From Streptomyces sp. NBC_01707 (GTDB lineage Bacteria; Actinomycetota; Actinomycetes; Streptomycetales; Streptomycetaceae), in assembly GCF_041438805.1 (NCBI RefSeq), contig NZ_CP109190.1, positions 1,426,001 to 1,490,000 of the forward strand: a stretch of 64,000 nucleotides of DNA. Reading direction: 5' to 3'. A program made the translations under genes and the position numbers. The notes under the pieces were generated by a model. The model did no database searches and had not been told where the DNA came from. It saw only the letters and a list, made by a program, of their open reading frames with translations. This document shows, one piece after another, positions 1 through 64,000 of the stretch; positions within the stretch are counted from its first letter, which is position 1; the number at the start of each line of letters is the position of its first letter.

Positions 1-395
1 GGCCTGTCCCGGAACTCACGGCAGCAGAAGGCTTCTTCACCTCGCGTGCGCGGTCGAGGACTGCGGTGATCGTCCTCGTCACGGTGCGCGTCCTCGTTCA
101 CGGGGTTGTCCGCACCACAATCGCCCCGGCCCGGGCACCGGCGCCACTCGGAGCAAAGTCCGGCCCCGGGTCGCACCCGCCGGTCCGGCACCCGTTCACA
201 ATGCCTTCGACCACCGACGATCCGCACGCGGACAACGCGAGATGCGACCCTCCGACGAGACGCTCGGTCCCCGACCACCGCGCGTGGGAGCCCTCCGCTC
301 CTCACCTGTGCGACGGCAGTCCGGACGGGTGAATCCGGGGAAGCCGCTGAACGTCCGTCCCTGCTTCAGGTCGGCGCCGGAAGCGACGGCCGAGG
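1..395. other. Non-coding or unassigned left end
   Basis: No open frame in this stretch has a recognisable domain, a convincing ribosome binding site or a family signature. The first gene ends on the minus strand at 396. I see no RNA gene and no strong hairpin here. Confidence 0.5.
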
Positions 396-1637
396 TCAGG
401 CGCCTGCTCGCGCCTGGCGGCGGCAACCGCTGTGCCGCGCTCCTTGATCCTTCTCGGTGGTAACGGCGGAGGCGGACAGGAGCGTCGCAGCGGCGAGGCT
501 GCCCCAGAGGGCGGCCGGGCCGTGAGGTGCGAGAGTGGTGATGACCGCCGGGGAGACGGCGAGGCCGAAGCCCGTGGAGAGCTGGAAGCGGGCGAGTGCG
601 CGTCCCAGGACATGGGCGGGGGCGAGGGCGGTGACGAGGGCGGTGGCGCTGCCGGCATAGATGATCTCGCCGATGGTGCAGACCACGGACACCGTGGCGA
701 CGGCCGGGCCGCTCCAGCCGTGTCCCAGTGAGGTGGCCGCGAGGAAGCCGAGGTAGGACGCGGCTAGTACCACGCCGGCGAGTGCCAGCACGGACCGGCG
801 GGAGAAGCGGGACATCAGAACGGTGACTGGCACCTGCAGGGTGACCACCAGCACCGTGTTGGTCACGAAGATGGCCCCCGCCCATACCGGGGGTGCGTGC
901 ATCTGCGTCTGCAGGATCAGAGGGAGCGCGATTTCGGGGACGTTGAGGCAGAAGACGTAGACCACGTTGGCCGCCAGCAGCGCGTACATCCGAGGTGCGG
1001 GCCCGTCGGCCCTGTCCTTGGCCGCGGCAACGGCCGGATGCGCGTGCACGTGGACCGACCACGCCAAGGCCGCCGCAGTGAGGTAGGCGAGCCCGGTGAC
1101 GGCCGCCAGCGCCTGTAATGCGGTGGCGCCGCCCGCCAGGCATACGGTGGCGAGGAGCGCCCCCGCGCCCAGGCCGGCGTTGCGCAGAGCGCGCCCCCCT
1201 GCGAGAGCGGCGTCGCGTTCCCGGCCGTGGGCGACCGTGGCCACGAGAGCTGCGTGGGCGGCCGGCCATGCCTGGTTGCCGATGCCGAGGAAGAGCGCCG
1301 CCGTCGCGAACGGCCAGACGTGCCCCGCCGGGGTGGCCAGCAGCACCACCACGCCCAGCACTCGCACCAGCATCGACGCTGCCACGACCGTGCTGCGTGC
1401 GCCCCGGTCCAGCCATCGGCCCACCGCAGGCATGCACACGAGACCCACGACGACGCCGACCGTCATGGCGATGCCGGTGGTCGGCGCGGACAGCCTCAGC
1501 ACCGTCACCCCGTAGAGCAGCAGAAAGGGCCGCAGCAGGCCGGTGCCGAGCGCGTCCACGGCCAACGCGACGGCATAGCGGGGGCCTCCGGATGCGCGGA
1601 CGAGGGCGCGCGGCTGAATCCTGGTGGTGGTTGCCAT
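396..1637 (-). CDS. MFS-type multidrug/small-molecule exporter
   Basis: A hydrophobic protein of about 413 residues with around twelve membrane segments and no signal peptide, typical in length for the major facilitator superfamily. The motif GRWLDRGARS after the second or third helix matches the loop 2-3 signature (G-x-x-x-D-R-x-G-R type). The ATG at 1637 is chosen over an upstream GTG at 1673 because an inverted repeat at 1673-1701 would otherwise lie at the start of the coding sequence. The gene is divergent from an ArsR-type regulator that begins about 100 bp away. This suggests a regulator/exporter pair in which the regulator represses the transporter. The substrate cannot be read from the sequence. 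Confidence 0.85.
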   Translation of the reverse strand: MATTTRIQPRALVRASGGPRYAVALAVDALGTGLLRPFLLLYGVTVLRLSAPTTGIAMTVGVVVGLVCMPAVGRWLDRGARSTVVAASMLVRVLGVVVLLATPAGHVWPFATAALFLGIGNQAWPAAHAALVATVAHGRERDAALAGGRALRNAGLGAGALLATVCLAGGATALQALAAVTGLAYLTAAALAWSVHVHAHPAVAAAKDRADGPAPRMYALLAANVVYVFCLNVPEIALPLILQTQMHAPPVWAGAIFVTNTVLVVTLQVPVTVLMSRFSRRSVLALAGVVLAASYLGFLAATSLGHGWSGPAVATVSVVCTIGEIIYAGSATALVTALAPAHVLGRALARFQLSTGFGLAVSPAVITTLAPHGPAALWGSLAAATLLSASAVTTEKDQGARHSGCRRQARAGA

Positions 1638-1672
1638 GGCGGCAACGGTGCGTTCGGCCGCCGGACCGGGCA

Positions 1673-1701
1673 CGTCGGTTGACCGACACCGTCAATCGAC
1701 G
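1673..1701. promoter_or_regulatory. Putative operator between MFS and ArsR-type genes
   Basis: Inverted repeat CGTCGGTTGAC, 7-nt spacer CGACACC, GTCAATCGACG; 10 of 11 arm positions pair. It lies midway between the two divergent starts (1637 and 1737), where an autoregulating repressor would bind. The repeat is seen directly; its role is inferred. Confidence 0.5.
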
Positions 1702-1736
1702 TGGTCGTCGGCCATCCGGGCAGTGATGATGAGGGG

Positions 1737-2822
1737 GTGACGTTGAGGATCGACATCGGCGGACTGCCGTCCGAGCGACTACGGTTCGCCGCCTCCCCGC
1801 TGGCCGAGCTGACCGCGATGCTGCATGTGCTGGCCGCACCCGGACACCATCCGCAGCTCGCCGGCTGGGCCGAAGATGTCTGGGCCGGGCTGCACCCGGA
1901 GCTGGCCGAGCGGCTCAGGGAGGCGGAGTTCCTCTGGCGTTCCTCACAAGCCGACTTCCTGATCCCCGCCCGACCTCGGCCGACCCTCGCCGCGGAGTTG
2001 GACGATGTGGACCGGATCGACGACGAATCGTATGTGACCGCCGCGCTCGTCACCACGTGCGGCAGCAACCGGGTCCACTTCGCCGCGCCGTCGCCGCTCG
2101 CCGACGCGACGGCGCGCGAGCGGGCCCTGGACCTCGCTCAGGCCCGCGGCGCGCTCCAAGAGGCCTTCGCGGAACGGCTGCTCGCCAACCCGGCCGCTGT
2201 GCGGGCACAGGTACGCCACACGCTCGAACAGTGCGCCGACGCCTTCTTCGATGCCGCCTGGAGGGGGGCCGCCGTGCAGCTCGCCACCGATCTGCGCCTG
2301 AAGAACGACTTGCTGAGGCGCGACGGCATCGGGGCGGCACTCGCATCGGTCTCCGGTGCGGTCACCCTGGCGCCGGACGGCGACTTCATCGTCGTGGACA
2401 AGCTGCAGGACAAGGCGACCTCCGCCCATGGCACCGGGGTCACCTTCATCCCCAGTGTCTTCGGCCGCCCGCACCTGGTGGCGGTTCACGCGCCCGGGTG
2501 GCAGCCGGTGGTGCAGTACCCCGTGGCCGAGCCGAGTCCTTCGGAGCCGGTACCGCTGGAAACGGTCACACTGCGGCTGGAGGCACTCGCCCATCCGGTA
2601 CGGCTGCGGCTGCTGCGCACCCTGGCCCGCGGACCGCACACCACCAGTGAGCTGGCCCACGCCTGGGCACTTTCACCCCCGGAGGTTTCCCGCCACCTCG
2701 CTGTCCTGCGCCGCGCGGGCCTGCTCACGGCCCGGCGGCACGGTCGTTACGTCCGTTACACCCTCAACCTGCCCGATCTGACGGCGCTGGGGGCCGACCT
2801 GCTGGCGGCCGTACTGCGCTGA
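1737..2822 (+). CDS. ArsR-family regulator with DUF5937-like N-terminal domain
   Basis: A protein of about 361 residues. The N-terminal two thirds (from LRIDIGG) resemble the DUF5937 domain of actinobacterial regulators. The C-terminal ~85 residues are a winged helix of ArsR type: LEALAHPVRLRLLRTLARGP, then SELAHAWALSPPEVSRHL as helix-turn-helix, then LRRAGLLTARRHGRYVRYTL as the wing. A GTG at 1737 directly after GATGAGGGG is preferred. A GTG at 1701 is possible but overlaps the putative operator. Divergent from the MFS exporter, so probably its repressor. No cysteine cluster for metal sensing is evident in the HTH, so an organic ligand is more likely than a metal. Confidence 0.8.
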   Translation: MTLRIDIGGLPSERLRFAASPLAELTAMLHVLAAPGHHPQLAGWAEDVWAGLHPELAERLREAEFLWRSSQADFLIPARPRPTLAAELDDVDRIDDESYVTAALVTTCGSNRVHFAAPSPLADATARERALDLAQARGALQEAFAERLLANPAAVRAQVRHTLEQCADAFFDAAWRGAAVQLATDLRLKNDLLRRDGIGAALASVSGAVTLAPDGDFIVVDKLQDKATSAHGTGVTFIPSVFGRPHLVAVHAPGWQPVVQYPVAEPSPSEPVPLETVTLRLEALAHPVRLRLLRTLARGPHTTSELAHAWALSPPEVSRHLAVLRRAGLLTARRHGRYVRYTLNLPDLTALGADLLAAVLR

Positions 2823-3332
2823 ACAGCGTGGGTCCGCCCAAACGCGGACGAGCGATCTGCGGACGCCGCTGAACCGCACTACCGCCCGGCCGCCCGCTCG
2901 GTCGCCCCGCCCACCAGGGCATCGTCGACAGCTCGAGCCCACCGATCGCCCAGCGTCCGAGGGCCTGGCCGAGGAAGTCTTCACCGCACTGGCCGAGCAC
3001 ACCGTCGTCACCACCGGCGCGGACGGCCACGCTGCTCTCCGACACCCTCGACGCACCATCAGGACTGCTCTCGCCGCCGCGCGCTCGACGAGCCACGACC
3101 TCGGCTCCGCATCGGCGATGGAGGCGTGGACCGAACGGCGTCTCTCCAGTGGCGCGAGCGCGCATGTCCAATAAATTACCTTTTACGAAACATTTATGTG
3201 ACTGGCTGTAATCCCGACGCTGGTTGGGCTGCCACACGCGCTCGCGCGTCTTGTGGGCCGGGGCCGGCTCACGGAATCCGATCGCGGCGGCACCGTACGA
3301 CTTGCCGCCTGGATCCTTGCCTGAGGGGAACC
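2823..3332. other. Intergenic region before the DyP peroxidase gene
   Basis: About 510 bp with no convincing gene. Around 2962-3027 the plus strand reads LAEEVFTALAEHTVVTTGAD, faintly like a segment of IS110-type transposases but too short to call. At 3165-3212 there is an unusually AT-rich island with a weak promoter-like pair (TTTACG at 3182-3187, TGTAAT at 3207-3212, spacer 19). This may drive the peroxidase gene. Confidence 0.4.
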
Positions 3333-4634
3333 ATGGCTCACGAGACATCCGCGACCCCGGAGGAAGGGTGGAGCGGCGAAGGGTGCCCGGCAAGTGCGCT
3401 TGCCCGGCGGTCGTTTCTTCACGGCGCCGCCGCGGGCCTGGCCGGAGCGGCGGGCGCGGCCGTCCTGGGCAGCAGTGTGGCGAACGCCGACCCGACGGTC
3501 GAGATCAAGGCGGAACCGAAATCCCGCACGATTCCCTTTCATGGCTATCACCAGGCAGGCATCGCCACCCTGCCCCAACAGGACGCGATTTTCGTCTCGT
3601 TCGACGTGACTGCCTCCAGCCGTGCGAAGCTCACCGACCTTTTCCGCACGCTGACCTCGCGAGCCCGCTTCCTCACGGCGGGCGGCAAGCCACCGAAGGT
3701 GGCGCGGACCGCGGCACCTTCGGACAACGGCATCATGGGACCCACGTTCGTGGCGGACGGTCTCACCCTCACGGTCGGAGTGGGCGCGTCCCTCTTCGAC
3801 AGCCGCTACGGATTGAGCAAACGCAAGCCGGTCCAGCTCACTACGATGAAGCCCTTCCGCCATGACAGCCTGGACCCCGCACTGAGCCAGGGCGACCTGC
3901 TGATCCAGATCTGCGCCGATCACCGTGACACGACCGTGCACGCATTGCTCGACATCCTGACCCACACCAAGTCAGCGATGAAGCTGCGCTGGCGCATCGA
4001 CGGCCAGCGTAATCCGGAACGTCCCGTCGGTGTGCGGCGCGACTGGTTCGGTTTCAAGGACGGAATCTCGAACCCGACGCTCTCCGACGAGGCCCAGATG
4101 AATCAGGTGGTCTGGGTCCAGCCGAAGAGCGCCGAACCGGCCTGGGCCGCGGGCGGCACGTACCACGTGGTGCGTATCGTGCACTTCTTCATCGAGGCGT
4201 GGCAGAAGGTGCCCGTTGCCCAACAGGAGCGGATCTTCGGCCGCCGAAAGGCGAGCGGCGCTCCCATGTACGCCGCGGACGAGGACGCCACGGATCTCCT
4301 CGACCCCATCTACACCAATGACCCGCAGGGCCTGATCACTCCGCTGAACTCTCACATCCGCCTCGCCAATCCCCAGACTCCGCAGACCGCGGCGACCAGC
4401 ACGATTCTGCGTCGGAGCTACGACTACGACCGGAGCCCCAACCCGCCGGAACTCGACATGGGGCATGCATTCGTCTGCTTCCAGCGAAAGCTGAACACCT
4501 ACACCACCATGCAGACCCGGCTGGAAGGCGAAGCACTGGTGCCGTTCATCAGCCCAAGGGGCGGGGGTTACTTCTTCGCGCTTCCCGGTGTCCGGGACGA
4601 GAAGGACTACTACGCCCGTGGGCTCCTGGCCTGA
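3333..4634 (+). CDS. Tat-exported Dyp-type heme peroxidase
   Basis: 433 residues. The ATG at 3333 follows GAGGGG by 4 nt and gives a Tat leader with twin arginines at 25-26 (ALARRSFLHGAAAG) and cleavage near ANA. The DyP signature GFKDG (G-x-x-D-G, Asp about 243) is present, as is a conserved HIRLANPQ segment whose His (about 341) is the likely proximal heme ligand. The C-terminus carries MGHAFVCFQRKLN and PRGGGYFFALPG, typical of the family. The enzyme would use peroxide to oxidise dyes, phenolics or porphyrins outside the membrane, exported folded with heme. EfeB-like iron release is an alternative, but no efeU or efeO homologue is adjacent. A YVTN-repeat lipoprotein gene follows 80 bp downstream. 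Confidence 0.93.
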   Translation: MAHETSATPEEGWSGEGCPASALARRSFLHGAAAGLAGAAGAAVLGSSVANADPTVEIKAEPKSRTIPFHGYHQAGIATLPQQDAIFVSFDVTASSRAKLTDLFRTLTSRARFLTAGGKPPKVARTAAPSDNGIMGPTFVADGLTLTVGVGASLFDSRYGLSKRKPVQLTTMKPFRHDSLDPALSQGDLLIQICADHRDTTVHALLDILTHTKSAMKLRWRIDGQRNPERPVGVRRDWFGFKDGISNPTLSDEAQMNQVVWVQPKSAEPAWAAGGTYHVVRIVHFFIEAWQKVPVAQQERIFGRRKASGAPMYAADEDATDLLDPIYTNDPQGLITPLNSHIRLANPQTPQTAATSTILRRSYDYDRSPNPPELDMGHAFVCFQRKLNTYTTMQTRLEGEALVPFISPRGGGYFFALPGVRDEKDYYARGLLA

Positions 4635-4714
4635 TCCTGTCACCGGGCGGAGTCGGCGAGAAGCCGCCTCGTCCGGCCCCGGTCCGAACCATCGCAACGC
4701 GCACAGGAGGCGAG

Positions 4715-5764
4715 ATGTTCTCTGCCCTGCGGACCCGAGTCGGCAGCGTCCGCCGGCAACCCGGCAGGATGCTCCGACCGGTACTCGCGGCGGGCCTCGG
4801 GATCCTGTTGATCTCCTGCACGCCCACCGCCCCCGTGCACAGGACCTACCCTCGGCTGGCAGCGCCCACTCACGGCGGCGGTGCCAGTGGCATCGTGTAC
4901 GTCACGAATCAACAGGACAACACGCTCTCGGTGATCGACGCCGCTACCTACAAGGTCGTCGCAACCGTGCCGGCCGGCGTGGCGCCCGAAGGCCTGGCCG
5001 TCACCAAGGACGGCAGACGCGTGTACATCGCCAACAGCGGCTCGGCACGGGTCTCGGTCCTGGACACCGCGAACAACAAGATCGTCAAAACCGTGAAGGT
5101 CGGGAAGAGCCCCACCGGTGTCGGGCTCAGACCCGACGGCAAGTCCCTGTATGTCACCAACGGCGGTTCGAACACCGTCTCGGTGATCGACACCCGGACC
5201 AACCGGGTGACCGCGACCATCCCGGTCGGCAAGTCTCCGGTGAGCGTGGCGTTCAGTCCTGACGGCGGTACGGCCTACGTGGCGAATTCCGGGTCCGGCA
5301 ACCTGTCCGTCATCGACACCGGTAAGCGCCGGGTCACCCGGAAACTTGCCGCTGGGCACGCCCCGGTGGGCGTCGCCATCACCCCGGACGGCAAGTCGGC
5401 GTACGTCGCCGACGAGTTGGCGGCGCGCGTCCTCGTCGTCGGAACCCGTTCCGGCAAGGCGACCGCCGTGCCCGTCGGGGAGGGCCCTTTCGACACGGCC
5501 ATCGGGCCCGCCGGCCGCTTCGCCTACTCGGCCGTTCTCGGCCCGGGCAACGTATCCGTGATCGACATCGGCAACCACAGCGTCGTGGGAACCATTTCGC
5601 TGGGCCCACCCGGCACCGATCCGTTCAACCTGGAGGTCACCAACGACGCCATCTACGTCACGAACCAGGGAGCGGGCACTCTCACGGTCATCGACCCGCA
5701 TGCCCACAAGGTCGTCGCGACCGTCTCCCTCGGCGCCGGTCCCTACGGCGTGGCGGTGAGCTGA
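4715..5764 (+). CDS. YVTN beta-propeller lipoprotein
   Basis: 349 residues starting at an ATG preceded by AGGAGG. The N-terminus has a lipoprotein signal with lipobox LISC (Cys about 29). The remainder consists of about seven repeats of the YVTN/NHL type: YVTNQQDNTLSVIDAATYKV, YIANSGSARVSVLD, YVTNGGSNTVSVIDTRT, YVANSGSGNLSVIDTG, and so on, each closed by VPAGVAPEGLAV-like segments. These build a seven-bladed propeller on the outer face of the membrane. Its partner is unknown. Because it follows the DyP gene on the same strand it may be co-transcribed and could bind or hold the peroxidase or its substrate. No catalytic residues are apparent. Confidence 0.88.
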   Translation: MFSALRTRVGSVRRQPGRMLRPVLAAGLGILLISCTPTAPVHRTYPRLAAPTHGGGASGIVYVTNQQDNTLSVIDAATYKVVATVPAGVAPEGLAVTKDGRRVYIANSGSARVSVLDTANNKIVKTVKVGKSPTGVGLRPDGKSLYVTNGGSNTVSVIDTRTNRVTATIPVGKSPVSVAFSPDGGTAYVANSGSGNLSVIDTGKRRVTRKLAAGHAPVGVAITPDGKSAYVADELAARVLVVGTRSGKATAVPVGEGPFDTAIGPAGRFAYSAVLGPGNVSVIDIGNHSVVGTISLGPPGTDPFNLEVTNDAIYVTNQGAGTLTVIDPHAHKVVATVSLGAGPYGVAVS

Positions 5765-5927
5765 GCCCGCGGCACACCGATCTCGGTACCGGGCACGCCG
5801 CACAGTAGGCAGCCATTCGGATCATCTGCGGGGCCGTCCGGTCCCGGGCCTCCCCGCTTGTTGGACGCAATTCCTTGTCAGCCACTCATCGACCGGAACG
5901 GACCACTTACATGACCACCGGCGCAGC

Positions 5928-7076
5928 TCACTCCGCGTGCGGCAGGTGGAGGTGGTGGGAGGCGGTGCGTTCGATGACGAGGAGGGCGGCGTCGTCGGTC
6001 GGCTGCTCGCCGACGTGGGCGAGCAGGTCGTCGTGGATGTGACGCAGCAGGGCATCGGGGCTGGTGGCAGAAAAGGAGGCGACGCGTTCTTCGAGCGGGT
6101 AGAAGGCTCCGGTCGGTGACCGCGCTTCGATGACGCCGTCGGTGTAGAGCAGAAGGATGTCGCCGGTCTCGAACGGGAACGGGTCGGCGAGGTGGCTCGC
6201 GCCGGGTAGTCCGCACATGCCCAGCGGGGGTGCGGGGCGACGCGAGTGCAGGGCCGTCACCTGGCGATCGTGCACCAGCAGCGGCGGAGGATGGCCGCAG
6301 TTGATCATCTGGGCCTGTGAGCCGTGGTCGGGAATGTCGAGCACGAGGGAGGTGATGAAGTGCTCGCCGGGGTCGTGCTCGGTATCCGCCACATCCTCCA
6401 GGTTCCGGCAGAAGCTCTCCTCGAGTGCCGCCGTGAGCTCGGGCAGCGTGCCGTAGCGGTGAGCACCCTCACGGAACGCGCCCAGCACCAGCGATGCCTC
6501 ACCGATGGCGGCCATGCCTTTGCCACGGACGTCACCGATGATCACCCGCGTGCCTGGATGGGCCGCGCGGGCGATCGCAAACAGGTCGCCGCCGATCTGG
6601 GTCTCGTCCTCGGCGGCCAGATACAGCCAGGACACACGAAGCGGCCCGATCCGTCGAGGCGGAGGCCGCAGCAGAACTCGCTGTGCTGTCTCCGCGACCG
6701 ATCGTGCCCTGCTCAACTGACGACCACGCCGCTCCCGCACGTAGCAGACGAAAACCACCAAAGCGGAAAGCACGATCAGGGCGGTGATCTGCGCGATGTG
6801 GTTGGACGTGCCCAGCCCGCCATGGAGAACAGCGATGAATACCTGAGCGGCCACAGCCAGAACGCCGATTGCCGCAGTCAGCCATGGTCCGGCGAAAGAG
6901 GCGGTGAGCGCGGGCGCGATGACCAGCAGCGGGCCCAGGTGGACATCGACCGGAGAGTGGATGTCCACCACAGTGATCACAATGATCAACGCGAGCGGGA
7001 TCGCCACCAGTCCGCGACCCGACGGCTGCTGAAGGAGGCGGTCCATCGATGCGCGCTGGACACCCATACACCTCAT
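5928..7076 (-). CDS. Membrane-anchored SpoIIE/PP2C-type serine phosphatase
   Basis: About 382 residues from the ATG at 7076; ATGs at 7067 and 7046 are alternatives. Residues ~20-125 hold four hydrophobic segments (VAIPLALIIVITVVDI, LLVIAPALTASFAGPW, IGVLAVAAQVFIAVL, ITALIVLSALVVFVCY). A cytosolic PP2C domain follows, with the metal-binding motifs IGGDLF, IGDVRGKGMAA, LLLYTDGVIEAR and TDDAALLVI. This architecture is common in actinobacterial regulators that dephosphorylate anti-anti-sigma factors. No PAS, GAF or kinase domain is fused and no anti-sigma partner gene is adjacent, so the target is unknown. Convergent with the YVTN lipoprotein gene. Confidence 0.88.
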   Translation of the reverse strand: MRCMGVQRASMDRLLQQPSGRGLVAIPLALIIVITVVDIHSPVDVHLGPLLVIAPALTASFAGPWLTAAIGVLAVAAQVFIAVLHGGLGTSNHIAQITALIVLSALVVFVCYVRERRGRQLSRARSVAETAQRVLLRPPPRRIGPLRVSWLYLAAEDETQIGGDLFAIARAAHPGTRVIIGDVRGKGMAAIGEASLVLGAFREGAHRYGTLPELTAALEESFCRNLEDVADTEHDPGEHFITSLVLDIPDHGSQAQMINCGHPPPLLVHDRQVTALHSRRPAPPLGMCGLPGASHLADPFPFETGDILLLYTDGVIEARSPTGAFYPLEERVASFSATSPDALLRHIHDDLLAHVGEQPTDDAALLVIERTASHHLHLPHAE

Positions 7077-7782
7077 TGTGTCCCTGTCCCGAGGCGGCGC
7101 ATGCGCCCGGCATGTCAGCCGCGGATCAGGCCGGGTCGCGTCCGCACCACTGCGTCGCCGTCCCGCCTCCCCCGTGTCGGGCGGCGCGCCACCCCCCAGC
7201 CGCGGCACCCCGCCATCGCGCTTCCCGATGCGGTTTCGAAGGGGCGCGAGCGAGAGAACCCCACCATTCCCCCGCGTAGAAAATCTGTCGTGGCGGAAGT
7301 AGACATGCGTGCTTGTCGGAGTTAGCGTCTTTGTTGTAGCCAAGAAGTCGGCAAGGCGCGGCAGAGACGAACTGCCGCGCATGCAGGACAGAAGGAGGCT
7401 GGGGCACGGCAGTGGAGTGGCGGGGCCGGAAGTAACCAGGGGTCCCCTCGCTGACTACCGGGCCGGGCGGCCCAGCGGGGCCGTCAGCGGTACACAAACC
7501 GCAATTGGCAAGCAAAAGGATCAGAAGGACGAGAAGGAGGCAGACGCCATCAGGATCGCCCGGGCGAGGACGTAGACAGCCCGGGTACCGCAGTCCCGGA
7601 ACGGAAGGTGGTCCCACGGTCACGTATCCGCGATCCCCGCGCTCGCGCCCATTCCCCGGGCGCCGGTGCGGAAACGACAAGCCGGCACCGCATTAGGCCG
7701 GCAGATGGTGTTCAAATCCCTCGGGGCCCTGGTGCCGTACGGCACCAGGGCCCCCTGACGCGTTCCCCGACCAGAGGTGCAA
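7077..7782. other. 700-bp gap with two strong hairpins, possible ncRNA region
   Basis: No recognisable protein. A short plus-strand frame at 7309-7575 shows no family resemblance. A 9-bp stem GCGCGGCAG/CTGCCGCGC with a 7-nt loop lies at 7356-7380. The gap ends with the 14-bp terminator-like stem at 7723-7754. A weak promoter-like pair (TTGTCG 7313-7318; TGTAGC 7335-7340) lies upstream. A small RNA or untranslated leader transcribed rightward from about 7340 to 7754 would fit, but this is inference. Confidence 0.3.
7723..7754 (+). terminator. Strong perfect hairpin upstream of the MerR-like gene
   Basis: A 14-bp perfect stem GGGGCCCTGGTGCC / GGCACCAGGGCCCC with loop GTAC. It ends 28 nt before the ATG of the next gene. 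With no protein gene to its left on this strand, it either ends a non-coding transcript or acts as a leader element of the MerR-like gene. Confidence 0.6.
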
Positions 7783-8121
7783 ATGACCGCAGAAGATCCG
7801 CTCGGCCGTCTCGACGACGACGACTACCCCGCCTACACCATGGGCCGGGCCGCCGAAATACTCGGTACGACCCCCGCGTTCCTGCGGGCCATCGGCGAAG
7901 CTCGCCTCATCACTCCCCTGCGCTCCGAAGGCGGCCACCGCCGCTACTCCCGCTATCAGTTGAAGATCGCCGCCCGCGCCCGTGAACTCGTCGACCAGGG
8001 CACCCCGGTTGAGGCGGCCTGCCGCATCATCATCCTCGAAGACCAGCTCGACGAAGCCCAGCGCATCAACGAAGAACTGCGCCGACCCGCCACCCGGTCC
8101 CGCTCCAAGTCCGAGGCCTGA
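7783..8121 (+). CDS. Small MerR-like DNA-binding regulator
   Basis: 112 residues. The ATG at 7783 is preceded by AGAGGTG at a good distance. A MerR winged helix occupies residues ~14-75: YTMGRAAEILGTTPAFLRAI is the helix-turn-helix and LITPLRSEGGHRRYSRYQL the wing with the characteristic GGHRRY. A short helical tail (EAACRIIILEDQLDEAQRI) probably dimerises. No effector domain or metal-binding cysteines follow, so it belongs to the short stand-alone MerR proteins common in Streptomyces. The regulon is unknown. Terminators lie on both sides, making it a monocistronic unit. Confidence 0.85.
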   Translation: MTAEDPLGRLDDDDYPAYTMGRAAEILGTTPAFLRAIGEARLITPLRSEGGHRRYSRYQLKIAARARELVDQGTPVEAACRIIILEDQLDEAQRINEELRRPATRSRSKSEA

Positions 8122-8505
8122 CCCACCGATCATGGAAACCGGCAGCCGGTGCCGCCTCTGACGTTCGCCCGGCTGCTGACGGAATCGCGGCCTCTCAGGC
8201 CGTCCGCCGCCGGCGCGCGGACAGGGCTCCGGCGATGACATCGCCGGAGCCCTTCAGCAGACTGTGAAACACCGTGGCCGAGCTGGAACATGGTGTCCAG
8301 GACCTCGACCGAACGGACCGGACCTCCCGTCAGCCCGTCCGCACGATCACCGAGTGACCCGGCCTGGGTCGAGGTGCCGGCGTCGCACTACGTGCCCGAT
8401 CCCCACGTCCGAGGTCGCCTGGCGTGTCGGGCTGGATGACATCGGCACGAGGGGGGAATCGTCAGTTCCCTGATGCCGGAATCCCGGCATCGACGAGACG
8501 AGTGA
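8122..8505. other. Intergenic region after the MerR-like gene
   Basis: About 380 bp. It contains the strong hairpin at 8224-8252. The rest shows no gene or repeat that I can support. Confidence 0.45.
8224..8252 (+). terminator. Terminator downstream of the MerR-like gene
   Basis: A 12-bp perfect stem GGGCTCCGGCGA / TCGCCGGAGCCC with loop TGACA, followed by TT. It lies about 100 nt after the stop codon. Confidence 0.7.
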
Positions 8506-9135
8506 TCACTGCACCCCGTGGGGCCGGAACTGGATGCTGATACGCCCGCCCGCGGCCCGCGTGGTCTTGGGGATGGCATGCTCCCAGGTCCGCTGGCAGG
8601 AGCCGCCCATCACGATCAGGTCGCCGTGTCCGAGCGGCCGCCGGACGACATCACCGCCGCGGCACGGGCGCAGCAGCAGGTCACGGGGCGCTCCCACGGA
8701 GAGGATGGCGACCATCGTGTCCTCGCGGGCCCCCCTGCCGATCCGGTCGCCGTGCCAGGCCACGCTGTCGCGCCCGTCGCGGTAGTGGCACAGGCCGGCC
8801 GTCGTGAAGGGTTCGCCGAGTTCGACGGCGTAGTGCGTGGAGAGTGTCTGCCGCGCCTCGTCGAGGACGGGGTGCGGCAGCGGTTCGCCGGCGCGGTAGA
8901 AGGCGAGCAGACGCGGGACGTCCACGACCCGCTCGTACATCTGCCGTCGCTCGGCCTTCCAGGGAACGTCCGTGGCCAGCTGTTCGAACAGGGCGTCGGC
9001 CCCGCTCAGCCAGCTCGGGAGGAGGTCGATCCAGGCTCCGTCACCGAGTTCGGTTCTGCGGAGCCCGTCCAGTGGGCGTAGGCGCACGTCGTCGCTCTGA
9101 TCGAACAGGGATCCCTGGAGCTGGTGCGATGCCAT
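8506..9135 (-). CDS. alkB: AlkB-type 2-oxoglutarate/Fe(II) dioxygenase
   Basis: 209 residues, the usual length for bacterial AlkB-like dioxygenases. The Fe(II) ligands are visible as WHGDRIG (His ~128, Asp ~130) and WEHAIPKT (His ~186). The 2-oxoglutarate-binding arginines are in the C-terminal GRISIQFRP. AFYRAGEPLPHPVLDEARQT and LCHYRDGRDSVAWH match the nucleotide-recognition lid and the core of the family. The enzyme should oxidatively demethylate alkylated DNA or RNA bases such as 1-methyladenine and 3-methylcytosine. It stands alone, divergent from a clpC-like gene. No Ada-type regulator is nearby. Confidence 0.92.
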   Translation of the reverse strand: MASHQLQGSLFDQSDDVRLRPLDGLRRTELGDGAWIDLLPSWLSGADALFEQLATDVPWKAERRQMYERVVDVPRLLAFYRAGEPLPHPVLDEARQTLSTHYAVELGEPFTTAGLCHYRDGRDSVAWHGDRIGRGAREDTMVAILSVGAPRDLLLRPCRGGDVVRRPLGHGDLIVMGGSCQRTWEHAIPKTTRAAGGRISIQFRPHGVQ

Positions 9136-9481
9136 GTCTGCAGCATACCTCGCGTTCGAACACGTGCGCTATTAGGAAGCTCGGTGCGCCCCGGACGGAT
9201 GCACTGCGGTGCGGGCCTCGGCAGGCCGAGCAACCCTCTCCCACGGAGGTCGGCCATCCCCAAGCACCGGGAGCAGCAGATCGAGACTCGGCGGGCACCC
9301 CTGCGGCCCACCGCCCCTTGGGCCGACCGACTGACACACATCTCTCATATCGTCTAAATTGGGGCAAGTGGGGTTGCGGCGATCTGAGGTGACGCCGGAC
9401 CTGCGGGACCGCGTCCAACACGGCTACACGTGCACTGAGACAGCGTGGCCCGGTCGGGCCGGGCCACGGGGACGGATACTC
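9136..9481. other. Divergent promoter region alkB / clpC-like
   Basis: About 345 bp between divergent starts. An AT-rich stretch at 9340-9362 stands out from the GC-rich surroundings and may carry the clpC-side promoter. I do not see a convincing heat-shock inverted repeat or other named operator. Confidence 0.4.
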
Positions 9482-12028
<2,547 letters not shown>

Positions 12029-12084
12029 CCCCGCGCAACGGACCGGACAGCTGGCCCTGCCCGCCACCTCGCGACACGCGAGCC

Positions 12085-12112
12085 GTCGGTACGCGCTGCC
12101 CAGCGCGCCGAC
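12085..12112. terminator. Bidirectional terminator between clpC-like and oxidase genes
   Basis: An interrupted stem: GTCGG then CGCGCT, loop GCCC, AGCGCG then CCGAC, with a 2-nt TA bulge on the left arm. It lies between the two convergent stop codons. Confidence 0.55.
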
Positions 12113-12115
12113 ACG

Positions 12116-13573
12116 CTATTTGACGATCTCGAGCACCGCCATCATGCCGGCGTCCTCGTGATTGAGGATGTGGCAGTGGTAGACGGTCCTGCCGGTGTAG
12201 TTCGTGAAATGGATCCGGATGACAAGCCGCCCCTTGGCGGGCACACTCGCCGTGTCCTGCAATCCGTGACCATGGTGCGGACGCCCGTTGATGCTCATCA
12301 ACTGGAAGTCGTCGACGTGCACATGGAACGAGTGTTCCTCCTCGCTGTCGTTGCGTACGGTCCACTCCTCGACCGTGTTCAGCTTGGACCGGATGTCCAC
12401 CCGATTCGGGTCGAACTGCTTGCCGTTGATGTAGAACTCGGTGCCCTCCTTGTTCTCGGAGAACACAAGGGTGCGTCGGGCGGCGATCGCCGCGTGGCTC
12501 AGGTCGTCGGTCGGTGCGAAGGGCGACGTGGGCAGGGCCGCCGAGTGCACGGCAGGCCCTTCGGTCACCAGGGTCGCCAAGGTGGCCTGCGGGAACTTGT
12601 TGCCGGCCGGCCCTGTGTCGTAGGCGAGCGTCTGCAGCTGGGTGCGGCCGGCCGGACCGCCTTGTACGAGCACGTCGAAGCGGGTGCCCGCCGCGAGGAG
12701 CAGCGAGTCGACCGTCCAGATCCGGTCAACGGGGTTGGCGTCGTGGGCGATCACACGGAACCGCTGACCTTGCAGCCGGAGCTTGTAGTAGATGTTGGCG
12801 CTGATGTTGGCCAGCCGCCACAGCTGGGTCTCGCCCGGCCGGATGCGGATGGTCGGGTTCAGCTGGCCGTTGACCGTGCGGTTTGTGGGTGCGCCGATGT
12901 GCAGGCCCTTGGTCCTGACCGCATCGCCCGCGACCTGGAAGTCCTTGAGCCCGATCACGTGCTCGGTGATGTGGCGCAGGCCCGTCGGCAGGTACTGCTG
13001 CAGTCCGTCGACGATGAGGACGCCCGACATGCCCCCGGCGACCTGCGGGGCGGACATCGTGTGCGCATGTGAGTGGTACCAGTAGGTGCCGGGGGCGAGG
13101 CTCTTCGGGAACCGGTAGGCGTAGTGGAACGTCTTGCCGGGACGGATGTGGATGAAGACGTTGTCGGAGTTTCCGCTCGGCGACACATGAAGTCCGTGAA
13201 CATGCAGATTGGTGAACTCGTCCAGCGAGTTCTTCATCGCCAGGTCCAGCCTATCCCCCGGCCGGATCCGCAGCGTGGGAGGCATGTAACTGCCGTTGTA
13301 GGTGAGGGCCCACAGCTTGCGACCGCCCACCTCCACCTTTCGCCTCTCCACGACGAGTTCCGCCCGTAGGACCCCGTTGCGGCTCACCATCTGCGCCGGC
13401 TCCTCCAGCGGGGCGCCCTGCGCAACCGCCGGCGACTGCGCGGGGACGGGCACTGACTCGGTCCGCGCCGGTTCACGGTCCGGTGACCGCTCGCCGGCAC
13501 AGCCACCGACCAGAAGGGCGACGGCGGCGACGACGGCAGCGGCGAGTTCGGGCAACTTCGATCGGGACCCCAT
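12116..13573 (-). CDS. Multicopper oxidase lipoprotein (copper/laccase-like)
   Basis: 485 residues. The ATG at 13573 follows GGAG and gives a lipoprotein signal ending LLVGGC (Cys ~25). All four copper-binding clusters are present: HVHG (His ~124, 126), YWYHSHAH, EHSFHVHVDDF, and the C-terminal HCHILNHEDAGMM with the Cys-His pair of the T1/T3 sites. Length and the three-cupredoxin layout fit CueO, laccase or CotA-like oxidases. It would oxidise phenolics or Cu(I) on the outer face of the membrane using O2. No copper exporter or chaperone gene is adjacent, so copper detoxification is possible but unsupported by context. Confidence 0.92.
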   Translation of the reverse strand: MGSRSKLPELAAAVVAAVALLVGGCAGERSPDREPARTESVPVPAQSPAVAQGAPLEEPAQMVSRNGVLRAELVVERRKVEVGGRKLWALTYNGSYMPPTLRIRPGDRLDLAMKNSLDEFTNLHVHGLHVSPSGNSDNVFIHIRPGKTFHYAYRFPKSLAPGTYWYHSHAHTMSAPQVAGGMSGVLIVDGLQQYLPTGLRHITEHVIGLKDFQVAGDAVRTKGLHIGAPTNRTVNGQLNPTIRIRPGETQLWRLANISANIYYKLRLQGQRFRVIAHDANPVDRIWTVDSLLLAAGTRFDVLVQGGPAGRTQLQTLAYDTGPAGNKFPQATLATLVTEGPAVHSAALPTSPFAPTDDLSHAAIAARRTLVFSENKEGTEFYINGKQFDPNRVDIRSKLNTVEEWTVRNDSEEEHSFHVHVDDFQLMSINGRPHHGHGLQDTASVPAKGRLVIRIHFTNYTGRTVYHCHILNHEDAGMMAVLEIVK

Positions 13574-13857
13574 CACAGCTCCACTCCTGGGACGACTGCA
13601 TCGCACGTGGCTCGCTACCAGGGAGCACGCGGTCCAAGCCGTTCGCGACCCCGGTGGACCGTTCGCGCGACACAACCACCCGGGGCGCGCTGTTCGGGCC
13701 GCGGGTGTGCCGAGGAGATCGGCCGAGGTGAACCGGAGGCTACCGGAGCGCGGCCGGATATCCGGCCAGGTTCCGCACCGGCTCGTCCTGATCGATGATG
13801 ACCTACCGGGCCGCCGTCCTCGGTGCGGCACCGGCTGTCCCAGGAAAGGGGTCCCCT

Positions 13858-15183
13858 ATGCGGGAAACGACGCCAGACCAGTCCCCGCCGGACGATCGCT
13901 CCGGCCACGGCCCGGTCGAAGAAGCCGATGTGATCGTGGTGGGCGCGGGCCCTGCGGGCTCGTCCGCAGCCTTCCACCTCGCCAAGGCGGGCATCGATGT
14001 CCTGCTCCTGGAGAAGGCCCACTTTCCCCGGGAAAAGGTGTGCGGGGACGGCCTGACCCCACGGGCGGTGTATCAGCTCATCCGGATGGGCATCGACATC
14101 AAGGCTCCGGGGTGGACGCGTTCACGCGGAATGCGATGGGTGGCCGGTGAGCATCAGGTGCACATCGACTGGCCCGCTCTGGGGCGCTACCCGGACTTCG
14201 GCCTCTCGCGCAGTCGGCATGACTTCGACGACATCCTCGCCCGCCACGCCGTGGGAGCCGGAGCACGGTTGCGCAGCGGCGTGAAGGTGACCCGGCCCGT
14301 GACCGACCGCGCCGGCCGCATCACCGGCGTCACCGCCACGGCCGGAGCGAAGGAGCCGGTGGTCTTCCGAGCACCGATCGTCATCGCCGCCGACGGCGCC
14401 TCCGCCCGCCTCGCCCTCGCCATGGGACTCCAGCGGGACAAGAGCAAGCAGATCGCGACAGCCGCTCGCCGCTACTACCGCAGCCCGGAACGGTCGCATG
14501 AGGAGTACCTGGAGTTGTGGGCCGATCTCCGCTTCCCGGGGAGCAATCACTACCTGCCGGGGTACGGCTGGATCTTTCCCATGGGAGACGGACGCGTCAA
14601 CGTCGGCCTCGGTGCGCTGCCTCACCGGCGGCACGGCACCGCGGACCTGCGGAACACTTTGGACCAGTGGCTGGCCCGCACCCCTCACACCTGGGGACTG
14701 CGTGAGGAGAACGCCGAGGGTCCTGTCCGGAGTGCGGCGCTGCCCCTGGGTTTCAACCGTCATCCCCTCTACACCCAAGGACTCCTCCTGGTCGGCGACT
14801 CCGGAGGCATGATCAGCCCCTGGAACGGGGAGGGCATCGGCCAGGCCATGGAAGCCGGCGAAGTGGCAGCCGAGAGCGCCGCGCTCGCCCTCGCCCTTCC
14901 CCCGGGCCCCGGACGGGAGCGGGTGCTGCACGGCTACCCTGTCGAGATGAACCGCCGCTGGGGACGCTACTACCGTCTCGGCAACGCGGCCGCCGACATC
15001 GTCTTCAGCCGTTCGGGCTTCCAACCGATCCTCAACCGGTACGTCATGGGATCGCCATTTCTGCTCAACACCCTGGCCCGGATGCTCACCAACCTCACCG
15101 ACAAGCCTTCGCACGACGTGATCGACCATGTACTCAACACTGTCGTCCGTCTGGTCCCGGCACCGAATGTGCGCAGACGCTGA
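13858..15183 (+). CDS. Geranylgeranyl-reductase-family FAD oxidoreductase
   Basis: 441 residues from the ATG at 13858, preceded by GGAAAGG. The Rossmann FAD motif is DVIVVGAGPAGSSAAFHLAKAG (~residues 25-46), followed by LLLEKAHFPREKVCGDGL, diagnostic of the geranylgeranyl reductase/PHBH-like group. A second FAD motif, LLVGDSGGMISPWNGEGIG, lies at ~325. The final ~60 residues carry hydrophobic helices. The family saturates isoprenoid chains (menaquinone side chains, lipids) or hydroxylates aromatic rings. In actinomycetes close relatives are often annotated as menaquinone reductase. No isoprenoid gene is adjacent, so the substrate stays open. Confidence 0.85.
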   Translation: MRETTPDQSPPDDRSGHGPVEEADVIVVGAGPAGSSAAFHLAKAGIDVLLLEKAHFPREKVCGDGLTPRAVYQLIRMGIDIKAPGWTRSRGMRWVAGEHQVHIDWPALGRYPDFGLSRSRHDFDDILARHAVGAGARLRSGVKVTRPVTDRAGRITGVTATAGAKEPVVFRAPIVIAADGASARLALAMGLQRDKSKQIATAARRYYRSPERSHEEYLELWADLRFPGSNHYLPGYGWIFPMGDGRVNVGLGALPHRRHGTADLRNTLDQWLARTPHTWGLREENAEGPVRSAALPLGFNRHPLYTQGLLLVGDSGGMISPWNGEGIGQAMEAGEVAAESAALALALPPGPGRERVLHGYPVEMNRRWGRYYRLGNAAADIVFSRSGFQPILNRYVMGSPFLLNTLARMLTNLTDKPSHDVIDHVLNTVVRLVPAPNVRRR

Positions 15184-15285
15184 CCGACCCGTCGCGGGTG
15201 GCCCCTGCCGATGGGCATTCGGGCCAGTTCGTGAAGGCTCAGGCCGCGAACTGGGCAGGCCTGGATCGAGCGAGAGGGTGGGTGA

Positions 15286-15312
15286 GGCGCCCGGAGCGGA
15301 TCTCCGAGCGCC
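15286..15312. terminator. Bidirectional terminator
   Basis: Hairpin GGCGC-C-CGGAG, loop CGGAT, CTCCG-A-GCGCC: two 5-bp segments separated by one mismatch. It lies between the convergent flavoprotein and surface-protein genes. Confidence 0.5.
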
Positions 15313-15375
15313 CTACCCCGCGGTGGACCGCCGCGTCAGGCGCGGGCGCCCACCCGGCCGGGCCGGCTGCGGCGG

Positions 15376-16632
15376 TCAGGTGCGTGCGCCGGCCTTGCGA
15401 CGCCGGGTCACGAGGACGATGCCCGCGCCCGCCAGTACCACGATGCCCGCACCGATCGTCATCGGGATCGTGCCGTTCGCGCCGGTCACGGCCAGCCCAC
15501 CGTCGGCCGGGGGCGGGCTGACGGACGCGGACGGGGTGGCGCCGGGCGGCTGCGAGTCGGTCGGCGACGGGGAGTCCGAAGGTGTCATTGTGCCCGGGGC
15601 CGGCGAAGGCTCGGACGGTGTCCCGCTCGGCGCCGACGCCGGGGTGGCGGGCGGCAGGCAGCCGTTGAACGGGTAGTGGTGTGCCTCCGCACCGCCCGTG
15701 CCGTGCAACGACGCGACGAGCAGCGAGCCGTTGATCGGTGCACCGGAACCGAGCTCGAAGTGCGCCTGCGGGGCCAACACGGTCCCGGGCCAGGCTGCGT
15801 TGCTGTGCTTGGTGATCGTCTTTGCATCCGGGAAGTTCCACAGCAGCTTGGCGCGCACGGCGCCGTCGCCCGCACTCTGCGACTTGTCGTCCAGGATGAA
15901 CTTTCCGTCACCGGCGGCAAGGAAGAAGCCGGTGGTGCCTGCCTTCGCCATGTCGTAGGTGTCTCCGGTGACGTTGACGACGGTGGTCGCGCCGCTCGGC
16001 ACCCGGATGTACACCTCCTTGGCCTTCATCAGTTCGGCGGCCGGGACAGTGAAGACGTTGCGGTCGCTGTGGCTGCCGGTGAGTGTCAGGGCAGTGTTGC
16101 CTCCGTCGATCTTCGGGGTGACATTCGCGCCCGCGGTCATCGGCTCGGCCGCCAGACCCGTGGACAGTGCGCGAAGCTTCGCGAACTCGCTTTCGAAGTC
16201 GATGAAATGGGCATTCTTGCTCAGCGAGCCACTCTTCAACTCGATGGTGTGCCCGCCGTTGATGTCGCCGCCCACGACGGCGTTCCCCTGCTCCACCACG
16301 GTGAAGGAGGAACCTGTCTCGGTGGTGCCGCGCACCACGAGCGCTGCGCGGCCGGGCAGAGCCGCCAGCTCGGCATCGGTCAGTTCGTGGCCGATGCTGA
16401 AGCCGCCGGTGAAGTCGGCGTTGCCGCCGACCGCGACAGCGCCTTCGGCGTCGGGGGTGTGGGTGTCGTCTCCCAGGACGAACTCGCCGTATTGGGCGGC
16501 GATTCCGAAGGCACCGGTGGAGCAGGTGCCGGCCGTGTCACGGGGCGCTGCCTGGGCGACCGGGGGCATGGCCAGGCCCAGAACGAGGGATCCGCCGAGC
16601 GTGAGGACAGCGGCGGACGTGGATATGCGCAT
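15376..16632 (-). CDS. Choice-of-anchor-A surface protein with LAxTG sorting signal
   Basis: 418 residues from the ATG at 16632. A Sec signal peptide (~1-29, ending AQAA) is followed by the choice-of-anchor-A domain, recognised by FGIAAQYGEFVLGDD, GAVAVGGNADF and the late WPGTVLAPQAHFELGSGAPINGSL-like block. A proline/serine/threonine-rich wall spanner (~330-380) comes next. The C-terminus has LAVTG, a hydrophobic helix and a RRRK tail, matching the LAxTG motif used by class E sortases in streptomycetes. It is expected to be covalently attached to peptidoglycan. The ligand is unknown. A DasR-like site lies 73-88 nt upstream of the start. Confidence 0.85.
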   Translation of the reverse strand: MRISTSAAVLTLGGSLVLGLAMPPVAQAAPRDTAGTCSTGAFGIAAQYGEFVLGDDTHTPDAEGAVAVGGNADFTGGFSIGHELTDAELAALPGRAALVVRGTTETGSSFTVVEQGNAVVGGDINGGHTIELKSGSLSKNAHFIDFESEFAKLRALSTGLAAEPMTAGANVTPKIDGGNTALTLTGSHSDRNVFTVPAAELMKAKEVYIRVPSGATTVVNVTGDTYDMAKAGTTGFFLAAGDGKFILDDKSQSAGDGAVRAKLLWNFPDAKTITKHSNAAWPGTVLAPQAHFELGSGAPINGSLLVASLHGTGGAEAHHYPFNGCLPPATPASAPSGTPSEPSPAPGTMTPSDSPSPTDSQPPGATPSASVSPPPADGGLAVTGANGTIPMTIGAGIVVLAGAGIVLVTRRRKAGART

Positions 16633-17082
16633 GGGTTCGGGTTCTCCCGCAGAAGTGTCACATGGGGGGTGGGATCGGCCGTCATCGTTTCGACCAACAG
16701 GGTCAATGGTCAAGACCAATGGCCGGTTTGGCAGCTGACGTCGTATTAATTCTCTGTCCACGCCCTGGGGTTGAGACCCTGCACTCAGTCGTCGATCGGA
16801 CCGCTCGGCGCCACCGCCCCTTCGGCGGCGTGACGGCCATACACGACGCCTGATGCAATCAGTCAGAGGTCCTGGCCGACATCACCACACGGCGGCAGCG
16901 TTGTCACCGCTACCGCGCAGAAGGCTGGACGCCGTTCGGCACGGAACCCGGCCAGCCAGTCGATCCGGCAGGAGTCTGCAGCCCTGGGCGTGCTCCTGCA
17001 AGCCACTCACAGGGTGAAAACAGACCAGTAATGGTGACTGCGCCCCACGCGCGGACGGGGCACCCCTGCCTAGCGTGATCGC
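16633..17082. other. Divergent intergenic region, surface protein / GH29
   Basis: 450 bp holding the DasR-like site at 16705-16720 and an AT-richer patch near 16741-16752. I see no gene in it. The GH29 start at 17083 lacks a strong ribosome binding site, so its transcript may have a short leader. Confidence 0.45.
16705..16720 (-). promoter_or_regulatory. Candidate DasR-responsive element (dre)
   Basis: On the minus strand the sequence reads ATTGGTCTTGACCATT. Its core TGGTCTTGACCA differs at one position from the published dre core TGGTCTAGACCA bound by the GlcNAc regulator DasR. It lies 73-88 nt upstream of the surface-protein start codon. The match is seen; binding is inferred. Confidence 0.45.
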
Positions 17083-18354
17083 ATGCCAATGCAGCCCTGG
17101 TTCTCCGATGCCAAGTTGGGCATCTTCATCCACTACGGGATCTACGCCGTCGACGGCGTCCCCGAGTCCTGGTCGTTCTACACCGGCAAGGTCCCGCACG
17201 AGCAGTACATGAAGCAGCTCGACCGCTTCACCGCCTCGAAGTACGACCCGAAGGCGTGGGCGGAGCTGTTCGCGCGCGTGGGCGCCAAGTACGCGGTGCT
17301 GACCGCACGCCACCACGACGGCGTCGCCCTCTGGGACACCGAGCAGGGCGACCTGAATGTCGTGCGGCACACGCCCGCCGGCCGCGACCTCCTTGCCGGG
17401 TACGCCGACGCGCTGCGCGAGCAGGGCCTAAAGGTCGGCCTGTACTACTCGCACTCGGACTGGAACCACCCCGACTACGCGAGCACGGTCCACACCGACC
17501 CACCGAACGAGGAGGTGGCCGGCAACCGTTACGCCTCGGCCGCGCCCGGCACGGAGGACCCCGAGGCCTGGGCACGCTTCCTGGCCTACCGCAATGCCCA
17601 GGTCGCCGAGCTCGTCGAGCACTTCCGCCCCGACCTGCTGTGGTTCGACGGCGAGTGGGAGCGCAGCGAGGAACAGTGGAAGATGCGGGAGCTCTCCGAG
17701 GAGATCCTCGCGGGCAACCCGGACACCGTTCTCAATGCGCGGATGCTCAGTTACGGGGACTATGCCACGCCCGAGCAGGGCGTGCCGCTCCAGACCCCGG
17801 ACGGGCCGTGGGAACTGTGTCTGACCGTCAACGACTCCTGGGGTTACCAGCACCAGGACAACAACCACAAGTCGGTGCGCCAGCTGGTCCGCTATTTTGC
17901 CGAGACCATCGGAATGGGCGGCAATCTGCTCCTTGATGTCGGCCCGAAGGAGGACGGCACGATTCCGGCCGAGCAGGTCGAGCGCCTCGAAGGACTCGGC
18001 GGCTGGATCGCCAAGCACTGCGGCGCCGTGTACGGCACGGTGGCCGGGCTCCCAGCAGGGCATCACTACGGTCCGAGCACCCTGTCCGCGGACCGCCGCA
18101 CCCTCTACCTGATCTGCTTCGACGCACCGCGCGAGACCATCGCCATCCGTGGTCTGCGGACCCCGGTCAAGCGCGTGAGCGTGGTCGGTTCTGGCGCCGA
18201 GCTCGGCCACCGGGTCATCGGCGGCCTGGGCGAGGTACCCGGAGTTCAATGGATCGACGCCCCCACGGGCGCAGATGTGGACGAGTACGCCACCGTGCTG
18301 GCCGTGGAGCTCGACGGCGAGCTCGACCTGTACCAGGGCACCGGCCGCGACTGA
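17083..18354 (+). CDS. Cytoplasmic GH29 alpha-L-fucosidase (copy 1)
   Basis: 423 residues without signal peptide, so probably intracellular. The GH29 barrel is clear: WFSDAKLGIFIHYGIYAV at the N-terminus, KYAVLTARHHDGVALWDT, and PDLLWFDGEWE with the nucleophile Asp at ~189. GGNLLLDVGPKEDGTIP is a typical GH29 block. A C-terminal beta-sandwich follows. It hydrolyses alpha-L-fucosides or related substrates such as alpha-L-galactosides. It ends 2 bp from a convergent AraC-type regulator gene. A colinear paralogue with the same spacing and nucleophile position lies at 40415-41686. Confidence 0.9.
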   Translation: MPMQPWFSDAKLGIFIHYGIYAVDGVPESWSFYTGKVPHEQYMKQLDRFTASKYDPKAWAELFARVGAKYAVLTARHHDGVALWDTEQGDLNVVRHTPAGRDLLAGYADALREQGLKVGLYYSHSDWNHPDYASTVHTDPPNEEVAGNRYASAAPGTEDPEAWARFLAYRNAQVAELVEHFRPDLLWFDGEWERSEEQWKMRELSEEILAGNPDTVLNARMLSYGDYATPEQGVPLQTPDGPWELCLTVNDSWGYQHQDNNHKSVRQLVRYFAETIGMGGNLLLDVGPKEDGTIPAEQVERLEGLGGWIAKHCGAVYGTVAGLPAGHHYGPSTLSADRRTLYLICFDAPRETIAIRGLRTPVKRVSVVGSGAELGHRVIGGLGEVPGVQWIDAPTGADVDEYATVLAVELDGELDLYQGTGRD

Positions 18355-18356
18355 TG

Positions 18357-19151
18357 TCAGCCGCCGGCGCGGATCGCGCGCGGCGACGCGCCCAGTTCGC
18401 GCCGGCACGCCTTGTTGAAGGCCTGCAGATCGCCGATGCCCACCGAGGCCGCCACGGCGGGGATGGACAGCGTCGACTCGCGGAGCAGATGCCGGGCCTG
18501 CTCCATCCTGCGCCGCCGGATGTACGCGACGACGGTGCCACCGGTCTCCGCCCGGAACAACCGGATGAGGTGGTTGTGCGAAACCCCGGCGGCCTCCGCC
18601 ACTTCGGGCACGGACAACGGACCTGCCAGGTGGGCCTCGACATGGGCGACGGCCGCCGCGACCGGGCTGTGCGCCCGCTCGGCGCCCTCTCCGCGGGGCG
18701 CCGCGAGCTCGGCGACCCGCCACAGGGCGGCCCACACCTCGGCGGAGGCCCGGGCCTGGCTGCGCGGAGCCACCGCGACAGCCTGTTGCAGCAGACCGGA
18801 CAGCATCGGCGCCTCCGCACCGGCGTTCTGCATGAGGGGGACGGTCAACTGCTCCCCGGACTGCGGAAGTTCCAGGTGCGCATAGAGGTGCTCGGACCGC
18901 CCGCGGTAGCGGTACTGCACCAACGCACCCGGCGGCGCCAGGCTCACGTGCCCGGGACGGATCGCGTGCACCACACCGTCGACGGTGAGCTCACCCGCGT
19001 ACCGGTACAGATGCAGTTGCCACAGATCCGGAAGCCTGAATACGTCCCGAAGGCTCCCGGTCCCGTGCACGCCGACGCCAACGCTCGCCACACGGGGCGG
19101 TTCGTCCAGGCACACCTGTACGAGGGAGCCGGTCATCGCATCGGGGCGCAC
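18357..19151 (-). CDS. AraC-family transcriptional regulator
   Basis: 264 residues; an internal ATG at 19136 is an alternative start. The N-terminal ~150 residues form a cupin-like sugar-sensing domain (TVDGVVHAIRPGHVSLAPPG). The C-terminal ~100 residues hold two AraC helix-turn-helix motifs: SVPEVAEAAGVSHNHLIRLF, and IPAVAASVGIGDLQAFNKA followed by RRELGASPRAIR. Convergent and almost touching the GH29 fucosidase gene. A role in fucoside-responsive expression is plausible from position, but the gene pair shares no promoter. Confidence 0.88.
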   Translation of the reverse strand: MRPDAMTGSLVQVCLDEPPRVASVGVGVHGTGSLRDVFRLPDLWQLHLYRYAGELTVDGVVHAIRPGHVSLAPPGALVQYRYRGRSEHLYAHLELPQSGEQLTVPLMQNAGAEAPMLSGLLQQAVAVAPRSQARASAEVWAALWRVAELAAPRGEGAERAHSPVAAAVAHVEAHLAGPLSVPEVAEAAGVSHNHLIRLFRAETGGTVVAYIRRRRMEQARHLLRESTLSIPAVAASVGIGDLQAFNKACRRELGASPRAIRAGG

Positions 19152-19287
19152 GATGAAAACCTACCAGCGAGGGAGCGGCACTGTGCCGGGCTAGGCGTCG
19201 CAAACAGCGGGCGGCGTCCCGCCCCGCGGTCGTCCGGCCCACGCGCGAGGCCACCGGAAACCGGGCGGCGGGCAGAGCGTCCGGAAA

Positions 19288-20538
19288 CTACTCGGCCACC
19301 ACGCGCAGCATGGTGGCATCGGCGGCTGCCGCCCCCAGCACCCGGCCCGACGGCGATGCCACCACCAGCGCGAGGAAGGCCACCGTCTGCGCGGTGATCA
19401 CCTCGCCGGGCAGCACGATCGGCACGCCCGGCGGACAAGCCGTCACTGCGGAGGCCGACAGCCGTCCCACGGCCTCGGCTGCGGTAACCGTCCTGCTCTT
19501 TGCGAAGTAGGCTTCGCGGACGGTCAGTTGTGAGGGTCCGGGCATGGGCGGGGACACCTGGAGCGCCGCATGAGCCGCAGGCCGTGGCGACGGCAGTGCG
19601 TGAACGGCATCGATGAACCGCTCCGTGCAGGACACGGATCCCGCGGCGACCGACGCAACGATCACCGATCCGGTGACGGCCTCGACCCGGATGCGGTGAC
19701 CGTCGGCCAGCCTGTTGCGGGCGTCGTACGCACAGATGCCGCCGACCCCGGTGTCGACCGCGATACGGAGCGGATCGGCGGCAGCGATCTCCGGGAAGCG
19801 TCCGAAACCCTCGCCGACGAGCGCGAACCGCCCCTGTCCACGTATCGCGTACCGGATCCGTTCCGCCGAAGCTATGGCAGCCTGTACCCGGTCGCGCGGC
19901 GGCGGCAGCACGGTACGGACCCGCTCCGGATCCCCGCTGCCTGCCATGGACCGCACGAAGTCGAACGCCTTGTCCACCGAGGACTCCAGCCGCTCCGCCT
20001 GCGGACCGTGCCCCAGGCGCAGCAGGACCGGTCCCGAGGCGTCCTCCCCGAGCGGGGCGTGACCGGCGACGATCAGGTCCGCCCCCTGCGCGAGCGCACC
20101 GGGCGGAAGGTCGGGGTGGACTCCGCACAGAGGCTCCCGCCACGTCTCGTCGACCATCAGTGGAACGCCGGCCGAGTGCGCCGTCTCGGCGAGTGCAGGG
20201 ATGTCCGCCACCGCCCCGCACCGGCTGGGTGACACGACGTGCACGGCGGCCACCTGGTCATGCGCTGCCAGCATCTGCGCCAGGTCGACGGCCCGCACCA
20301 CATGCGCGACGCCATGCTCCGGGTCGACAGTCGGCCGCAGAAATACTGCGTCGAGCCCGGACAGTACGAGGCCTTCGGTCACCGCGGCAGGGGCGTCACG
20401 CTGCACCACCAAGGTGCGCCCGAGTGCGGGAGCCGCGAGCGCGGCCATGAGGTGACCGAGCGGGGCACCGACGGCCAGGAACCAGGTCCTGCGCGCCACC
20501 TGGGCAGAAGGGTGTTGCATCAATATCGAGGTCTCCAT
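19288..20538 (-). CDS. Degenerate Orn/Lys/Arg decarboxylase-like protein, probable pseudoenzyme
   Basis: 416 residues with the fold-type I layout of actinobacterial SpeA/LdcC-like decarboxylases. RTLVVQRDAPAAVTEGLVLS corresponds to the RNAHKS segment, VPLMVDETW to the Asp that binds the PLP nitrogen, ADLIVAGHAPLG to the SxHK loop, and CPPGVPIVLPGEVIT to the C-terminal domain. The PLP-forming Lys of SxHK is Ala (~161) and the stacking His of AHKS is Pro (~50). The usual ~90-100 residue N-terminal segment is missing: an in-frame TGA lies three codons before the ATG. The C-terminal domain looks well kept. Either a non-catalytic relative or an eroding gene. Downstream of a response-regulator gene on the same strand. 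Confidence 0.7.
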   Translation of the reverse strand: METSILMQHPSAQVARRTWFLAVGAPLGHLMAALAAPALGRTLVVQRDAPAAVTEGLVLSGLDAVFLRPTVDPEHGVAHVVRAVDLAQMLAAHDQVAAVHVVSPSRCGAVADIPALAETAHSAGVPLMVDETWREPLCGVHPDLPPGALAQGADLIVAGHAPLGEDASGPVLLRLGHGPQAERLESSVDKAFDFVRSMAGSGDPERVRTVLPPPRDRVQAAIASAERIRYAIRGQGRFALVGEGFGRFPEIAAADPLRIAVDTGVGGICAYDARNRLADGHRIRVEAVTGSVIVASVAAGSVSCTERFIDAVHALPSPRPAAHAALQVSPPMPGPSQLTVREAYFAKSRTVTAAEAVGRLSASAVTACPPGVPIVLPGEVITAQTVAFLALVVASPSGRVLGAAAADATMLRVVAE

Positions 20539-20661
20539 CAGTGTGGGTCACCGGGCGAGAGGGGCGACGCCGCGCGGGGAGGTTGATCTCCCCCGGTCCG
20601 GGCGGAGCCGTAGCCGTCCGGCAGCCGTGTGCAGGGTCGACGGACGCCTCGCGTACGGGCA

Positions 20662-20680
20662 ACGCATCCATCGTCGCCCG
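20662..20680. repeat. Direct repeat copy A
   Basis: A 19-bp sequence ACGCATCCATCGTCGCCCG identical to copy B at 21424-21442. Flanking similarity extends to a CCCGGGCC about 15 bp to the right in both copies. Copy A lies upstream of the decarboxylase-like gene. Confidence 0.6.
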
Positions 20681-20748
20681 GCGCACGCCGGTCCCGGGCC
20701 CGCCTTTCGTCGGGTTCACCCCTCACCTTCGACGGGGGTGGGTCGGGG

Positions 20749-21411
20749 TCAGACGTCCTCTGCGGAGAATCCTGCCCGGTAGGCGATGCGGGCGGCCGCC
20801 ACCCGGTTCGTGACCCCGAGCCGCGCGAGCAGCTGCGTCACATGCCCCTTCACCGTGCCCTCGGTCATGCCGAGTTCGGTGGCGATGTTCGCGTTGGACA
20901 GGCCGAGGGCGAGCAGGCGGAGCACCTCGACCTGGCGTTCGGTCAGGGCAGCGACGAGCTCGGTGTACCGGGAGTCGGCGGGTGCCTGGACTTCGCCGGT
21001 GGTCAGGTCGATGACCTGACCGGTGACCTCGGGGGCGAAGACGGCGTGTCCCTCGGCGAGGCCGCGTAGGGCGCTCAACAGCTCGGCAGGCGGCGTGTCC
21101 TTGATCAGGAAACCGGACGCGCCCGCCTTCAGGGCCTGTTCCACGTACTCCTCGAGGCCGAACGTCGTGAGAATCAGCACGGCGGGCGGTGTGGGCAGCT
21201 CCCGCAGCTGCCGAGTGGCGGCGATGCCGTCGGTCCCCGGCATCCGTACATCCATGACCACGACATCCGGCAGCAGCCGCCGCGCCTGGTCGACCGCCGA
21301 CCGGCCGTCCCATGCCTCGGCCACCACCCTGGCGTCCGGGCTCGAGTCGATGATTGTGCGGAGCCCTTGCCGCGCCGCCGGGTCGTCGTCCGCGAGCAGA
21401 ACCGTGATCAT
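20749..21411 (-). CDS. NarL/LuxR-type response regulator (copy 1)
   Basis: 220 residues from the ATG at 21411. Receiver domain ~1-120 with acidic pocket ADDD, phospho-acceptor Asp ~54 in VVVMDVRMPG, and switch Thr and Lys in LILTTFGLEEY and FLIKDTPPAELL. The LuxR-type HTH occupies ~150-215: LTERQVEVLRLLALGLSNAN, then TEGTVKGHVTQLLARLGV. Divergent from a histidine kinase gene that has its own cognate regulator downstream, so a single kinase sits between two regulators of the same family. A 19-bp repeat lies in the shared promoter region. Confidence 0.93.
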   Translation of the reverse strand: MITVLLADDDPAARQGLRTIIDSSPDARVVAEAWDGRSAVDQARRLLPDVVVMDVRMPGTDGIAATRQLRELPTPPAVLILTTFGLEEYVEQALKAGASGFLIKDTPPAELLSALRGLAEGHAVFAPEVTGQVIDLTTGEVQAPADSRYTELVAALTERQVEVLRLLALGLSNANIATELGMTEGTVKGHVTQLLARLGVTNRVAAARIAYRAGFSAEDV

Positions 21412-21423
21412 GTCGTATGCCTC

Positions 21424-21442
21424 ACGCATCCATCGTCGCCCG
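21424..21442. repeat. Direct repeat copy B
   Basis: Identical to copy A (20662-20680) over 19 bp. It lies in the divergent promoter region, just upstream of response regulator copy 1. It may be a binding site or the trace of a small duplication. Confidence 0.6.
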
Positions 21443-21535
21443 ACGCGGCGCCCCGGGCCTGTGGACGGCCCGAACGGGTGAACGGGCCAGCTCGTCGCCG
21501 AGCCGGACGGTCCACCGCCGATCTACGGTGACGGC

Positions 21536-22687
21536 ATGCGCGCGCAGGAAAGGTCCCATTGGTCGCCGCGTCGCGTGGATGCGCTGGTCACCGTCGCGGT
21601 CATTGCCCTGGGCGTCGTCGATTCCTGGGTCAAGCCGTCCAGTGGGCTGCTCACAGGGCTGCCGACGCCCGTGATCGCGGCTGCATCGGGCGCCGTGGGC
21701 GCCACGCTGTGGTGGCGCAGGAGCCGCCCCGACCTGGTGGCCGCCGTGGTGATCGTCGCGTATGTCATGACGTTCACGCCGGCCGCACTGGCGGTTGCCA
21801 TGTACACAATCGGCACAGTGCATCGCCGACCGCGGATCCTCGCCGCGTACACCGTGGCAGGCTTCATCGCGGGCATCGCCGGACTGCGCGGCGGGCTGCC
21901 GGACGCCGGGGTGCGCGAGGCCGCGTACTCACTGGCACTGATCCTGGGCCCGCTGGCTGTCGGGTACGTGGTCGCGGTACGGCGTGATCTGACGGCCGCC
22001 ACACAGGCGCGCGTGGCCGACCTGGAGCGCGAGCATCTCGTCCTCGACGAGCGGGCGAGGGCGGAGGAGCGCGCGGCCATCGCCCGCGAGATGCATGACG
22101 TGGTGGGCCATCGGGTCAGCAACATGGTGCTGGCAGCGGGCGCGCTGCAGGTGGGCCCCGCGGCCGGGCATCCGGATGTGGTCCGTACCGCCGAGCTCAT
22201 CAGGTCCGACGGCCGCCAGGCACTGGAGGAGCTGCGCGAGATTCTCGGTGTGCTGTCCGTGGGTCCGGTCCACTGGGCCCCCACCACACCGCAGCCGGAC
22301 GTCGCCCAGCTGCCCGGGATCGTGGCCCATGCCACCGAACGCGGCCAATCGGTTCAGCTTCAGGTCAACGGCCACCCCGAGACCCTGTCGGCGCCGGTGC
22401 AGCGCGCCGTGCACCGGATCGTCCAGGAGTCCCTGACCAATGCCGCAAAGCACGCTCCGGGAGCTCAAGTACGCATCTACGTGGACTGCCGGAGCGACGG
22501 GGTACATGTCAGCGTCGGCAACGGCGCGGGATCCGGTCGCCCGTCTGCGGACCTGCCGAGCGGCGGGCACGGGCTCGTCGGCCTGGCCGAGCGCGTCGAG
22601 CTCCTTGACGGGACACTCACAGCGGGACCGCACGGCGACGGATTCCTCGTGTCAGCCTTCATTCCCCATCGACAAGGAGTGTCATGA
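21536..22687 (+). CDS. Membrane sensor histidine kinase (HisKA_3 type)
   Basis: 383 residues. The N-terminus has about five hydrophobic segments (VDALVTVAVIALGVVDSW, VIAAASGAVGATLWW, LVAAVVIVAYVMTFTPAALA, AYTVAGFIAGIAGL, YSLALILGPLAVGYVVA) with very short loops, so it probably senses signals in or at the membrane. The H-box EERAAIAREMHDVVGHRVSN has the phospho-accepting His at ~187. The ATPase N-box (VQESLTNAAKHAPG) and G-box (GGHGLVGLAERV) are intact. Its stop overlaps the start of response regulator copy 2 by ATGA, showing translational coupling. Confidence 0.92.
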   Translation: MRAQERSHWSPRRVDALVTVAVIALGVVDSWVKPSSGLLTGLPTPVIAAASGAVGATLWWRRSRPDLVAAVVIVAYVMTFTPAALAVAMYTIGTVHRRPRILAAYTVAGFIAGIAGLRGGLPDAGVREAAYSLALILGPLAVGYVVAVRRDLTAATQARVADLEREHLVLDERARAEERAAIAREMHDVVGHRVSNMVLAAGALQVGPAAGHPDVVRTAELIRSDGRQALEELREILGVLSVGPVHWAPTTPQPDVAQLPGIVAHATERGQSVQLQVNGHPETLSAPVQRAVHRIVQESLTNAAKHAPGAQVRIYVDCRSDGVHVSVGNGAGSGRPSADLPSGGHGLVGLAERVELLDGTLTAGPHGDGFLVSAFIPHRQGVS

Positions 22688-23343
22688 CCATCCGTGTCCT
22701 GCTCGCCGATGACAACGAGATCACGCGCCGCGGGCTGACCTGGATCATGGACTCCAGTCCCGACATCGAAGTGTGCGGCGAAGCCGTCGACGGCGAGGAG
22801 GCGGTGGCCCGGGCCGGGGATCTCCAGCCGGACGTGGTCCTTCTCGACGTCCGCATGCCGAGGCTCGACGGAATCGAGTCCATCGGACGCCTTCTGAACC
22901 TCCCGCACCCACCGCGGATCCTCATGCTCACAACATTCCACGAGGACGAGTCGGTACGGGTCGCACTCCGGGCCGGAGCGGCCGGCTTCCTGCTCAAGGA
23001 CACACCACCCGACGAACTGCTGCGTGCCATCCGCGACGTGCACGGCGGTCACGCCGCGCTCGCCCCACCGGTGGCCCGTCGCCTGGTGGACGGCCTGGCC
23101 GACCGCGCCTCGCGGACCGACCCCGAAGAGGAGAGCAGAATCGCCGCGCTCAGCCCACGTGAGCACGAGGTGCTCCGGCTGCTCGCACGCGGCCTGACCA
23201 ATACCGACATCGCCTCCGCGCTCGGCATGACCGAGGGCACGGTCAAGGGCCACGTCAGCAGCATCCTCGCGAAGCTGGGTGCGGACAGCCGCGTGAAGGC
23301 CGCGCGGATCGCCTACCGCGCGGGGCTCGACGACCAGGCGTGA
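22684..23343 (+). CDS. NarL/LuxR-type response regulator (copy 2)
   Basis: 219 residues. The ATG overlaps the kinase stop (ATGA), so it is the kinase's likely cognate partner. The receiver has ADDNE, phospho-acceptor Asp ~55 in VVLLDVRMPR, LMLTTFHEDES and FLLKDTPPDELL. The LuxR HTH near the C-terminus (LSPREHEVLRLLARGLTNTD, TEGTVKGHVSSILAKLGA) is very close to that of copy 1, so the two regulators may recognise related sites. Confidence 0.94.
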   Translation: MTIRVLLADDNEITRRGLTWIMDSSPDIEVCGEAVDGEEAVARAGDLQPDVVLLDVRMPRLDGIESIGRLLNLPHPPRILMLTTFHEDESVRVALRAGAAGFLLKDTPPDELLRAIRDVHGGHAALAPPVARRLVDGLADRASRTDPEEESRIAALSPREHEVLRLLARGLTNTDIASALGMTEGTVKGHVSSILAKLGADSRVKAARIAYRAGLDDQA

Positions 23344-23376
23344 CCGCGATGCCCATCCACAACAGGAAACACAGGG

Positions 23377-23709
23377 ATGAGGAACCTCATGATCCCCACC
23401 TCGCAACTGGCCGAACCCGCCGTCCGCGCGCTCGTGGAGGCGGTCAACGCGCACGACCGGGACGCTTTCCGGGCAGCTCTCGCCCCCGCCGCGACGATGT
23501 CCGACGACGGGTCCGAGCGGGACCTGGACGAGTGGACCGAGCGGGAGATCTTCTCCTCCAACGGCCATATGGACATCGAGTCCCAGGCGGACGACGGCCT
23601 GTCCCTGGTCGCCCGGTACCGAAACGACACCTGGGGCACCATGCGCACCACGTGGGCCTTCACGGTCGAGGACGGCAAGGTCAGCCGGTTCGACACCGGT
23701 CAGGCCTGA
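23377..23709 (+). CDS. Small SnoaL/NTF2-like protein
   Basis: 110 residues with the alpha+beta cone layout of the NTF2/SnoaL superfamily: PAVRALVEAVNAHDRDAFRAA, then DLDEWTEREIFSSNG, then MRTTWAFTVEDGKVSRFDTG. Proteins of this kind act as small hydrolases, isomerases or ligand binders, and no catalytic set can be assigned here. The gene begins 33 bp after response regulator copy 2 on the same strand, with AGGA 9 nt before the ATG, so it may be co-transcribed with the two-component system. A second ATG at 23389 is an alternative start. Confidence 0.75.
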   Translation: MRNLMIPTSQLAEPAVRALVEAVNAHDRDAFRAALAPAATMSDDGSERDLDEWTEREIFSSNGHMDIESQADDGLSLVARYRNDTWGTMRTTWAFTVEDGKVSRFDTGQA

Positions 23710-23723
23710 CCGCGCTGGCTGGT

Positions 23724-23755
23724 GGACCGGACCGGCCGCGCAGGCCGCTCGGTCC
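23724..23755 (+). terminator. Possible terminator after the SnoaL-like gene
   Basis: Outer stem GGACCG/CGGTCC and inner stem GGCC/GGCC separated by an internal loop, beginning 15 nt after the stop codon. Moderate strength and no T-run. Confidence 0.35.
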
Positions 23756-23902
23756 ATTCACTGTCCGGGGACTCGGGGCTCCCTTGTCCCCGACCGCTCC
23801 ACACGCCACGGGCTCCGCATGTCCGAGCGGAACCCATGGCGGTGGAACCCATCGCACCCGGGTCGTACATCTACCCGTCGAACCAGATGCTTCGGGCTAC
23901 GG

Positions 23903-25078
23903 TCACTGGACGATCACCGCCCAGCGGGTGTCGCTGACGCCGGTGCGGATGTGCAGCAGCGCCGTTCCGGCCGTCTGGGTCGACGCGATCGCCATGGGCA
24001 GTGACGTCGACCAGCTCGCACCCGGTGCGAGCGAGGGCACGTTCCAGTACTGCCAGCTGCCGGAGAAGCCCGGGGCGTCGGCGAAGCTCTGCATCTGGGT
24101 GGCGGCGGTGGTGGACGTGGAGGTATTGGTGATGGTGACCGGGACGGTGGTGGTGGTCCCGCGGGTCACGGTGCAGTTGCCGCTCGGCAGAGAGGCCGTG
24201 GCCTTCAGCGGACCGCTGCTGCTGGTGCCGGTGATGACTCCCATCTCGTACGAATGCTGCGAAATCCATGGGCAGGCATTGGCGTTGTCGGCGCCGGGCT
24301 CCCAGATGACAACGCCCTCCGTCTTGGCCTTCACCTGCGCGAACATGTGCGCCCAGGTATTGCCGGCCACATAGGTCTCGGAGGGGAACGCCGTCGGGCT
24401 GACGTACGGGTAGATCGGGTGGCTCGGCGCCATGGCCCGGTCACGGGCGATGGCGCTGTCGAGCGTGCTGTCCCAACTGGCCAGTGTCTGACCGTCGTTG
24501 AAGTATGCGCGCGGTGCGAAGCAGTTGAGCAGGTTGTCCGTGTGCAGCTGCTTGATCAGGTCCTGATTGCGGGTCTGCCAGTCGTAGCCGTAGTGACAGA
24601 CAGGCGCTTGTGGGGCGGCATTGTGGGTCCAGGTCAGCAGTTGTCGCCACAGGTTGTACGCGTTGGTGGCCGTCTGGCCCGTCGCCACCTGGGTCAGCTC
24701 GATCGACTCGAAGTCGAGCACGACCGGAGCAGTGGCCGCGCCGCCGAACTGGCTCGCGCCCATGTACTCCTTGACCTTGGCTTCGTACGTGGCCTGGGTC
24801 GGCAGCGCGCCGCCGTTGGAATAGCAGCCGTTGGTGTCGCAGGTGAAGGCGAATACGTCGTACACGACCGTGGAGCGGGTCGAGCCGTACTGCTCGAGGG
24901 TCGGGCGGTTGGTGCCGCGTTCGTTGACGAAGACGGTGTAGCTCGCGGCGGCCGACGCGGGGGTGCTGAGAGCGGGAAGCGCGCCCACGAGCAGTGTTGC
25001 GGCAAGGACCGCGACTGTGCGGATGAGCTTCGCAATGCGTGGTACGCGAAGCCGGGATCGGACTCTGCGACTCTGCAA
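23903..25078 (-). CDS. Secreted protein of unassigned family, possible TIM-barrel glycosidase
   Basis: 391 residues. It starts with TTG at 25078 behind a strong AGGAGG, followed by a long Sec signal (MQSRRVRSRLR..., cleavage near ASAA). The body (~45-290) alternates beta strands and helices as in a barrel: VVYDVFAFTCD, APVVLDFESIEL, VCHYGYDWQTRNQDLIKQL, FAPRAYFNDG, HPIYPYVSPT, GVVIWEPG. The acidic pair in VLDFESIE and the Glu of VIWEPG could be catalytic. The C-terminal ~95 residues form a beta-sandwich (TVTRGTTTTVPVTITNTS). I cannot name the family. Its place among polysaccharide-degrading genes suggests a glycan-active enzyme or binding protein. Confidence 0.65.
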   Translation of the reverse strand: MQSRRVRSRLRVPRIAKLIRTVAVLAATLLVGALPALSTPASAAASYTVFVNERGTNRPTLEQYGSTRSTVVYDVFAFTCDTNGCYSNGGALPTQATYEAKVKEYMGASQFGGAATAPVVLDFESIELTQVATGQTATNAYNLWRQLLTWTHNAAPQAPVCHYGYDWQTRNQDLIKQLHTDNLLNCFAPRAYFNDGQTLASWDSTLDSAIARDRAMAPSHPIYPYVSPTAFPSETYVAGNTWAHMFAQVKAKTEGVVIWEPGADNANACPWISQHSYEMGVITGTSSSGPLKATASLPSGNCTVTRGTTTTVPVTITNTSTSTTAATQMQSFADAPGFSGSWQYWNVPSLAPGASWSTSLPMAIASTQTAGTALLHIRTGVSDTRWAVIVQ

Positions 25079-25162
25079 CTGTCCTCCTTGGTCGAGGGGG
25101 GAACACCGGCCCGCCGCCGACGGCGGGCCGGTGGAACGTGGAGGGAAACGAGCCCCTGTGTG

Positions 25163-25827
25163 TCAGTGCGCCTCGAACCGTCCGAGGCGCAGCGAGACCG
25201 TGCCGGTGGCGTCGTCGTCGACGCGCACGGCCGGCCGGTAGTAGTCGCCGCCGCCGTAGCCGTAGTCCGGGTAGTTCCAGTGCGTGTCGATGCAGACCGA
25301 GCGCGAGGCGGCCGGTTCGGGGAGCACGTGGAAGGCGTCGACGAGTGGGAGGATGTTGGAGGACGAGGGGTTTCTCTCGCCGGTGATGATCAGACGGATC
25401 GTGTGGCGCCCGGCCGCGAGTCCCGTCTTGCGGTAGATGATCTGCTGGTACTGCTTCACGGGGGCGTACTGGTCGACCGTGGTGTCGAGAAGCACGCTGG
25501 GGTGGTTGCGGTCCCGCTCCACCATCTCGGCGAGCTGACCGAGCCAGTCGGCCTTGGCTGCCGGGTCGTCGAGGGAGTCGTCGGGGCCCTGCTGGTTGAC
25601 CCAGCAGACCGCGGTCTCCTCCTCCATGTACATGCCGTACCGGTCGGCTGCGTCGAGCAGGGCCTCGGTGGGCGGGTAGTGCGAGGTGCGGATCGGATTG
25701 ATGTTCGCGGCTTTGAAGAGCCGTACTGTCCGGCGGACCCGGTCGCCGCCGAGGCGGTCGTCGCCGCACCCAGAACCCCGGCCGCGAGGGCCGCGCTGCC
25801 GATGAGGAATGTACGCCGACGAGGCAC
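25163..25827 (-). pseudogene. Wrecked secreted GH2 glycosidase gene
   Basis: A Tat leader (MPRRRTFLIGSAALAAGVLG) reads from a GTG at 25827 in one frame. Near 25715-25745 the homology shifts to another frame, which continues with GH2 barrel sequence: LFKAANINPIRTSHYPP, DAADRYGMYMEEE, EMVERDRNHPSV. It then jumps straight to a C-terminal module (KQYQQIIYRKTGLAAGRHTI, DAFHVL) and stops at 25163. The stretch that should carry the acid/base Glu (NE motif) and the nucleophile is absent. At least two deletions and one frameshift are therefore needed. The 3' half keeps a clean reading frame of about 190 codons, so the decay may be recent. No active enzyme is expected. Confidence 0.8.
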
Positions 25828-25959
25828 ACCAGATCTTGATCGATCGGATGAAATTCAGGAATAGACACACTACTCCCCTGGATTCATGGAAATACAGTGG
25901 TTCCTGTGCCAAGTGATCCGATCATTCCGCACTCAACATCCTTTACGGAAAACCTAGTT

Positions 25960-26001
25960 CCGCGGGAGCCGCCGATGGTCAGGTATCAGCGGCTCCCGCG
26001 G
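25960..26001 (-). terminator. Terminator of the heparinase-like gene
   Basis: A perfect 13-bp stem CCGCGGGAGCCGC / GCGGCTCCCGCGG with a 16-nt loop, beginning 9 nt beyond the stop codon on the minus strand. Confidence 0.7.
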
Positions 26002-26009
26002 AGTCCCCA

Positions 26010-28877
26010 TCAGCCCCCGGCCGGGCTGTGACCCTTGAGATCGGCGAGGTCGTAGGTGGTGTCACCGAGTGTCAGCGCATCGCCAGATGTGGTGGCCGTG
26101 GGCGGGGTGCCCTTGCCGACGGCCAGGACAATCTTGAAGTCGGCGTCCACGCCGTTGCGGGTGACCCTGAACGCACCCTTGTCCAAGGAGAGTTCGGCGC
26201 CCTCGGGAGCCAGGACCCAGCCCTTGAGATACCCCTCCCCCTTCTTGAAGAGGAAGGTCTTCGCACCCGACTCGGTCTCACCGAAGGTGATCGTCGTGCC
26301 GGACTCGGGAGCCAACTGCCAGTCGTAGCGGTGTGAGTCGGAATCCGCGAACTCGTCGTGGACGGCAATGACGGAATCCGCCCCGCCGACCGAGCGCAGA
26401 TCGACCGCCAGGTCGCGGTGGGCCTTGGCCAGTTCGTAGTTGAGGTGGCCGTCGAGGGAGACGTAACCGCCGCCCTGACCGGCGTAGGCACGGGACTCCA
26501 AGGTCTCGCCCTTGCCCGCGATGCTGTCCGTGCTGCGCTTCTCGGGGAAGCCGTCGACAAGCGGCTTGGAGAACAGCTCCCGCTTGGCGTAGTCCTTGGC
26601 GGGCTGCCGGGCCCAGGTCACGTCCTGGCCGACCAGCGACAGGGCGAAAGTGTCGAATCCGCCCCAGCCGATGTGGTTGTCGTTGCGGTTCTGGGCACCG
26701 ACCAGCACATCGTCCTTGTCCTGGTAGCGGCTGCGGAAGAGGTACGAGCCGCCGTGGTCGTCGAGGAGCGCCGCGCGCACCGCCGCCGGTCCCTCGTCAG
26801 GGTCCTGCGGAGTGACACCGTACGGGTAGTTGAGCAGGCCGTAGACACCACCACCGCCGCCGACGGTCCTCTCGTACTGCCACAGCCATGCCGCCCGCTG
26901 GTCGGCGGGCACCTGGGTGAAGATCAGGCCAGGAATGGGCACCCCGCCATTGGCGGTGCCGACGCCCCACTGCAGCCGAGCGTTGTCGGGCTGCGCGGAG
27001 GCACTGTGCAGCACCAGGTTTGCGAAGGCGGGCCGCTGCCACTTCGCCTTGAGCGCCCCGAGCCCGGCGTCGACGGAGCCGACGACAGCGGGTGCTCCGA
27101 CGCCGAGTCCGTAGCTGAAGTAGTCGGTTCCCTCCTGATCCCAGCCGGCGTCGGAGTACGCGGTGTCCAGGTGCCGGCCGAGGGCGTCGACCAGCTGCGG
27201 GATCCGGTACTCCTGGAGGTCGAACGGGCCGTCGCCGCGCACCGCGAGCCGCAGCGACAGCTCGGCGCCGCGCACTACCGCGGTCCAGTTGCTCTGCTTG
27301 GTCGGCAGGTCGAAGTTCGGGTGGTACGAGACCTCCAGGTAGGCGGCGACGCGCTGCAGTACCTTCTGCGCCTCGGCGCGCTGCTCGGGTGTCCAGCCCG
27401 GATAGGCCCAGTCATAGGCGGTGGCCAGGGGCCCTGCGGCATTGGCGGTCTCCAGGGCCGCGGCCCCGGCGTATGCGGTGCCGTTGATGAACGGCATGGT
27501 CCGGCCGGACTCGATGAGCGCGTCATAGGCGGTCTGCGCGTAGGCCGGGTCCTGACTGACCTGGTAGAGGAGTGCGGCGTCCATGGCCCAGGACGCCTGA
27601 GACGCGCCCTGCCCGTAGTTGTAGCCCGGCAGGCCCTTGGCGACCCGGTTGGCGATGCTGTCGTACGTCGACTTGGGGGTACCGTCCTGCTGGATCGCGG
27701 CGCGGATCGCTGCGAGTTTGTCGTCGGTGACGCCCATCCGCGGGTGCTGCAGGCTCGCCAGGCTGGCGGTGGCGAGGACCTTGCCACCCTGTCCGACGAC
27801 TGCGAAGCCGGTGGCGCCGCGGCGCTCCCCGTCCCGCAGCGTGACCCCGCCGGTGGTGTCGTGGCCGCCGTGCGTGCAGACTCTGCGGGCCTTGTGCAGC
27901 TTGCCGTCGGCGACCTCGGGGCCGCCTGCGTACAGCGTCACCGGGCCCTTGGTGCCGGCCTTGAGCCGCCAAGCGAGGCGGGCGCCCTCGCCGTCCTCGG
28001 TCGCCGTCAGCACATTCGTCTGCTGCTCGTCCAGGTAGGCCGAGGGCGTGGTGACGGTCTCGGGGTCGGTGGTGGCCAGCTTCGTGCCGTCCGCAGCAAG
28101 GGCGACGACCTTGTAGGTGTAGCGCACGCCGGGGCGGGCCGAACCGTCTTCTGCGGTCCACGCGTCGGGGACCTCCCGGATCAGGGTCTTCGCACCCGGC
28201 GTGAAGTCCGCGCGGGTCGAGCGGTGCACCTGGTACGAGGCCGGGGTGTCCTCGATTGCGGCGAAGTGCCAGGTGAGCTGGACGGCGCCGGTGGGCTGGA
28301 CATTGGCTCCCACGGCGTTGCCCTCGATGTGCTCGACCTTGACGTTGTCGATGAGCATGCGGCCGGTGGTCTGCTCGAGGGCGAGGAGCAGGTTGACAGC
28401 CTTGGCGCCGGGCCGGGCGAGGACGACGGCGTTGGCCTTGCGCCACCCTGTGTTTCCGGTTATCCGGCCGACGATGGCGTCATGGCCGAAGTTACGGGCC
28501 CACAGGTCGCCGCCGTAGCCGGACAGGCCGACGGCACGCTCGTCGAATGTGATCCGGTACGCCTGGAACGTGGTGTTGTCGGCGATGGGGATGTCCTGGC
28601 CGACCGCCGCCTTGTCGCCCGGGTCACCGAGGTCGAGGGCGAGAGCCCGGCTGCCGTCGGGGCCCGCCCCGTCCACGATCGTGGCGTGACCACTGGCCCG
28701 GTTCTCACTCTGCGGCCAACCGACGATACTGCCGTCTGCGGCGACCTGCTCGAAATCGCCGTTGGTGATGAGTTCGGCGGCGTACGAGGGTGCGGGCACG
28801 ACCACAGCGAGGGTGCCCGCCAGGGCCGCGCCCACTATGGCGATCCGGGTCAGGCGCGGCGAGGTGGATCTGGACAC
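26010..28877 (-). CDS. Large secreted heparinase II/III-like polysaccharide lyase
   Basis: 955 residues. The GTG at 28877 follows GGAGG and opens a Sec signal (~1-34, ending SYAA). Order: a carbohydrate-binding-like jelly roll (ELITNGDFE ... GRMLIDNVKVEH, ~35-185); a fibronectin-III-like domain (VQLTWHFAAIEDTPASYQVH, ~195-290); a helical toroid (~370-680) with ATAYDWAYPGW and SNWTAVVRGAELSLR; and a C-terminal beta-sandwich domain (YVSLDGHLNYELAKAHRDL to the end). The toroid-plus-sandwich arrangement is that of heparinase II/III, alginate and chondroitin lyase superfamilies, which cleave uronate linkages by beta-elimination. I cannot fix the PL family or substrate. The position in an uronate-polysaccharide locus fits. 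Confidence 0.8.
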   Translation of the reverse strand: MSRSTSPRLTRIAIVGAALAGTLAVVVPAPSYAAELITNGDFEQVAADGSIVGWPQSENRASGHATIVDGAGPDGSRALALDLGDPGDKAAVGQDIPIADNTTFQAYRITFDERAVGLSGYGGDLWARNFGHDAIVGRITGNTGWRKANAVVLARPGAKAVNLLLALEQTTGRMLIDNVKVEHIEGNAVGANVQPTGAVQLTWHFAAIEDTPASYQVHRSTRADFTPGAKTLIREVPDAWTAEDGSARPGVRYTYKVVALAADGTKLATTDPETVTTPSAYLDEQQTNVLTATEDGEGARLAWRLKAGTKGPVTLYAGGPEVADGKLHKARRVCTHGGHDTTGGVTLRDGERRGATGFAVVGQGGKVLATASLASLQHPRMGVTDDKLAAIRAAIQQDGTPKSTYDSIANRVAKGLPGYNYGQGASQASWAMDAALLYQVSQDPAYAQTAYDALIESGRTMPFINGTAYAGAAALETANAAGPLATAYDWAYPGWTPEQRAEAQKVLQRVAAYLEVSYHPNFDLPTKQSNWTAVVRGAELSLRLAVRGDGPFDLQEYRIPQLVDALGRHLDTAYSDAGWDQEGTDYFSYGLGVGAPAVVGSVDAGLGALKAKWQRPAFANLVLHSASAQPDNARLQWGVGTANGGVPIPGLIFTQVPADQRAAWLWQYERTVGGGGGVYGLLNYPYGVTPQDPDEGPAAVRAALLDDHGGSYLFRSRYQDKDDVLVGAQNRNDNHIGWGGFDTFALSLVGQDVTWARQPAKDYAKRELFSKPLVDGFPEKRSTDSIAGKGETLESRAYAGQGGGYVSLDGHLNYELAKAHRDLAVDLRSVGGADSVIAVHDEFADSDSHRYDWQLAPESGTTITFGETESGAKTFLFKKGEGYLKGWVLAPEGAELSLDKGAFRVTRNGVDADFKIVLAVGKGTPPTATTSGDALTLGDTTYDLADLKGHSPAGG

Positions 28878-29168
28878 GAGCTTTCCTCCGGTGGGAAGTC
28901 GAAACCACGGCACGGGTGGATCACACGTGCCGAGGGTGGAGTGGCCCCGCCACGACGGCGGGCCCACGTCTTGGGGGTTCGGGCTGGGGTCTTTCGTTCG
29001 GATCAGGCCGGATCAGGGAGCGGCCCGCCGCGGAGCGGCTGATGTCACCGTGGTGCGTGCAGCTGCAAGGCGGAGGAACGAGCCCACGCGGAGCGTCGGC
29101 GACTGACGACAACGCGGCAGATGCGCGTGCCAGACCCCGCGAGCCCAGAGTGATCCAAACGAGAGGCC

Positions 29169-29906
29169 CTAGACGTCGCTGCTGGTCGTGCCCATCTTCA
29201 GACCGTTGATCCAGTTGACCTGGTCGGTGTCGGTGACATTGGAGTCGTACGTGCCCCAGCGGGGCTTGTTGCCGAGGTCGTCCCAGGTCCGCACGTTCTT
29301 CTGATCGACGATCAGACTGCCGTCCAGATACACCTGGAACGAACCGGTGGTGGCCGACTGCGCGTTGATGCCCAGCTTGATCTTGTGCCAGGCGCCGGGC
29401 GTCCAGGCACCGCTGCCGACGCCGATCCACTCCTCGCCCGGCGCGACGTACCAGACGCGGAGCTGGTTCCCGAGGACCATCATGATCAGCGGGTAGTTCT
29501 GCTGGTGCTGCTCTCCGGTGCCGTTGGACTTCCACTGGAAGACCGTGCCCATGTCGCCGGTGAGGGTCTCGGACTCCCAGCCGAACCAGTACGTGTTGCC
29601 GCCGGTGAACTGGTACTCCGAACCCCCTACTCGTACGCTGTGTCCTTCGCAGCGCACCTGGCCGGCCTTGTTGACGAAGCCGAAGATGTCTCCGCGACCG
29701 TCATTCCAGTCGGTGGTGTAGAGGTAGTTCGGGGAGTCGCAGAGGACATCGGCGAAGACACCGGATCCATTGGACGCGTCACCGTCCCAGATGACCGATG
29801 CATGGGCGGGCGTCGCCGTGAGCATCATCGCGGTGGCGCCTGCGGCGAGTGGGGACAGGACTGCGCGCAGGGCGCGGGGGATGAATCGGACCGTGCGGCT
29901 TTGCAA
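29169..29906 (-). CDS. Secreted concanavalin-fold polysaccharide lyase-like protein
   Basis: 245 residues. It uses a TTG start at 29906 with AGGAGG upstream. The Sec leader begins MQSRTVR like its neighbour at 25078, with cleavage near AHAS. The mature part is all-beta and carries features of the heparin-lyase-I/PL20-like jelly roll: YWFGWES, VFQWKSN, PLIMMVLGNQLRVW, WHKIKLGIN, GSFQVYLDGSLI and the terminal WINGLKMGTT. These proteins cleave or bind acidic glycans. Truncated relatives of this family survive as fragments at 42293-42748, with the tail VNWINGLKMGTT nearly identical. Catalytic residues cannot be assigned. Confidence 0.72.
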   Translation of the reverse strand: MQSRTVRFIPRALRAVLSPLAAGATAMMLTATPAHASVIWDGDASNGSGVFADVLCDSPNYLYTTDWNDGRGDIFGFVNKAGQVRCEGHSVRVGGSEYQFTGGNTYWFGWESETLTGDMGTVFQWKSNGTGEQHQQNYPLIMMVLGNQLRVWYVAPGEEWIGVGSGAWTPGAWHKIKLGINAQSATTGSFQVYLDGSLIVDQKNVRTWDDLGNKPRWGTYDSNVTDTDQVNWINGLKMGTTSSDV

Positions 29907-29957
29907 GAGTCCTCCTCCTGGAGTGGGGGGAATACTGCTGACGTGGGGGGATGCTCT

Positions 29958-30427
29958 CTACTGCCAGACGCGGATGTAGTCGACGTACATGTTGGAGCGA
30001 TAGTCGAGGAGGGCGTCGTAGATGCTGCCGTCCGCCCACTCGGCGGCCTCGTGGGAGATCACCGGGAACATCGGCACCTGGCTGATGAGGTTCGCATCGT
30101 TGACGGTGCGGACGACCGCTCCGTCGTAACGGAAGATCATCTGCGTTGGCTTCCACTCGACGGCGTACGTGTGACAACCGCAGTGCAGCCCGGGGGCGTT
30201 GATGTTCGCGGAGGATGCCTTGTGGTCGGCGCCGTAGCCGTGCCCATGAACTCGTCGCTGAAGACGAGCGTGCCGTGCGAAGATCCGCCGCTGGGGCGGA
30301 CACCCGCGGGGGTATTGGGGTCGACGAAGCCGGCATCGGGCGCGGCGTCCGCGGGCGGCGTGGACAGCAGTGTGATGGCCGGCAGCCCTGCGGCGACGGC
30401 AGCGGTGAACGTCACACGGGTGCGCAC
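29958..30427 (-). pseudogene. Internally deleted GH16 glucanase-like gene
   Basis: Reading from a GTG at 30427 (AGGAGG intact) there is a signal peptide and the GH16 start GFVDPNTPAGVRPSGGSSHG to FSDEFMGT. At about 30236-30246 the homology changes frame and resumes at GYGADHKASS, through APGLHCGCHTYAVEW and YRSNMYVDYIRVWQ to the stop at 29958. Compared with the intact paralogue at 33038-33937, the middle of the protein is gone, including the EYDVIE catalytic core. A single deletion whose length is not a multiple of three explains both the loss and the frame change. Confidence 0.88.
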
Positions 30428-30553
30428 TCAGACCTCCTTGTATGAGTGACATGGGTGTTACTGCTCCGGTCCGGTTTGCGGGGAGCGGGCAGTCGGACCG
30501 CCGTCTGCGGCAAAGCACCCGCCTTCGTCCACCGGGGCTGGTGTCTGTGGGGG

Positions 30554-32944
30554 TCAGGCGAGGGTGACCGCGATCTTGTGGGTGGCTCCGGTCTTGGCAC
30601 TGCTGTCGATGCGGAGTTGCAGCGAGGATCCGCTGGCCAGCACGGTCACGGACGGGTCCTTGGACACCACGGCGGAGACCGGCCGGTTCCAGGTGATGTC
30701 GAGGCTGGTCACAGTCTTGGTGGGATTGGAGACACAGAGCGTGCCGGTGGTACCCGATTCCCGAGTCATGACGCTGGCCGCGCCGCTGGAGGTCAGCTTG
30801 TCGATCGTGCCGGCGCCGTAGAAGTTCACAGCGGTATAGCCGAGCGAGGGCACCCTGATGCCCTGCTGGTTGGCCGAGTTGGCCAGGATTGTGAGCCAGT
30901 TGGTGTCGGCGGCCCGCGCGGAGGCGGCGGCGGTGTCGGCGCCGGGCATGAGGATGTAGGAGTAACTTCCGCCGCTGGGGTTGGTGCCGTGGTCGAACCA
31001 CAGGGTGAGGTAGCGGCGGGTCAGTGGGGTGGTGGAGCCGCCGTTGTTGATATCGCTCCACGCGCCGGTGCGCTCGGCACGCAGCGCCTTGACCGTAGCG
31101 CCGCCGGGGAAGACGTAGCTGCCCATGCCGGCGAGGGTGGCCCACTTGGCGCCGGTCAGCGTTGCGGACCAGCCCAGCGTGGACGGTTGCGCAGTGCCGT
31201 CCACGGTGAAGGTGTGAGTGCCGGATGCACCGAGGTTGCGGTTCTCCACGATGGACTCGACCCCGGTGCCGTCCGCGCAGCCGATCCCGGCGCCCAGGCA
31301 GACGATCGAATCGTCGAGCAGGAACCAGGACTTGCGTCCGGCGAGGGTGGACTGCAGTCCGCGAATGTCCATGCCGATGGCCGAGTACGTGCCGTCGGTG
31401 GCACCGCCCGCCCAACTGGAGGTCGGCGCCGGCCCGCCGAAGTCACCACCCGCACCGTCGGCCAGGGCCTTCTTGGAGACGGTGGTACCGGGCATCCGGT
31501 ACGGGTCGGCGGTGGGCCAGAACGCGTCGGAGAACTGCCCCAGCGTGCTGTCCTTCCACCAGTAGAGCATTCCGGAGCTGGTGTGCCAGCCGCGCTTGTT
31601 CTCCTGGTTGCCGAACTCGTAGAACGCGGTCCGCGCCGAGCACATCGACAGTGTGGCGGCCCAGGCGGGACGGCGGTGCGTGGCGCGGTCCATGGCCGCG
31701 AAGAGCCGGTGCCCGCTCGGTTCCGCCACCGCAGCCACCGCGGCGTCATCGCGCACCGACCTCAACCGGGAGAGCGAGGCTACGTCGAGGGAGAGGTTGT
31801 TCTCCAGGGTGAGGAAGTAGTCGCGCTGCAGCCAGCCCTTGACCAGGCCCTTCCAGCGGGACTGCTCGGCGGAGCTCGCGCCCATCCCCAGCATGAGGAT
31901 CGCGGCCATGGCGCCCTGGCCACGCGAGTGGTCGCTGCTTGCGAAGCCGTTGGTGCTGGAGGCGGACAGGCCCCGGCTGATCGCCCGGCCCATCACGTTG
32001 TCCATGAAGACGCCGTTGTACAGGAACGGAGCAAAGGAATCCTCGACCGCGTCCAGCATCAGCTGCTTGTTGCCGTCGGTGACGTCCCAGGTGGAGCTCT
32101 TGAGCAGGGCGAATATCCAGGCCAGACCGCTGACCAGCACCGCGCCGTAGGAGCCGGTGTAAGGGATCCTGGTGTGCTGGATGAACGAGCCGTCGGTGTA
32201 GAACCCGTCGCCGGAGGTGACGTACGGGAAGACCGGGGAGAGCCCGTTCCGGCCCGAGACGATCTTCGCGGAGGTCTTGCCGACCACGCCACGCAGGGCG
32301 AAGACCCGGCAGAAGTCGACCCGGTTGGCACCGGTGCTGTGCCCCGAGTACGACGTCAGCTCGGACTCGGGCAGGAAGTGGTCGATTGCCGCACAGTAGT
32401 CGGCGATCTGCGCGGCCGACAGTTTGTCGTACATCAGCACGCAGACGTCGAGCAGCGCCTGTGGGGAGCCGATCTCCGCGTTCCACCACCAGTTGCTGGA
32501 GGGCAGGGTGAAGGAGGCGTTGTAGACATTGGTGTGCACATGCTCCAGGCCGGCGACGACGTCGGAGGCGAGCGAGGCGTCGCCGGTCAGCCCGGTGCCG
32601 GGCAGGGACCAGGCCAGCGCCATGGTCTTGAGCCGGTTGAAGCTGCCCGTGACCGGGTCCCCGCCCACCGAGGAGTACGGCTGGTCGGGCCACAGTGAGG
32701 TGCTTGACGGCGCCATGGACGAGCGGTACGTGGTGGCCTGCGTGCCCAATGTGGCCAGGCGGGAGGCGAAGAGCGGATCCGAGGCGTCGACCCCGGTGCC
32801 GAGGAGCAGGTCCCGCCATCTCAGGCGCAGGGTGTCGTACTCGTCGGCGGCAAAGGCGGGAGAAGCCGGGACGAGGGTGAGCGCCAGGGCAGCACCTACT
32901 GTGGCGCCGAGGAAACCGCGGCGGGACCAGGACGTCATTGTCAT
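30554..32944 (-). CDS. Secreted PL8 polysaccharide lyase (hyaluronate/chondroitin/xanthan lyase type)
   Basis: 796 residues. The ATG at 32944 follows GGAGG and gives a Tat leader (WSRRGFLGATVGAALAL). An N-terminal alpha/alpha toroid carries the aromatic patch NWWWNAEIGSP. The PL8 catalytic triad is placed as Asn ~207 in TGANRVD, His ~257 in SFIQHTRIP and Tyr ~266 in TGSYG. The His is 50 residues after the Asn and the Tyr 9 after the His, the same spacing as Asn349/His399/Tyr408 in pneumococcal hyaluronate lyase. C-terminal beta-sandwich domains follow. Cleaves uronate glycans by beta-elimination to unsaturated oligosaccharides. Substrate (hyaluronan, chondroitin or xanthan type) is undecided. 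Confidence 0.93.
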   Translation of the reverse strand: MTMTSWSRRGFLGATVGAALALTLVPASPAFAADEYDTLRLRWRDLLLGTGVDASDPLFASRLATLGTQATTYRSSMAPSSTSLWPDQPYSSVGGDPVTGSFNRLKTMALAWSLPGTGLTGDASLASDVVAGLEHVHTNVYNASFTLPSSNWWWNAEIGSPQALLDVCVLMYDKLSAAQIADYCAAIDHFLPESELTSYSGHSTGANRVDFCRVFALRGVVGKTSAKIVSGRNGLSPVFPYVTSGDGFYTDGSFIQHTRIPYTGSYGAVLVSGLAWIFALLKSSTWDVTDGNKQLMLDAVEDSFAPFLYNGVFMDNVMGRAISRGLSASSTNGFASSDHSRGQGAMAAILMLGMGASSAEQSRWKGLVKGWLQRDYFLTLENNLSLDVASLSRLRSVRDDAAVAAVAEPSGHRLFAAMDRATHRRPAWAATLSMCSARTAFYEFGNQENKRGWHTSSGMLYWWKDSTLGQFSDAFWPTADPYRMPGTTVSKKALADGAGGDFGGPAPTSSWAGGATDGTYSAIGMDIRGLQSTLAGRKSWFLLDDSIVCLGAGIGCADGTGVESIVENRNLGASGTHTFTVDGTAQPSTLGWSATLTGAKWATLAGMGSYVFPGGATVKALRAERTGAWSDINNGGSTTPLTRRYLTLWFDHGTNPSGGSYSYILMPGADTAAASARAADTNWLTILANSANQQGIRVPSLGYTAVNFYGAGTIDKLTSSGAASVMTRESGTTGTLCVSNPTKTVTSLDITWNRPVSAVVSKDPSVTVLASGSSLQLRIDSSAKTGATHKIAVTLA

Positions 32945-33037
32945 GTGGGCCTCCGAAGGGGTTGGGGGCGGGCAGTGGTGGTGCGCCACGGCGTTTCGGT
33001 CCGTGGTACACCGCCACTTGTGTCAAAGCAGTTGGCG

Positions 33038-33937
33038 CTACTGCCAGACGCGGATGTAGTCGACGTACATGTTGGATCGGTAGTCCAGAGGGGCGTCGTA
33101 GATGGAGCCGGCGGCCCACTCGGCGGATTCGCTCGAGATCACCGGGAACATGGGGACCTGGCTGATGAGTTTCGGGTCGGTGATGTCCCGCACGATGGCG
33201 CTGTCGTACCGGTAGATGATCCGGTCCGAGCGCCATTCGACGGTGTAGGTGTGGTAACCGCTGTGCAGCCCGGGGGCGTTGACCGACACGGATGAGACCT
33301 TGTGGTCGGCTCCGTAGCCGTCGTAGTGGATGGTGTTGCCGTAGCTGTCCGACGCGGAGGTGCTTTCGATGACGTCGTACTCGCCGCCGTCGCGGGCCGT
33401 GCCGTCCACGCCGTTGACACCGCCGGGGGGCATCATCCACAGGGCGCCGAAGAGATCGTTGTCGGGCGGCATCTGCGCCCGCCACTCGACGGTGCCGTAG
33501 GTGAACTCGAACTTTCCCCGCCCCTCTATCTCACCCGTGGCGTACTCGGTGTCGCTGAGCTTCGACAGCGAGATCCACAGGTTGCCGCCGTTGACGGAAT
33601 TGGGGTTGGGGTTGGGGTTGACCTTGACGTTCGACGGCTTCCACCAGCTGTCGAAGTACTCGCCGTCCCTGCGCTTCGAATCCACCGAAGACCACTTGGA
33701 GCTGTCGAGCGAGGTGCCGTAGAACTCATCGCTGAAGACGAGTGTTGCGTGGGAGCTGCCGCCGTTGGGCCGGACGCCGACCGGGGTGTTGGGATCGACG
33801 AAACCGACCGCCTGCGCAGGGGTGGCGCCCGGGACGGCGAGCGTCGCCGCGAGAAGACCTGCCGCGGCCGCCAACGTGCGTATGCGCAGGGTGCTGAGGG
33901 CTGCGTGCTGGACGGATCGGACCTTGCGTCGTTGCAT
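33038..33937 (-). CDS. Secreted GH16 endo-glucanase/galactanase-like enzyme
   Basis: 299 residues from the ATG at 33937 (AAGGAGG upstream), with a Sec signal ending AQAV. One GH16 jelly roll follows: LVFSDEFYGTSLDSSKW, IEGRGKFEFTYGTVEWRAQM, LWMMPPGG, and the catalytic GGEYDVIEST with nucleophile Glu ~186, helper Asp ~188 and acid/base Glu ~191. It ends YRSNMYVDYIRVWQ. GH16 enzymes cut beta-1,3/1,4-glucans, agar, carrageenan, porphyran or xyloglucan, and the subfamily cannot be settled by eye. A deleted paralogue lies at 29958-30427. The leader starts MQRRKVRS, echoing the neighbouring secreted proteins. Confidence 0.92.
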   Translation of the reverse strand: MQRRKVRSVQHAALSTLRIRTLAAAAGLLAATLAVPGATPAQAVGFVDPNTPVGVRPNGGSSHATLVFSDEFYGTSLDSSKWSSVDSKRRDGEYFDSWWKPSNVKVNPNPNPNSVNGGNLWISLSKLSDTEYATGEIEGRGKFEFTYGTVEWRAQMPPDNDLFGALWMMPPGGVNGVDGTARDGGEYDVIESTSASDSYGNTIHYDGYGADHKVSSVSVNAPGLHSGYHTYTVEWRSDRIIYRYDSAIVRDITDPKLISQVPMFPVISSESAEWAAGSIYDAPLDYRSNMYVDYIRVWQ

Positions 33938-34146
33938 TGTCTCCTCCTTGCGTTGCGGGAAAGCGAGTCCGTAGAGGCAACGGGCCTGCCATATGTCGGC
34001 GTCCAGATTCCGGCCGACCACTCTGGTGGGCCGGCACCTCGCCCTCGGCGGCTCAGCGGAGGACGACGATGAGCGTGGCGGTGGGGGGTCGTGCCCGTTC
34101 GAAAACGTCACGGACAGCCCTCTGCGGGACCTGAGTGAGCGGGTTA

Positions 34147-34195
34147 GGTGAGGCCCTCCCCGATCGGGGGAGGCGGGTCGAGGGAGGGCCCCACC
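34147..34195 (-). terminator. Terminator of the sugar-import operon
   Basis: Outer arms GGTGAGGCCCTCCC and GGGAGGGCCCCACC pair at 13 of 14 positions around a 21-nt loop. A nested CCTCCCC/GGGGGAGG stem can form instead. It lies just beyond the binding-protein stop on the minus strand. Confidence 0.6.
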
Positions 34196-34207
34196 TGGTC
34201 TGCGGGG

Positions 34208-35881
34208 TCAGGCCTTTTGGGCGGCGGCGTGCTCCTTCGCGTACTCCTCGGCGGCCTTGTCTCCGCCCTTGGCCTTCCAGTCCTTGACCATGGCGTCCCA
34301 GGCCGAGAGCGGCTTGCGGCCCATGACGATCGCCTTGATCGTGTCTTCCTTGAGCAGCATCAGCTCGTTGAGCTTGGCGTTCCAGGTCTTGGACAGCAGC
34401 CCCACCGACGGGTCGGCGATGCCGACCTCGGCGATCTCGGACTGGAAGGCATGACGACGCTTCACGAGGTCGGCCCCGTCAGGGACAGAGGCGGGCAGGA
34501 AGACCACCTGCTGGGGGCAGGCCAGGAAGCCGACGCCCAGGGTGTCCTTGTTGTCGCCGTCGAGGAAGAGCTGGTTCGCCACCGGGCTGCCGTCAGCAGC
34601 ACGCTTGTCGAAATGGGTTCCTTCGACACCGTAGTTGATCAGCTCGTACTCCTTGGTGCCGAACGGTGCGGCCAGATAGTCGAGGACCCGCAGCAGCAGC
34701 TTGATGCGGTCCTTGGGAGCCTTCTTCAGGACGGTCTGGTAGTCGGCGCCGGGCGAGAACCAGTGACCGGGCTGTGCGCCGTTGGACGGCTTGAACGGGC
34801 GGGCGGTCTCCAAGGTGAAGCCATCCTTGATGGCCACGGCGTTGCCGAAGAAGTCGGCGTTGGCCCTGGACACCGTCGCGGTGATACCGGTCTGGAAGTC
34901 GATGCCGAGTGCGGCGTCGTGGGAGAGCGGGTCGGCGCGGAAGACACCGGCCTTCTGCCACTTGGCCAGCTGCTCGATGCCCGCCGTGAACTCGTCCGTC
35001 TCGAGGGAGCTGGTGAACTGGCCGTTCTTGACCGCCCACTGGTTCGGCGCACCGAAGGCGGGCACGATGGAGTTGAAGCCGAAGGCGCCGAGGCCGGCCA
35101 CACCCATGGCCCACTTCTTGCGGCCGGAGATCTGCTGCATACCCTTGGTGAAGTCGTCGACCGCGATTCCGCCGATCTCAGGGACCCAGATCCCAGCCTC
35201 CTTGAGGCGTTCCATGTTGGCGGACAGCGAGTGGCCGATGCGGGAGCGCTCGATCGGAAGCTTGTAGAGTCTGCCGCCGATTCGGCCGGCGGCCTTCCAG
35301 GCGTAGGTGGGGATGGCGGCCAGGTTCGGGTACTCCTTGATGGCGTCCCCGGAGACGAACTCGGTCAGGTCCTGGCACTTGGCGGCGATCAGCTCGGTCG
35401 GGTTGGGCAGGTTGGCCGACACCGCGATGATGTCCGGCAACTCACCACCGGCGACGAGCGTGGCGAACTTCTGATTGCTCTCCATGGCGGGCACAACGAC
35501 CAGGTCGAGGTCGACACCGAGCTCCTTGTTCAGCGCCTGCCACAGCTTGTGCTTCTCCTTCGCCTTCGGCGGCGCACCCCACGTGATCGTCCACACCGTC
35601 ACCTTGGAGCCGTCGCCCGGCTTCTCGGCGACCGACTGCTTCAGCTCCTTCGGATACGAGAGGAAGCCCGGCTGTACACCCTTGTCGGTCGGGGCCAGGT
35701 CCGGCTTCGGCGCATCGGGCTGAGGCGTGTAGGTCGGCCACGGTGCGAGGTTCTTGCCCTCGTTACCAAGAGCACTGCCGCCGCTGGAGCTGGAACAGGC
35801 GGACAGCGAGACGCCGGTGGCGGCGAGTGCAGTGCCGATACCAATCGTGCGCAGGACAGATCTGCGGGAGATAGAGGACAT
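34208..35881 (-). CDS. LplA-type oligosaccharide-binding lipoprotein
   Basis: About 557 residues. The ATG at 35881 (AAGGA upstream) is preferred to 35899. A Tat-like twin-arginine leader (ISRRSVLRTIGIG) ends in lipobox SLSAC, so the protein is lipid-anchored outside. The large two-lobed fold and length match the LplA group of extracellular binding proteins that pair with LplB and YtcP permeases: VTVWTITWGAPPKAKEKHKL, LDLVVVPAMESNQKFATLV, AFGFNSIVPAFGAPNQWAV. Third gene of a permease-permease-binding protein operon on the minus strand. It should capture oligosaccharides released by the neighbouring lyases. No ATPase gene is present, so a shared MsiK-type ATPase is probably used. Confidence 0.9.
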   Translation of the reverse strand: MSSISRRSVLRTIGIGTALAATGVSLSACSSSSGGSALGNEGKNLAPWPTYTPQPDAPKPDLAPTDKGVQPGFLSYPKELKQSVAEKPGDGSKVTVWTITWGAPPKAKEKHKLWQALNKELGVDLDLVVVPAMESNQKFATLVAGGELPDIIAVSANLPNPTELIAAKCQDLTEFVSGDAIKEYPNLAAIPTYAWKAAGRIGGRLYKLPIERSRIGHSLSANMERLKEAGIWVPEIGGIAVDDFTKGMQQISGRKKWAMGVAGLGAFGFNSIVPAFGAPNQWAVKNGQFTSSLETDEFTAGIEQLAKWQKAGVFRADPLSHDAALGIDFQTGITATVSRANADFFGNAVAIKDGFTLETARPFKPSNGAQPGHWFSPGADYQTVLKKAPKDRIKLLLRVLDYLAAPFGTKEYELINYGVEGTHFDKRAADGSPVANQLFLDGDNKDTLGVGFLACPQQVVFLPASVPDGADLVKRRHAFQSEIAEVGIADPSVGLLSKTWNAKLNELMLLKEDTIKAIVMGRKPLSAWDAMVKDWKAKGGDKAAEEYAKEHAAAQKA

Positions 35882-35954
35882 GACGAACCGATCCTTCATG
35901 AGGAGCCCCGAACAGGGGCGGGGTGGGTCAGCGGTGAGGGGGAGCGAGAGTCAG

Positions 35955-36869
35955 TCAGCTCTTGATGGCGCCGGTGAGGACGCCCTTGGTGAAGTAGCGC
36001 TGGATGAAGGGGTAGACGCACAGGATCGGCACGGTGGCGAGCACCACGACCGCCATGTTCACGGTCTGCGGGGCGAACTGGATCTGCTCGCTGACGCCAC
36101 CGCCGACCGAGATGAGGCTGTTCTGGCTCTGCACGACGTAGGTGCGCATCCAGGTCTGCAGGGGCCACATCGTGGCTTGGTCGGTGTAGAGAATCGCGCG
36201 GAAGAAGTCGTTCCAGTAACCGACCGCGTAGAACAGGCCGACCACCGCGACGACCGCCTTGGACAGCGGCAGGACGATCGTGACCAGGGTGCGCAGCTCA
36301 CCCGCGCCGTCGATCTTGGCCGATTCGAAGAGCTCGGCCGGGATGCCCTGGAAGAAACCGCGCATCACGACCAGGTTGAACGCGCTGATCAGTACCGGCA
36401 GGAACAGTGCCCAGTAGGTGTTGCGCAGCCCCATGCCGTTGACCACGAGGAAGCTGGGGATCATGCCGGCAGGGAAGAGGAAGGTGAACAGGATCATCAA
36501 CATCACCGGCTTGCCGCCGACGACATTCGGCCGGGCCAGGGCGTAGGCCAGCATGACTGTGCACGTCAAGCTGAAGGCCGTACCCACCACGGTGATGCCG
36601 CCCGAAACCAGCATCGCCCGGGTGATCTGGCCGCCGGAGAAGATCAAGTCGTACGCATGCGTGGTCCACTGGTCCGGCCAGAGCGCATAGCCGCCGTTCG
36701 CGATCACCTGCTTGTCCGGGGCAAAGCTGGTGGCGATCACGACCCAGAACGGGACGATCACGACCAGCACGGTGACGACCAGGGCCAGGCCCTTGACCCC
36801 CTGGGTGACCGGCTTCGGCTTCTCCATCCAGGCCGGGCGCTCGGCGTGCTCCGAAACAGCAGCGCTCAT
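35955..36869 (-). CDS. Carbohydrate ABC permease, YtcP/MalG type
   Basis: 304 residues with six membrane segments. The EAA motif, which contacts the ATPase, is GIPAELFESAKIDGAGELRT followed by LVTIVLPLSKAVVAVVGLFY. The C-terminal RYFTKGVLTGAIKS is characteristic of the YtcP branch. Its ATG overlaps the stop of the upstream permease gene in the pattern TGATG, so the two are translationally coupled and form the heterodimeric channel for the LplA-type binding protein encoded downstream. Confidence 0.93.
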   Translation of the reverse strand: MSAAVSEHAERPAWMEKPKPVTQGVKGLALVVTVLVVIVPFWVVIATSFAPDKQVIANGGYALWPDQWTTHAYDLIFSGGQITRAMLVSGGITVVGTAFSLTCTVMLAYALARPNVVGGKPVMLMILFTFLFPAGMIPSFLVVNGMGLRNTYWALFLPVLISAFNLVVMRGFFQGIPAELFESAKIDGAGELRTLVTIVLPLSKAVVAVVGLFYAVGYWNDFFRAILYTDQATMWPLQTWMRTYVVQSQNSLISVGGGVSEQIQFAPQTVNMAVVVLATVPILCVYPFIQRYFTKGVLTGAIKS

Positions 36870-37855
36870 CAGCGGTACACCCCCTGCTCGCCCATACGGT
36901 GAGCGATCTTGTTCGCGGCGAAGACGAGACAGGCGCCGATGACGCCCTTGAACAGGGCGGCGGCGGCCGCCACGCCCCAGTTCTGGTCGCGGATGCCGTG
37001 GTAGAAGACATAGGTGTCGATCACTTCGGACACGTCGGGGCCGAAGGCGTCGCGTTGCAGCAGGATCTGCTCGAAGCCGACCGAGAGAATGTCACCGAGG
37101 CGCAGGATCAACAGCAGAAAGATCACCGCACGCAGCCCCGGGAGCGTCACGTGCCAGAACCGGCGCCACGGGCCCGCCCCGTCCAGAGCCGCAGCCTCGT
37201 ACAGCCCCCCGTCGACCTGGGCCAGCGCGGCGAGGAAGATGATGGTGCCCCAGCCGCACTCCTTCCAGATCAGCTCCAGCACCATCAGGGGCTTGAACAG
37301 GTCCGGATTGCCGATCACGTCGACCAAGTGACCGTCGGATCCGCCCAGCGCACCGTTCAGGACGCCGTCCGCTCCCAGCACCTGCTGGAAGAGAGCGACC
37401 ACGATCACCCACGAGATGAAGTGCGGCAGATACACCACACTCTGGACGAACTTGCGCACCCGCCCCTGGATCAGACTGTGCAGCAGCAGAGCCAGCGCCA
37501 GCGGAACGGGGAAGTAGAACACCAGCTGCGCCAAGGAGATGACCACCGTGTTCGACGCCGCATGCCAGAACGCCGGCTCACCGAACAGCGCCTGGAAGTT
37601 GGCGAAACCCACCCACGGGCTGTCCTTCACCCCCAGGAACGGCATGTAGTCCTTGAACGCGATCACGTTCCCGAACAGCGCCAGATACTGGAAGACCAGG
37701 AAGAAGAGAACACCCGGCGCCATCAGCAGCAGTAGCGTGCGGTCCCTGCGTATCCGGGACCAGAGGCCAACGGTGTGCCGGCTCTCCTTCCCGGGCCGGC
37801 CGGGGACGACCGGTGGTAGCCGGCGCGCCTCCAGTTCCTTCACTGCGACCGACAT
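36869..37855 (-). CDS. Carbohydrate ABC permease, LplB/MalF type
   Basis: About 328 residues from the ATG at 37855 (GGGGAG upstream). Six membrane segments; the N-terminal one (LLLLMAPGVLFFLVFQYLAL) is followed by FGNVIAFKDYMPFLGV, typical of LplB. The EAA loop is GGLYEAAALDGAGPWRRFWH followed by VTLPGLRAVI. The C-terminus is KIAHRMGEQGVYR. First gene of the import operon. A promoter with spacing-17 hexamers lies at 38005-38033 and the hybrid-regulator operator at 38042-38077 upstream of it. Confidence 0.93.
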   Translation of the reverse strand: MSVAVKELEARRLPPVVPGRPGKESRHTVGLWSRIRRDRTLLLLMAPGVLFFLVFQYLALFGNVIAFKDYMPFLGVKDSPWVGFANFQALFGEPAFWHAASNTVVISLAQLVFYFPVPLALALLLHSLIQGRVRKFVQSVVYLPHFISWVIVVALFQQVLGADGVLNGALGGSDGHLVDVIGNPDLFKPLMVLELIWKECGWGTIIFLAALAQVDGGLYEAAALDGAGPWRRFWHVTLPGLRAVIFLLLILRLGDILSVGFEQILLQRDAFGPDVSEVIDTYVFYHGIRDQNWGVAAAAALFKGVIGACLVFAANKIAHRMGEQGVYR

Positions 37856-38004
37856 GCGGCTCCCCTCTCCATGGCGTCCGGCGTGCTCTGCGCCCGATTC
37901 GAGGCACACGTCGGCCCAAGGGGCATGGCGCGTGAGGGATGCGGGAGCAGAGGAGCGGCTCGCCGCGCGCTCCGAATTTCGCCGACGTTCCGGCGATGTT
38001 CCGA

Positions 38005-38033
38005 ATACTGGCGAGCGTTCCGATCGCAGTCAA
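38005..38033 (-). promoter_or_regulatory. Predicted promoter of the import operon
   Basis: On the minus strand TTGACT (38028-38033) and CAGTAT (38005-38010) are separated by 17 bp, a good vegetative-type pair. They lie 150-180 nt before the LplB-type start codon and immediately downstream of the operator at 38042-38077. Confidence 0.5.
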
Positions 38034-38041
38034 GAGGGCGG

Positions 38042-38077
38042 GATCGAAGTTTCGATCCTTCGATCATTACGATCGAA
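38042..38077. promoter_or_regulatory. Operator copy 1 for the DeoR-LacI hybrid regulator
   Basis: The element TTCGATC (38051-38057), one base, TTCGATC (38059-38065), ATTAC, GATCGAA (38071-38077). The last two form a 7-bp inverted repeat with a 5-bp spacer. A further GATCGAA at 38042-38048 forms a second palindrome with the first TTCGATC. It lies between the regulator stop (38082) and the import-operon promoter. The same architecture recurs at 39307-39333. Confidence 0.75.
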
Positions 38078-38081
38078 TTAA

Positions 38082-39248
38082 CTAGCTCTTCAGCTCGGCG
38101 CCACAGGACTGCCGTACACGAAGCTCGGGCAGTAGGGCCAGGTGTCGTTTCGAAGAGGCCCCCTGCCCCTGCCGACGCTCCCGCACACGCCGAAGAAGCA
38201 ACTGCACGGCCTCCTGGCCCACCTCGTACTTCGGCGGTGCGACCGCCGTCAGCGGGAGGTCGGAGAGTGCCGCCACGTCGTCGTCGTACGCAATGATCGC
38301 CAGGTCCTGCGGTATCCGGAGCTGCGGCTCGAGGCTGCGCAGGATCTGCAGCAGGAGGATGGCATCCGTGTCGCTCAGCACGACTGCCGCGCTCACCTGC
38401 CCTGCGTCGACGGCTTCGACCAGCCTCTTCGCCGCCCGCTCGAGGCGGCCCGTGTCGAGCTCGCCCTCGTACAGATCAATGGGGTCGATCGGCGGCCGGG
38501 CGACGCCGGCAGACCGCAGTGCTGCCTCGTATCCGGCCCGCACATGCACTCCCGTCGCACTCCCGCCGGCCAACAACGCAATGTCGCGGTGCCCGAGCGA
38601 GACGAGATGACGCACCGCGAGCCCGACTCCCGCGTAGTGGTCCGAGCAGACGAAGTCGAACTCGGCGGCCTGCGTGCCGGCGGCCGCTCGACGTTCGAGC
38701 ATGACGGTCGGAACGCCGAAGTCGAGGTCAGGGGCGTCCTCCTCGGAGCCGTCCCGCATCCAGCCCGGGGTCAGCAGCAGCCCGTCGATGCCCGAGTCCA
38801 GCAACCTGCGCGCCTGTTCCTCGTCCTGACCGGGGATGTAGCCCGAGAAGCCGAGCACGAGCCGGCCGCCGACCGACTGGACCTCCTCCCGCACACCTCG
38901 AATGATCTCTCCGAAGTAGTACTGGGATTGCGGGACCACCAGGCCAAGGGTGACGCCTGCGCCGTCGGCCAGGTCCGACGGGCCCGCTTCCGGGATCAGA
39001 TGCGGCCCCTGCACGAACGCGGCAGCCGGTGCGCCGGGCCAGGAGACTGCGCCCCGCGTCCGGTCCAGCCGCCCCGCGCCGGACAGAGCTTCCACATCGC
39101 GGCGCAGAGTGACCGTGGACATGCCCAGATGGTGCGCAAGGTCGGTGACCCGCAGGCTGCCGTGCTGACGGACCAGCTCAAGGATCCGCTCATGGCGTTC
39201 GTCGACCGTGTACCGCACACCGGGCTCCCACGCTGGTAGGGACGTCAT
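38082..39248 (-). CDS. Hybrid regulator: DeoR-type HTH fused to LacI-type sugar-sensing domain
   Basis: 388 residues from an ATG at 39248; a GTG at 39218 with GGGAG upstream is a good alternative. Residues ~15-70 are a DeoR-like winged helix (DERHERILELVRQHGSLRVT, HLGMSTVTLRRDVEAL). Residues ~95-385 are a periplasmic-binding-like domain of LacI type: VTLGLVVPQSQYYFGEIIRG, GIDGLLLTPGWM, VPTVMLERR, AVRHLVSLGHRDIALLAGG, AVVLSDTDAILLLQ and IIAYDDDVAAL. It probably binds a sugar and releases DNA. Identical operator architectures in front of the import operon (38042-38077) and in its own divergent promoter region (39307-39333) indicate it controls both sides and itself. Confidence 0.9.
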   Translation of the reverse strand: MTSLPAWEPGVRYTVDERHERILELVRQHGSLRVTDLAHHLGMSTVTLRRDVEALSGAGRLDRTRGAVSWPGAPAAAFVQGPHLIPEAGPSDLADGAGVTLGLVVPQSQYYFGEIIRGVREEVQSVGGRLVLGFSGYIPGQDEEQARRLLDSGIDGLLLTPGWMRDGSEEDAPDLDFGVPTVMLERRAAAGTQAAEFDFVCSDHYAGVGLAVRHLVSLGHRDIALLAGGSATGVHVRAGYEAALRSAGVARPPIDPIDLYEGELDTGRLERAAKRLVEAVDAGQVSAAVVLSDTDAILLLQILRSLEPQLRIPQDLAIIAYDDDVAALSDLPLTAVAPPKYEVGQEAVQLLLRRVRERRQGQGASSKRHLALLPELRVRQSCGAELKS

Positions 39249-39306
39249 TCATACAGGTCAGACTACTCCGGCGATCACGGAGATCGATCTGATCCATTTT
39301 CGCTCT

Positions 39307-39333
39307 TTCGATCATTCGATCTTGACGATCGAA
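39307..39333. promoter_or_regulatory. Operator copy 2 for the DeoR-LacI hybrid regulator
   Basis: TTCGATC (39307-39313), one base, TTCGATC (39315-39321), TTGAC, GATCGAA (39327-39333): the same 27-bp layout as 38051-38077, with differences only in the spacers. It lies between the regulator and the dehydrogenase-GH29 pair and overlaps the -35 hexamer of the rightward promoter. Confidence 0.75.
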
Positions 39334-39350
39334 ACGACGATCCCTAGGGT
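39322..39350 (+). promoter_or_regulatory. Predicted promoter of the dehydrogenase-GH29 pair
   Basis: TTGACG (39322-39327) and TAGGGT (39345-39350) with a 17-bp spacer. Transcription would begin about 7 nt later, at or next to the ATG at 39357, implying a leaderless or nearly leaderless transcript. Operator copy 2 covers the -35, consistent with repression. Confidence 0.5.
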
Positions 39351-39356
39351 CGGCGC

Positions 39357-40418
39357 ATGACCGCCCCGACCACGGACTCCAACGAGTCCCCCTTCCCTGG
39401 TCCGCAGCCACACCGCCGCCCCCGCACCTTGCTGGCGATGGACCCCTCCGTAACCCCCACGCTCCTCAGTCCACGCACGCTTCGCCGGCTCGCGCAGACG
39501 GCGGAGGTGGACCAGGGACTCATCGTCGACGACTTCTCGCAGGCAGACGCGCTCGCGGCCCTGCGCGACACCGAGGTGCTGCTGACGTTCTGGGGCTGCC
39601 CTCCTGTCGACGACTACGTGCTGACCGCAGCGCCCCGACTGCGGGCCGTGGTCCACGCGGCCGGCACGGTCAAGCCGTATGTCACCGAGGCGTGCTGGGA
39701 GCGCGGGATCCTCGTCTCCTCGGCGGCGGCAGCCAATGCGCTGCCCGTCGCCGAGTTCACCGTGGCCGCGGTACTGCTCTCGAACAAGCGCCTGCTGGAG
39801 GTGCGTGAGGCCTACCGCCGGATCCGCGGGGAACATGACTGGCGCAAAGCCTTCCCCGACGTCGGGAACTACCGCAGGACTGTCGGCATCGTCGGCGCCT
39901 CGCGTATCGGCCGACGGGTGGTCGAGCTGTTGCGCCCGTACGACCTGGAGGTGATCGTCCACGATCCGTATCTGAGCAGAACCGATGCCGCCGCGCTCGG
40001 GGTCCTCGCCGTCGGAATCGACGAGCTCTGCGAGACCTCCGACGTGGTCAGTGTGCACGCCCCCGAGACACCGGAGACCCGCCACATGATCGACCGCCAC
40101 CGGCTCGGGCTGATGCGGGACGGCGCGACACTCATCAACACCGCGCGCGGTTCGCTCGTCGAACAGGACGCGCTCATAGAGGAGTTGGTATCGGGGCGGC
40201 TGAGCGCCGTGCTCGATGTCACCGAGCCCGAGGTGCTGCCCGCAGGATCCCCTCTGTACGAACTCCCCAATGTGCTGCTCACCCCGCACTTCGCCGGCTC
40301 CTTCGGCAATGAGGTGCAGCGGATGGCCGACTCGGCGGTCGACGAGATCGCCCGGTACGCGGCCGGCCTGCCGTTCGCCCACCCGGTGCTCCGCAACGAG
40401 TTGGAGCGTACGGCGTGA
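39357..40418 (+). CDS. D-isomer-specific 2-hydroxyacid dehydrogenase family protein
   Basis: 353 residues. The NAD-binding domain is VGIVGASRIGRRVVELLRP (~residues 178-196; the GxGxxG motif reads GASRIG), followed by the acceptor Asp in VIVHDPY. The substrate-binding and catalytic residues follow the family order: Arg in INTARGSLVEQDAL, Glu in VTEPEVLP, His in LLTPHFAGS. It reduces or oxidises a 2-hydroxy acid with NAD(P). In this context it may act on a sugar acid derived from uronates, or as a reductase of a 2-keto intermediate. The GH29 gene starts inside its stop codon (GTGA), so the pair is translationally coupled. Confidence 0.88.
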   Translation: MTAPTTDSNESPFPGPQPHRRPRTLLAMDPSVTPTLLSPRTLRRLAQTAEVDQGLIVDDFSQADALAALRDTEVLLTFWGCPPVDDYVLTAAPRLRAVVHAAGTVKPYVTEACWERGILVSSAAAANALPVAEFTVAAVLLSNKRLLEVREAYRRIRGEHDWRKAFPDVGNYRRTVGIVGASRIGRRVVELLRPYDLEVIVHDPYLSRTDAAALGVLAVGIDELCETSDVVSVHAPETPETRHMIDRHRLGLMRDGATLINTARGSLVEQDALIEELVSGRLSAVLDVTEPEVLPAGSPLYELPNVLLTPHFAGSFGNEVQRMADSAVDEIARYAAGLPFAHPVLRNELERTA

Positions 40419-41686
40419 CGATGCAACCCTGGTTTCCCGAGGCCAAGCTCGGGATCTTCGTCCACTGGGGGATCTACGCGGTCCGGGGTGTCGCGGAGTC
40501 CTGGTCGTTCTTCGGCGGAGACATCTCTCACGAGCAGTACATGGAGCAGCTGGGGGGTTTCACCGCATCGCACTACCACCCGGACGACTGGGCGAAGCTC
40601 TTTGTCAGGGCAGGCGCCAAGTACGCCGTACTGACGACCAAGCACCACGACGGCGTCGCGCTCTGGGACACCCGGCAGACGGACCTGTCGGTCGTCCGGC
40701 GCAGTCCGGCCGCCCGCGATCTGGTCGGCCCATTCGCCGAAGCACTACGCCGCCAGAGCCTGCGCGTCGGTCTCTACTTCTCGCACAACGACTGGAGCCA
40801 TCCCGACTACCCCAGCGTCCGGCCCGCGCAGCTGCACAGGCCGTGGGTCGACAACCGCCGTGCGATGCCGGCGCCCGGCCAGGAGGACCCCGAGCGCTGG
40901 GAGCGCTACCTGGAGACCGTGCACCGCGGGCAGGTCCGCGAGCTCATCAACGGATACCGGCCCGATCTGCTGTGGTTCGACGGCGCCTGGGAGCGCGACG
41001 AGCGTCAGTGGCGGATGAAGGAACTCCGTGATGAGATCCTTCGGCTGAACCCCCGGACCGTACTCAACGGCCGGATGCTCGGCCACGGTGACTACGCCAC
41101 CCCCGAGCTCGGTGTGCCGATCGTGCGGCCCGTAGGGCCGTGGGAACTCTGCTACACCATCGGCGACATGTGGGGGTACCAGCCCCAGGACGTCAACCAC
41201 AAGTCGGTGCGCGAGCTGGTACGTGTCTTCACGGAGACCATCGGCCACGGAGGCAATCTGCTGCTCAACACCGGCCCGAAGGAGGACGGCAGAATCCGAC
41301 CCGACCACGCCCAGCGACTCGAGGGCCTCGGCCGCTGGATCCGCCGCAACAGCGAGGCCGTGTACCCCACCGAAGCCGGCCTTCCCTACGGACATCACTA
41401 CGGTCCGTCGATGCTCTCCAAGGACCGCCGCACGCTCTTCCTCGTCTGCTTCGACGCGCCCCGTGTATTCGTCGAGCTCCGCGGCCTACGCAACACCGTC
41501 AGGAGCATCTCCGCACTCGGCACCGGGGAGCAGCTCGACCACCGGGTCGTCGGGGGTTTCCCCAGCCGCGGCGTACCAGGCGTCGTCCGTATCAACGCAC
41601 CGACCGTCTGCGATCCATACGCCACCGTCCTCGCCCTCGAACTCGACGGCGAACTCGATCTCTACCGCGGACAGGGCGAGGGCTGA
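40415..41686 (+). CDS. Cytoplasmic GH29 alpha-L-fucosidase (copy 2)
   Basis: 423 residues from a GTG overlapping the dehydrogenase stop; an ATG two codons later (40421) is possible. No signal peptide. WFPEAKLGIFVHWGIYAV, KYAVLTTKHHDGVALWDT and PDLLWFDGAWE (nucleophile Asp ~189) match copy 1 at 17083 without large gaps, and both have the same length. The enzyme would cleave fucosides or similar deoxyhexosides imported by the LplB/YtcP/LplA system. The second gene of a coupled pair under the hybrid-regulator operator. Confidence 0.9.
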   Translation: MTMQPWFPEAKLGIFVHWGIYAVRGVAESWSFFGGDISHEQYMEQLGGFTASHYHPDDWAKLFVRAGAKYAVLTTKHHDGVALWDTRQTDLSVVRRSPAARDLVGPFAEALRRQSLRVGLYFSHNDWSHPDYPSVRPAQLHRPWVDNRRAMPAPGQEDPERWERYLETVHRGQVRELINGYRPDLLWFDGAWERDERQWRMKELRDEILRLNPRTVLNGRMLGHGDYATPELGVPIVRPVGPWELCYTIGDMWGYQPQDVNHKSVRELVRVFTETIGHGGNLLLNTGPKEDGRIRPDHAQRLEGLGRWIRRNSEAVYPTEAGLPYGHHYGPSMLSKDRRTLFLVCFDAPRVFVELRGLRNTVRSISALGTGEQLDHRVVGGFPSRGVPGVVRINAPTVCDPYATVLALELDGELDLYRGQGEG

Positions 41687-41895
41687 ATCCAGGCAGTCGG
41701 TGGATGGAGCACCGATGCCCCGACGATCGCATCGAACGAAAATGATCGACCGACCGGCTCGTCCTCGAGCCCTGGCGCAGGCTCCGGGCACGACTGTCCT
41801 GACGGCTTGTCCGGAACGAAGCGCGGAGCGGAGCAGATGGTGATCGTCACCCTCGACGAACGTGACCCTGCGGGCGCACCTACGTCAGTCCTCGA

Positions 41896-42201
41896 TCATT
41901 GCTGGTTGGCGTTGTCGATGAGGAGTGCGATCTGCACCCGGTTGGTGAGCTCGAGTTCGGTGAGAATGGTCGAAACGTGAGTCTTGATGGTGGGGATGCT
42001 CAGGTAGAGGGCGGCTGCGATTTCGGCTTGGTTTTTCCCTGGCCGATCGCGCGGGCGACTTCCAGTTCCCGGTCGCCCAGGTGCGCGAGGCGGGTACGGG
42101 CCGGCTCGTCCGACCGGTCCTGACCCGGCTTCGTCGTCACCTGGCGACGCGGCGCGTAGCACGCCGATGATCTCGCGCAGGTCCTCCAGGGCCTGATGAA
42201 C
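41896..42201 (-). pseudogene. Remnant of a two-component system (kinase fragment joined to response-regulator HTH)
   Basis: Reading leftward from 42201: VHQALEDLREIIGVLRA is the second helix of a HisKA_3 kinase dimerisation domain, as in the intact kinase of this window (QALEELREILGVL). It is followed, in another frame, by RLAHLGDRELEVARAIGQG, the start of a LuxR/NarL HTH. The HTH then continues in the first frame as KNQAEIAAALYLS, TIKTHVSTILTELEL and NRVQIALLIDNANQQ. The last shift is explained by loss of one G in the CAGGGAAAAA run near 42037. The receiver domain and kinase ATPase are deleted. Non-functional. Confidence 0.8.
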
Positions 42202-42284
42202 TCAAGAAACGCGGCTACACCTTCGTCACCGTGCCCCAACTGCTAGCACCAGGAGTACCCCAACCGAGGAAGAAATACCGGTAA
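42195..42284 (+). pseudogene. 3' end of a polysaccharide deacetylase gene
   Basis: Thirty codons ending at TAA 42282-42284 read DELKKRGYTFVTVPQLL then APGVPQPRKKYR. This is the stereotyped C-terminus of NodB-type polysaccharide deacetylases of actinobacteria. No barrel or metal-binding motif precedes it: the upstream sequence is the two-component remnant on the other strand, so everything 5' has been lost. Confidence 0.7.
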
Positions 42285-42292
42285 TCGGCCGG

Positions 42293-42427
42293 GGCACCTA
42301 CGGCTCCACCATCACCGACGTCGAATCGGTCAACTGGATCAACGGCCTCAAGATGGGCACGACACGCGCCGCCGTCGACTGGGCCCCGGGAACCGGGCGG
42401 GTGCGCTCCCCCGCACTCGCCCGGTAA
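42293..42427 (+). pseudogene. 3' fragment of a concanavalin-fold lyase-like gene
   Basis: Forty-five codons read GTYGSTITDVESVNWINGL, KMGTTRAAVDW and a frayed tail to TAA at 42425-42427. It matches the C-terminus of the secreted protein at 29169-29906 (GTYDSNVTDTDQVNWINGL, KMGTTSSDV) on the opposite strand. The gene body is absent. Confidence 0.75.
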
Positions 42428-42430
42428 CTC

Positions 42431-42748
42431 CGCGCTGAGCCGGCCGGCACTCCGACGACCGAGCGCTGGCAGCTGATCTGGTCGACACCCGTGCCCGCCT
42501 GGCGGTGGGACCGGATTGTCCTGGGCATCCACACCTCGGACTCAGCCTCGGGCGGCTGGGTCGACCTCTGGTGCAACCGCAGCAGGCGGACGTTCAGCAA
42601 CGGCACCACCCGCTTCACGGGCCGGACCTGGAACACCTACAACGACCCCAAGTGGGGCGTCTACGACCGCGACACTCCCGGACATGCCGCGACCAACCGC
42701 ATCGACGCCCCGAAGGTCGGTACCACCTACGACGACGTCGTCCGGTGA
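42431..42748 (+). pseudogene. 3' fragment of a second lyase-like gene
   Basis: An open frame without a proper start begins after the preceding stop and reads ERWQLIWSTPVPAW, RWDRIVLGIHTSDSASGGWV, DLWCNRSRRTFSNGT, DPKWGVYDRD, IDAPKVGTTYDDVVR, stop at 42748. This is the C-terminal ~100 residues of the heparin-lyase-I/PL20-like fold, from a different subfamily than the preceding fragment. It is in the same frame as that fragment, separated by one TAA. Confidence 0.7.
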
Positions 42749-42867
42749 CGGGCGTCCAGAGCCTGTCTGGAGTTGTGATCACGTGGCGGGAAAAAGGGGT
42801 GGGCGGGATCGCGGCCGGGCTGCTAGCTTGCAGTCGACCGAGACACCGTCCCGAGGAGGTGAGACCC

Positions 42868-42921
42868 ATGAACGCTGTATTCATGTGGGTGCTCCCCCTC
42901 TCGTCACGGTCAGGCGATTGA
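42868..42921 (+). CDS. Putative 17-residue leader peptide
   Basis: ATG to TGA encoding MNAVFMWVLPLSSRSGD, with a strong GAGGAGGTG 6 nt before the ATG. The start codon lies in a small inverted repeat (CATGAA, 7 nt, TTCATG; 42867-42885). A 10-bp hairpin follows the stop by 13 nt and ends directly before the ribosome binding site of the hydrolase gene. The arrangement of strong RBS, tiny frame and hairpin touching the next RBS is that of translational attenuators. Translation is inferred. Confidence 0.5.
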   Translation: MNAVFMWVLPLSSRSGD

Positions 42922-42934
42922 CGCAGGTGTCGCC

Positions 42935-42962
42935 GGGAGTGCCTCGATAACAAGGCACTCCC
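42935..42962 (+). promoter_or_regulatory. Leader hairpin next to the hydrolase ribosome binding site
   Basis: A perfect 10-bp stem GGGAGTGCCT / AGGCACTCCC with loop CGATAACA. The GAAAGG of the hydrolase gene begins at the next base (42963). There is no T-run, so it is more likely a translational control element than a terminator. Confidence 0.55.
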
Positions 42963-42976
42963 GAAAGGCAACACCT

Positions 42977-43744
42977 ATGCACTCTCTGCAGTTCACCGCC
43001 GAGTCGGCATCGAACGGCATGCTCGAACGCGCGTTCACTGTGGGCGGCGTCCCCGGCGTCCTCTGGTCGCCGGCCTCCGACGCGGCCGTTCGCGCGCCCC
43101 TGATCCTGATGGCCCACGGCGGCGGCAATCACAAGAAGCACCCGGCGATGTCCGGCCGCGCCCAGCGCCTCGTGACCGCCTGCGGCCTCCATGTCGCCGT
43201 CATCGACGCGCCCGGTCACGGCGACCGGCCGCGCACGACGCACGACGAGGCGGAAATCGCCGAGCTGTTCCGGGCGAGGGCGGCGGGCGAGCCGGAAGGG
43301 CCGATCGTCGTGCGCTACAACGACTACCTGGCAGAGCTCGCCGTGCCCGAGTACCAGGCGACCCTGGATGCCCTCCAGGGACTCCCGGAGATCGGCACCG
43401 ACGGGCCGGTCGGCTTTTGGGGCATCAACATGGGCACCGCGATCGGCATACCGTTCGTGGCGATCGAACCCAGGATCACGGCCGCGGTCTTCGGTCAGCA
43501 CTGGCCCGATGTCCTGGCCGAGAAGGCGAAGCGGATCACCATCCCGATCGAGTTCGACATGCAGTGGGATGACGAGCACATCTCGCGCGAGGAGGGTCTC
43601 GCGCTGTTTGACGCCTTCGCCTCGAAGGAGAAGTCGTTGCACGTGAACTCGGGCAAGCACAAGGAGCTGCCGCGGTTCGAGGTCGACAGCGCGGTCCGCT
43701 TCTTCGCCCGGCACCTCGGCGGAGCAGTCACCGCGTCGGCATGA
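42977..43744 (+). CDS. Alpha/beta hydrolase (dienelactone-hydrolase-like) with serine nucleophile replaced by Asn
   Basis: 255 residues, ATG preceded by GAAAGG. The oxyanion segment LILMAHGGGNHKKHP and IDAPGHGDRPRT place it in the dienelactone-hydrolase-like branch. The late His is in SGKHKELPRF. The nucleophile elbow reads GFWGINMGTAIG where the family has G-x-S-x-G: the Ser position is Asn (codon AAC, one transition from AGC). As read, the protein should not form an acyl-enzyme. It could be a non-catalytic binder, have altered chemistry, or be losing function. Preceded by a putative leader peptide and hairpin, and surrounded by gene remnants. Confidence 0.82.
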   Translation: MHSLQFTAESASNGMLERAFTVGGVPGVLWSPASDAAVRAPLILMAHGGGNHKKHPAMSGRAQRLVTACGLHVAVIDAPGHGDRPRTTHDEAEIAELFRARAAGEPEGPIVVRYNDYLAELAVPEYQATLDALQGLPEIGTDGPVGFWGINMGTAIGIPFVAIEPRITAAVFGQHWPDVLAEKAKRITIPIEFDMQWDDEHISREEGLALFDAFASKEKSLHVNSGKHKELPRFEVDSAVRFFARHLGGAVTASA

Positions 43745-43970
43745 CCTGAGCGGTTGCGGCGTCCGGCTTGCCGGCCGGGCGCCGCAACCGCGGGCCCGGG
43801 TTGAGGCTGCGCATCCAGATGATGGATCCGCGCAGTCGGAGCCCCGCCATCTGCTTTGCGGGCGTCTTGTCGTGGGGCGTGGCCAGGCCTCGCCATGCCC
43901 GGATCACCTTGATGCGGCGCTCCACCGTGTTGCGCTCCTTGTACCGCTCGGCGTCATAGGCCATCGGTCG
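43728..43970 (-). pseudogene. C-terminal remnant of an IS5-family transposase
   Basis: Reading leftward: GGRPMAYDAERYKERNTVER, RIKVIRAWRGLATPHDKTPA, AGLRLRGSIIWMRSL, then a frayed tail to a stop at 43728. The Y-K-x-R-N-x-V-E-R block followed by WRGLA and the D-K motif is the conserved C-terminal DDE region of IS5/IS427-type transposases. The N-terminal two thirds and both inverted repeats are missing. The stop overlaps the hydrolase stop on the other strand. A relic of past insertion in the graveyard region. Confidence 0.75.
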
Positions 43971-44162
43971 ACCGCCGGGCGCAGGGCGAGATCGGTCCAG
44001 ACCTCGATCAGCGGCGCGCGGCCGGAGCACTGCGGTTGCGGCCCTGTCGTCCAAGCCGAGGTGGTGTGAAAATCCACGCGGATGCCAGGGCCTTCCATGC
44101 TGCCGCCAAGTGCAGGATGTGGACCCGCGCATTCTGCCGAGCTGAACCACGGGAGTCGGTCC

Positions 44163-44978
44163 TCAGATCCGGCTGCCGGAGGCGGTGTCCGAGGACAGCC
44201 GTTGGGCGAGGTAGATCGGTATGACGGACAACAGGACGAGTACGGCGGCGACGACGTTGACGACAGGGGCCTGTTGAGGACGGGCCATGTTGGCGAAGAT
44301 CCAGACGGGGAGGGTCTGTACGCCGGGCCCGGCGGTGAAGGTCGTCACCACGATCTCGTCGAAGGACAGGGCGAAGGCGAGAAGTCCGCCCGCTACCAGC
44401 GCGGAACGCACCAGCGGGAAGGTGATGTCGACGAACGTACGGAAGGTGTGGGCCCCGAGGTCCATGGCTGCCTCTTCGTACGAGCCGGGCATCCGGCGCA
44501 GCCGAGCGATCACGTTGTTGAAGACGACCACGATGCAGAAGGTGGCGTGGCCGACGACCACCGTGAACATTCCGAGGCCCACTCCGAGCGGTTCGAGGAC
44601 CGTGCGGAAGGCGGTGTTGAGCGCGACACCGGTGACGATCCCCGGCAGTGCGATCGGCAGGACGACCACGAAGGAGATGGCCTCGCGTCCGAAGAACTTG
44701 TAGCGCTGGCAGGCGAAGGCGATGAGCGTGCCGAGGACCAGGGCGATCGCGGTCGCGCCGAGCCCGGCCCTGACCGAGGTCCACAGTGCGTCGCGGGCGC
44801 CTGAGCTGTGCCAGGCGGCTACCCACCAGTCGAAGGTGAGACCGGGGGGCGGCCAGCCCGAACTGCGGTCCGGGTTCAGGGAGTTGACGAGCACCAGGAG
44901 CAGCGGGACGTAGATCACCGCGAAGCCGAGCCCGGCGGCGATGCGCAGTGTGACGCGCGCGGGGCGGGAGAGATTCAT
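44163..44978 (-). CDS. potC: ABC permease, PotC type
   Basis: 271 residues from the ATG at 44978. Six hydrophobic segments. The EAA motif SYEEAAMDLGAHTFRTFVD followed by ITFPLVRSALVAG is typical of PotC-family permeases, as is FALSFDEIVVTTFTAGPG. Last gene of a four-gene operon (ATPase, binding protein, PotB, PotC). Polyamines, GABA or related amino compounds are the usual substrates of this subfamily. Confidence 0.9.
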   Translation of the reverse strand: MNLSRPARVTLRIAAGLGFAVIYVPLLLVLVNSLNPDRSSGWPPPGLTFDWWVAAWHSSGARDALWTSVRAGLGATAIALVLGTLIAFACQRYKFFGREAISFVVVLPIALPGIVTGVALNTAFRTVLEPLGVGLGMFTVVVGHATFCIVVVFNNVIARLRRMPGSYEEAAMDLGAHTFRTFVDITFPLVRSALVAGGLLAFALSFDEIVVTTFTAGPGVQTLPVWIFANMARPQQAPVVNVVAAVLVLLSVIPIYLAQRLSSDTASGSRI

Positions 44979-45021
44979 CGGGGGCCTTCGCTGTGCGTGA
45001 TACGGAGGTGAAGGAGAGGGG

Positions 45022-45906
45022 TCAGAGACTGCTGAGGGCTCCGGTTCGGCGCACCGCGAGCAGATAGAGCACGATGACCACGACGGGCACGGTGCCGAGC
45101 GCGGCGGCCAACGGCAGGTCCAGGGTGATATTGGAGTAGATGAGGTTGCCGATGAGCTGCGTCTTTCCGCCGACGATCTGTACGGCGATGTAGTCACCGA
45201 GACTGAGCGAGAAGGTGAAGACCGAGCCGGCCGCGATGGACGGAAGGATCATCGGCAGCACCACGGAGCGGAAGGTCCGGCCGGTGCGGGCGCCGAGGTC
45301 TGCGGAGGCGTCCAGGAGGCTGGCCGGGAGCTGCTCGAGTCCGGCGTGGATCGGCAGGATCATGTACGGCAGCCACAGATAGGTCAGCACCAGGACGGTC
45401 GCGGTCAGCCCGTAGCCGGGGCCTTCGAGTCCCAGTGGTTTCAGCACCCAGTCCAGCAGACCGCCCTGCGCGAGGATGAGCCGCCAGGCGTACGCCTTGA
45501 CCAGATAGCTGGCCCACAGCGGAGTGAGGATCGCCACGACGAGGAGCGGCCGCCGCTTGGGATTCGCGATCCGGGCTGTGTAGAAGGCGATCGGGAAGCC
45601 GATCAGTACACACAGCGCGGTGACCGCAAGGGCCACGCCGATGCTGCGCAGGGCGACCTGACGGTAGACGTCGGTGGTGAACAGCGCAGTGAAGTTGTCC
45701 ACGTTCCAGATCTTCACCACGTTGGAGGTGAAGGAGTCCGTGGTCCAGAACGCGGAGAGGAACAGCACGGTGAGCGAGCCGAGGTAGGCCAGGGCGAGCC
45801 AGGCCAGCGGTGCGGAGAGCAGCAGGGACAGCTGCAGCCGGGGACGGCGGTGCAGGGTCCCGGCGAGCCGCCGGACGGGTCCGGCGGCAGGCGCGGTGGT
45901 GGTCAT
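45022..45906 (-). CDS. potB: ABC permease, PotB type
   Basis: 294 residues. Six membrane segments, starting LQLSLLLSAPLAWLALAYLG. The EAA motif is LLDASADLGARTGRTFRSVV followed by LPMILPSIAAGSVFTFSLSL. The start lies 13 nt after the binding-protein stop, with GAGG at the junction. Forms the channel with the PotC-type permease. Confidence 0.9.
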   Translation of the reverse strand: MTTTAPAAGPVRRLAGTLHRRPRLQLSLLLSAPLAWLALAYLGSLTVLFLSAFWTTDSFTSNVVKIWNVDNFTALFTTDVYRQVALRSIGVALAVTALCVLIGFPIAFYTARIANPKRRPLLVVAILTPLWASYLVKAYAWRLILAQGGLLDWVLKPLGLEGPGYGLTATVLVLTYLWLPYMILPIHAGLEQLPASLLDASADLGARTGRTFRSVVLPMILPSIAAGSVFTFSLSLGDYIAVQIVGGKTQLIGNLIYSNITLDLPLAAALGTVPVVVIVLYLLAVRRTGALSSL

Positions 45907-45919
45907 GGACGGGTGACCC

Positions 45920-47122
45920 TCAGCCCTTGATCTCGGTCCAGGCCTGGACCCACTTGGTGTAGGGCACGCACTTGGTGTCCGTACGTCCGTCCACGCACTG
46001 CGCGATGGGCGTGGTCCAGAAGTGGACGTCCTTCCAGTACGACTCGTCGGCGGCGTGGTAGGTGGTGCAGTGGTTCTTGTCCGCGGTCAGTGTGCAGGCC
46101 TTCGCGTTGGACGGGGCCTCACCGAAGTACTCGGCGACCTGGGCGTTCACCTTCGGCGAGACGATCCAGTTCATCCAGCTGTAGGCGCAGTTGGGGTGCT
46201 TGGCCTTGGCGGAGATCATCCAGGTGTCGGACCAGCCGGTGGCGCCTTCCTTGGGAAGGACAGCCTTGACCGGGACCTTCTCGGCCTGGGCGGTGTTCAG
46301 GATCACCTGCCAGCTCGTGCCGACCACCGAGTCGCCGCTCTTGAAGGCGGAGACCTCCTTCAGGTAGTCGCTCCAGTACTCACCGACGTTGGTGTTCTGC
46401 TCCTTGAGCAGGTCGACGGCCGCGTCGAACTGCTTCTGGTCCAGGGCGTAGGGGTCCTTGATGCCGAGGGACGGCTCGGTCTTCATCAGGTACAGGGCGG
46501 CGTCCGCGATGTAGATCGGCGAGTCGTACGCCGTGACCTTCCCCTTGTACGCCGAGGACTTGTCGAAGACAGCGGACCAGGAGTCGGGCGCCGGGGAGAC
46601 CTTCTTCGTGTTGTACATCAGCAAGTTGGCGCCGCGGCCGTGCGGGATACCGTACGAGACACCCTTGACCGAGTTCCACTGCTGGTCCTTCAGCCCGGAG
46701 AAGACGTCCTTGTAGTTGGGCACCAAATCGGTGTTGACGGGCGCGGCGTCGCCGGAGGCGATCAGTCGCAGCGCCGCGTCGCCGGAGGCGGAGACCGCGT
46801 CGTACTGGCCGGTCTTCATCAGGCTGACCATCTCGTCGGAGGTGCCCGCGGTCTTGGTGTTGACCTGACAGCCGGTCTGCTTCTCGAAGTCGGTGACCCA
46901 GTCGACCTTCGGGTCGTTGGAGCCGTCCTCGGCGTACCCGGCCCACGCGATCAGGTTCACCTGGCCCTCGGTCTTGCCGAGGGTCTTCTGCGCGGAGAGC
47001 TTGGGCGGGGTGAAGTCACTGCCGCCGGGCGACGTGGCGGCCGTGTCCGAGGAGCCGCAGGCGGTGGCGAGGAGCAGGGCGCCGAGCGCTGCCGCTGCTC
47101 GGGACGTTCGGTTCAGACGCAC
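45920..47122 (-). CDS. potD: PotD/PotF-type substrate-binding lipoprotein
   Basis: About 400 residues from a GTG at 47122 with GGAG upstream. The lipoprotein signal ends LLLATAC. The mature protein is a two-domain binding protein of the spermidine/putrescine group: VNLIAWAGYAEDG (cf. W-x-x-Y in PotD), ASGDAALRLIASGDAAPVNT, and a terminal block with WMNWIVSPKVNAQVAEYFGE. Acts outside the membrane for the PotABC-type transporter encoded on both sides. The exact ligand is not readable. Confidence 0.9.
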   Translation of the reverse strand: MRLNRTSRAAAALGALLLATACGSSDTAATSPGGSDFTPPKLSAQKTLGKTEGQVNLIAWAGYAEDGSNDPKVDWVTDFEKQTGCQVNTKTAGTSDEMVSLMKTGQYDAVSASGDAALRLIASGDAAPVNTDLVPNYKDVFSGLKDQQWNSVKGVSYGIPHGRGANLLMYNTKKVSPAPDSWSAVFDKSSAYKGKVTAYDSPIYIADAALYLMKTEPSLGIKDPYALDQKQFDAAVDLLKEQNTNVGEYWSDYLKEVSAFKSGDSVVGTSWQVILNTAQAEKVPVKAVLPKEGATGWSDTWMISAKAKHPNCAYSWMNWIVSPKVNAQVAEYFGEAPSNAKACTLTADKNHCTTYHAADESYWKDVHFWTTPIAQCVDGRTDTKCVPYTKWVQAWTEIKG

Positions 47123-47175
47123 AGAGTTCTCCACGGGAGGGAAGGGGCGGGGACGGGTCGTGCGGGTGTGTGCGT

Positions 47176-48213
<1,038 letters not shown>

Positions 48214-48316
48214 GGGGGGAACCTTTCTGGTGCTGTCGGGAGTTGGCCGTAAACATATGAAGTCATAGTTCTAATTTCAAGGCCCCGCTAAGGTAAAAGC
48301 CTGGTCAACTGGCAAG

Positions 48317-49144
48317 GTGGTGTTCGTGAATCGAGACAGACCCGGCGCCCGCAGAGTCGTCTTCACGCCCGTCGACACCCTGGCCCGCGTGGATGCCGTC
48401 GTGCGGCGGCTCGGTGACGCCATCGACCTCGGACTTCTCGCCGACGGCGAGCAGCTGCCCGGCGAGACCGATCTCGCCGGGCAGCTCGGCGTCTCCACCG
48501 TGACCCTGCGGGAAGCCCTGATGGCGCTGCGGCAAAGAGGCCTGGTCACCACCCGCAGGGGCCGAGGCGGAGGCAGCTTCGTCACCGTGCCCGACGGTCC
48601 TGCGGAGGACCGGCTCCTCGCCCGCCTCTCCGACTGGAGCACCGAGGAACTCCGCGATCTCGCCGACCACTGGGCAGCCGTCTCGGGAGCCGCCGCGCGA
48701 CTCGCGGCCCAGCGCACCGAACCTGAGGATCTGCAGCAACTGCAGAGATCCCTGGGAGAGTTGGTGGAAGCCAAGGACTCGGGGGCGCGCAGCCGCATCT
48801 TCGGGCGCTTCCATGTCGAGCTGGCCGCCGCCGCCCAGTCCGCCCGGCTGACCAGGGAAGAGGTCACTCTCCAGACCGAAGTCGGGGCACTTCTGCGCCT
48901 CGTACTCTGCGAGGACGGGCACCTCGAGGAGACAGCGGATCGTCACCACGCCGTGATCTCAGCCGTGCATGATGGGGCGGACGACCGTGCCAGGGCCCTG
49001 GCCGAACAATGCGTGCAGGCCTCCATGGCGCGCCTGATCGAACTCCGACTCGGCTCGGCCGACAGTGCGCGCGGTCCCCGTCCGAAGGAGGGCCCCGATG
49101 GGCAGCATTCCCCATCTCGCAACCGCCGGACCGGCGGTACTTGA
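48317..49144 (+). CDS. GntR/FCD-type transcriptional regulator
   Basis: 275 residues from a GTG at 48317; a GTG at 48326 with AAGGTGG upstream is equally good. The N-terminal winged helix reads LADGEQLPGETDLAGQLGVS followed by TVTLREALMALRQRGLVTTR. The C-terminal FCD helical bundle (~110-250) includes RSRIFGRFHVELAAAAQSAR and ADRHHAVISAV, whose conserved Asp and His residues usually hold a metal that binds carboxylate ligands. Divergent from the PotABCD-type operon, so probably its repressor. The last ~45 nt overlap the next gene. Confidence 0.88.
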   Translation: MVFVNRDRPGARRVVFTPVDTLARVDAVVRRLGDAIDLGLLADGEQLPGETDLAGQLGVSTVTLREALMALRQRGLVTTRRGRGGGSFVTVPDGPAEDRLLARLSDWSTEELRDLADHWAAVSGAAARLAAQRTEPEDLQQLQRSLGELVEAKDSGARSRIFGRFHVELAAAAQSARLTREEVTLQTEVGALLRLVLCEDGHLEETADRHHAVISAVHDGADDRARALAEQCVQASMARLIELRLGSADSARGPRPKEGPDGQHSPSRNRRTGGT

Positions 49145-49889
49145 CGAGTCGGCGGTCGCCGACGCGGCCGCCCGCGTCCAAGACGCGCTCGAAGGAGTCT
49201 TCGACGCTGTGGGCAGGACCGCCACGGACACGGAGGCGGTGCTCGCCTCGGCCGTCGAGGACGGCCGTCGGCCGGTCTCGGCCGATCTGGCCGCGCTCCG
49301 TCCCGGCCTGCGCGCCTGTCTCGCCCAGTACGACCTGGTCTCGGGGATCGGCTTCGTGGCGGCGCCAGGACTGCTCGACGACGTACCGGCGTGGCTCGAA
49401 TGGTGGCAGACCACCGTGGACGGTGCCGTGCATCCGCTGGTGCTCGACCTGGACCCGGAGCACTCGGCGTACTCCGACTACACCCACTGGGACTGGTTCG
49501 CCCTGCCGCGCGACACCGGACAGCGGGCGGTCGCGGGACCGTACGTCGACTACCTCTGCTCCGACGAGTACAGCCTCACCCTCTCCTCACCGGTGACGAT
49601 CGGAGGACGCTTCATGGGAGTGGCCGCCGCCGACGTCTACCTGCGGCGCTTCGAAGCCGTCGTCATGCCCCTGCTCCAACGCCTGCCGGGACCCGCCCGC
49701 CTGGTCAACGCGCGCGGCCGGGTCGCCGCCTCCACCGACCCCCACCACCTGGTCGGATCGCTCACCAAGGGCCCGGACTTCGCGGCGGTACTGGCGGGAT
49801 CGGCCGACGGCGCCGAACACGGAGGGCTGCAACTGCGCCCCTGTCACGGCGTCCCCCTGATCCTGATGACGACGGCGCCCCCGGCATGA
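49098..49889 (+). CDS. Soluble Cache-domain protein coupled to the GntR regulator
   Basis: 263 residues. The ATG at 49098 follows AAGGAGG and lies inside the GntR gene in another frame, a 47-nt overlap. The sequence has a Cache/PAS-like sensor fold: long N-terminal helix (VADAAARVQDALEGVFDAVG), then SGIGFVAAPGLL, WWQTTVDG, DYTHWDWFALPRDTG, GPYVDYLCSDEYSLTLSSPV and GRFMGVAAADVYLRRFE. There is no signal peptide or membrane segment and no output domain, which is unusual because Cache domains are mostly extracellular parts of receptors. It may bind the importer substrate in the cytosol and modulate the regulator. Confidence 0.8.
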   Translation: MGSIPHLATAGPAVLDESAVADAAARVQDALEGVFDAVGRTATDTEAVLASAVEDGRRPVSADLAALRPGLRACLAQYDLVSGIGFVAAPGLLDDVPAWLEWWQTTVDGAVHPLVLDLDPEHSAYSDYTHWDWFALPRDTGQRAVAGPYVDYLCSDEYSLTLSSPVTIGGRFMGVAAADVYLRRFEAVVMPLLQRLPGPARLVNARGRVAASTDPHHLVGSLTKGPDFAAVLAGSADGAEHGGLQLRPCHGVPLILMTTAPPA

Positions 49890-49997
49890 GGCCGGCCCCC
49901 CGCCTCGTCGCCGGGCGACATCTGCGACGGGTGCGGTCGACCGCTGCCGGAGCCGCGTGGGCGGTCACCGGCCCGCTCCTCCCCCGCCGCTGAGCGG

Positions 49998-52121
49998 TCA
50001 GGGAACCCGGATCAGATGCACCGCCGCGCTCGCCCAGTCACCCGGCGGAAGCTCGGGCTGCATCCCGTACTCCTGGAGCACCGTCGCGGAGTGGACCGTA
50101 CCGGTGCGGGCGTCACGGTAGCGGGCGGTGGGATCGAGGCCGGCCAGCCGGAGCGGAAGTGACGGCCTGCCATGTGGTGATGTCCGCTGCCAGACGAGCA
50201 GGAGCGTCTCGCCGCCGTCGGCGGCGAGGTACTGCGTCGCGGCCGGTCCGCCGTCGACCGGGGCTCGCAACCGGTGCTGTGTGCCGTGCTGCACGAGGTG
50301 ACGTACCCGCTTGTACTCGGCGACCAGGCCCGCGCCCTCGGCCAGTTCGGCGTCGGACCAGTGGGAGAGGTCGCCGCCGATCCCCAGGACCCCGGCCATC
50401 GCCACATGGAAGCGGAAGCGCAGGGGGACGGAACGGCTGGTGAGCTGGTTGGGCACATCGGTCACCCAGGCGGCCATGGTCCGTGCCGGGTAGATCTGAC
50501 CGTATCCGTGCTGGATGGCGACGCGGTCCGCGGCGTCGGTGTTGTCCGAGGGCCATGCCTGATCGGTGCGGGACAGGATGCCCAGGTCCACCCGCCCTCC
50601 GCCGCCGGAGCACGCCTCGATGCGGAGGTGGGGATGATCGGCGCGGAGCCGGTCGACGACGTCGTAGAGGTGGTGGACGTACGTCGTCCACACCTCGTCG
50701 GCCCCCTCCGCCCGGTCCGGCCAGCCGGCTTCGCTGATCGCGCGGTTCATGTCCCACTTCAGGAAGTCGATGCCGTGGTCGCCGACCAGCCGGGTGAGCC
50801 ATCCGTACGCCCACTCGGCGACGTCGCGACGGGCGAAGTTGAGGACCAGCTGGTTGCGCAGCTCGGTACGGGTGCGGTGGGGGAAGTGAAGCACCCAGTC
50901 CGGGTGCTTGCGATAGAGGTCGCTGTCCGGACTGACCATCTCCGGCTCCACCCAGAGGCCGAAACGCATGCCGAGCCGGTGCACCTCCTCGGCCAGGGGC
51001 GCCAGTCCTCCGGGAAAACGGTCCGGGGCCGGTGCCCAGTCACCGAGTCCGGCCTCTTCGCTGCGGCGCGCCCCGAACCATCCGTCGTCCATGACGTAGA
51101 GCTCCACGCCGAGCGCCGCCGCCCGCGCGGCCAGCGCCTTCTGACCCGCTTCATCGACGTCGAAGCCGGTTGCTTCCCAGGAGTTGTAGAGGACCGGCCG
51201 GATCTCCTGAGGGTGTGGCAGTACGTGGGCGAGGGTGTACGCGTGCCAGGCTCGGCTCGCCGCACCGAAGCCGCCCTCGCAGTAGAGGCCGGCGTGGACC
51301 GGGGTGGTGTACTCCTGACCGGGGCCCAGCGGGAGGGACGGCCCTTCGTGGCCCGCGCCGGCGGTGAAGCCCGCACGGCCGTCGGGGGTGCGCTGCACGG
51401 TGATGCGCCAACTGCCGCTCCAGGCCAGCGCCGCGCTCCACACCTGACCGTGGTTCTCGGTCGCGTCGCCCGCGTCGAGCATCACCCAGGGGTTCGCGTG
51501 GTGACTGGTGATACCTCGTCTGCTCGTGAGGACCGTTTCACCGAACGGCAGGGTGTCCCGCCGCAGTTGAGTCTCGGACGACCACTGGCCGGTGACATGG
51601 CTCAGCCGGTAGTCCTCCCGGAACGGCAGGGTCCATGCGGCGGAGTCCGCGCGCTGGAGTGCGACGGGGGCGTCGCCGTCGTTGCGCAGCACGGTCCAGC
51701 GTTCGATGACGTCGCTGTCGTCGTGGACCCTGTAGTGGAGTGCCACCCGAAGGGGGTGGAGGCGGTCGCGGAAGTCCAGGACCAGCTCGGCCGAGCCCGG
51801 TACCGGCTCGTGGACGCGGTGCCCGGTGGCCTGCCATTCGAAGGCGCGGGTGCCATCGGCGAAGCGCACCTGCAGCGAAGGCGGTCCGTACCGCGGTCCG
51901 CCGTCCACGGGCAGTTCGTCACCGACGGACGGCCGTCCCTCGAAGCTGCTGGGCGGGGGCGCCGGCTCAGTGACGAACTCCTGGACCTCCTCGAGCGTCA
52001 GCGCGGGTCCCCACGCAAGGTGGCACGGCGCTCCCGTCGCATCGATCCGTAGCGCGTACGAGGTACGCGGGGTGGAGAGCAGCCAGACCCCGGTGTCGGA
52101 GGCGAAGGCGATCACAGGCAT
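49998..52121 (-). CDS. Cytoplasmic GH36 alpha-galactosidase
   Basis: 707 residues, no signal peptide; ATG after GAGGATCA. An N-terminal beta-supersandwich (~1-290), a TIM barrel (~300-600) and a C-terminal sheet give the usual GH36 length. Key motifs: NSWEATGFDVDE, YVMDDGWFGAR, FGLWVEPEMV, DFLKWDMNR with nucleophile Asp ~457, EACSGGGGRVDLG, and SDNTD with acid/base Asp ~526. Hydrolyses imported alpha-galactosides. Divergent from the ROK regulator gene, whose upstream region holds an inverted-repeat operator. Confidence 0.95.
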   Translation of the reverse strand: MPVIAFASDTGVWLLSTPRTSYALRIDATGAPCHLAWGPALTLEEVQEFVTEPAPPPSSFEGRPSVGDELPVDGGPRYGPPSLQVRFADGTRAFEWQATGHRVHEPVPGSAELVLDFRDRLHPLRVALHYRVHDDSDVIERWTVLRNDGDAPVALQRADSAAWTLPFREDYRLSHVTGQWSSETQLRRDTLPFGETVLTSRRGITSHHANPWVMLDAGDATENHGQVWSAALAWSGSWRITVQRTPDGRAGFTAGAGHEGPSLPLGPGQEYTTPVHAGLYCEGGFGAASRAWHAYTLAHVLPHPQEIRPVLYNSWEATGFDVDEAGQKALAARAAALGVELYVMDDGWFGARRSEEAGLGDWAPAPDRFPGGLAPLAEEVHRLGMRFGLWVEPEMVSPDSDLYRKHPDWVLHFPHRTRTELRNQLVLNFARRDVAEWAYGWLTRLVGDHGIDFLKWDMNRAISEAGWPDRAEGADEVWTTYVHHLYDVVDRLRADHPHLRIEACSGGGGRVDLGILSRTDQAWPSDNTDAADRVAIQHGYGQIYPARTMAAWVTDVPNQLTSRSVPLRFRFHVAMAGVLGIGGDLSHWSDAELAEGAGLVAEYKRVRHLVQHGTQHRLRAPVDGGPAATQYLAADGGETLLLVWQRTSPHGRPSLPLRLAGLDPTARYRDARTGTVHSATVLQEYGMQPELPPGDWASAAVHLIRVP

Positions 52122-52254
52122 TGATCCTCACGTTCAGGTTGCGCCACGAAGGCAGTCGGCAGCCAACTGTGCCTTTGATCAGCTGTCAACCCCTTGGGCC
52201 AGTATGGGATTTGCATGCTTCTTCCACGCTGAGTTGAGATTTCTAAAGAGCCTG

Positions 52255-52281
52255 GTTCTTTTATTGACAGCAGAAAAGAAC
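52255..52281. promoter_or_regulatory. Putative ROK-regulator operator
   Basis: A perfect 8-bp inverted repeat GTTCTTTT, 11-nt spacer, AAAAGAAC. It is A/T-rich, as ROK-family operators usually are, and overlaps the predicted promoter of the ROK gene in the GH36/ROK divergent region. Confidence 0.6.
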
Positions 52282-52293
52282 ACCCTCTACGTT
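52264..52293 (+). promoter_or_regulatory. Predicted promoter for a leaderless ROK transcript
   Basis: TTGACA (52264-52269, a perfect consensus -35) and TACGTT (52288-52293) with an 18-bp spacer. The start point would fall about 7 nt further, at the ATG at 52300. This agrees with the absence of any ribosome binding site there. Confidence 0.55.
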
Positions 52294-52299
52294 TCGGCC

Positions 52300-53475
52300 A
52301 TGCACTCGTCGCCCCGTACCGAGGCAGTCCCGGTTCCGACGCCGGCCGCTTCTCTGGTCTTCACCACCACGCTGTCCCACGGCCCACTCACCCGGGCCGA
52401 GATCGGCCGGCGGACCGACCTCTCGCCCGCAGCGGTCACCAAGGCCGTACGGCCCCTGATGGCGGCCGGATATCTCGTGGAGGGCGTGGACGAAGAGGCA
52501 CGGCCGTCCCTCGGGCGGCCCGCCAACCTCGTACGGGTGGACGGCGGCCGCGCGCTGTTCATCGGGGTCAAGGTCACCGGGGACGAGATCATCGCGGTCC
52601 TGACCGACCTGTGCTGCCGTATCCGGGTCGCCCGGCACGTCCGGATCACCGCCCGTGATCCGGGCGCCGTGCTCGCCTCGACCGCCGCGCTCGTGCAGGA
52701 ACTCCTCACGGAGGCCGACGGGTTCGGGGTGCGGGTGAGCGGCTTGGGTGTCGCGGTGTCCGGGGATGTGGACCGCACCGCCGGGGTGGTCCGCTACTCA
52801 CCGTTCCTGGACTGGCGCGACGTACCGCTCGCCGAGCTGGCGCAGGCCGTGACGGGTCTGCCCGTCACGGTCGACAACGACGTCCGGGCCCTGACGGTGG
52901 CCGAGCAGTGGTTCGGCGCCGGGGTGGGAGTGCCGGACTTCGCGCTGGTGACCGTCGGTGCGGGTATCGGCTGCGGTCTTGTGGTGCACGGCAAGGTGGT
53001 CTCCGGTGCGCACGGGGTGGCCGGCGAGATCGGGCATCTGTCCATCGACCCGCAGGGACCGCCGTGCCACTGCGGCAACACCGGGTGCGTGGAAGCCATC
53101 GCCGGTGACGCCGCCATCATCCGTCAGGTCGGCGAGGTGACCGGATTGCCGGTCACCGACTCCGCACAGGCCCTTGAACTCGCGCACCGTGGCGATCCCG
53201 GGGCCCGGGAGGTCTACGCACGGGCCGGGGAGGCCATCGGACGGGCCATCGGGGCCGTCGTCAACGTCCTCGGACCCCAGCGGGTGATCATCTCGGGCGA
53301 GGGCCTGGCGGCGTACGACCTCTTCGCCGAACAGATCCGCGACACCTTCGCCGCCGCCGCCTTCGGTACCGCCGCCCAGTGCGACGTGATGACACGTCCG
53401 CTGCCCTTCGAGGAGTGGGCGCGCGGGGCCGCGGCGACCGCGATCCAGTCCTTCATCGGTACAGAACACGTATGA
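52300..53475 (+). CDS. ROK-family transcriptional repressor
   Basis: 391 residues from the ATG at 52300. An N-terminal winged helix (~20-80: LTRAEIGRRTDLSPAAVTKA, AGYLVEGVDEEARPSLGRPA) precedes a ROK sugar-kinase-like domain with VTVDNDVRALTVAEQWFGAG, ALVTVGAGIGCGLV, GEIGHLSIDPQG and the zinc cluster CHCGNTGCVEA. The HTH identifies it as a regulator of the NagC/Mlc/XylR kind rather than a kinase. First gene of the alpha-galactoside operon: the binding-protein gene starts 9 bp later, with its RBS made by the stop region (TGAGGAG). Confidence 0.93.
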   Translation: MHSSPRTEAVPVPTPAASLVFTTTLSHGPLTRAEIGRRTDLSPAAVTKAVRPLMAAGYLVEGVDEEARPSLGRPANLVRVDGGRALFIGVKVTGDEIIAVLTDLCCRIRVARHVRITARDPGAVLASTAALVQELLTEADGFGVRVSGLGVAVSGDVDRTAGVVRYSPFLDWRDVPLAELAQAVTGLPVTVDNDVRALTVAEQWFGAGVGVPDFALVTVGAGIGCGLVVHGKVVSGAHGVAGEIGHLSIDPQGPPCHCGNTGCVEAIAGDAAIIRQVGEVTGLPVTDSAQALELAHRGDPGAREVYARAGEAIGRAIGAVVNVLGPQRVIISGEGLAAYDLFAEQIRDTFAAAAFGTAAQCDVMTRPLPFEEWARGAAATAIQSFIGTEHV

Positions 53476-53484
53476 GGAGCAGTA

Positions 53485-54798
53485 ATGACGATGCAGAGCC
53501 GCATCTTGTCGCCCGTCACCGATCCCAGCCGCCGCACGGTGGTGCGGGGCACACTCGGAGTCGGCGCCGCCGCACTGGCCGCGCCGCTGCTGACGGCCTG
53601 CGGCGGCGGTCCTTCGGCCGACCCGAAGACGGTGACCTTCGGATCCAACGGTGCGGATGCCACACCCAAGGCCGCCTACGCCGCCCTGACCAGCGCCTTC
53701 ACCAAGGACAGCGGTCTCGAGGTCAAGACGAACACCGTCGACCACGACACGTTCCAGAAGAGCATCTCCACCTATCTCCAGGGCACTCCGGACGACGTCT
53801 TCACCTGGTTCGCGGGCTACCGCATGCAGTACTTCGCCAAGAAGGGGCTCGCCCGACCGCTGGACGACGTCTGGGACACCATAGGTTCCGGCTTCAGCGA
53901 CGCCGCGAAGCAGCTCTCCAAGGGCGAGGACGGCAAGTACTACTTCGTCCCGCTGTACAACTACCCGTGGGCCGTCTTCTACCGCAAGAGTGTGTTCAAG
54001 GAGCGCGGGTACGAACCGCCCCGCACCTGGAGCGAATTCACCGCTCTGGCCAAGCGGATGAAGAAGGACGGCCTGTCGCCGATCGCCGCCGGATACGGCG
54101 GGGGTGACAGCTGGTCCATCCTCGGCGCCTTCGACTATCTGAATCTGCGGGCCAACGGATACGACTTCCACATGTCGCTCATGCGGGGTGAGGTCTCCTG
54201 GACCGACCGCCGTACGAGCCGGACCCTGGACCTGTGGCGTGAGCTCAGCCCCTACTACCAGCAGGGCGCGGGCGGCCGCTCATGGCAGGACGCCGCTCAG
54301 TCACTGCTGGACAAGAAGTCCGGCATGGCGGTCATCGGGCTGTTCCTGGGACAGCAGATCACCGACGAGAAGCTGCGCGCGGACATCGACTTCTTCGCCT
54401 TCCCGGAGATCGACGCAGCCCACGGCCAGGACACGGTCGAGGCACCCACCGACGGGTTCATGCTCAGCCGCAAGCCGAAGAACGAGAAGGGCGCGGCCCG
54501 CCTCCTCGAATTCCTCGGCAGCGCCCAGGCGGAGAACCTGTACATGGGGGCCGACCCGAGCAATGTCGCCGTCCACTCCGCTGCGGACACCGGCTCGTAC
54601 AACGCCCTGCAGAAGAAGTCGGCGGAACTCATCGCCTCGGCGAAGCACATCACGCAGTTCGGCGACCGCGACAGCGACCCGGGCTTCGTCTCCACCGTCG
54701 TACTGCCGGGTCTGGCTCAGTGGCTGGGTCACCCCGACGACGGCTCGGCCCTGCTGAAGAAGATCGAGTCCCAGCGCTCGCGCTTCTTCACGGCCTGA
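53485..54798 (+). CDS. Sugar-binding lipoprotein of ABC importer
   Basis: 437 residues. A Tat-like leader (PSRRTVVRGTLGVGAAAL) ends in lipobox LLTAC, then a two-lobed solute-binding protein of the maltose-type family: GLEVKTNTVDHDTFQKSIST, PDDVFTWFAGYRMQYFAKKG, YNYPWAVFYRKSVFKERGYE, GFMLSRKPKNEKGAARLLEF. Second gene of the operon after the ROK repressor. It should bind galactosyl oligosaccharides outside the cell. An in-operon ATPase is absent, as for the other sugar importer in this window. Confidence 0.92.
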   Translation: MTMQSRILSPVTDPSRRTVVRGTLGVGAAALAAPLLTACGGGPSADPKTVTFGSNGADATPKAAYAALTSAFTKDSGLEVKTNTVDHDTFQKSISTYLQGTPDDVFTWFAGYRMQYFAKKGLARPLDDVWDTIGSGFSDAAKQLSKGEDGKYYFVPLYNYPWAVFYRKSVFKERGYEPPRTWSEFTALAKRMKKDGLSPIAAGYGGGDSWSILGAFDYLNLRANGYDFHMSLMRGEVSWTDRRTSRTLDLWRELSPYYQQGAGGRSWQDAAQSLLDKKSGMAVIGLFLGQQITDEKLRADIDFFAFPEIDAAHGQDTVEAPTDGFMLSRKPKNEKGAARLLEFLGSAQAENLYMGADPSNVAVHSAADTGSYNALQKKSAELIASAKHITQFGDRDSDPGFVSTVVLPGLAQWLGHPDDGSALLKKIESQRSRFFTA

Positions 54799-54819
54799 TC
54801 CGGACCGGGAAGGTTCATC

Positions 54820-55800
54820 ATGTCCTCCGTACGCTCGGCGCCTCCCGCCGCCCCTCCCCGGGCGCCCGCCCCGGCGCGCCCCGACGCGCCGCGTGCCCGC
54901 CCCAGGCCGCTGCGGCTCGGCCGCGGTGACCGCCTGTTCCTCACGGTCATCGTCGGCGTTCCGCTGCTCGCCCTGCTGGTCTTCGTCTGGCTGCCGGCGC
55001 TGGCCTCCGTCGGACTTTCCTTCACCAGCTGGGACGGCATCGAACCGAGCGACATCCGCTGGGTCGGCCTGGACAACTACCAGGAGATCTTCACCAATTA
55101 CCCGCCGTTCTGGCCCGCGGTGCAGCACAACGTCATCTGGCTGCTGTTCACGGCGCTGCTGCCCACCCCGTTCGGCATCTTCCTCGCGTACCAGCTCGAC
55201 CGGAAGATCAGGTTCACCCGCTTCTACCAGACCGCGATCTTCCTGCCCATGGTGCTCTCGCTCGCCGTGGTCGGCTTCATCTGGGAGATCATCTACAACC
55301 CCGACAACGGACTTCTGAGCGGCGTCCTGAACGGGGTGGCACCCGGCCACCACATCGACTGGCTGGGCGATCCGGACCTCAACCTGTGGGCCGTACTCAT
55401 CGCCTCGGCCTGGCGGCACACCGGCTACATCATGATTCTCTATCTGGCCGGTCTGAAGGGCTTCGACCCCGCGCTGAAGGAAGCGGCATCGCTCGACGGC
55501 GCCAATGGACGCCAGACGTTCCTGAGGGTGGTCTTCCCGGCGCTCAAGCCGGTCAACATCATCATTCTCGTCGTCACCGTCATGGAGTCGCTGCGGGCGT
55601 TCGACATCGTCTACGTGCTCGGCGGTGGTGTCGGCAGCAAGCCCGGCATGGAGCTCCTCTCGCTTCTGATCACCGACAACATCATCGGCGAGTCCAGCCA
55701 CATCGGTTACGGCTCCGCACTCGCGGTCGTCCTGCTCATCGTCTCGCTGCTCGCCATCGGGACCTTCCTTGCCCAGACCTTCCGCAAGGAGGACCAGTGA
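54820..55800 (+). CDS. Sugar ABC permease, MalF type
   Basis: 326 residues. A proline/alanine-rich cytosolic N-terminus (~1-40) precedes six membrane segments beginning FLTVIVGVPLLALLVFVWL. The EAA motif is DPALKEAASLDGANGRQTFL followed by RVVFPALKPVNIIILVVTVM. It ends with IGTFLAQTFRKEDQ. The stop overlaps the start of the partner permease (GTGA). Confidence 0.94.
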   Translation: MSSVRSAPPAAPPRAPAPARPDAPRARPRPLRLGRGDRLFLTVIVGVPLLALLVFVWLPALASVGLSFTSWDGIEPSDIRWVGLDNYQEIFTNYPPFWPAVQHNVIWLLFTALLPTPFGIFLAYQLDRKIRFTRFYQTAIFLPMVLSLAVVGFIWEIIYNPDNGLLSGVLNGVAPGHHIDWLGDPDLNLWAVLIASAWRHTGYIMILYLAGLKGFDPALKEAASLDGANGRQTFLRVVFPALKPVNIIILVVTVMESLRAFDIVYVLGGGVGSKPGMELLSLLITDNIIGESSHIGYGSALAVVLLIVSLLAIGTFLAQTFRKEDQ

Positions 55801-56717
55801 CCGCGACCGTCACACCGCCGGCCGCCGGCCCACGCAGCCGTGCACCACTCCCGGACGCGGGTCCTTCGCGGCCGCCGCGACAGACCGGACGGCATGTGCT
55901 GCTCGGCGGGATCGCCTTCCTGTGGCTCGTACCGCTGCTGTGGGCCGTGTACACCTCACTGCGGCCCTACTCGGACACCAGCAGGCACGGCTACCTCTCC
56001 CTGCCGCACAGTCTCGGCTTCGAGAACTTCGGCAACGCCTGGCGCCAGTCGGGGATGCCGCACTTCTTCTGGAACTCCGTCCTGATCACCGTTCCGGCGG
56101 TCCTCGGCACGCTGCTCTTCTCCGCCGCGGTGGCCTTCTTCGTCTCCCGGTTCGACTTCCGCTGGAACGTCGTCCTGCTGATGCTCTTCACCGCCGGCAA
56201 CCTGCTCCCCGCCCAGGTGCTGATCACTCCGCTGTACCGGCTCTACCTGCTCATCCCGCTGCCCGGCTGGATGAGCGACTCGTTCCTGCTCTACAACTCG
56301 GTGTGGGGCATCATCGTCATCCACATCGCCTACCAGTGCGGCTTCTGCACCTTCGTACTCAGCAACTACATGCGGACGATCCCGAAAGAGATCACGGAGG
56401 CGGCGCTGGTGGACGGCGCCCCGGTGTGGCGCCAGTTCTTCCAGATCGCGCTGCCGCTGTGCCGTCCCGCGTTCGCGGCGCTGGCCACCCTCGAATCGAT
56501 CTGGATCTACAACGACTTCTTCTGGTCGCTCGCCCTGATCGAGACCGGTGACAAACGCCCGATCACCTCCGCACTCGCCAACCTCCAGGGCCAGTACTTC
56601 ACCAATCCCAACCTCATCGCGGCCGGCGCACTGATGACCGCGATCCCCACGCTGCTCGTGTACTTCGCGCTCCAGCGTCAGTTCATCAGCGGGCTCACCC
56701 TCGGTTCGGGCAAGTAG
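55797..56717 (+). CDS. Sugar ABC permease, MalG type
   Basis: 306 residues from a GTG overlapping the previous stop. Six membrane segments starting VLLGGIAFLWLVPLLWAVY. The EAA motif is IPKEITEAALVDGAPVWRQF followed by FQIALPLCRPAFAALATLE. The C-terminal RQFISGLTLGSGK is typical of MalG-type permeases. Pairs with the MalF-type permease for galactoside uptake. Confidence 0.94.
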   Translation: MTATVTPPAAGPRSRAPLPDAGPSRPPRQTGRHVLLGGIAFLWLVPLLWAVYTSLRPYSDTSRHGYLSLPHSLGFENFGNAWRQSGMPHFFWNSVLITVPAVLGTLLFSAAVAFFVSRFDFRWNVVLLMLFTAGNLLPAQVLITPLYRLYLLIPLPGWMSDSFLLYNSVWGIIVIHIAYQCGFCTFVLSNYMRTIPKEITEAALVDGAPVWRQFFQIALPLCRPAFAALATLESIWIYNDFFWSLALIETGDKRPITSALANLQGQYFTNPNLIAAGALMTAIPTLLVYFALQRQFISGLTLGSGK

Positions 56718-56815
56718 CGAACCCTGTCCCGCGCTGCGCAGCCCTGCACGCACGCAACCGGAACACCGCACCACTGCCGAATCCCTTCGCCGAGAAAGCA
56801 ATGAGGTCCCCTCTC

Positions 56816-58663
56816 ATGCGGTCACCCACCCGCCCCGCCGCCAGAGCCCTGCGCTCCGCGCTGGTACTCGCCGTCACCGCCGGCCTGGCAGTCGCCGTGC
56901 CGACGGCGCAGGCTGCCCCGTCCGAGGCCCCCGCCACCTCCCCGGTCGCCACCACCGCGGTGTCCGACGCAGCCGGCACCGGCGAGGACGGCGTAGCCCA
57001 GAAGCCGTACATGGGCTGGAGCAGCTGGAGCCTCCAGACCACCTCGTACCCGGGAATCAATCCCAACGGCAACTACAGCTATCTCACCGAAGCCAACGTC
57101 AACAAGCAGACGGACGCCCTGGCCTCCAAGCTCAAGAAGTACGGCTACGAGTACATCAACATCGACGCCGGCTGGTGGCGCGGCTGGGACTGGACGCCGG
57201 AGTTCGACGCGTACGGTCGCCAGAAGGCCGACAAGGAACGTTTCCCGAGCGGGATGAAGGCGGTCGCCGACCGCATTCATGGCAAGGGTCTCAAGGCCGG
57301 CATCTATCTGCCCGTCGGTCTGGAGAAAGAGGGCTACGGCGAGGGCAAGCTGCCGATCTGGAACACCGACAACTGCACCACCGGTGACATCGTCTACAGC
57401 GATCTGCGGACGACCAACGGCTGGGACAGCTCGTACAAGCTCGACTTCTCGAAGCCGTGCGCCCAGAAGTACGTCGACTCGCAGGCGCAGCTCATCGCCG
57501 ACTGGGGCTACGACTTCCTCAAGCTCGACGGTGTGGGTCCCGGGTCCTTCAAGAGCGGCGACAACTACGACAACCGCGCGGACGTGGCGGCCTGGCAGAA
57601 GGCCATCAAGAGCACCGGACGGCCCATCCATCTGGAGATCTCCTGGTCGCTCGACATCAACTACGCCAAGGACTGGAAGGCCACGTCCAACGGATGGCGC
57701 GTCGACACGGATGTCGAGTGCTACTGCAACACGCTGGTGTCGTGGGAGAACTCCGTCGAGGACCGGTGGCGTGACACGCCCGGGTGGACGCGGTACGCCG
57801 GCCCCGGCGGCTGGAACGACCTCGACTCGATCAACGTCGGCAACGCCGCCATGAGCGGCCTGACCAAGGCCGAGCGGCAGAGCTACATGACGCTGTGGGC
57901 GATCGCCAAGTCGCCGCTCTTCAGCGGGGACGACCTCACCCAGCTCGACGACTACGGCCTGTCGCTGATGACCAACCGCGACGTGCTGAAGATCAACCAG
58001 CAGCCGGGGAAGCCCGCCAAGCCCGTCACCTCGGTCGGTGACGAGCAGGTCTGGGCTTCCGAGAACCCCGACGGCAGCTACACCGTCGCCCTGTTCAACC
58101 AGGGTGACTCCGCCTCCCCGGTGACCGCCGACTGGTCGGCCCTCGGCTTCACGGGCCAGGCATCCGTACGTGACGTGTGGAACAGCGAGAACCTCGGCCG
58201 GTACAAGGACGGCATCACCCAGGCCCTGCCGGCCCACGGCTCGCGCCTGTTCACCGTCACCCCGCAGGGCCCCGCACTGAAGACGACGGCGTACGAGGCG
58301 GAGTCCCCGGACAACGTCCTGACCGGTTCCGCGTCCGTCGCCGACTGCACCGAGTGCTCGGGCGCGAAGAAGGTCGGCAACCTGTATCTGGGCGGCACGC
58401 TCCAGTTCACGCACGTCGTCGTCAAGCAAGCCGGCCGCTACCTGATCAACGTCGCCTACACGTCGGGCGATCCGCGGTCGATCGGCGTGTCCGCGAACGG
58501 CAAGGCGCCCGTCGCGACGGCGTTCCCGTCCACCGGCGGCTGGGGAGCCGCCGACACGATCAGTGTGCCGGTCACGCTGAAGGCGGGCAGCAACACCGTC
58601 ACCTTCGACAGCGGTACCGGCTACTCACCCGACATCGACAAGATCGACGTCCCGCTCCGGTAG
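56816..58663 (+). CDS. Secreted GH27 alpha-galactosidase with C-terminal CBM
   Basis: 615 residues from the ATG at 56816 (GAGG 9 nt before); an ATG at 56801 is an alternative. Sec signal ending AQAA. GH27 barrel ~65-365: MGWSSWSLQTTSYPG, YEYINIDAGWWRGWDW, DFLKLDGVGPG with nucleophile Asp ~238, and WRVDTDVECY with acid/base Asp ~297 or ~299. A beta-sandwich follows (~375-480). The C-terminal ~125 residues (YEAESPDNVLTGSASV to the end) form a CBM35/CBM6-like module for binding glycans. Removes alpha-galactosyl groups from polymers outside the cell, feeding the importer encoded upstream. Confidence 0.95.
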   Translation: MRSPTRPAARALRSALVLAVTAGLAVAVPTAQAAPSEAPATSPVATTAVSDAAGTGEDGVAQKPYMGWSSWSLQTTSYPGINPNGNYSYLTEANVNKQTDALASKLKKYGYEYINIDAGWWRGWDWTPEFDAYGRQKADKERFPSGMKAVADRIHGKGLKAGIYLPVGLEKEGYGEGKLPIWNTDNCTTGDIVYSDLRTTNGWDSSYKLDFSKPCAQKYVDSQAQLIADWGYDFLKLDGVGPGSFKSGDNYDNRADVAAWQKAIKSTGRPIHLEISWSLDINYAKDWKATSNGWRVDTDVECYCNTLVSWENSVEDRWRDTPGWTRYAGPGGWNDLDSINVGNAAMSGLTKAERQSYMTLWAIAKSPLFSGDDLTQLDDYGLSLMTNRDVLKINQQPGKPAKPVTSVGDEQVWASENPDGSYTVALFNQGDSASPVTADWSALGFTGQASVRDVWNSENLGRYKDGITQALPAHGSRLFTVTPQGPALKTTAYEAESPDNVLTGSASVADCTECSGAKKVGNLYLGGTLQFTHVVVKQAGRYLINVAYTSGDPRSIGVSANGKAPVATAFPSTGGWGAADTISVPVTLKAGSNTVTFDSGTGYSPDIDKIDVPLR

Positions 58664-58799
58664 CCCCGTCGCACGATCACATCCGGGGGCGCGTCCTGAT
58701 CGGCGCGCCCCCGTCCCGTGCTGCCCTTCCCCGCGCTCCCGCCGGTCCCCCGACGCCGTACCGCGCCCGCCACCATGTCCGCAGGAATGGAGAAGTCCC

Positions 58800-61232
58800 G
58801 TGAACGACCAGCATCCGCACACCCCTGCGCAGCCCAGCACCAGCACCAGCCCCAGCCGCCGTCGCGTGCTCTCGCTCGCCGCCGCCGTCGGATCGCTCAC
58901 CGCTCTCGGCGGCCTCCCCGCCTTCGCCGCCACCGCCCCGCCGCAGCGCCCCACCACGTCCCCGATGCTGGCCGACGGCCAAGGTTCCACGACGCGGATG
59001 TGGTACCGGGCGCCGGCCGGCGAGAACACGATGCTGGAGCGGGCGCTGCCGGTCGGCAACGGCCGGCTCGGCGCTCTCGTCGGCAACGACCCCTCGCACG
59101 AACTGCTCTACGTCTCCGACGCCACCATGTGGACCGGCGGGATCAATGACGTACTGGAGCAGGACGGTCAATTCCCCTACGGGCGGACCGATTTCGGCAG
59201 CCTCACCCAGCTGGCGCATGTGACGGTCGACATCCCGGAGCACGATCTCGGCACGGTCAACGGCTACCGCCGCGAACTCGATCTCGCCCAGGGCCTGGTC
59301 ACATCCAGCTACATCCGCTCGGGTGTGTCCTTCGAGCGCCGCGTCTTCGCGAGTCAGCCGGACGACGTGATCGTCGTGCAGTTCTCCCAACGCGGTGGCG
59401 GTCACTACACCGGCACCGTCTCGCTCGACGGCACGCACGACGAAACGACATCGGCGGACGGCGCGCACGACAGCCTTTCCTTCGGCGCCGACTTCACCAA
59501 CGGGCTCCGGTACGGGGCGGCGGTCACCGCGCACAGCACGAGCGGATCGATCACCACCCAGGGCTCGAAGATCGTCTTCACCCGGTGCGCGGATCTGACG
59601 GTCGTGATCAGCGGTGGTACGAACTACTCCCCCGACGCGCAGGCCGGCTACCGGGACCCGGACCTCGACCCGGCAGCACTCGCCAGGACCAAGGTCCGGA
59701 CCGCCGTGGGCCATTCACCCACCGCCCTGCTGCACACCCATGTGGCCGACCATCGCGACCAGTTCGACGGGATGCAGATCTCGCTGGGCCCTTCCACGGC
59801 GGAGCAACGGGCGCTCGACACCTGGGAGCGGCTGAAGGCGCGTACCCAGCAGGACGAGCCCGACCCCGAGTTCGAAGCGCTGTACCTCCAGTTCGGCCGC
59901 TATCTGATGATCAGCAGTTCTCGGGGCGGTCTTCCGGTAGCCCTCCAGGGCCCATGGCTGGACGGCAACGACCCTGACTGGATGGGTGATTACCACACCG
60001 ACATCAACATCCAGATGAACTACTGGATGGCCGACCGCACCGCGCTCTCCCGCAACTTCGACGCGTTCACCGACTACTGCGTCTCCCAGCTTCCGGTCTG
60101 GACGGAACTCACCCAGAGCCTGTTCAACGATCCACGCAACAGGTTCCGCAACTCCTCGGGCAAGGTCGCCGGCTGGACCGTGGCGTTCTCCACGAACATC
60201 TACGGCGGCCTGGGCTGGTGGTGGCACCCGTCGGGCAATGCCTGGCTGTGCAACACCCTGTGGGAACACTACGAATACACCCAGGACCGGCAGCACCTCG
60301 CGAAGATCTACCCGCTCCTGCACGGCGCCTGCGAGTTCTGGGAGACCCGGCTGCTGACCATGACGGTCACCGACGCGGACACCGGCAAGGAACGTGAGGT
60401 CCTCGTCGCCGACAAGGACTGGTCGCCGGAGCACGGCCCCCAGGACGCGAAGGGCATCACCTACGCCCAGGAACTGGTACGGGATCTCTTCGCGCACTAC
60501 CGCGAGGCCAGCGCGCTGCTCGGCAGGAACGCCGCGTACAGCAGGACCGTCGCCGGGCTCCAGGAGCGGCTGTACATGCCCGAGGTCAGCCCGAAGACCG
60601 GCTGGCTCCAGGAATGGATGTCCCCGGACAACCTCGGCGAGACCACTCACCGCCATCTCTCCCCGCTGGTGGGCCTGTTCCCGGGCGACCGTATCCGGCC
60701 CGACGCGTCGCCCGCGGCGCTGGTGAAGGGCGCGACCGAACTCCTCACCGCGCGGGGCATGGAGAACTTCGGCTGGGCGAACGCCTGGCGGTCCCTGTGC
60801 TGGGCACGACTGAAGCACGCGGAGAACGCGTATCAGCTGGTGATCACCAATCTTCGGCCGTCCGTCGACGGAAGCAACGGCAGCGCGATGAACCTGTTCG
60901 ACATCTACGAGACCGGGAAGGGCCGCGGGATCTTTCAGATCGAGTCCAACTTCGGTACTTCCGCCGCCGTGATCGAGATGCTGCTCTACTCGCGCCCCGG
61001 ACACATCGAACTGCTCCCCGCGCTGCCCGCCGCCTGGGCGCGCTCCGGCTCGGTCACCGGCGTCGGGGCACGCGGTGGTTTCGTCGTCGACCTGAGCTGG
61101 CGCGACGGCAGGGTCCGCGAAGCCACCATCCGCAGTGTCGGCGGGCGCAGGACGACGGTGACGGCAGGCGGCGTCTCGCACGACGTCGGCCTCCGCTCCG
61201 GGGAATCCGTCACGCTGCGGAACTTCCGATGA
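58800..61232 (+). CDS. Secreted GH95-family fucosidase-like enzyme
   Basis: 810 residues from a GTG at 58800, with a Tat leader (SPSRRRVLSLAAAVGSL). The GH95 layout is complete: an N-terminal sandwich starting MWYRAPAGENTMLERALPVG, GNGRLGALV, a helical barrel with GDYHTDINIQMNYWMAD (the Asn residues align with the GH95 Asn pair), DWSPEHGP carrying the probable acid Glu, FGWANAWRSL, and a C-terminal sheet. GH95 enzymes remove terminal alpha-1,2-linked L-fucose or L-galactose from plant and animal glycans. Followed by an SGNH esterase gene overlapping its stop. Confidence 0.93.
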   Translation: MNDQHPHTPAQPSTSTSPSRRRVLSLAAAVGSLTALGGLPAFAATAPPQRPTTSPMLADGQGSTTRMWYRAPAGENTMLERALPVGNGRLGALVGNDPSHELLYVSDATMWTGGINDVLEQDGQFPYGRTDFGSLTQLAHVTVDIPEHDLGTVNGYRRELDLAQGLVTSSYIRSGVSFERRVFASQPDDVIVVQFSQRGGGHYTGTVSLDGTHDETTSADGAHDSLSFGADFTNGLRYGAAVTAHSTSGSITTQGSKIVFTRCADLTVVISGGTNYSPDAQAGYRDPDLDPAALARTKVRTAVGHSPTALLHTHVADHRDQFDGMQISLGPSTAEQRALDTWERLKARTQQDEPDPEFEALYLQFGRYLMISSSRGGLPVALQGPWLDGNDPDWMGDYHTDINIQMNYWMADRTALSRNFDAFTDYCVSQLPVWTELTQSLFNDPRNRFRNSSGKVAGWTVAFSTNIYGGLGWWWHPSGNAWLCNTLWEHYEYTQDRQHLAKIYPLLHGACEFWETRLLTMTVTDADTGKEREVLVADKDWSPEHGPQDAKGITYAQELVRDLFAHYREASALLGRNAAYSRTVAGLQERLYMPEVSPKTGWLQEWMSPDNLGETTHRHLSPLVGLFPGDRIRPDASPAALVKGATELLTARGMENFGWANAWRSLCWARLKHAENAYQLVITNLRPSVDGSNGSAMNLFDIYETGKGRGIFQIESNFGTSAAVIEMLLYSRPGHIELLPALPAAWARSGSVTGVGARGGFVVDLSWRDGRVREATIRSVGGRRTTVTAGGVSHDVGLRSGESVTLRNFR

Positions 61233-62485
61233 GCGGCGCAGCGTACCGCGTCCTGGTCGCGGTCGTGGCCCTCGCAGCCGCAACTCTCACCCCCGCCCAC
61301 GCCGCCTCCGCCACCGCCGCGGCGGCTCCCGTGCCCGACCGGTCGGTGGTCACCTGGGCGGCCAGCGCGGACCGGCTGGGCGAGGTCCCGTCCGACCGCA
61401 CCTACCGTCTGGTCGTCCGGACCAGCGCGGGCGGCAGCGGTATGCGCATCCGGGTGTCCAACGCGTTCGGTGACCGGCCTCTGGTCATCGGCAGCGCATA
61501 CGCCGGGCTGCGCAGAAGTGGTGCCGGGCTGGTCGCGGGCTCCAACAGGAAGCTGCGTTTCGACCGGGCGGCGTCCGTGACCCTGGCACCGGGCGAGATC
61601 CGCTACAGCGATCCGCTGCCCGGGAGGACCGAGGCCGGCAGCGACCTCGCGATCAGCCTGTACGTACGGGCGGCGGGCGGCCCGGCCACCGGGCACGGGA
61701 TGGCTCTCCAGACGTCGTACGCGACCGCCGGCGACCATGCGGCCGAGGAACGGGACGGTGCGTACGCGGAACAGGTCGGGTCGTGGTTCTACCTCGACGC
61801 GGTCAGCGTGGACACCGGTCCCGGCACCGGCGCCGTGGTCACCCTCGGCGACTCCATCACGGACGGCTGGCAGTCCACCACCGACAAGAACCTGCGCTGG
61901 CCCGACTTCCTGGCCCGTCGGCTGCACGGCGCGCCGGGCGCCACGGTGCGGGGTGTGGCCAACGCGGGGATATCCGGGAACCAGGTCCTGGCGGACGGCG
62001 CCGGGCAGAGCGCGCTCTCGCGTCTCGACCGCGACGTGCTGTCGCTGCCCGGGGTGCGCACGGTGGTCCTGTTCGAGGGCGTCAATGACATCAAGTCCCA
62101 CAGCGGTGTCACGGCGGCCGCGCTGACGGCGGGCTACCGCCGGATCATCGACCGGGCGCACGCGGCGGGGAAGTGCGTCGTCGGCGCCACCGTCCTCCCG
62201 TACCAGGGCTGGTCGGAGTGGGATCCGCAGGGAGATGCGGTACGCATGGAGGTGAACGAGTGGATCCGCACCAGCGGCGCGGTGGACGCGGTGGCGGACT
62301 TCGACAAGGTCCTGCGCAGCCCGTACAACCCGCAGCGGCTGCTGCCGACGTTCGACGGAGGGGACCATCTGCATCCCAACGACAAGGGCATGCAGGCGAT
62401 GGCGGACTCGATCGACCTCGCGGACCTCGAGTGCGACGGCGCGAGCGGGCGATCCCGCACGGAAGCAGGTGAGCCCGCGTCCTGA
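61229..62485 (+). CDS. Secreted SGNH/GDSL-type esterase
   Basis: 418 residues. The ATG overlaps the GH95 stop (ATGA), so translation is coupled. Sec signal ending HAAS. The N-terminal ~190 residues form a jelly-roll-like domain (TYRLVVRTSAGGSGMRIRVS). The SGNH catalytic domain follows: block I VTLGDSITDGWQS (Ser), block II NAGISGNQVL (Gly), block III FEGVNDIKS (Asn), and block V DGGDHLHPNDKG (Asp and His). Such enzymes remove acetyl or other acyl groups from polysaccharides. Last gene of the alpha-galactoside/fucoside operon. Confidence 0.93.
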   Translation: MSGAAYRVLVAVVALAAATLTPAHAASATAAAAPVPDRSVVTWAASADRLGEVPSDRTYRLVVRTSAGGSGMRIRVSNAFGDRPLVIGSAYAGLRRSGAGLVAGSNRKLRFDRAASVTLAPGEIRYSDPLPGRTEAGSDLAISLYVRAAGGPATGHGMALQTSYATAGDHAAEERDGAYAEQVGSWFYLDAVSVDTGPGTGAVVTLGDSITDGWQSTTDKNLRWPDFLARRLHGAPGATVRGVANAGISGNQVLADGAGQSALSRLDRDVLSLPGVRTVVLFEGVNDIKSHSGVTAAALTAGYRRIIDRAHAAGKCVVGATVLPYQGWSEWDPQGDAVRMEVNEWIRTSGAVDAVADFDKVLRSPYNPQRLLPTFDGGDHLHPNDKGMQAMADSIDLADLECDGASGRSRTEAGEPAS

Positions 62486-62543
62486 CCCCATGCCGACTGT
62501 TCGGCGCGCCGGGTGAAGTTCCGTCAGCCGTGAGCCGATCCGA

Positions 62544-62589
62544 GGCCCGTCGGGACCGCATGTGTCAGCGTGCGGGATCCCGACGGGCC
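62544..62589. terminator. Bidirectional terminator
   Basis: A perfect 12-bp stem GGCCCGTCGGGA / TCCCGACGGGCC with an inner CCGCA/TGCGG stem. It lies in the 260-bp gap between the convergent esterase and NAD kinase genes. I see no gene in that gap. Confidence 0.7.
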
Positions 62590-62746
62590 ACAAGCCGGCC
62601 CTGGCGCAGCGGCTGTCGCGGCAGCGTTGCGCAGCGGTACAGGACAGGACAGGGTCCCCGCGGAGGCCGAGAAGCATCCGGTCGCCACGGACGCCTCACC
62701 ACCGGCGATACCCAGGGTTCACCCGACGGCTGTCCCCCGGCCCGCC

Positions 62747-63826
62747 TCAACCACCGCCCGCCGCATCCCTGTCCGCCAGGGACAGATGGAGATGGGCCAG
62801 GTCGCGCGGAACCGGGCCGTCGGGGCGGAAGAGCGGTGGGCTCTCTCCGTACGCGGCCGTGGCCGGAGCATCCGTGAGGCGAAGACGCGTGCGCAGCCGC
62901 CCGTAGAAGTCGTGCGGGCCGAGTCTGATGGCCCGCAGTCGACGCGGTGCCGCGTACACCCCCAGCCAGTCCCCGGCATCCAGCACGCCGCGCAGGTGGC
63001 CGTCGATCGTCACAGCGCCCTGTCCCGAGTGGGGCAGCACCCGGACCGCGATCGGTTCGTCCGACGCCACGACCACCGTACGGTCGAAGGTCATGTGCGG
63101 TGCGACAGGGGTGAAGATGACGGCATCCATGCGGGGTGAGACCACCGGACCACCTGCGGCGAAGCTGTAGGCGGTCGACCCGGTGGGGGTGGCGATGATG
63201 ACGGCGTCGGCCGAGTACGAGGCGAGCAGCCGGCCGCCGACATAGACGCCGAGACTCACCTGCCGGTCACGCGCCAGCTTCTCCACGACGACGTCGTTGA
63301 GAGCGGTGACATCCAACGCCACGCCCCAGCCCTCCGCCCCGGCCTCCGCTTCCTGGTCGACCTGAGGTGGCGGCAGCATCGGGCGCCGTCCGTAGCCCAT
63401 CAGAGCGTCGATGTCCTTGGGCACCTCGAGGACGCGAGAGGCCCTCATCGTCAGCAGCATGCGCTCCTCGACCGCCGCCCTTCCCCGGTGGACGGCGTCG
63501 AGCGCCCGGACGACATCCTCGGCCGGCACCTCGGTCAGGAAGCCGACCCGGCCCAGGTCGATCCCCAGAACGGCGCCATCGGTCTTGGCAGCGATCCTGG
63601 CGCCGCGCAGAAACGTCCCGTCGCCACCGAGCGTCACAATCAGATCAGGGTTGCCTGCGACATCGGCCTCCTGCCGCCCGCCGCGCCGACGTTCGTCGTC
63701 GCGCCACACGTCGATGTCCGTGCACGGAATACCTTCATCCGCACACCAATCGCGTACGACGCGCGCCGCGACAACAGCCTCGGGGCGGCCCTGATGGACG
63801 ACGACTCCCACCCGCTCGACACTCAT
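62747..63826 (-). CDS. NAD kinase
   Basis: About 359 residues from the ATG at 63826 (GGAG upstream). The kinase motifs are present: VTLGGDGTFLRGAR (GGDG), LGIDLGRVGFLTE, ALNDVVVEK (NE/D motif region) and IATPTGSTAYSFAAGGPVV. They bind ATP or polyphosphate and NAD to make NADP. The length exceeds the ~300 residues typical of Streptomyces NadK because of an insertion around residues ~145-165 (MLPPPQVDQEAEAGAEGWGV) and a C-terminal extension. It is likely a second NAD kinase paralogue rather than the housekeeping copy, though this needs a genome comparison. Confidence 0.9.
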   Translation of the reverse strand: MSVERVGVVVHQGRPEAVVAARVVRDWCADEGIPCTDIDVWRDDERRRGGRQEADVAGNPDLIVTLGGDGTFLRGARIAAKTDGAVLGIDLGRVGFLTEVPAEDVVRALDAVHRGRAAVEERMLLTMRASRVLEVPKDIDALMGYGRRPMLPPPQVDQEAEAGAEGWGVALDVTALNDVVVEKLARDRQVSLGVYVGGRLLASYSADAVIIATPTGSTAYSFAAGGPVVSPRMDAVIFTPVAPHMTFDRTVVVASDEPIAVRVLPHSGQGAVTIDGHLRGVLDAGDWLGVYAAPRRLRAIRLGPHDFYGRLRTRLRLTDAPATAAYGESPPLFRPDGPVPRDLAHLHLSLADRDAAGGG

Positions 63827-63882
63827 CTCGGTCCAACTCCCCGCGATCCGACGATGTCCTACCCCACCTTGAGGGCGCTGGG

Positions 63883-63914
63883 GGTGTGTCGGCCCGCCGA
63901 CGGGCCGACACACC
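63883..63914. terminator. Strong terminator-like hairpin at the right end
   Basis: A perfect 14-bp stem GGTGTGTCGGCCCG / CGGGCCGACACACC with loop CCGA, upstream of the NAD kinase gene. It probably ends a gene lying beyond the window. Nothing else is recognisable in 63915-64000. Confidence 0.65.
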
Positions 63915-64000
63915 GCTCTCCATCAGGCGATCGGGTCCGCCGGGCCGCCACGGGGACCGGTCGACGGGTCCTGCGGGTGGCCCCTTGAAGGAGGCCTGCC

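Follow-up and report, generated by a model that had tools for sequence, protein, structure and literature searches.

DeoR-family RhaR regulators carry a DeoR sensor domain. The motifs predicted for these regulators consist of two imperfect direct repeats with a periodicity of 10-11 bp, and LacI-family rhamnose regulators have 20-bp palindromes (PMC3870299). AraR of Bacillus subtilis uses two cooperatively bound boxes at some promoters and one box at others (PMC4218819). Here, we analyse a regulator encoded in a 64,000-nt stretch of Streptomyces sp. NBC_01707 DNA (the window), together with two DNA elements that flank its gene. The elements are real, conserved and functional-looking operators, and the regulator is a hybrid of a known kind whose composite operator layout is unusual. 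In the open-access literature, as represented by listings and abstract openings, we found no paper on a characterised DeoR-LacI hybrid, which is no proof of absence; the names that sources give to members of the group are limited to substrate-binding domain-containing protein, LacI family protein and DeoR/GlpR family protein.

The 27-bp element and its promoters

The preliminary description of the locus reported that the pattern TTCGATC-N-TTCGATC-N5-GATCGAA flanks the regulator gene on both sides. We recovered the pattern with no mismatch at 38051-38077 (copy 1) and 39307-39333 (copy 2), on either side of the minus-strand gene at 38082-39248 (Table 1), and it was absent from 100 dinucleotide shuffles of the window. 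The whole-genome scan proposed there returned only these two copies in 9.9 Mb at up to three mismatches, and the reversed control pattern gave no match in the same scan. The exact tandem TTCGATC-N-TTCGATC also occurs genome-wide only in copies 1 and 2, and GATCGAA-N(0-25)-TTCGATC has a single occurrence in the genome, inside copy 1. The element had been described as three half-sites; these are indeed present and exact, but the description is incomplete in that copy 1 contains four conserved half-sites and one degenerate half-site, its full form being GATCGAA-N2-TTCGATC-N-TTCGATC-N5-GATCGAA (38042-38077).

Looser scans of the genome returned few additional places. Allowing one mismatch in TTCGATC-N5-GATCGAA adds one, C1:1122561, upstream of a gene named GH13-like by eye from its first residues. 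The array at this place (C1:1122561-1122579, locus L041) reads ATCGATC-N4-TTCGATC-N2-TTCGATCGAT and is accompanied by TTGACG and TAGGTT; the gene downstream is apparently leaderless, and a paralogous hybrid regulator may use the array as its operator. The 3-kb locus around it contains no match to the regulator. Wider scans for exact pairs gave, beyond copies 1 and 2, an inverted pair at C1:1011251 and seven tandem pairs, one of which is the GH13 array. Of the seven pairs outside the GH13 array, four are covered by an open frame of high third-position GC and three are not. A half-site cluster at 41725 was set aside as degenerate and situated in apparent gene remnants.

Both promoters were read by eye after an E. 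coli-type consensus scan of the region had called none, using the Streptomyces rule TTGAC-N17-TANNNT. Copy 1 lies just upstream of the transport operon promoter, the minus-strand TTGACT-N17-CAGTAT, between about -44 and -79 relative to the inferred start, and copy 2 overlaps the -35 of the dehydrogenase-GH29 promoter, TTGACG-N17-TAGGGT (39322-39350); both placements are as originally claimed. Because the ATG at 39357 comes 6 nt after the -10 TAGGGT, the sequence suggests that the dehydrogenase-GH29 transcript is leaderless. With low confidence, TAGTCT on the minus strand may be the regulator gene's own -10. Both window promoters have a CGATC core at or directly 3' of TTGAC, although this core is not universal: by eye, neither S. 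pathocidini nor copy 2 of Streptomyces sp. Je 1-79 has it. The placement of the two copies does differ, and the different promoter effects that had been suggested are possible, but the core in both promoters fits repression at both.

Table 1 Features of the regulator locus, with positions in the window; invariant columns refer to the alignment of five loci
Feature	Position	Strand	Basis and remarks
PL8 polysaccharide lyase	30554..32989	-	PF08124, PF02278, PF02884; best PDB match 2wco
GH16 protein	33038..34111	-	PF00722
Probable ABC solute-binding lipoprotein	34208..35899	-	No Pfam match; position, synteny, lipobox by eye
ABC transporter permease 2	35955..36869	-	PF00528
ABC transporter permease 1	36869..37855	-	PF00528; ATG 37855 behind GAGGGGAG by eye; longest ORF to 37909
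-10 CAGTAT, transport operon promoter	38005..38010	-	By eye; 17-nt spacer; 3/6 columns invariant
Degenerate half-site TCCGATC in -35/-10 spacer	38019..38025	+	5/7 columns invariant
-35 TTGACT, transport operon promoter	38028..38033	-	By eye; 5/6 columns invariant
Copy 1 fourth half-site GATCGAA, everted	38042..38048	-	Exact; 6/7 columns invariant
Copy 1 half-site TTCGATC	38051..38057	+	Exact; 7/7 columns invariant
Copy 1 half-site TTCGATC	38059..38065	+	Exact; 5/7 columns invariant
Copy 1 half-site GATCGAA	38071..38077	-	6/7 columns invariant; seventh touched by alignment gap
Regulator: DeoR-type winged helix (residues 18-68), LacI-type sugar sensor (about 100-382)	38082..39248	-	PF08220, PF13377, PF00532
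Candidate -10 TAGTCT of regulator gene	39260..39265	-	Inferred by eye on the alignment
Degenerate third tandem half-site TTCGCTC, copy 2, 8-bp period	39299..39305	+	Cluster scan; not conserved in the four other loci
Copy 2 half-site TTCGATC	39307..39313	+	Exact; 5/7 columns invariant
Copy 2 half-site TTCGATC	39315..39321	+	Exact; 6/7 columns invariant
-35 TTGACG, dehydrogenase-GH29 promoter, within copy 2	39322..39327	+	By eye; 6/6 columns invariant
Copy 2 half-site GATCGAA	39327..39333	-	Exact; 5/7 columns invariant
-10 TAGGGT, dehydrogenase-GH29 promoter	39345..39350	+	Sequence; 17-nt spacer; TANNGT in 5/5 loci
D-isomer-specific 2-hydroxyacid dehydrogenase	39357..40418	+	PF02826, PF00389
GH29 (alpha-L-fucosidase family)	40415..41686	+	PF01120; best PDB sequence relatives named alpha-L-fucosidase

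Gene neighbourhood

The permeases, the solute-binding protein, GH16 and PL8 are encoded on one side of the regulator, and the dehydrogenase and GH29 on the other. The best PDB match of the PL8 protein, 2wco, is named a putative secreted lyase and is presumably from Streptomyces; it is followed by xanthan, chondroitin and hyaluronate lyases. Despite the polysaccharide lyases of the cluster, no match to the unsaturated uronyl hydrolase family PF07470 (GH88/GH105) was found genome-wide. Two large cluster proteins (23903-25078 and 26010-28967) have no Pfam match over the cut-off and are conserved in several related loci; the latter shows a weak heparinase II/III-like match and has no PDB relative by sequence. 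These two are possible new polysaccharide-active enzymes. Among the apparent gene fragments downstream of GH29, a remnant at 42310-42740 shares WINGLKMGT with the PF14099-type lyase at 29169-29906 and, by eye, resembles the end of this protein.

Conservation in orthologous loci and recurrence in other genomes

We aligned five loci, from the window, G065, S. mesophilus, Streptomyces sp. NRRL B-3428 and Streptomyces sp. Je 1-79, counting S. mesophilus (L042) and G205 (L005) once as apparently the same genome. At copy 1, 24 of the 28 half-site columns are invariant versus 17 of 50 other non-coding columns, and at copy 2, 16 of 21 versus 22 of 76; end gaps that arise from unequal cutting of the loci inflate the apparent variability of the other columns. 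All five loci preserve the start-to-start spacings of 8 bp and 12 bp at both sites, although the half-sites of Je 1-79 are degenerate. The count excludes the more distant loci of S. pathocidini (L044, apparently the same as L006) and of Catellatospora (two loci), which contain only scattered or degenerate half-sites and lack the 27-bp architecture. In its strict form, this architecture is therefore confined to closer orthologues of at least 59% identity.

The gene neighbourhood can still be recognised in six named loci (L042-L047), albeit with some genes lost or moved. In the two Catellatospora loci, GH29 lies on the far side of PL8, and no dehydrogenase match was found between the regulator and GH29 in S. 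mesophilus (L042, about 6400-7970) or S. pathocidini (L044, about 6500-7970). Copy 2 is retained in S. mesophilus although the dehydrogenase match is absent.

A search of 392 Streptomyces genomes with up to two mismatches gave nine matches in six genomes, against none for the reversed control. Eight of the nine adjoin the regulator, a homologue or a PL8 gene (six of seven without the two window copies). Besides the window copies, four matches flank the G065 and G205 orthologues, one precedes a 42% identical homologue in G112, one is upstream of a PL8 gene in G328, and the last, in G177, shows no visible connection with the cluster. Over the part compared, the G328 stretch is identical to that of Je 1-79, and in the latter the PL8 operator-like site is about 6 kb away from the regulator. 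Upstream of PL8, the layout is TTCGATC-N5-GATCGAA-N-GATCGNN-N2-TTCGATC, then TTGACT and CGATCGG, placing four half-sites, one of them degenerate, before the -35 in the order and orientation of copy 1. This recurrence at another pathway gene is the strongest independent support for the predicted operator.

The regulator protein

The regulator had been called a DeoR-LacI hybrid, and its domain make-up bears this out, with PF08220 and PF13377 in one protein. The DeoR-type winged helix scored 51.8 bits (PF08220, cut-off 21) and the LacI-type core 94.4 bits (PF13377, cut-off 26.5) and 49.6 bits (PF00532, cut-off 22.2), while neither the DeoR C-terminal sensor domain nor the LacI helix-turn-helix gave a Pfam match in the regulator up to E 0.001. 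Residues 100-382 match LacI-type sensor models. Of the NCBIfam models, CytR and RbsR matched the sensor best and PurR scored nearly as well, each far short of its cut-off, and the PDB relatives by sequence are LacI-family sensors and the arabinose repressor 3tb6. The start may be the alternative GTG at 39218, giving 378 aa, which is the length of several close relatives.

The chain ends six residues past the LacI-type match, with no obvious tetramerisation or leucine-heptad tail by eye. A DeoR-like multimer, one of the arrangements hinted at earlier, was therefore rejected as unlikely, because the DeoR C-terminal domain is missing from the protein. An AlphaFold model built on a 4-row alignment was poor (mean pLDDT 61.3, pTM 0.44). 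Residues 15-69 are modelled as three helices and a wing, confidence is low at 75-96, and no hinge or other helix appears at residues 70-99, again at low confidence. The linker between the winged helix and the sensor is probably flexible, an argument made weak by the quality of the model and its shallow alignment.

Related hybrids and their half-sites

Among 8000 candidates scored, 380 are relatives at E <= 1e-30, and by eye nearly all of the 120 relatives listed have both PF08220 and PF13377 (P0032 is without PF08220). A match at E <= 1e-60 was found in 94 of 295 Streptomyces genomes, including the regulator's own, which has four further matches at E <= 1e-20, one of them over the sensor part only. 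A paralogue lies at C1:1930521. Two matches of 42-44% identity came from plasmid records, in Embleya.

Half-sites were analysed in 30 loci among the matches listed, the window's and 29 others. In these 29 homologous loci, which are related so that the counts are not independent, the 16.2 kb of flanks contain 55 occurrences of TTCGATC and the remaining 103 kb only three. TTCGATC alone is present in the flanks of 15 of the 29; when ATCGATC and TTCGCTC are included, variants chosen after inspecting the loci and hence more a lead than a definition, all 29 have at least one, with 114 occurrences versus a mean of 14.6 in 200 shuffles. Five permuted heptamers served as controls. Two never occur and two are not enriched in flanks (1 versus 12 and 9 versus 42); the fifth, TCGTATC, is enriched (10 versus 0), a result probably due to its overlap with the half-site context in one subgroup.

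For the spacing counts, subgroups were set by a short N-terminal motif rather than a tree, and half-sites were defined more loosely. The window regulator's subgroup has tandem 8, inverted 12 and 20, and everted 9, each in three of four loci. A second subgroup has tandem 29 in 10/10 and everted 17 in 9/10 loci, and a third has everted 6 in 7/16, tandem 10 in 5/16 and tandem 9 in 4/16. The sets overlap: tandem 29 and everted 17 are found in three and two, respectively, of the four loci of the window regulator's subgroup, and tandem 8 in three of the ten of the second. The half-site seems to serve related hybrids too, at other spacings that overlap in part. It is conceivable, though we regard it as doubtful, that Streptomyces repressors of this kind share nearly one half-site and that their regulons are kept apart by half-site arrangement and spacing rather than base sequence; the overlap between subgroups lowers the probability of such a separation.

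Discussion

We consider it highly probable that copies 1 and 2 serve as operators for the regulator whose gene they flank, and that this regulator acts as a local repressor released by a sugar. Whereas the pattern, its uniqueness, the domain make-up, the synteny and the conservation were observed directly, the scheme that we infer for binding, repression, dimer number and inducer is as follows. A dimer of the LacI-type sensor would carry two DeoR-type winged helices, each reading one TTCGATC half-site, and a flexible tether would enable a single dimer to use tandem or inverted half-sites. At copy 2, the ligand-free regulator would cover the -35 of the apparently leaderless dehydrogenase-GH29 promoter and repress it. 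At copy 1, probably two dimers would sit on the four half-sites just upstream of the transporter promoter, and this complex would reach the degenerate half-site inside the promoter spacer. The lyases would cut a polysaccharide, and the ABC transporter would import a mono- or oligosaccharide that releases the regulator.

One point against this scheme is that the main cluster of copy 1 lies upstream of the -35, a position also used by activators. This holds in all five aligned loci and likewise for the PL8 operator of Je 1-79, and would suit a dual regulator that represses at copy 2, over the -35, and activates the transporter operon from copy 1. We give this reading a minor chance of being correct, as a conserved degenerate half-site (5/7 columns invariant) stands between the transporter -35 and -10, as for occlusion, and the PL8 promoter of Je 1-79 also has CGATCGG between its -35 and -10. 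The presence of operator arrays on both sides of the regulator gene in each of the five loci raises another option, in which a tetramer or higher multimer bridges copies 1 and 2, 1256 bp apart, and loops out the gene. Such bridging seems quite improbable, given the lack of a DeoR C-terminal domain match, a chain that stops soon after the LacI-type core and shows no obvious leucine-heptad tail, and an inter-operator distance that varies across loci.

The elements might instead belong to a different regulator, or be read by several DeoR-LacI paralogues, as the four further matches in the genome and the similar array before the GH13-like gene, with no regulator match in its 3-kb locus, could suggest. 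We judge this very unlikely, because the exact architecture is found only around this regulator gene and travels with its closer orthologues. That the elements are a chance or non-regulatory repeat has next to no probability: the G177 site is the one near-match of nine with no visible cluster link, against which stand the empty shuffles, the empty reversed control in 392 genomes and the conservation across species.

For this group of regulators, the local repressor reading supplies a predicted operator, a regulon and a testable mechanism, and the locus is a candidate sugar-responsive Streptomyces switch with a leaderless output promoter. If arrangement does separate regulons, the family would offer a natural system for how a winged-helix dimer chooses among tandem, inverted and everted half-sites.

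With the LacI-family repressors CytR, RbsR and PurR, the window regulator shares the sensor domain, but it differs from them in having no LacI helix-turn-helix match. Its elements resemble those of DeoR-family RhaR in their tandem half-sites; in contrast to the RhaR period of 10-11 bp, however, they have an 8-bp period with inverted and everted partners, and the regulator has a LacI-type sensor. AraR is likewise a chimera, in which a GalR/LacI-type sensor carries a foreign winged helix, and it also controls sugar and polysaccharide use. While the AraR helix is GntR-type and its operators are palindromic boxes, the helix of the window regulator is DeoR-type and its half-sites are tandem, inverted and everted. 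AraR is a precedent for a regulator that binds two boxes cooperatively at some promoters and uses a single box at others.
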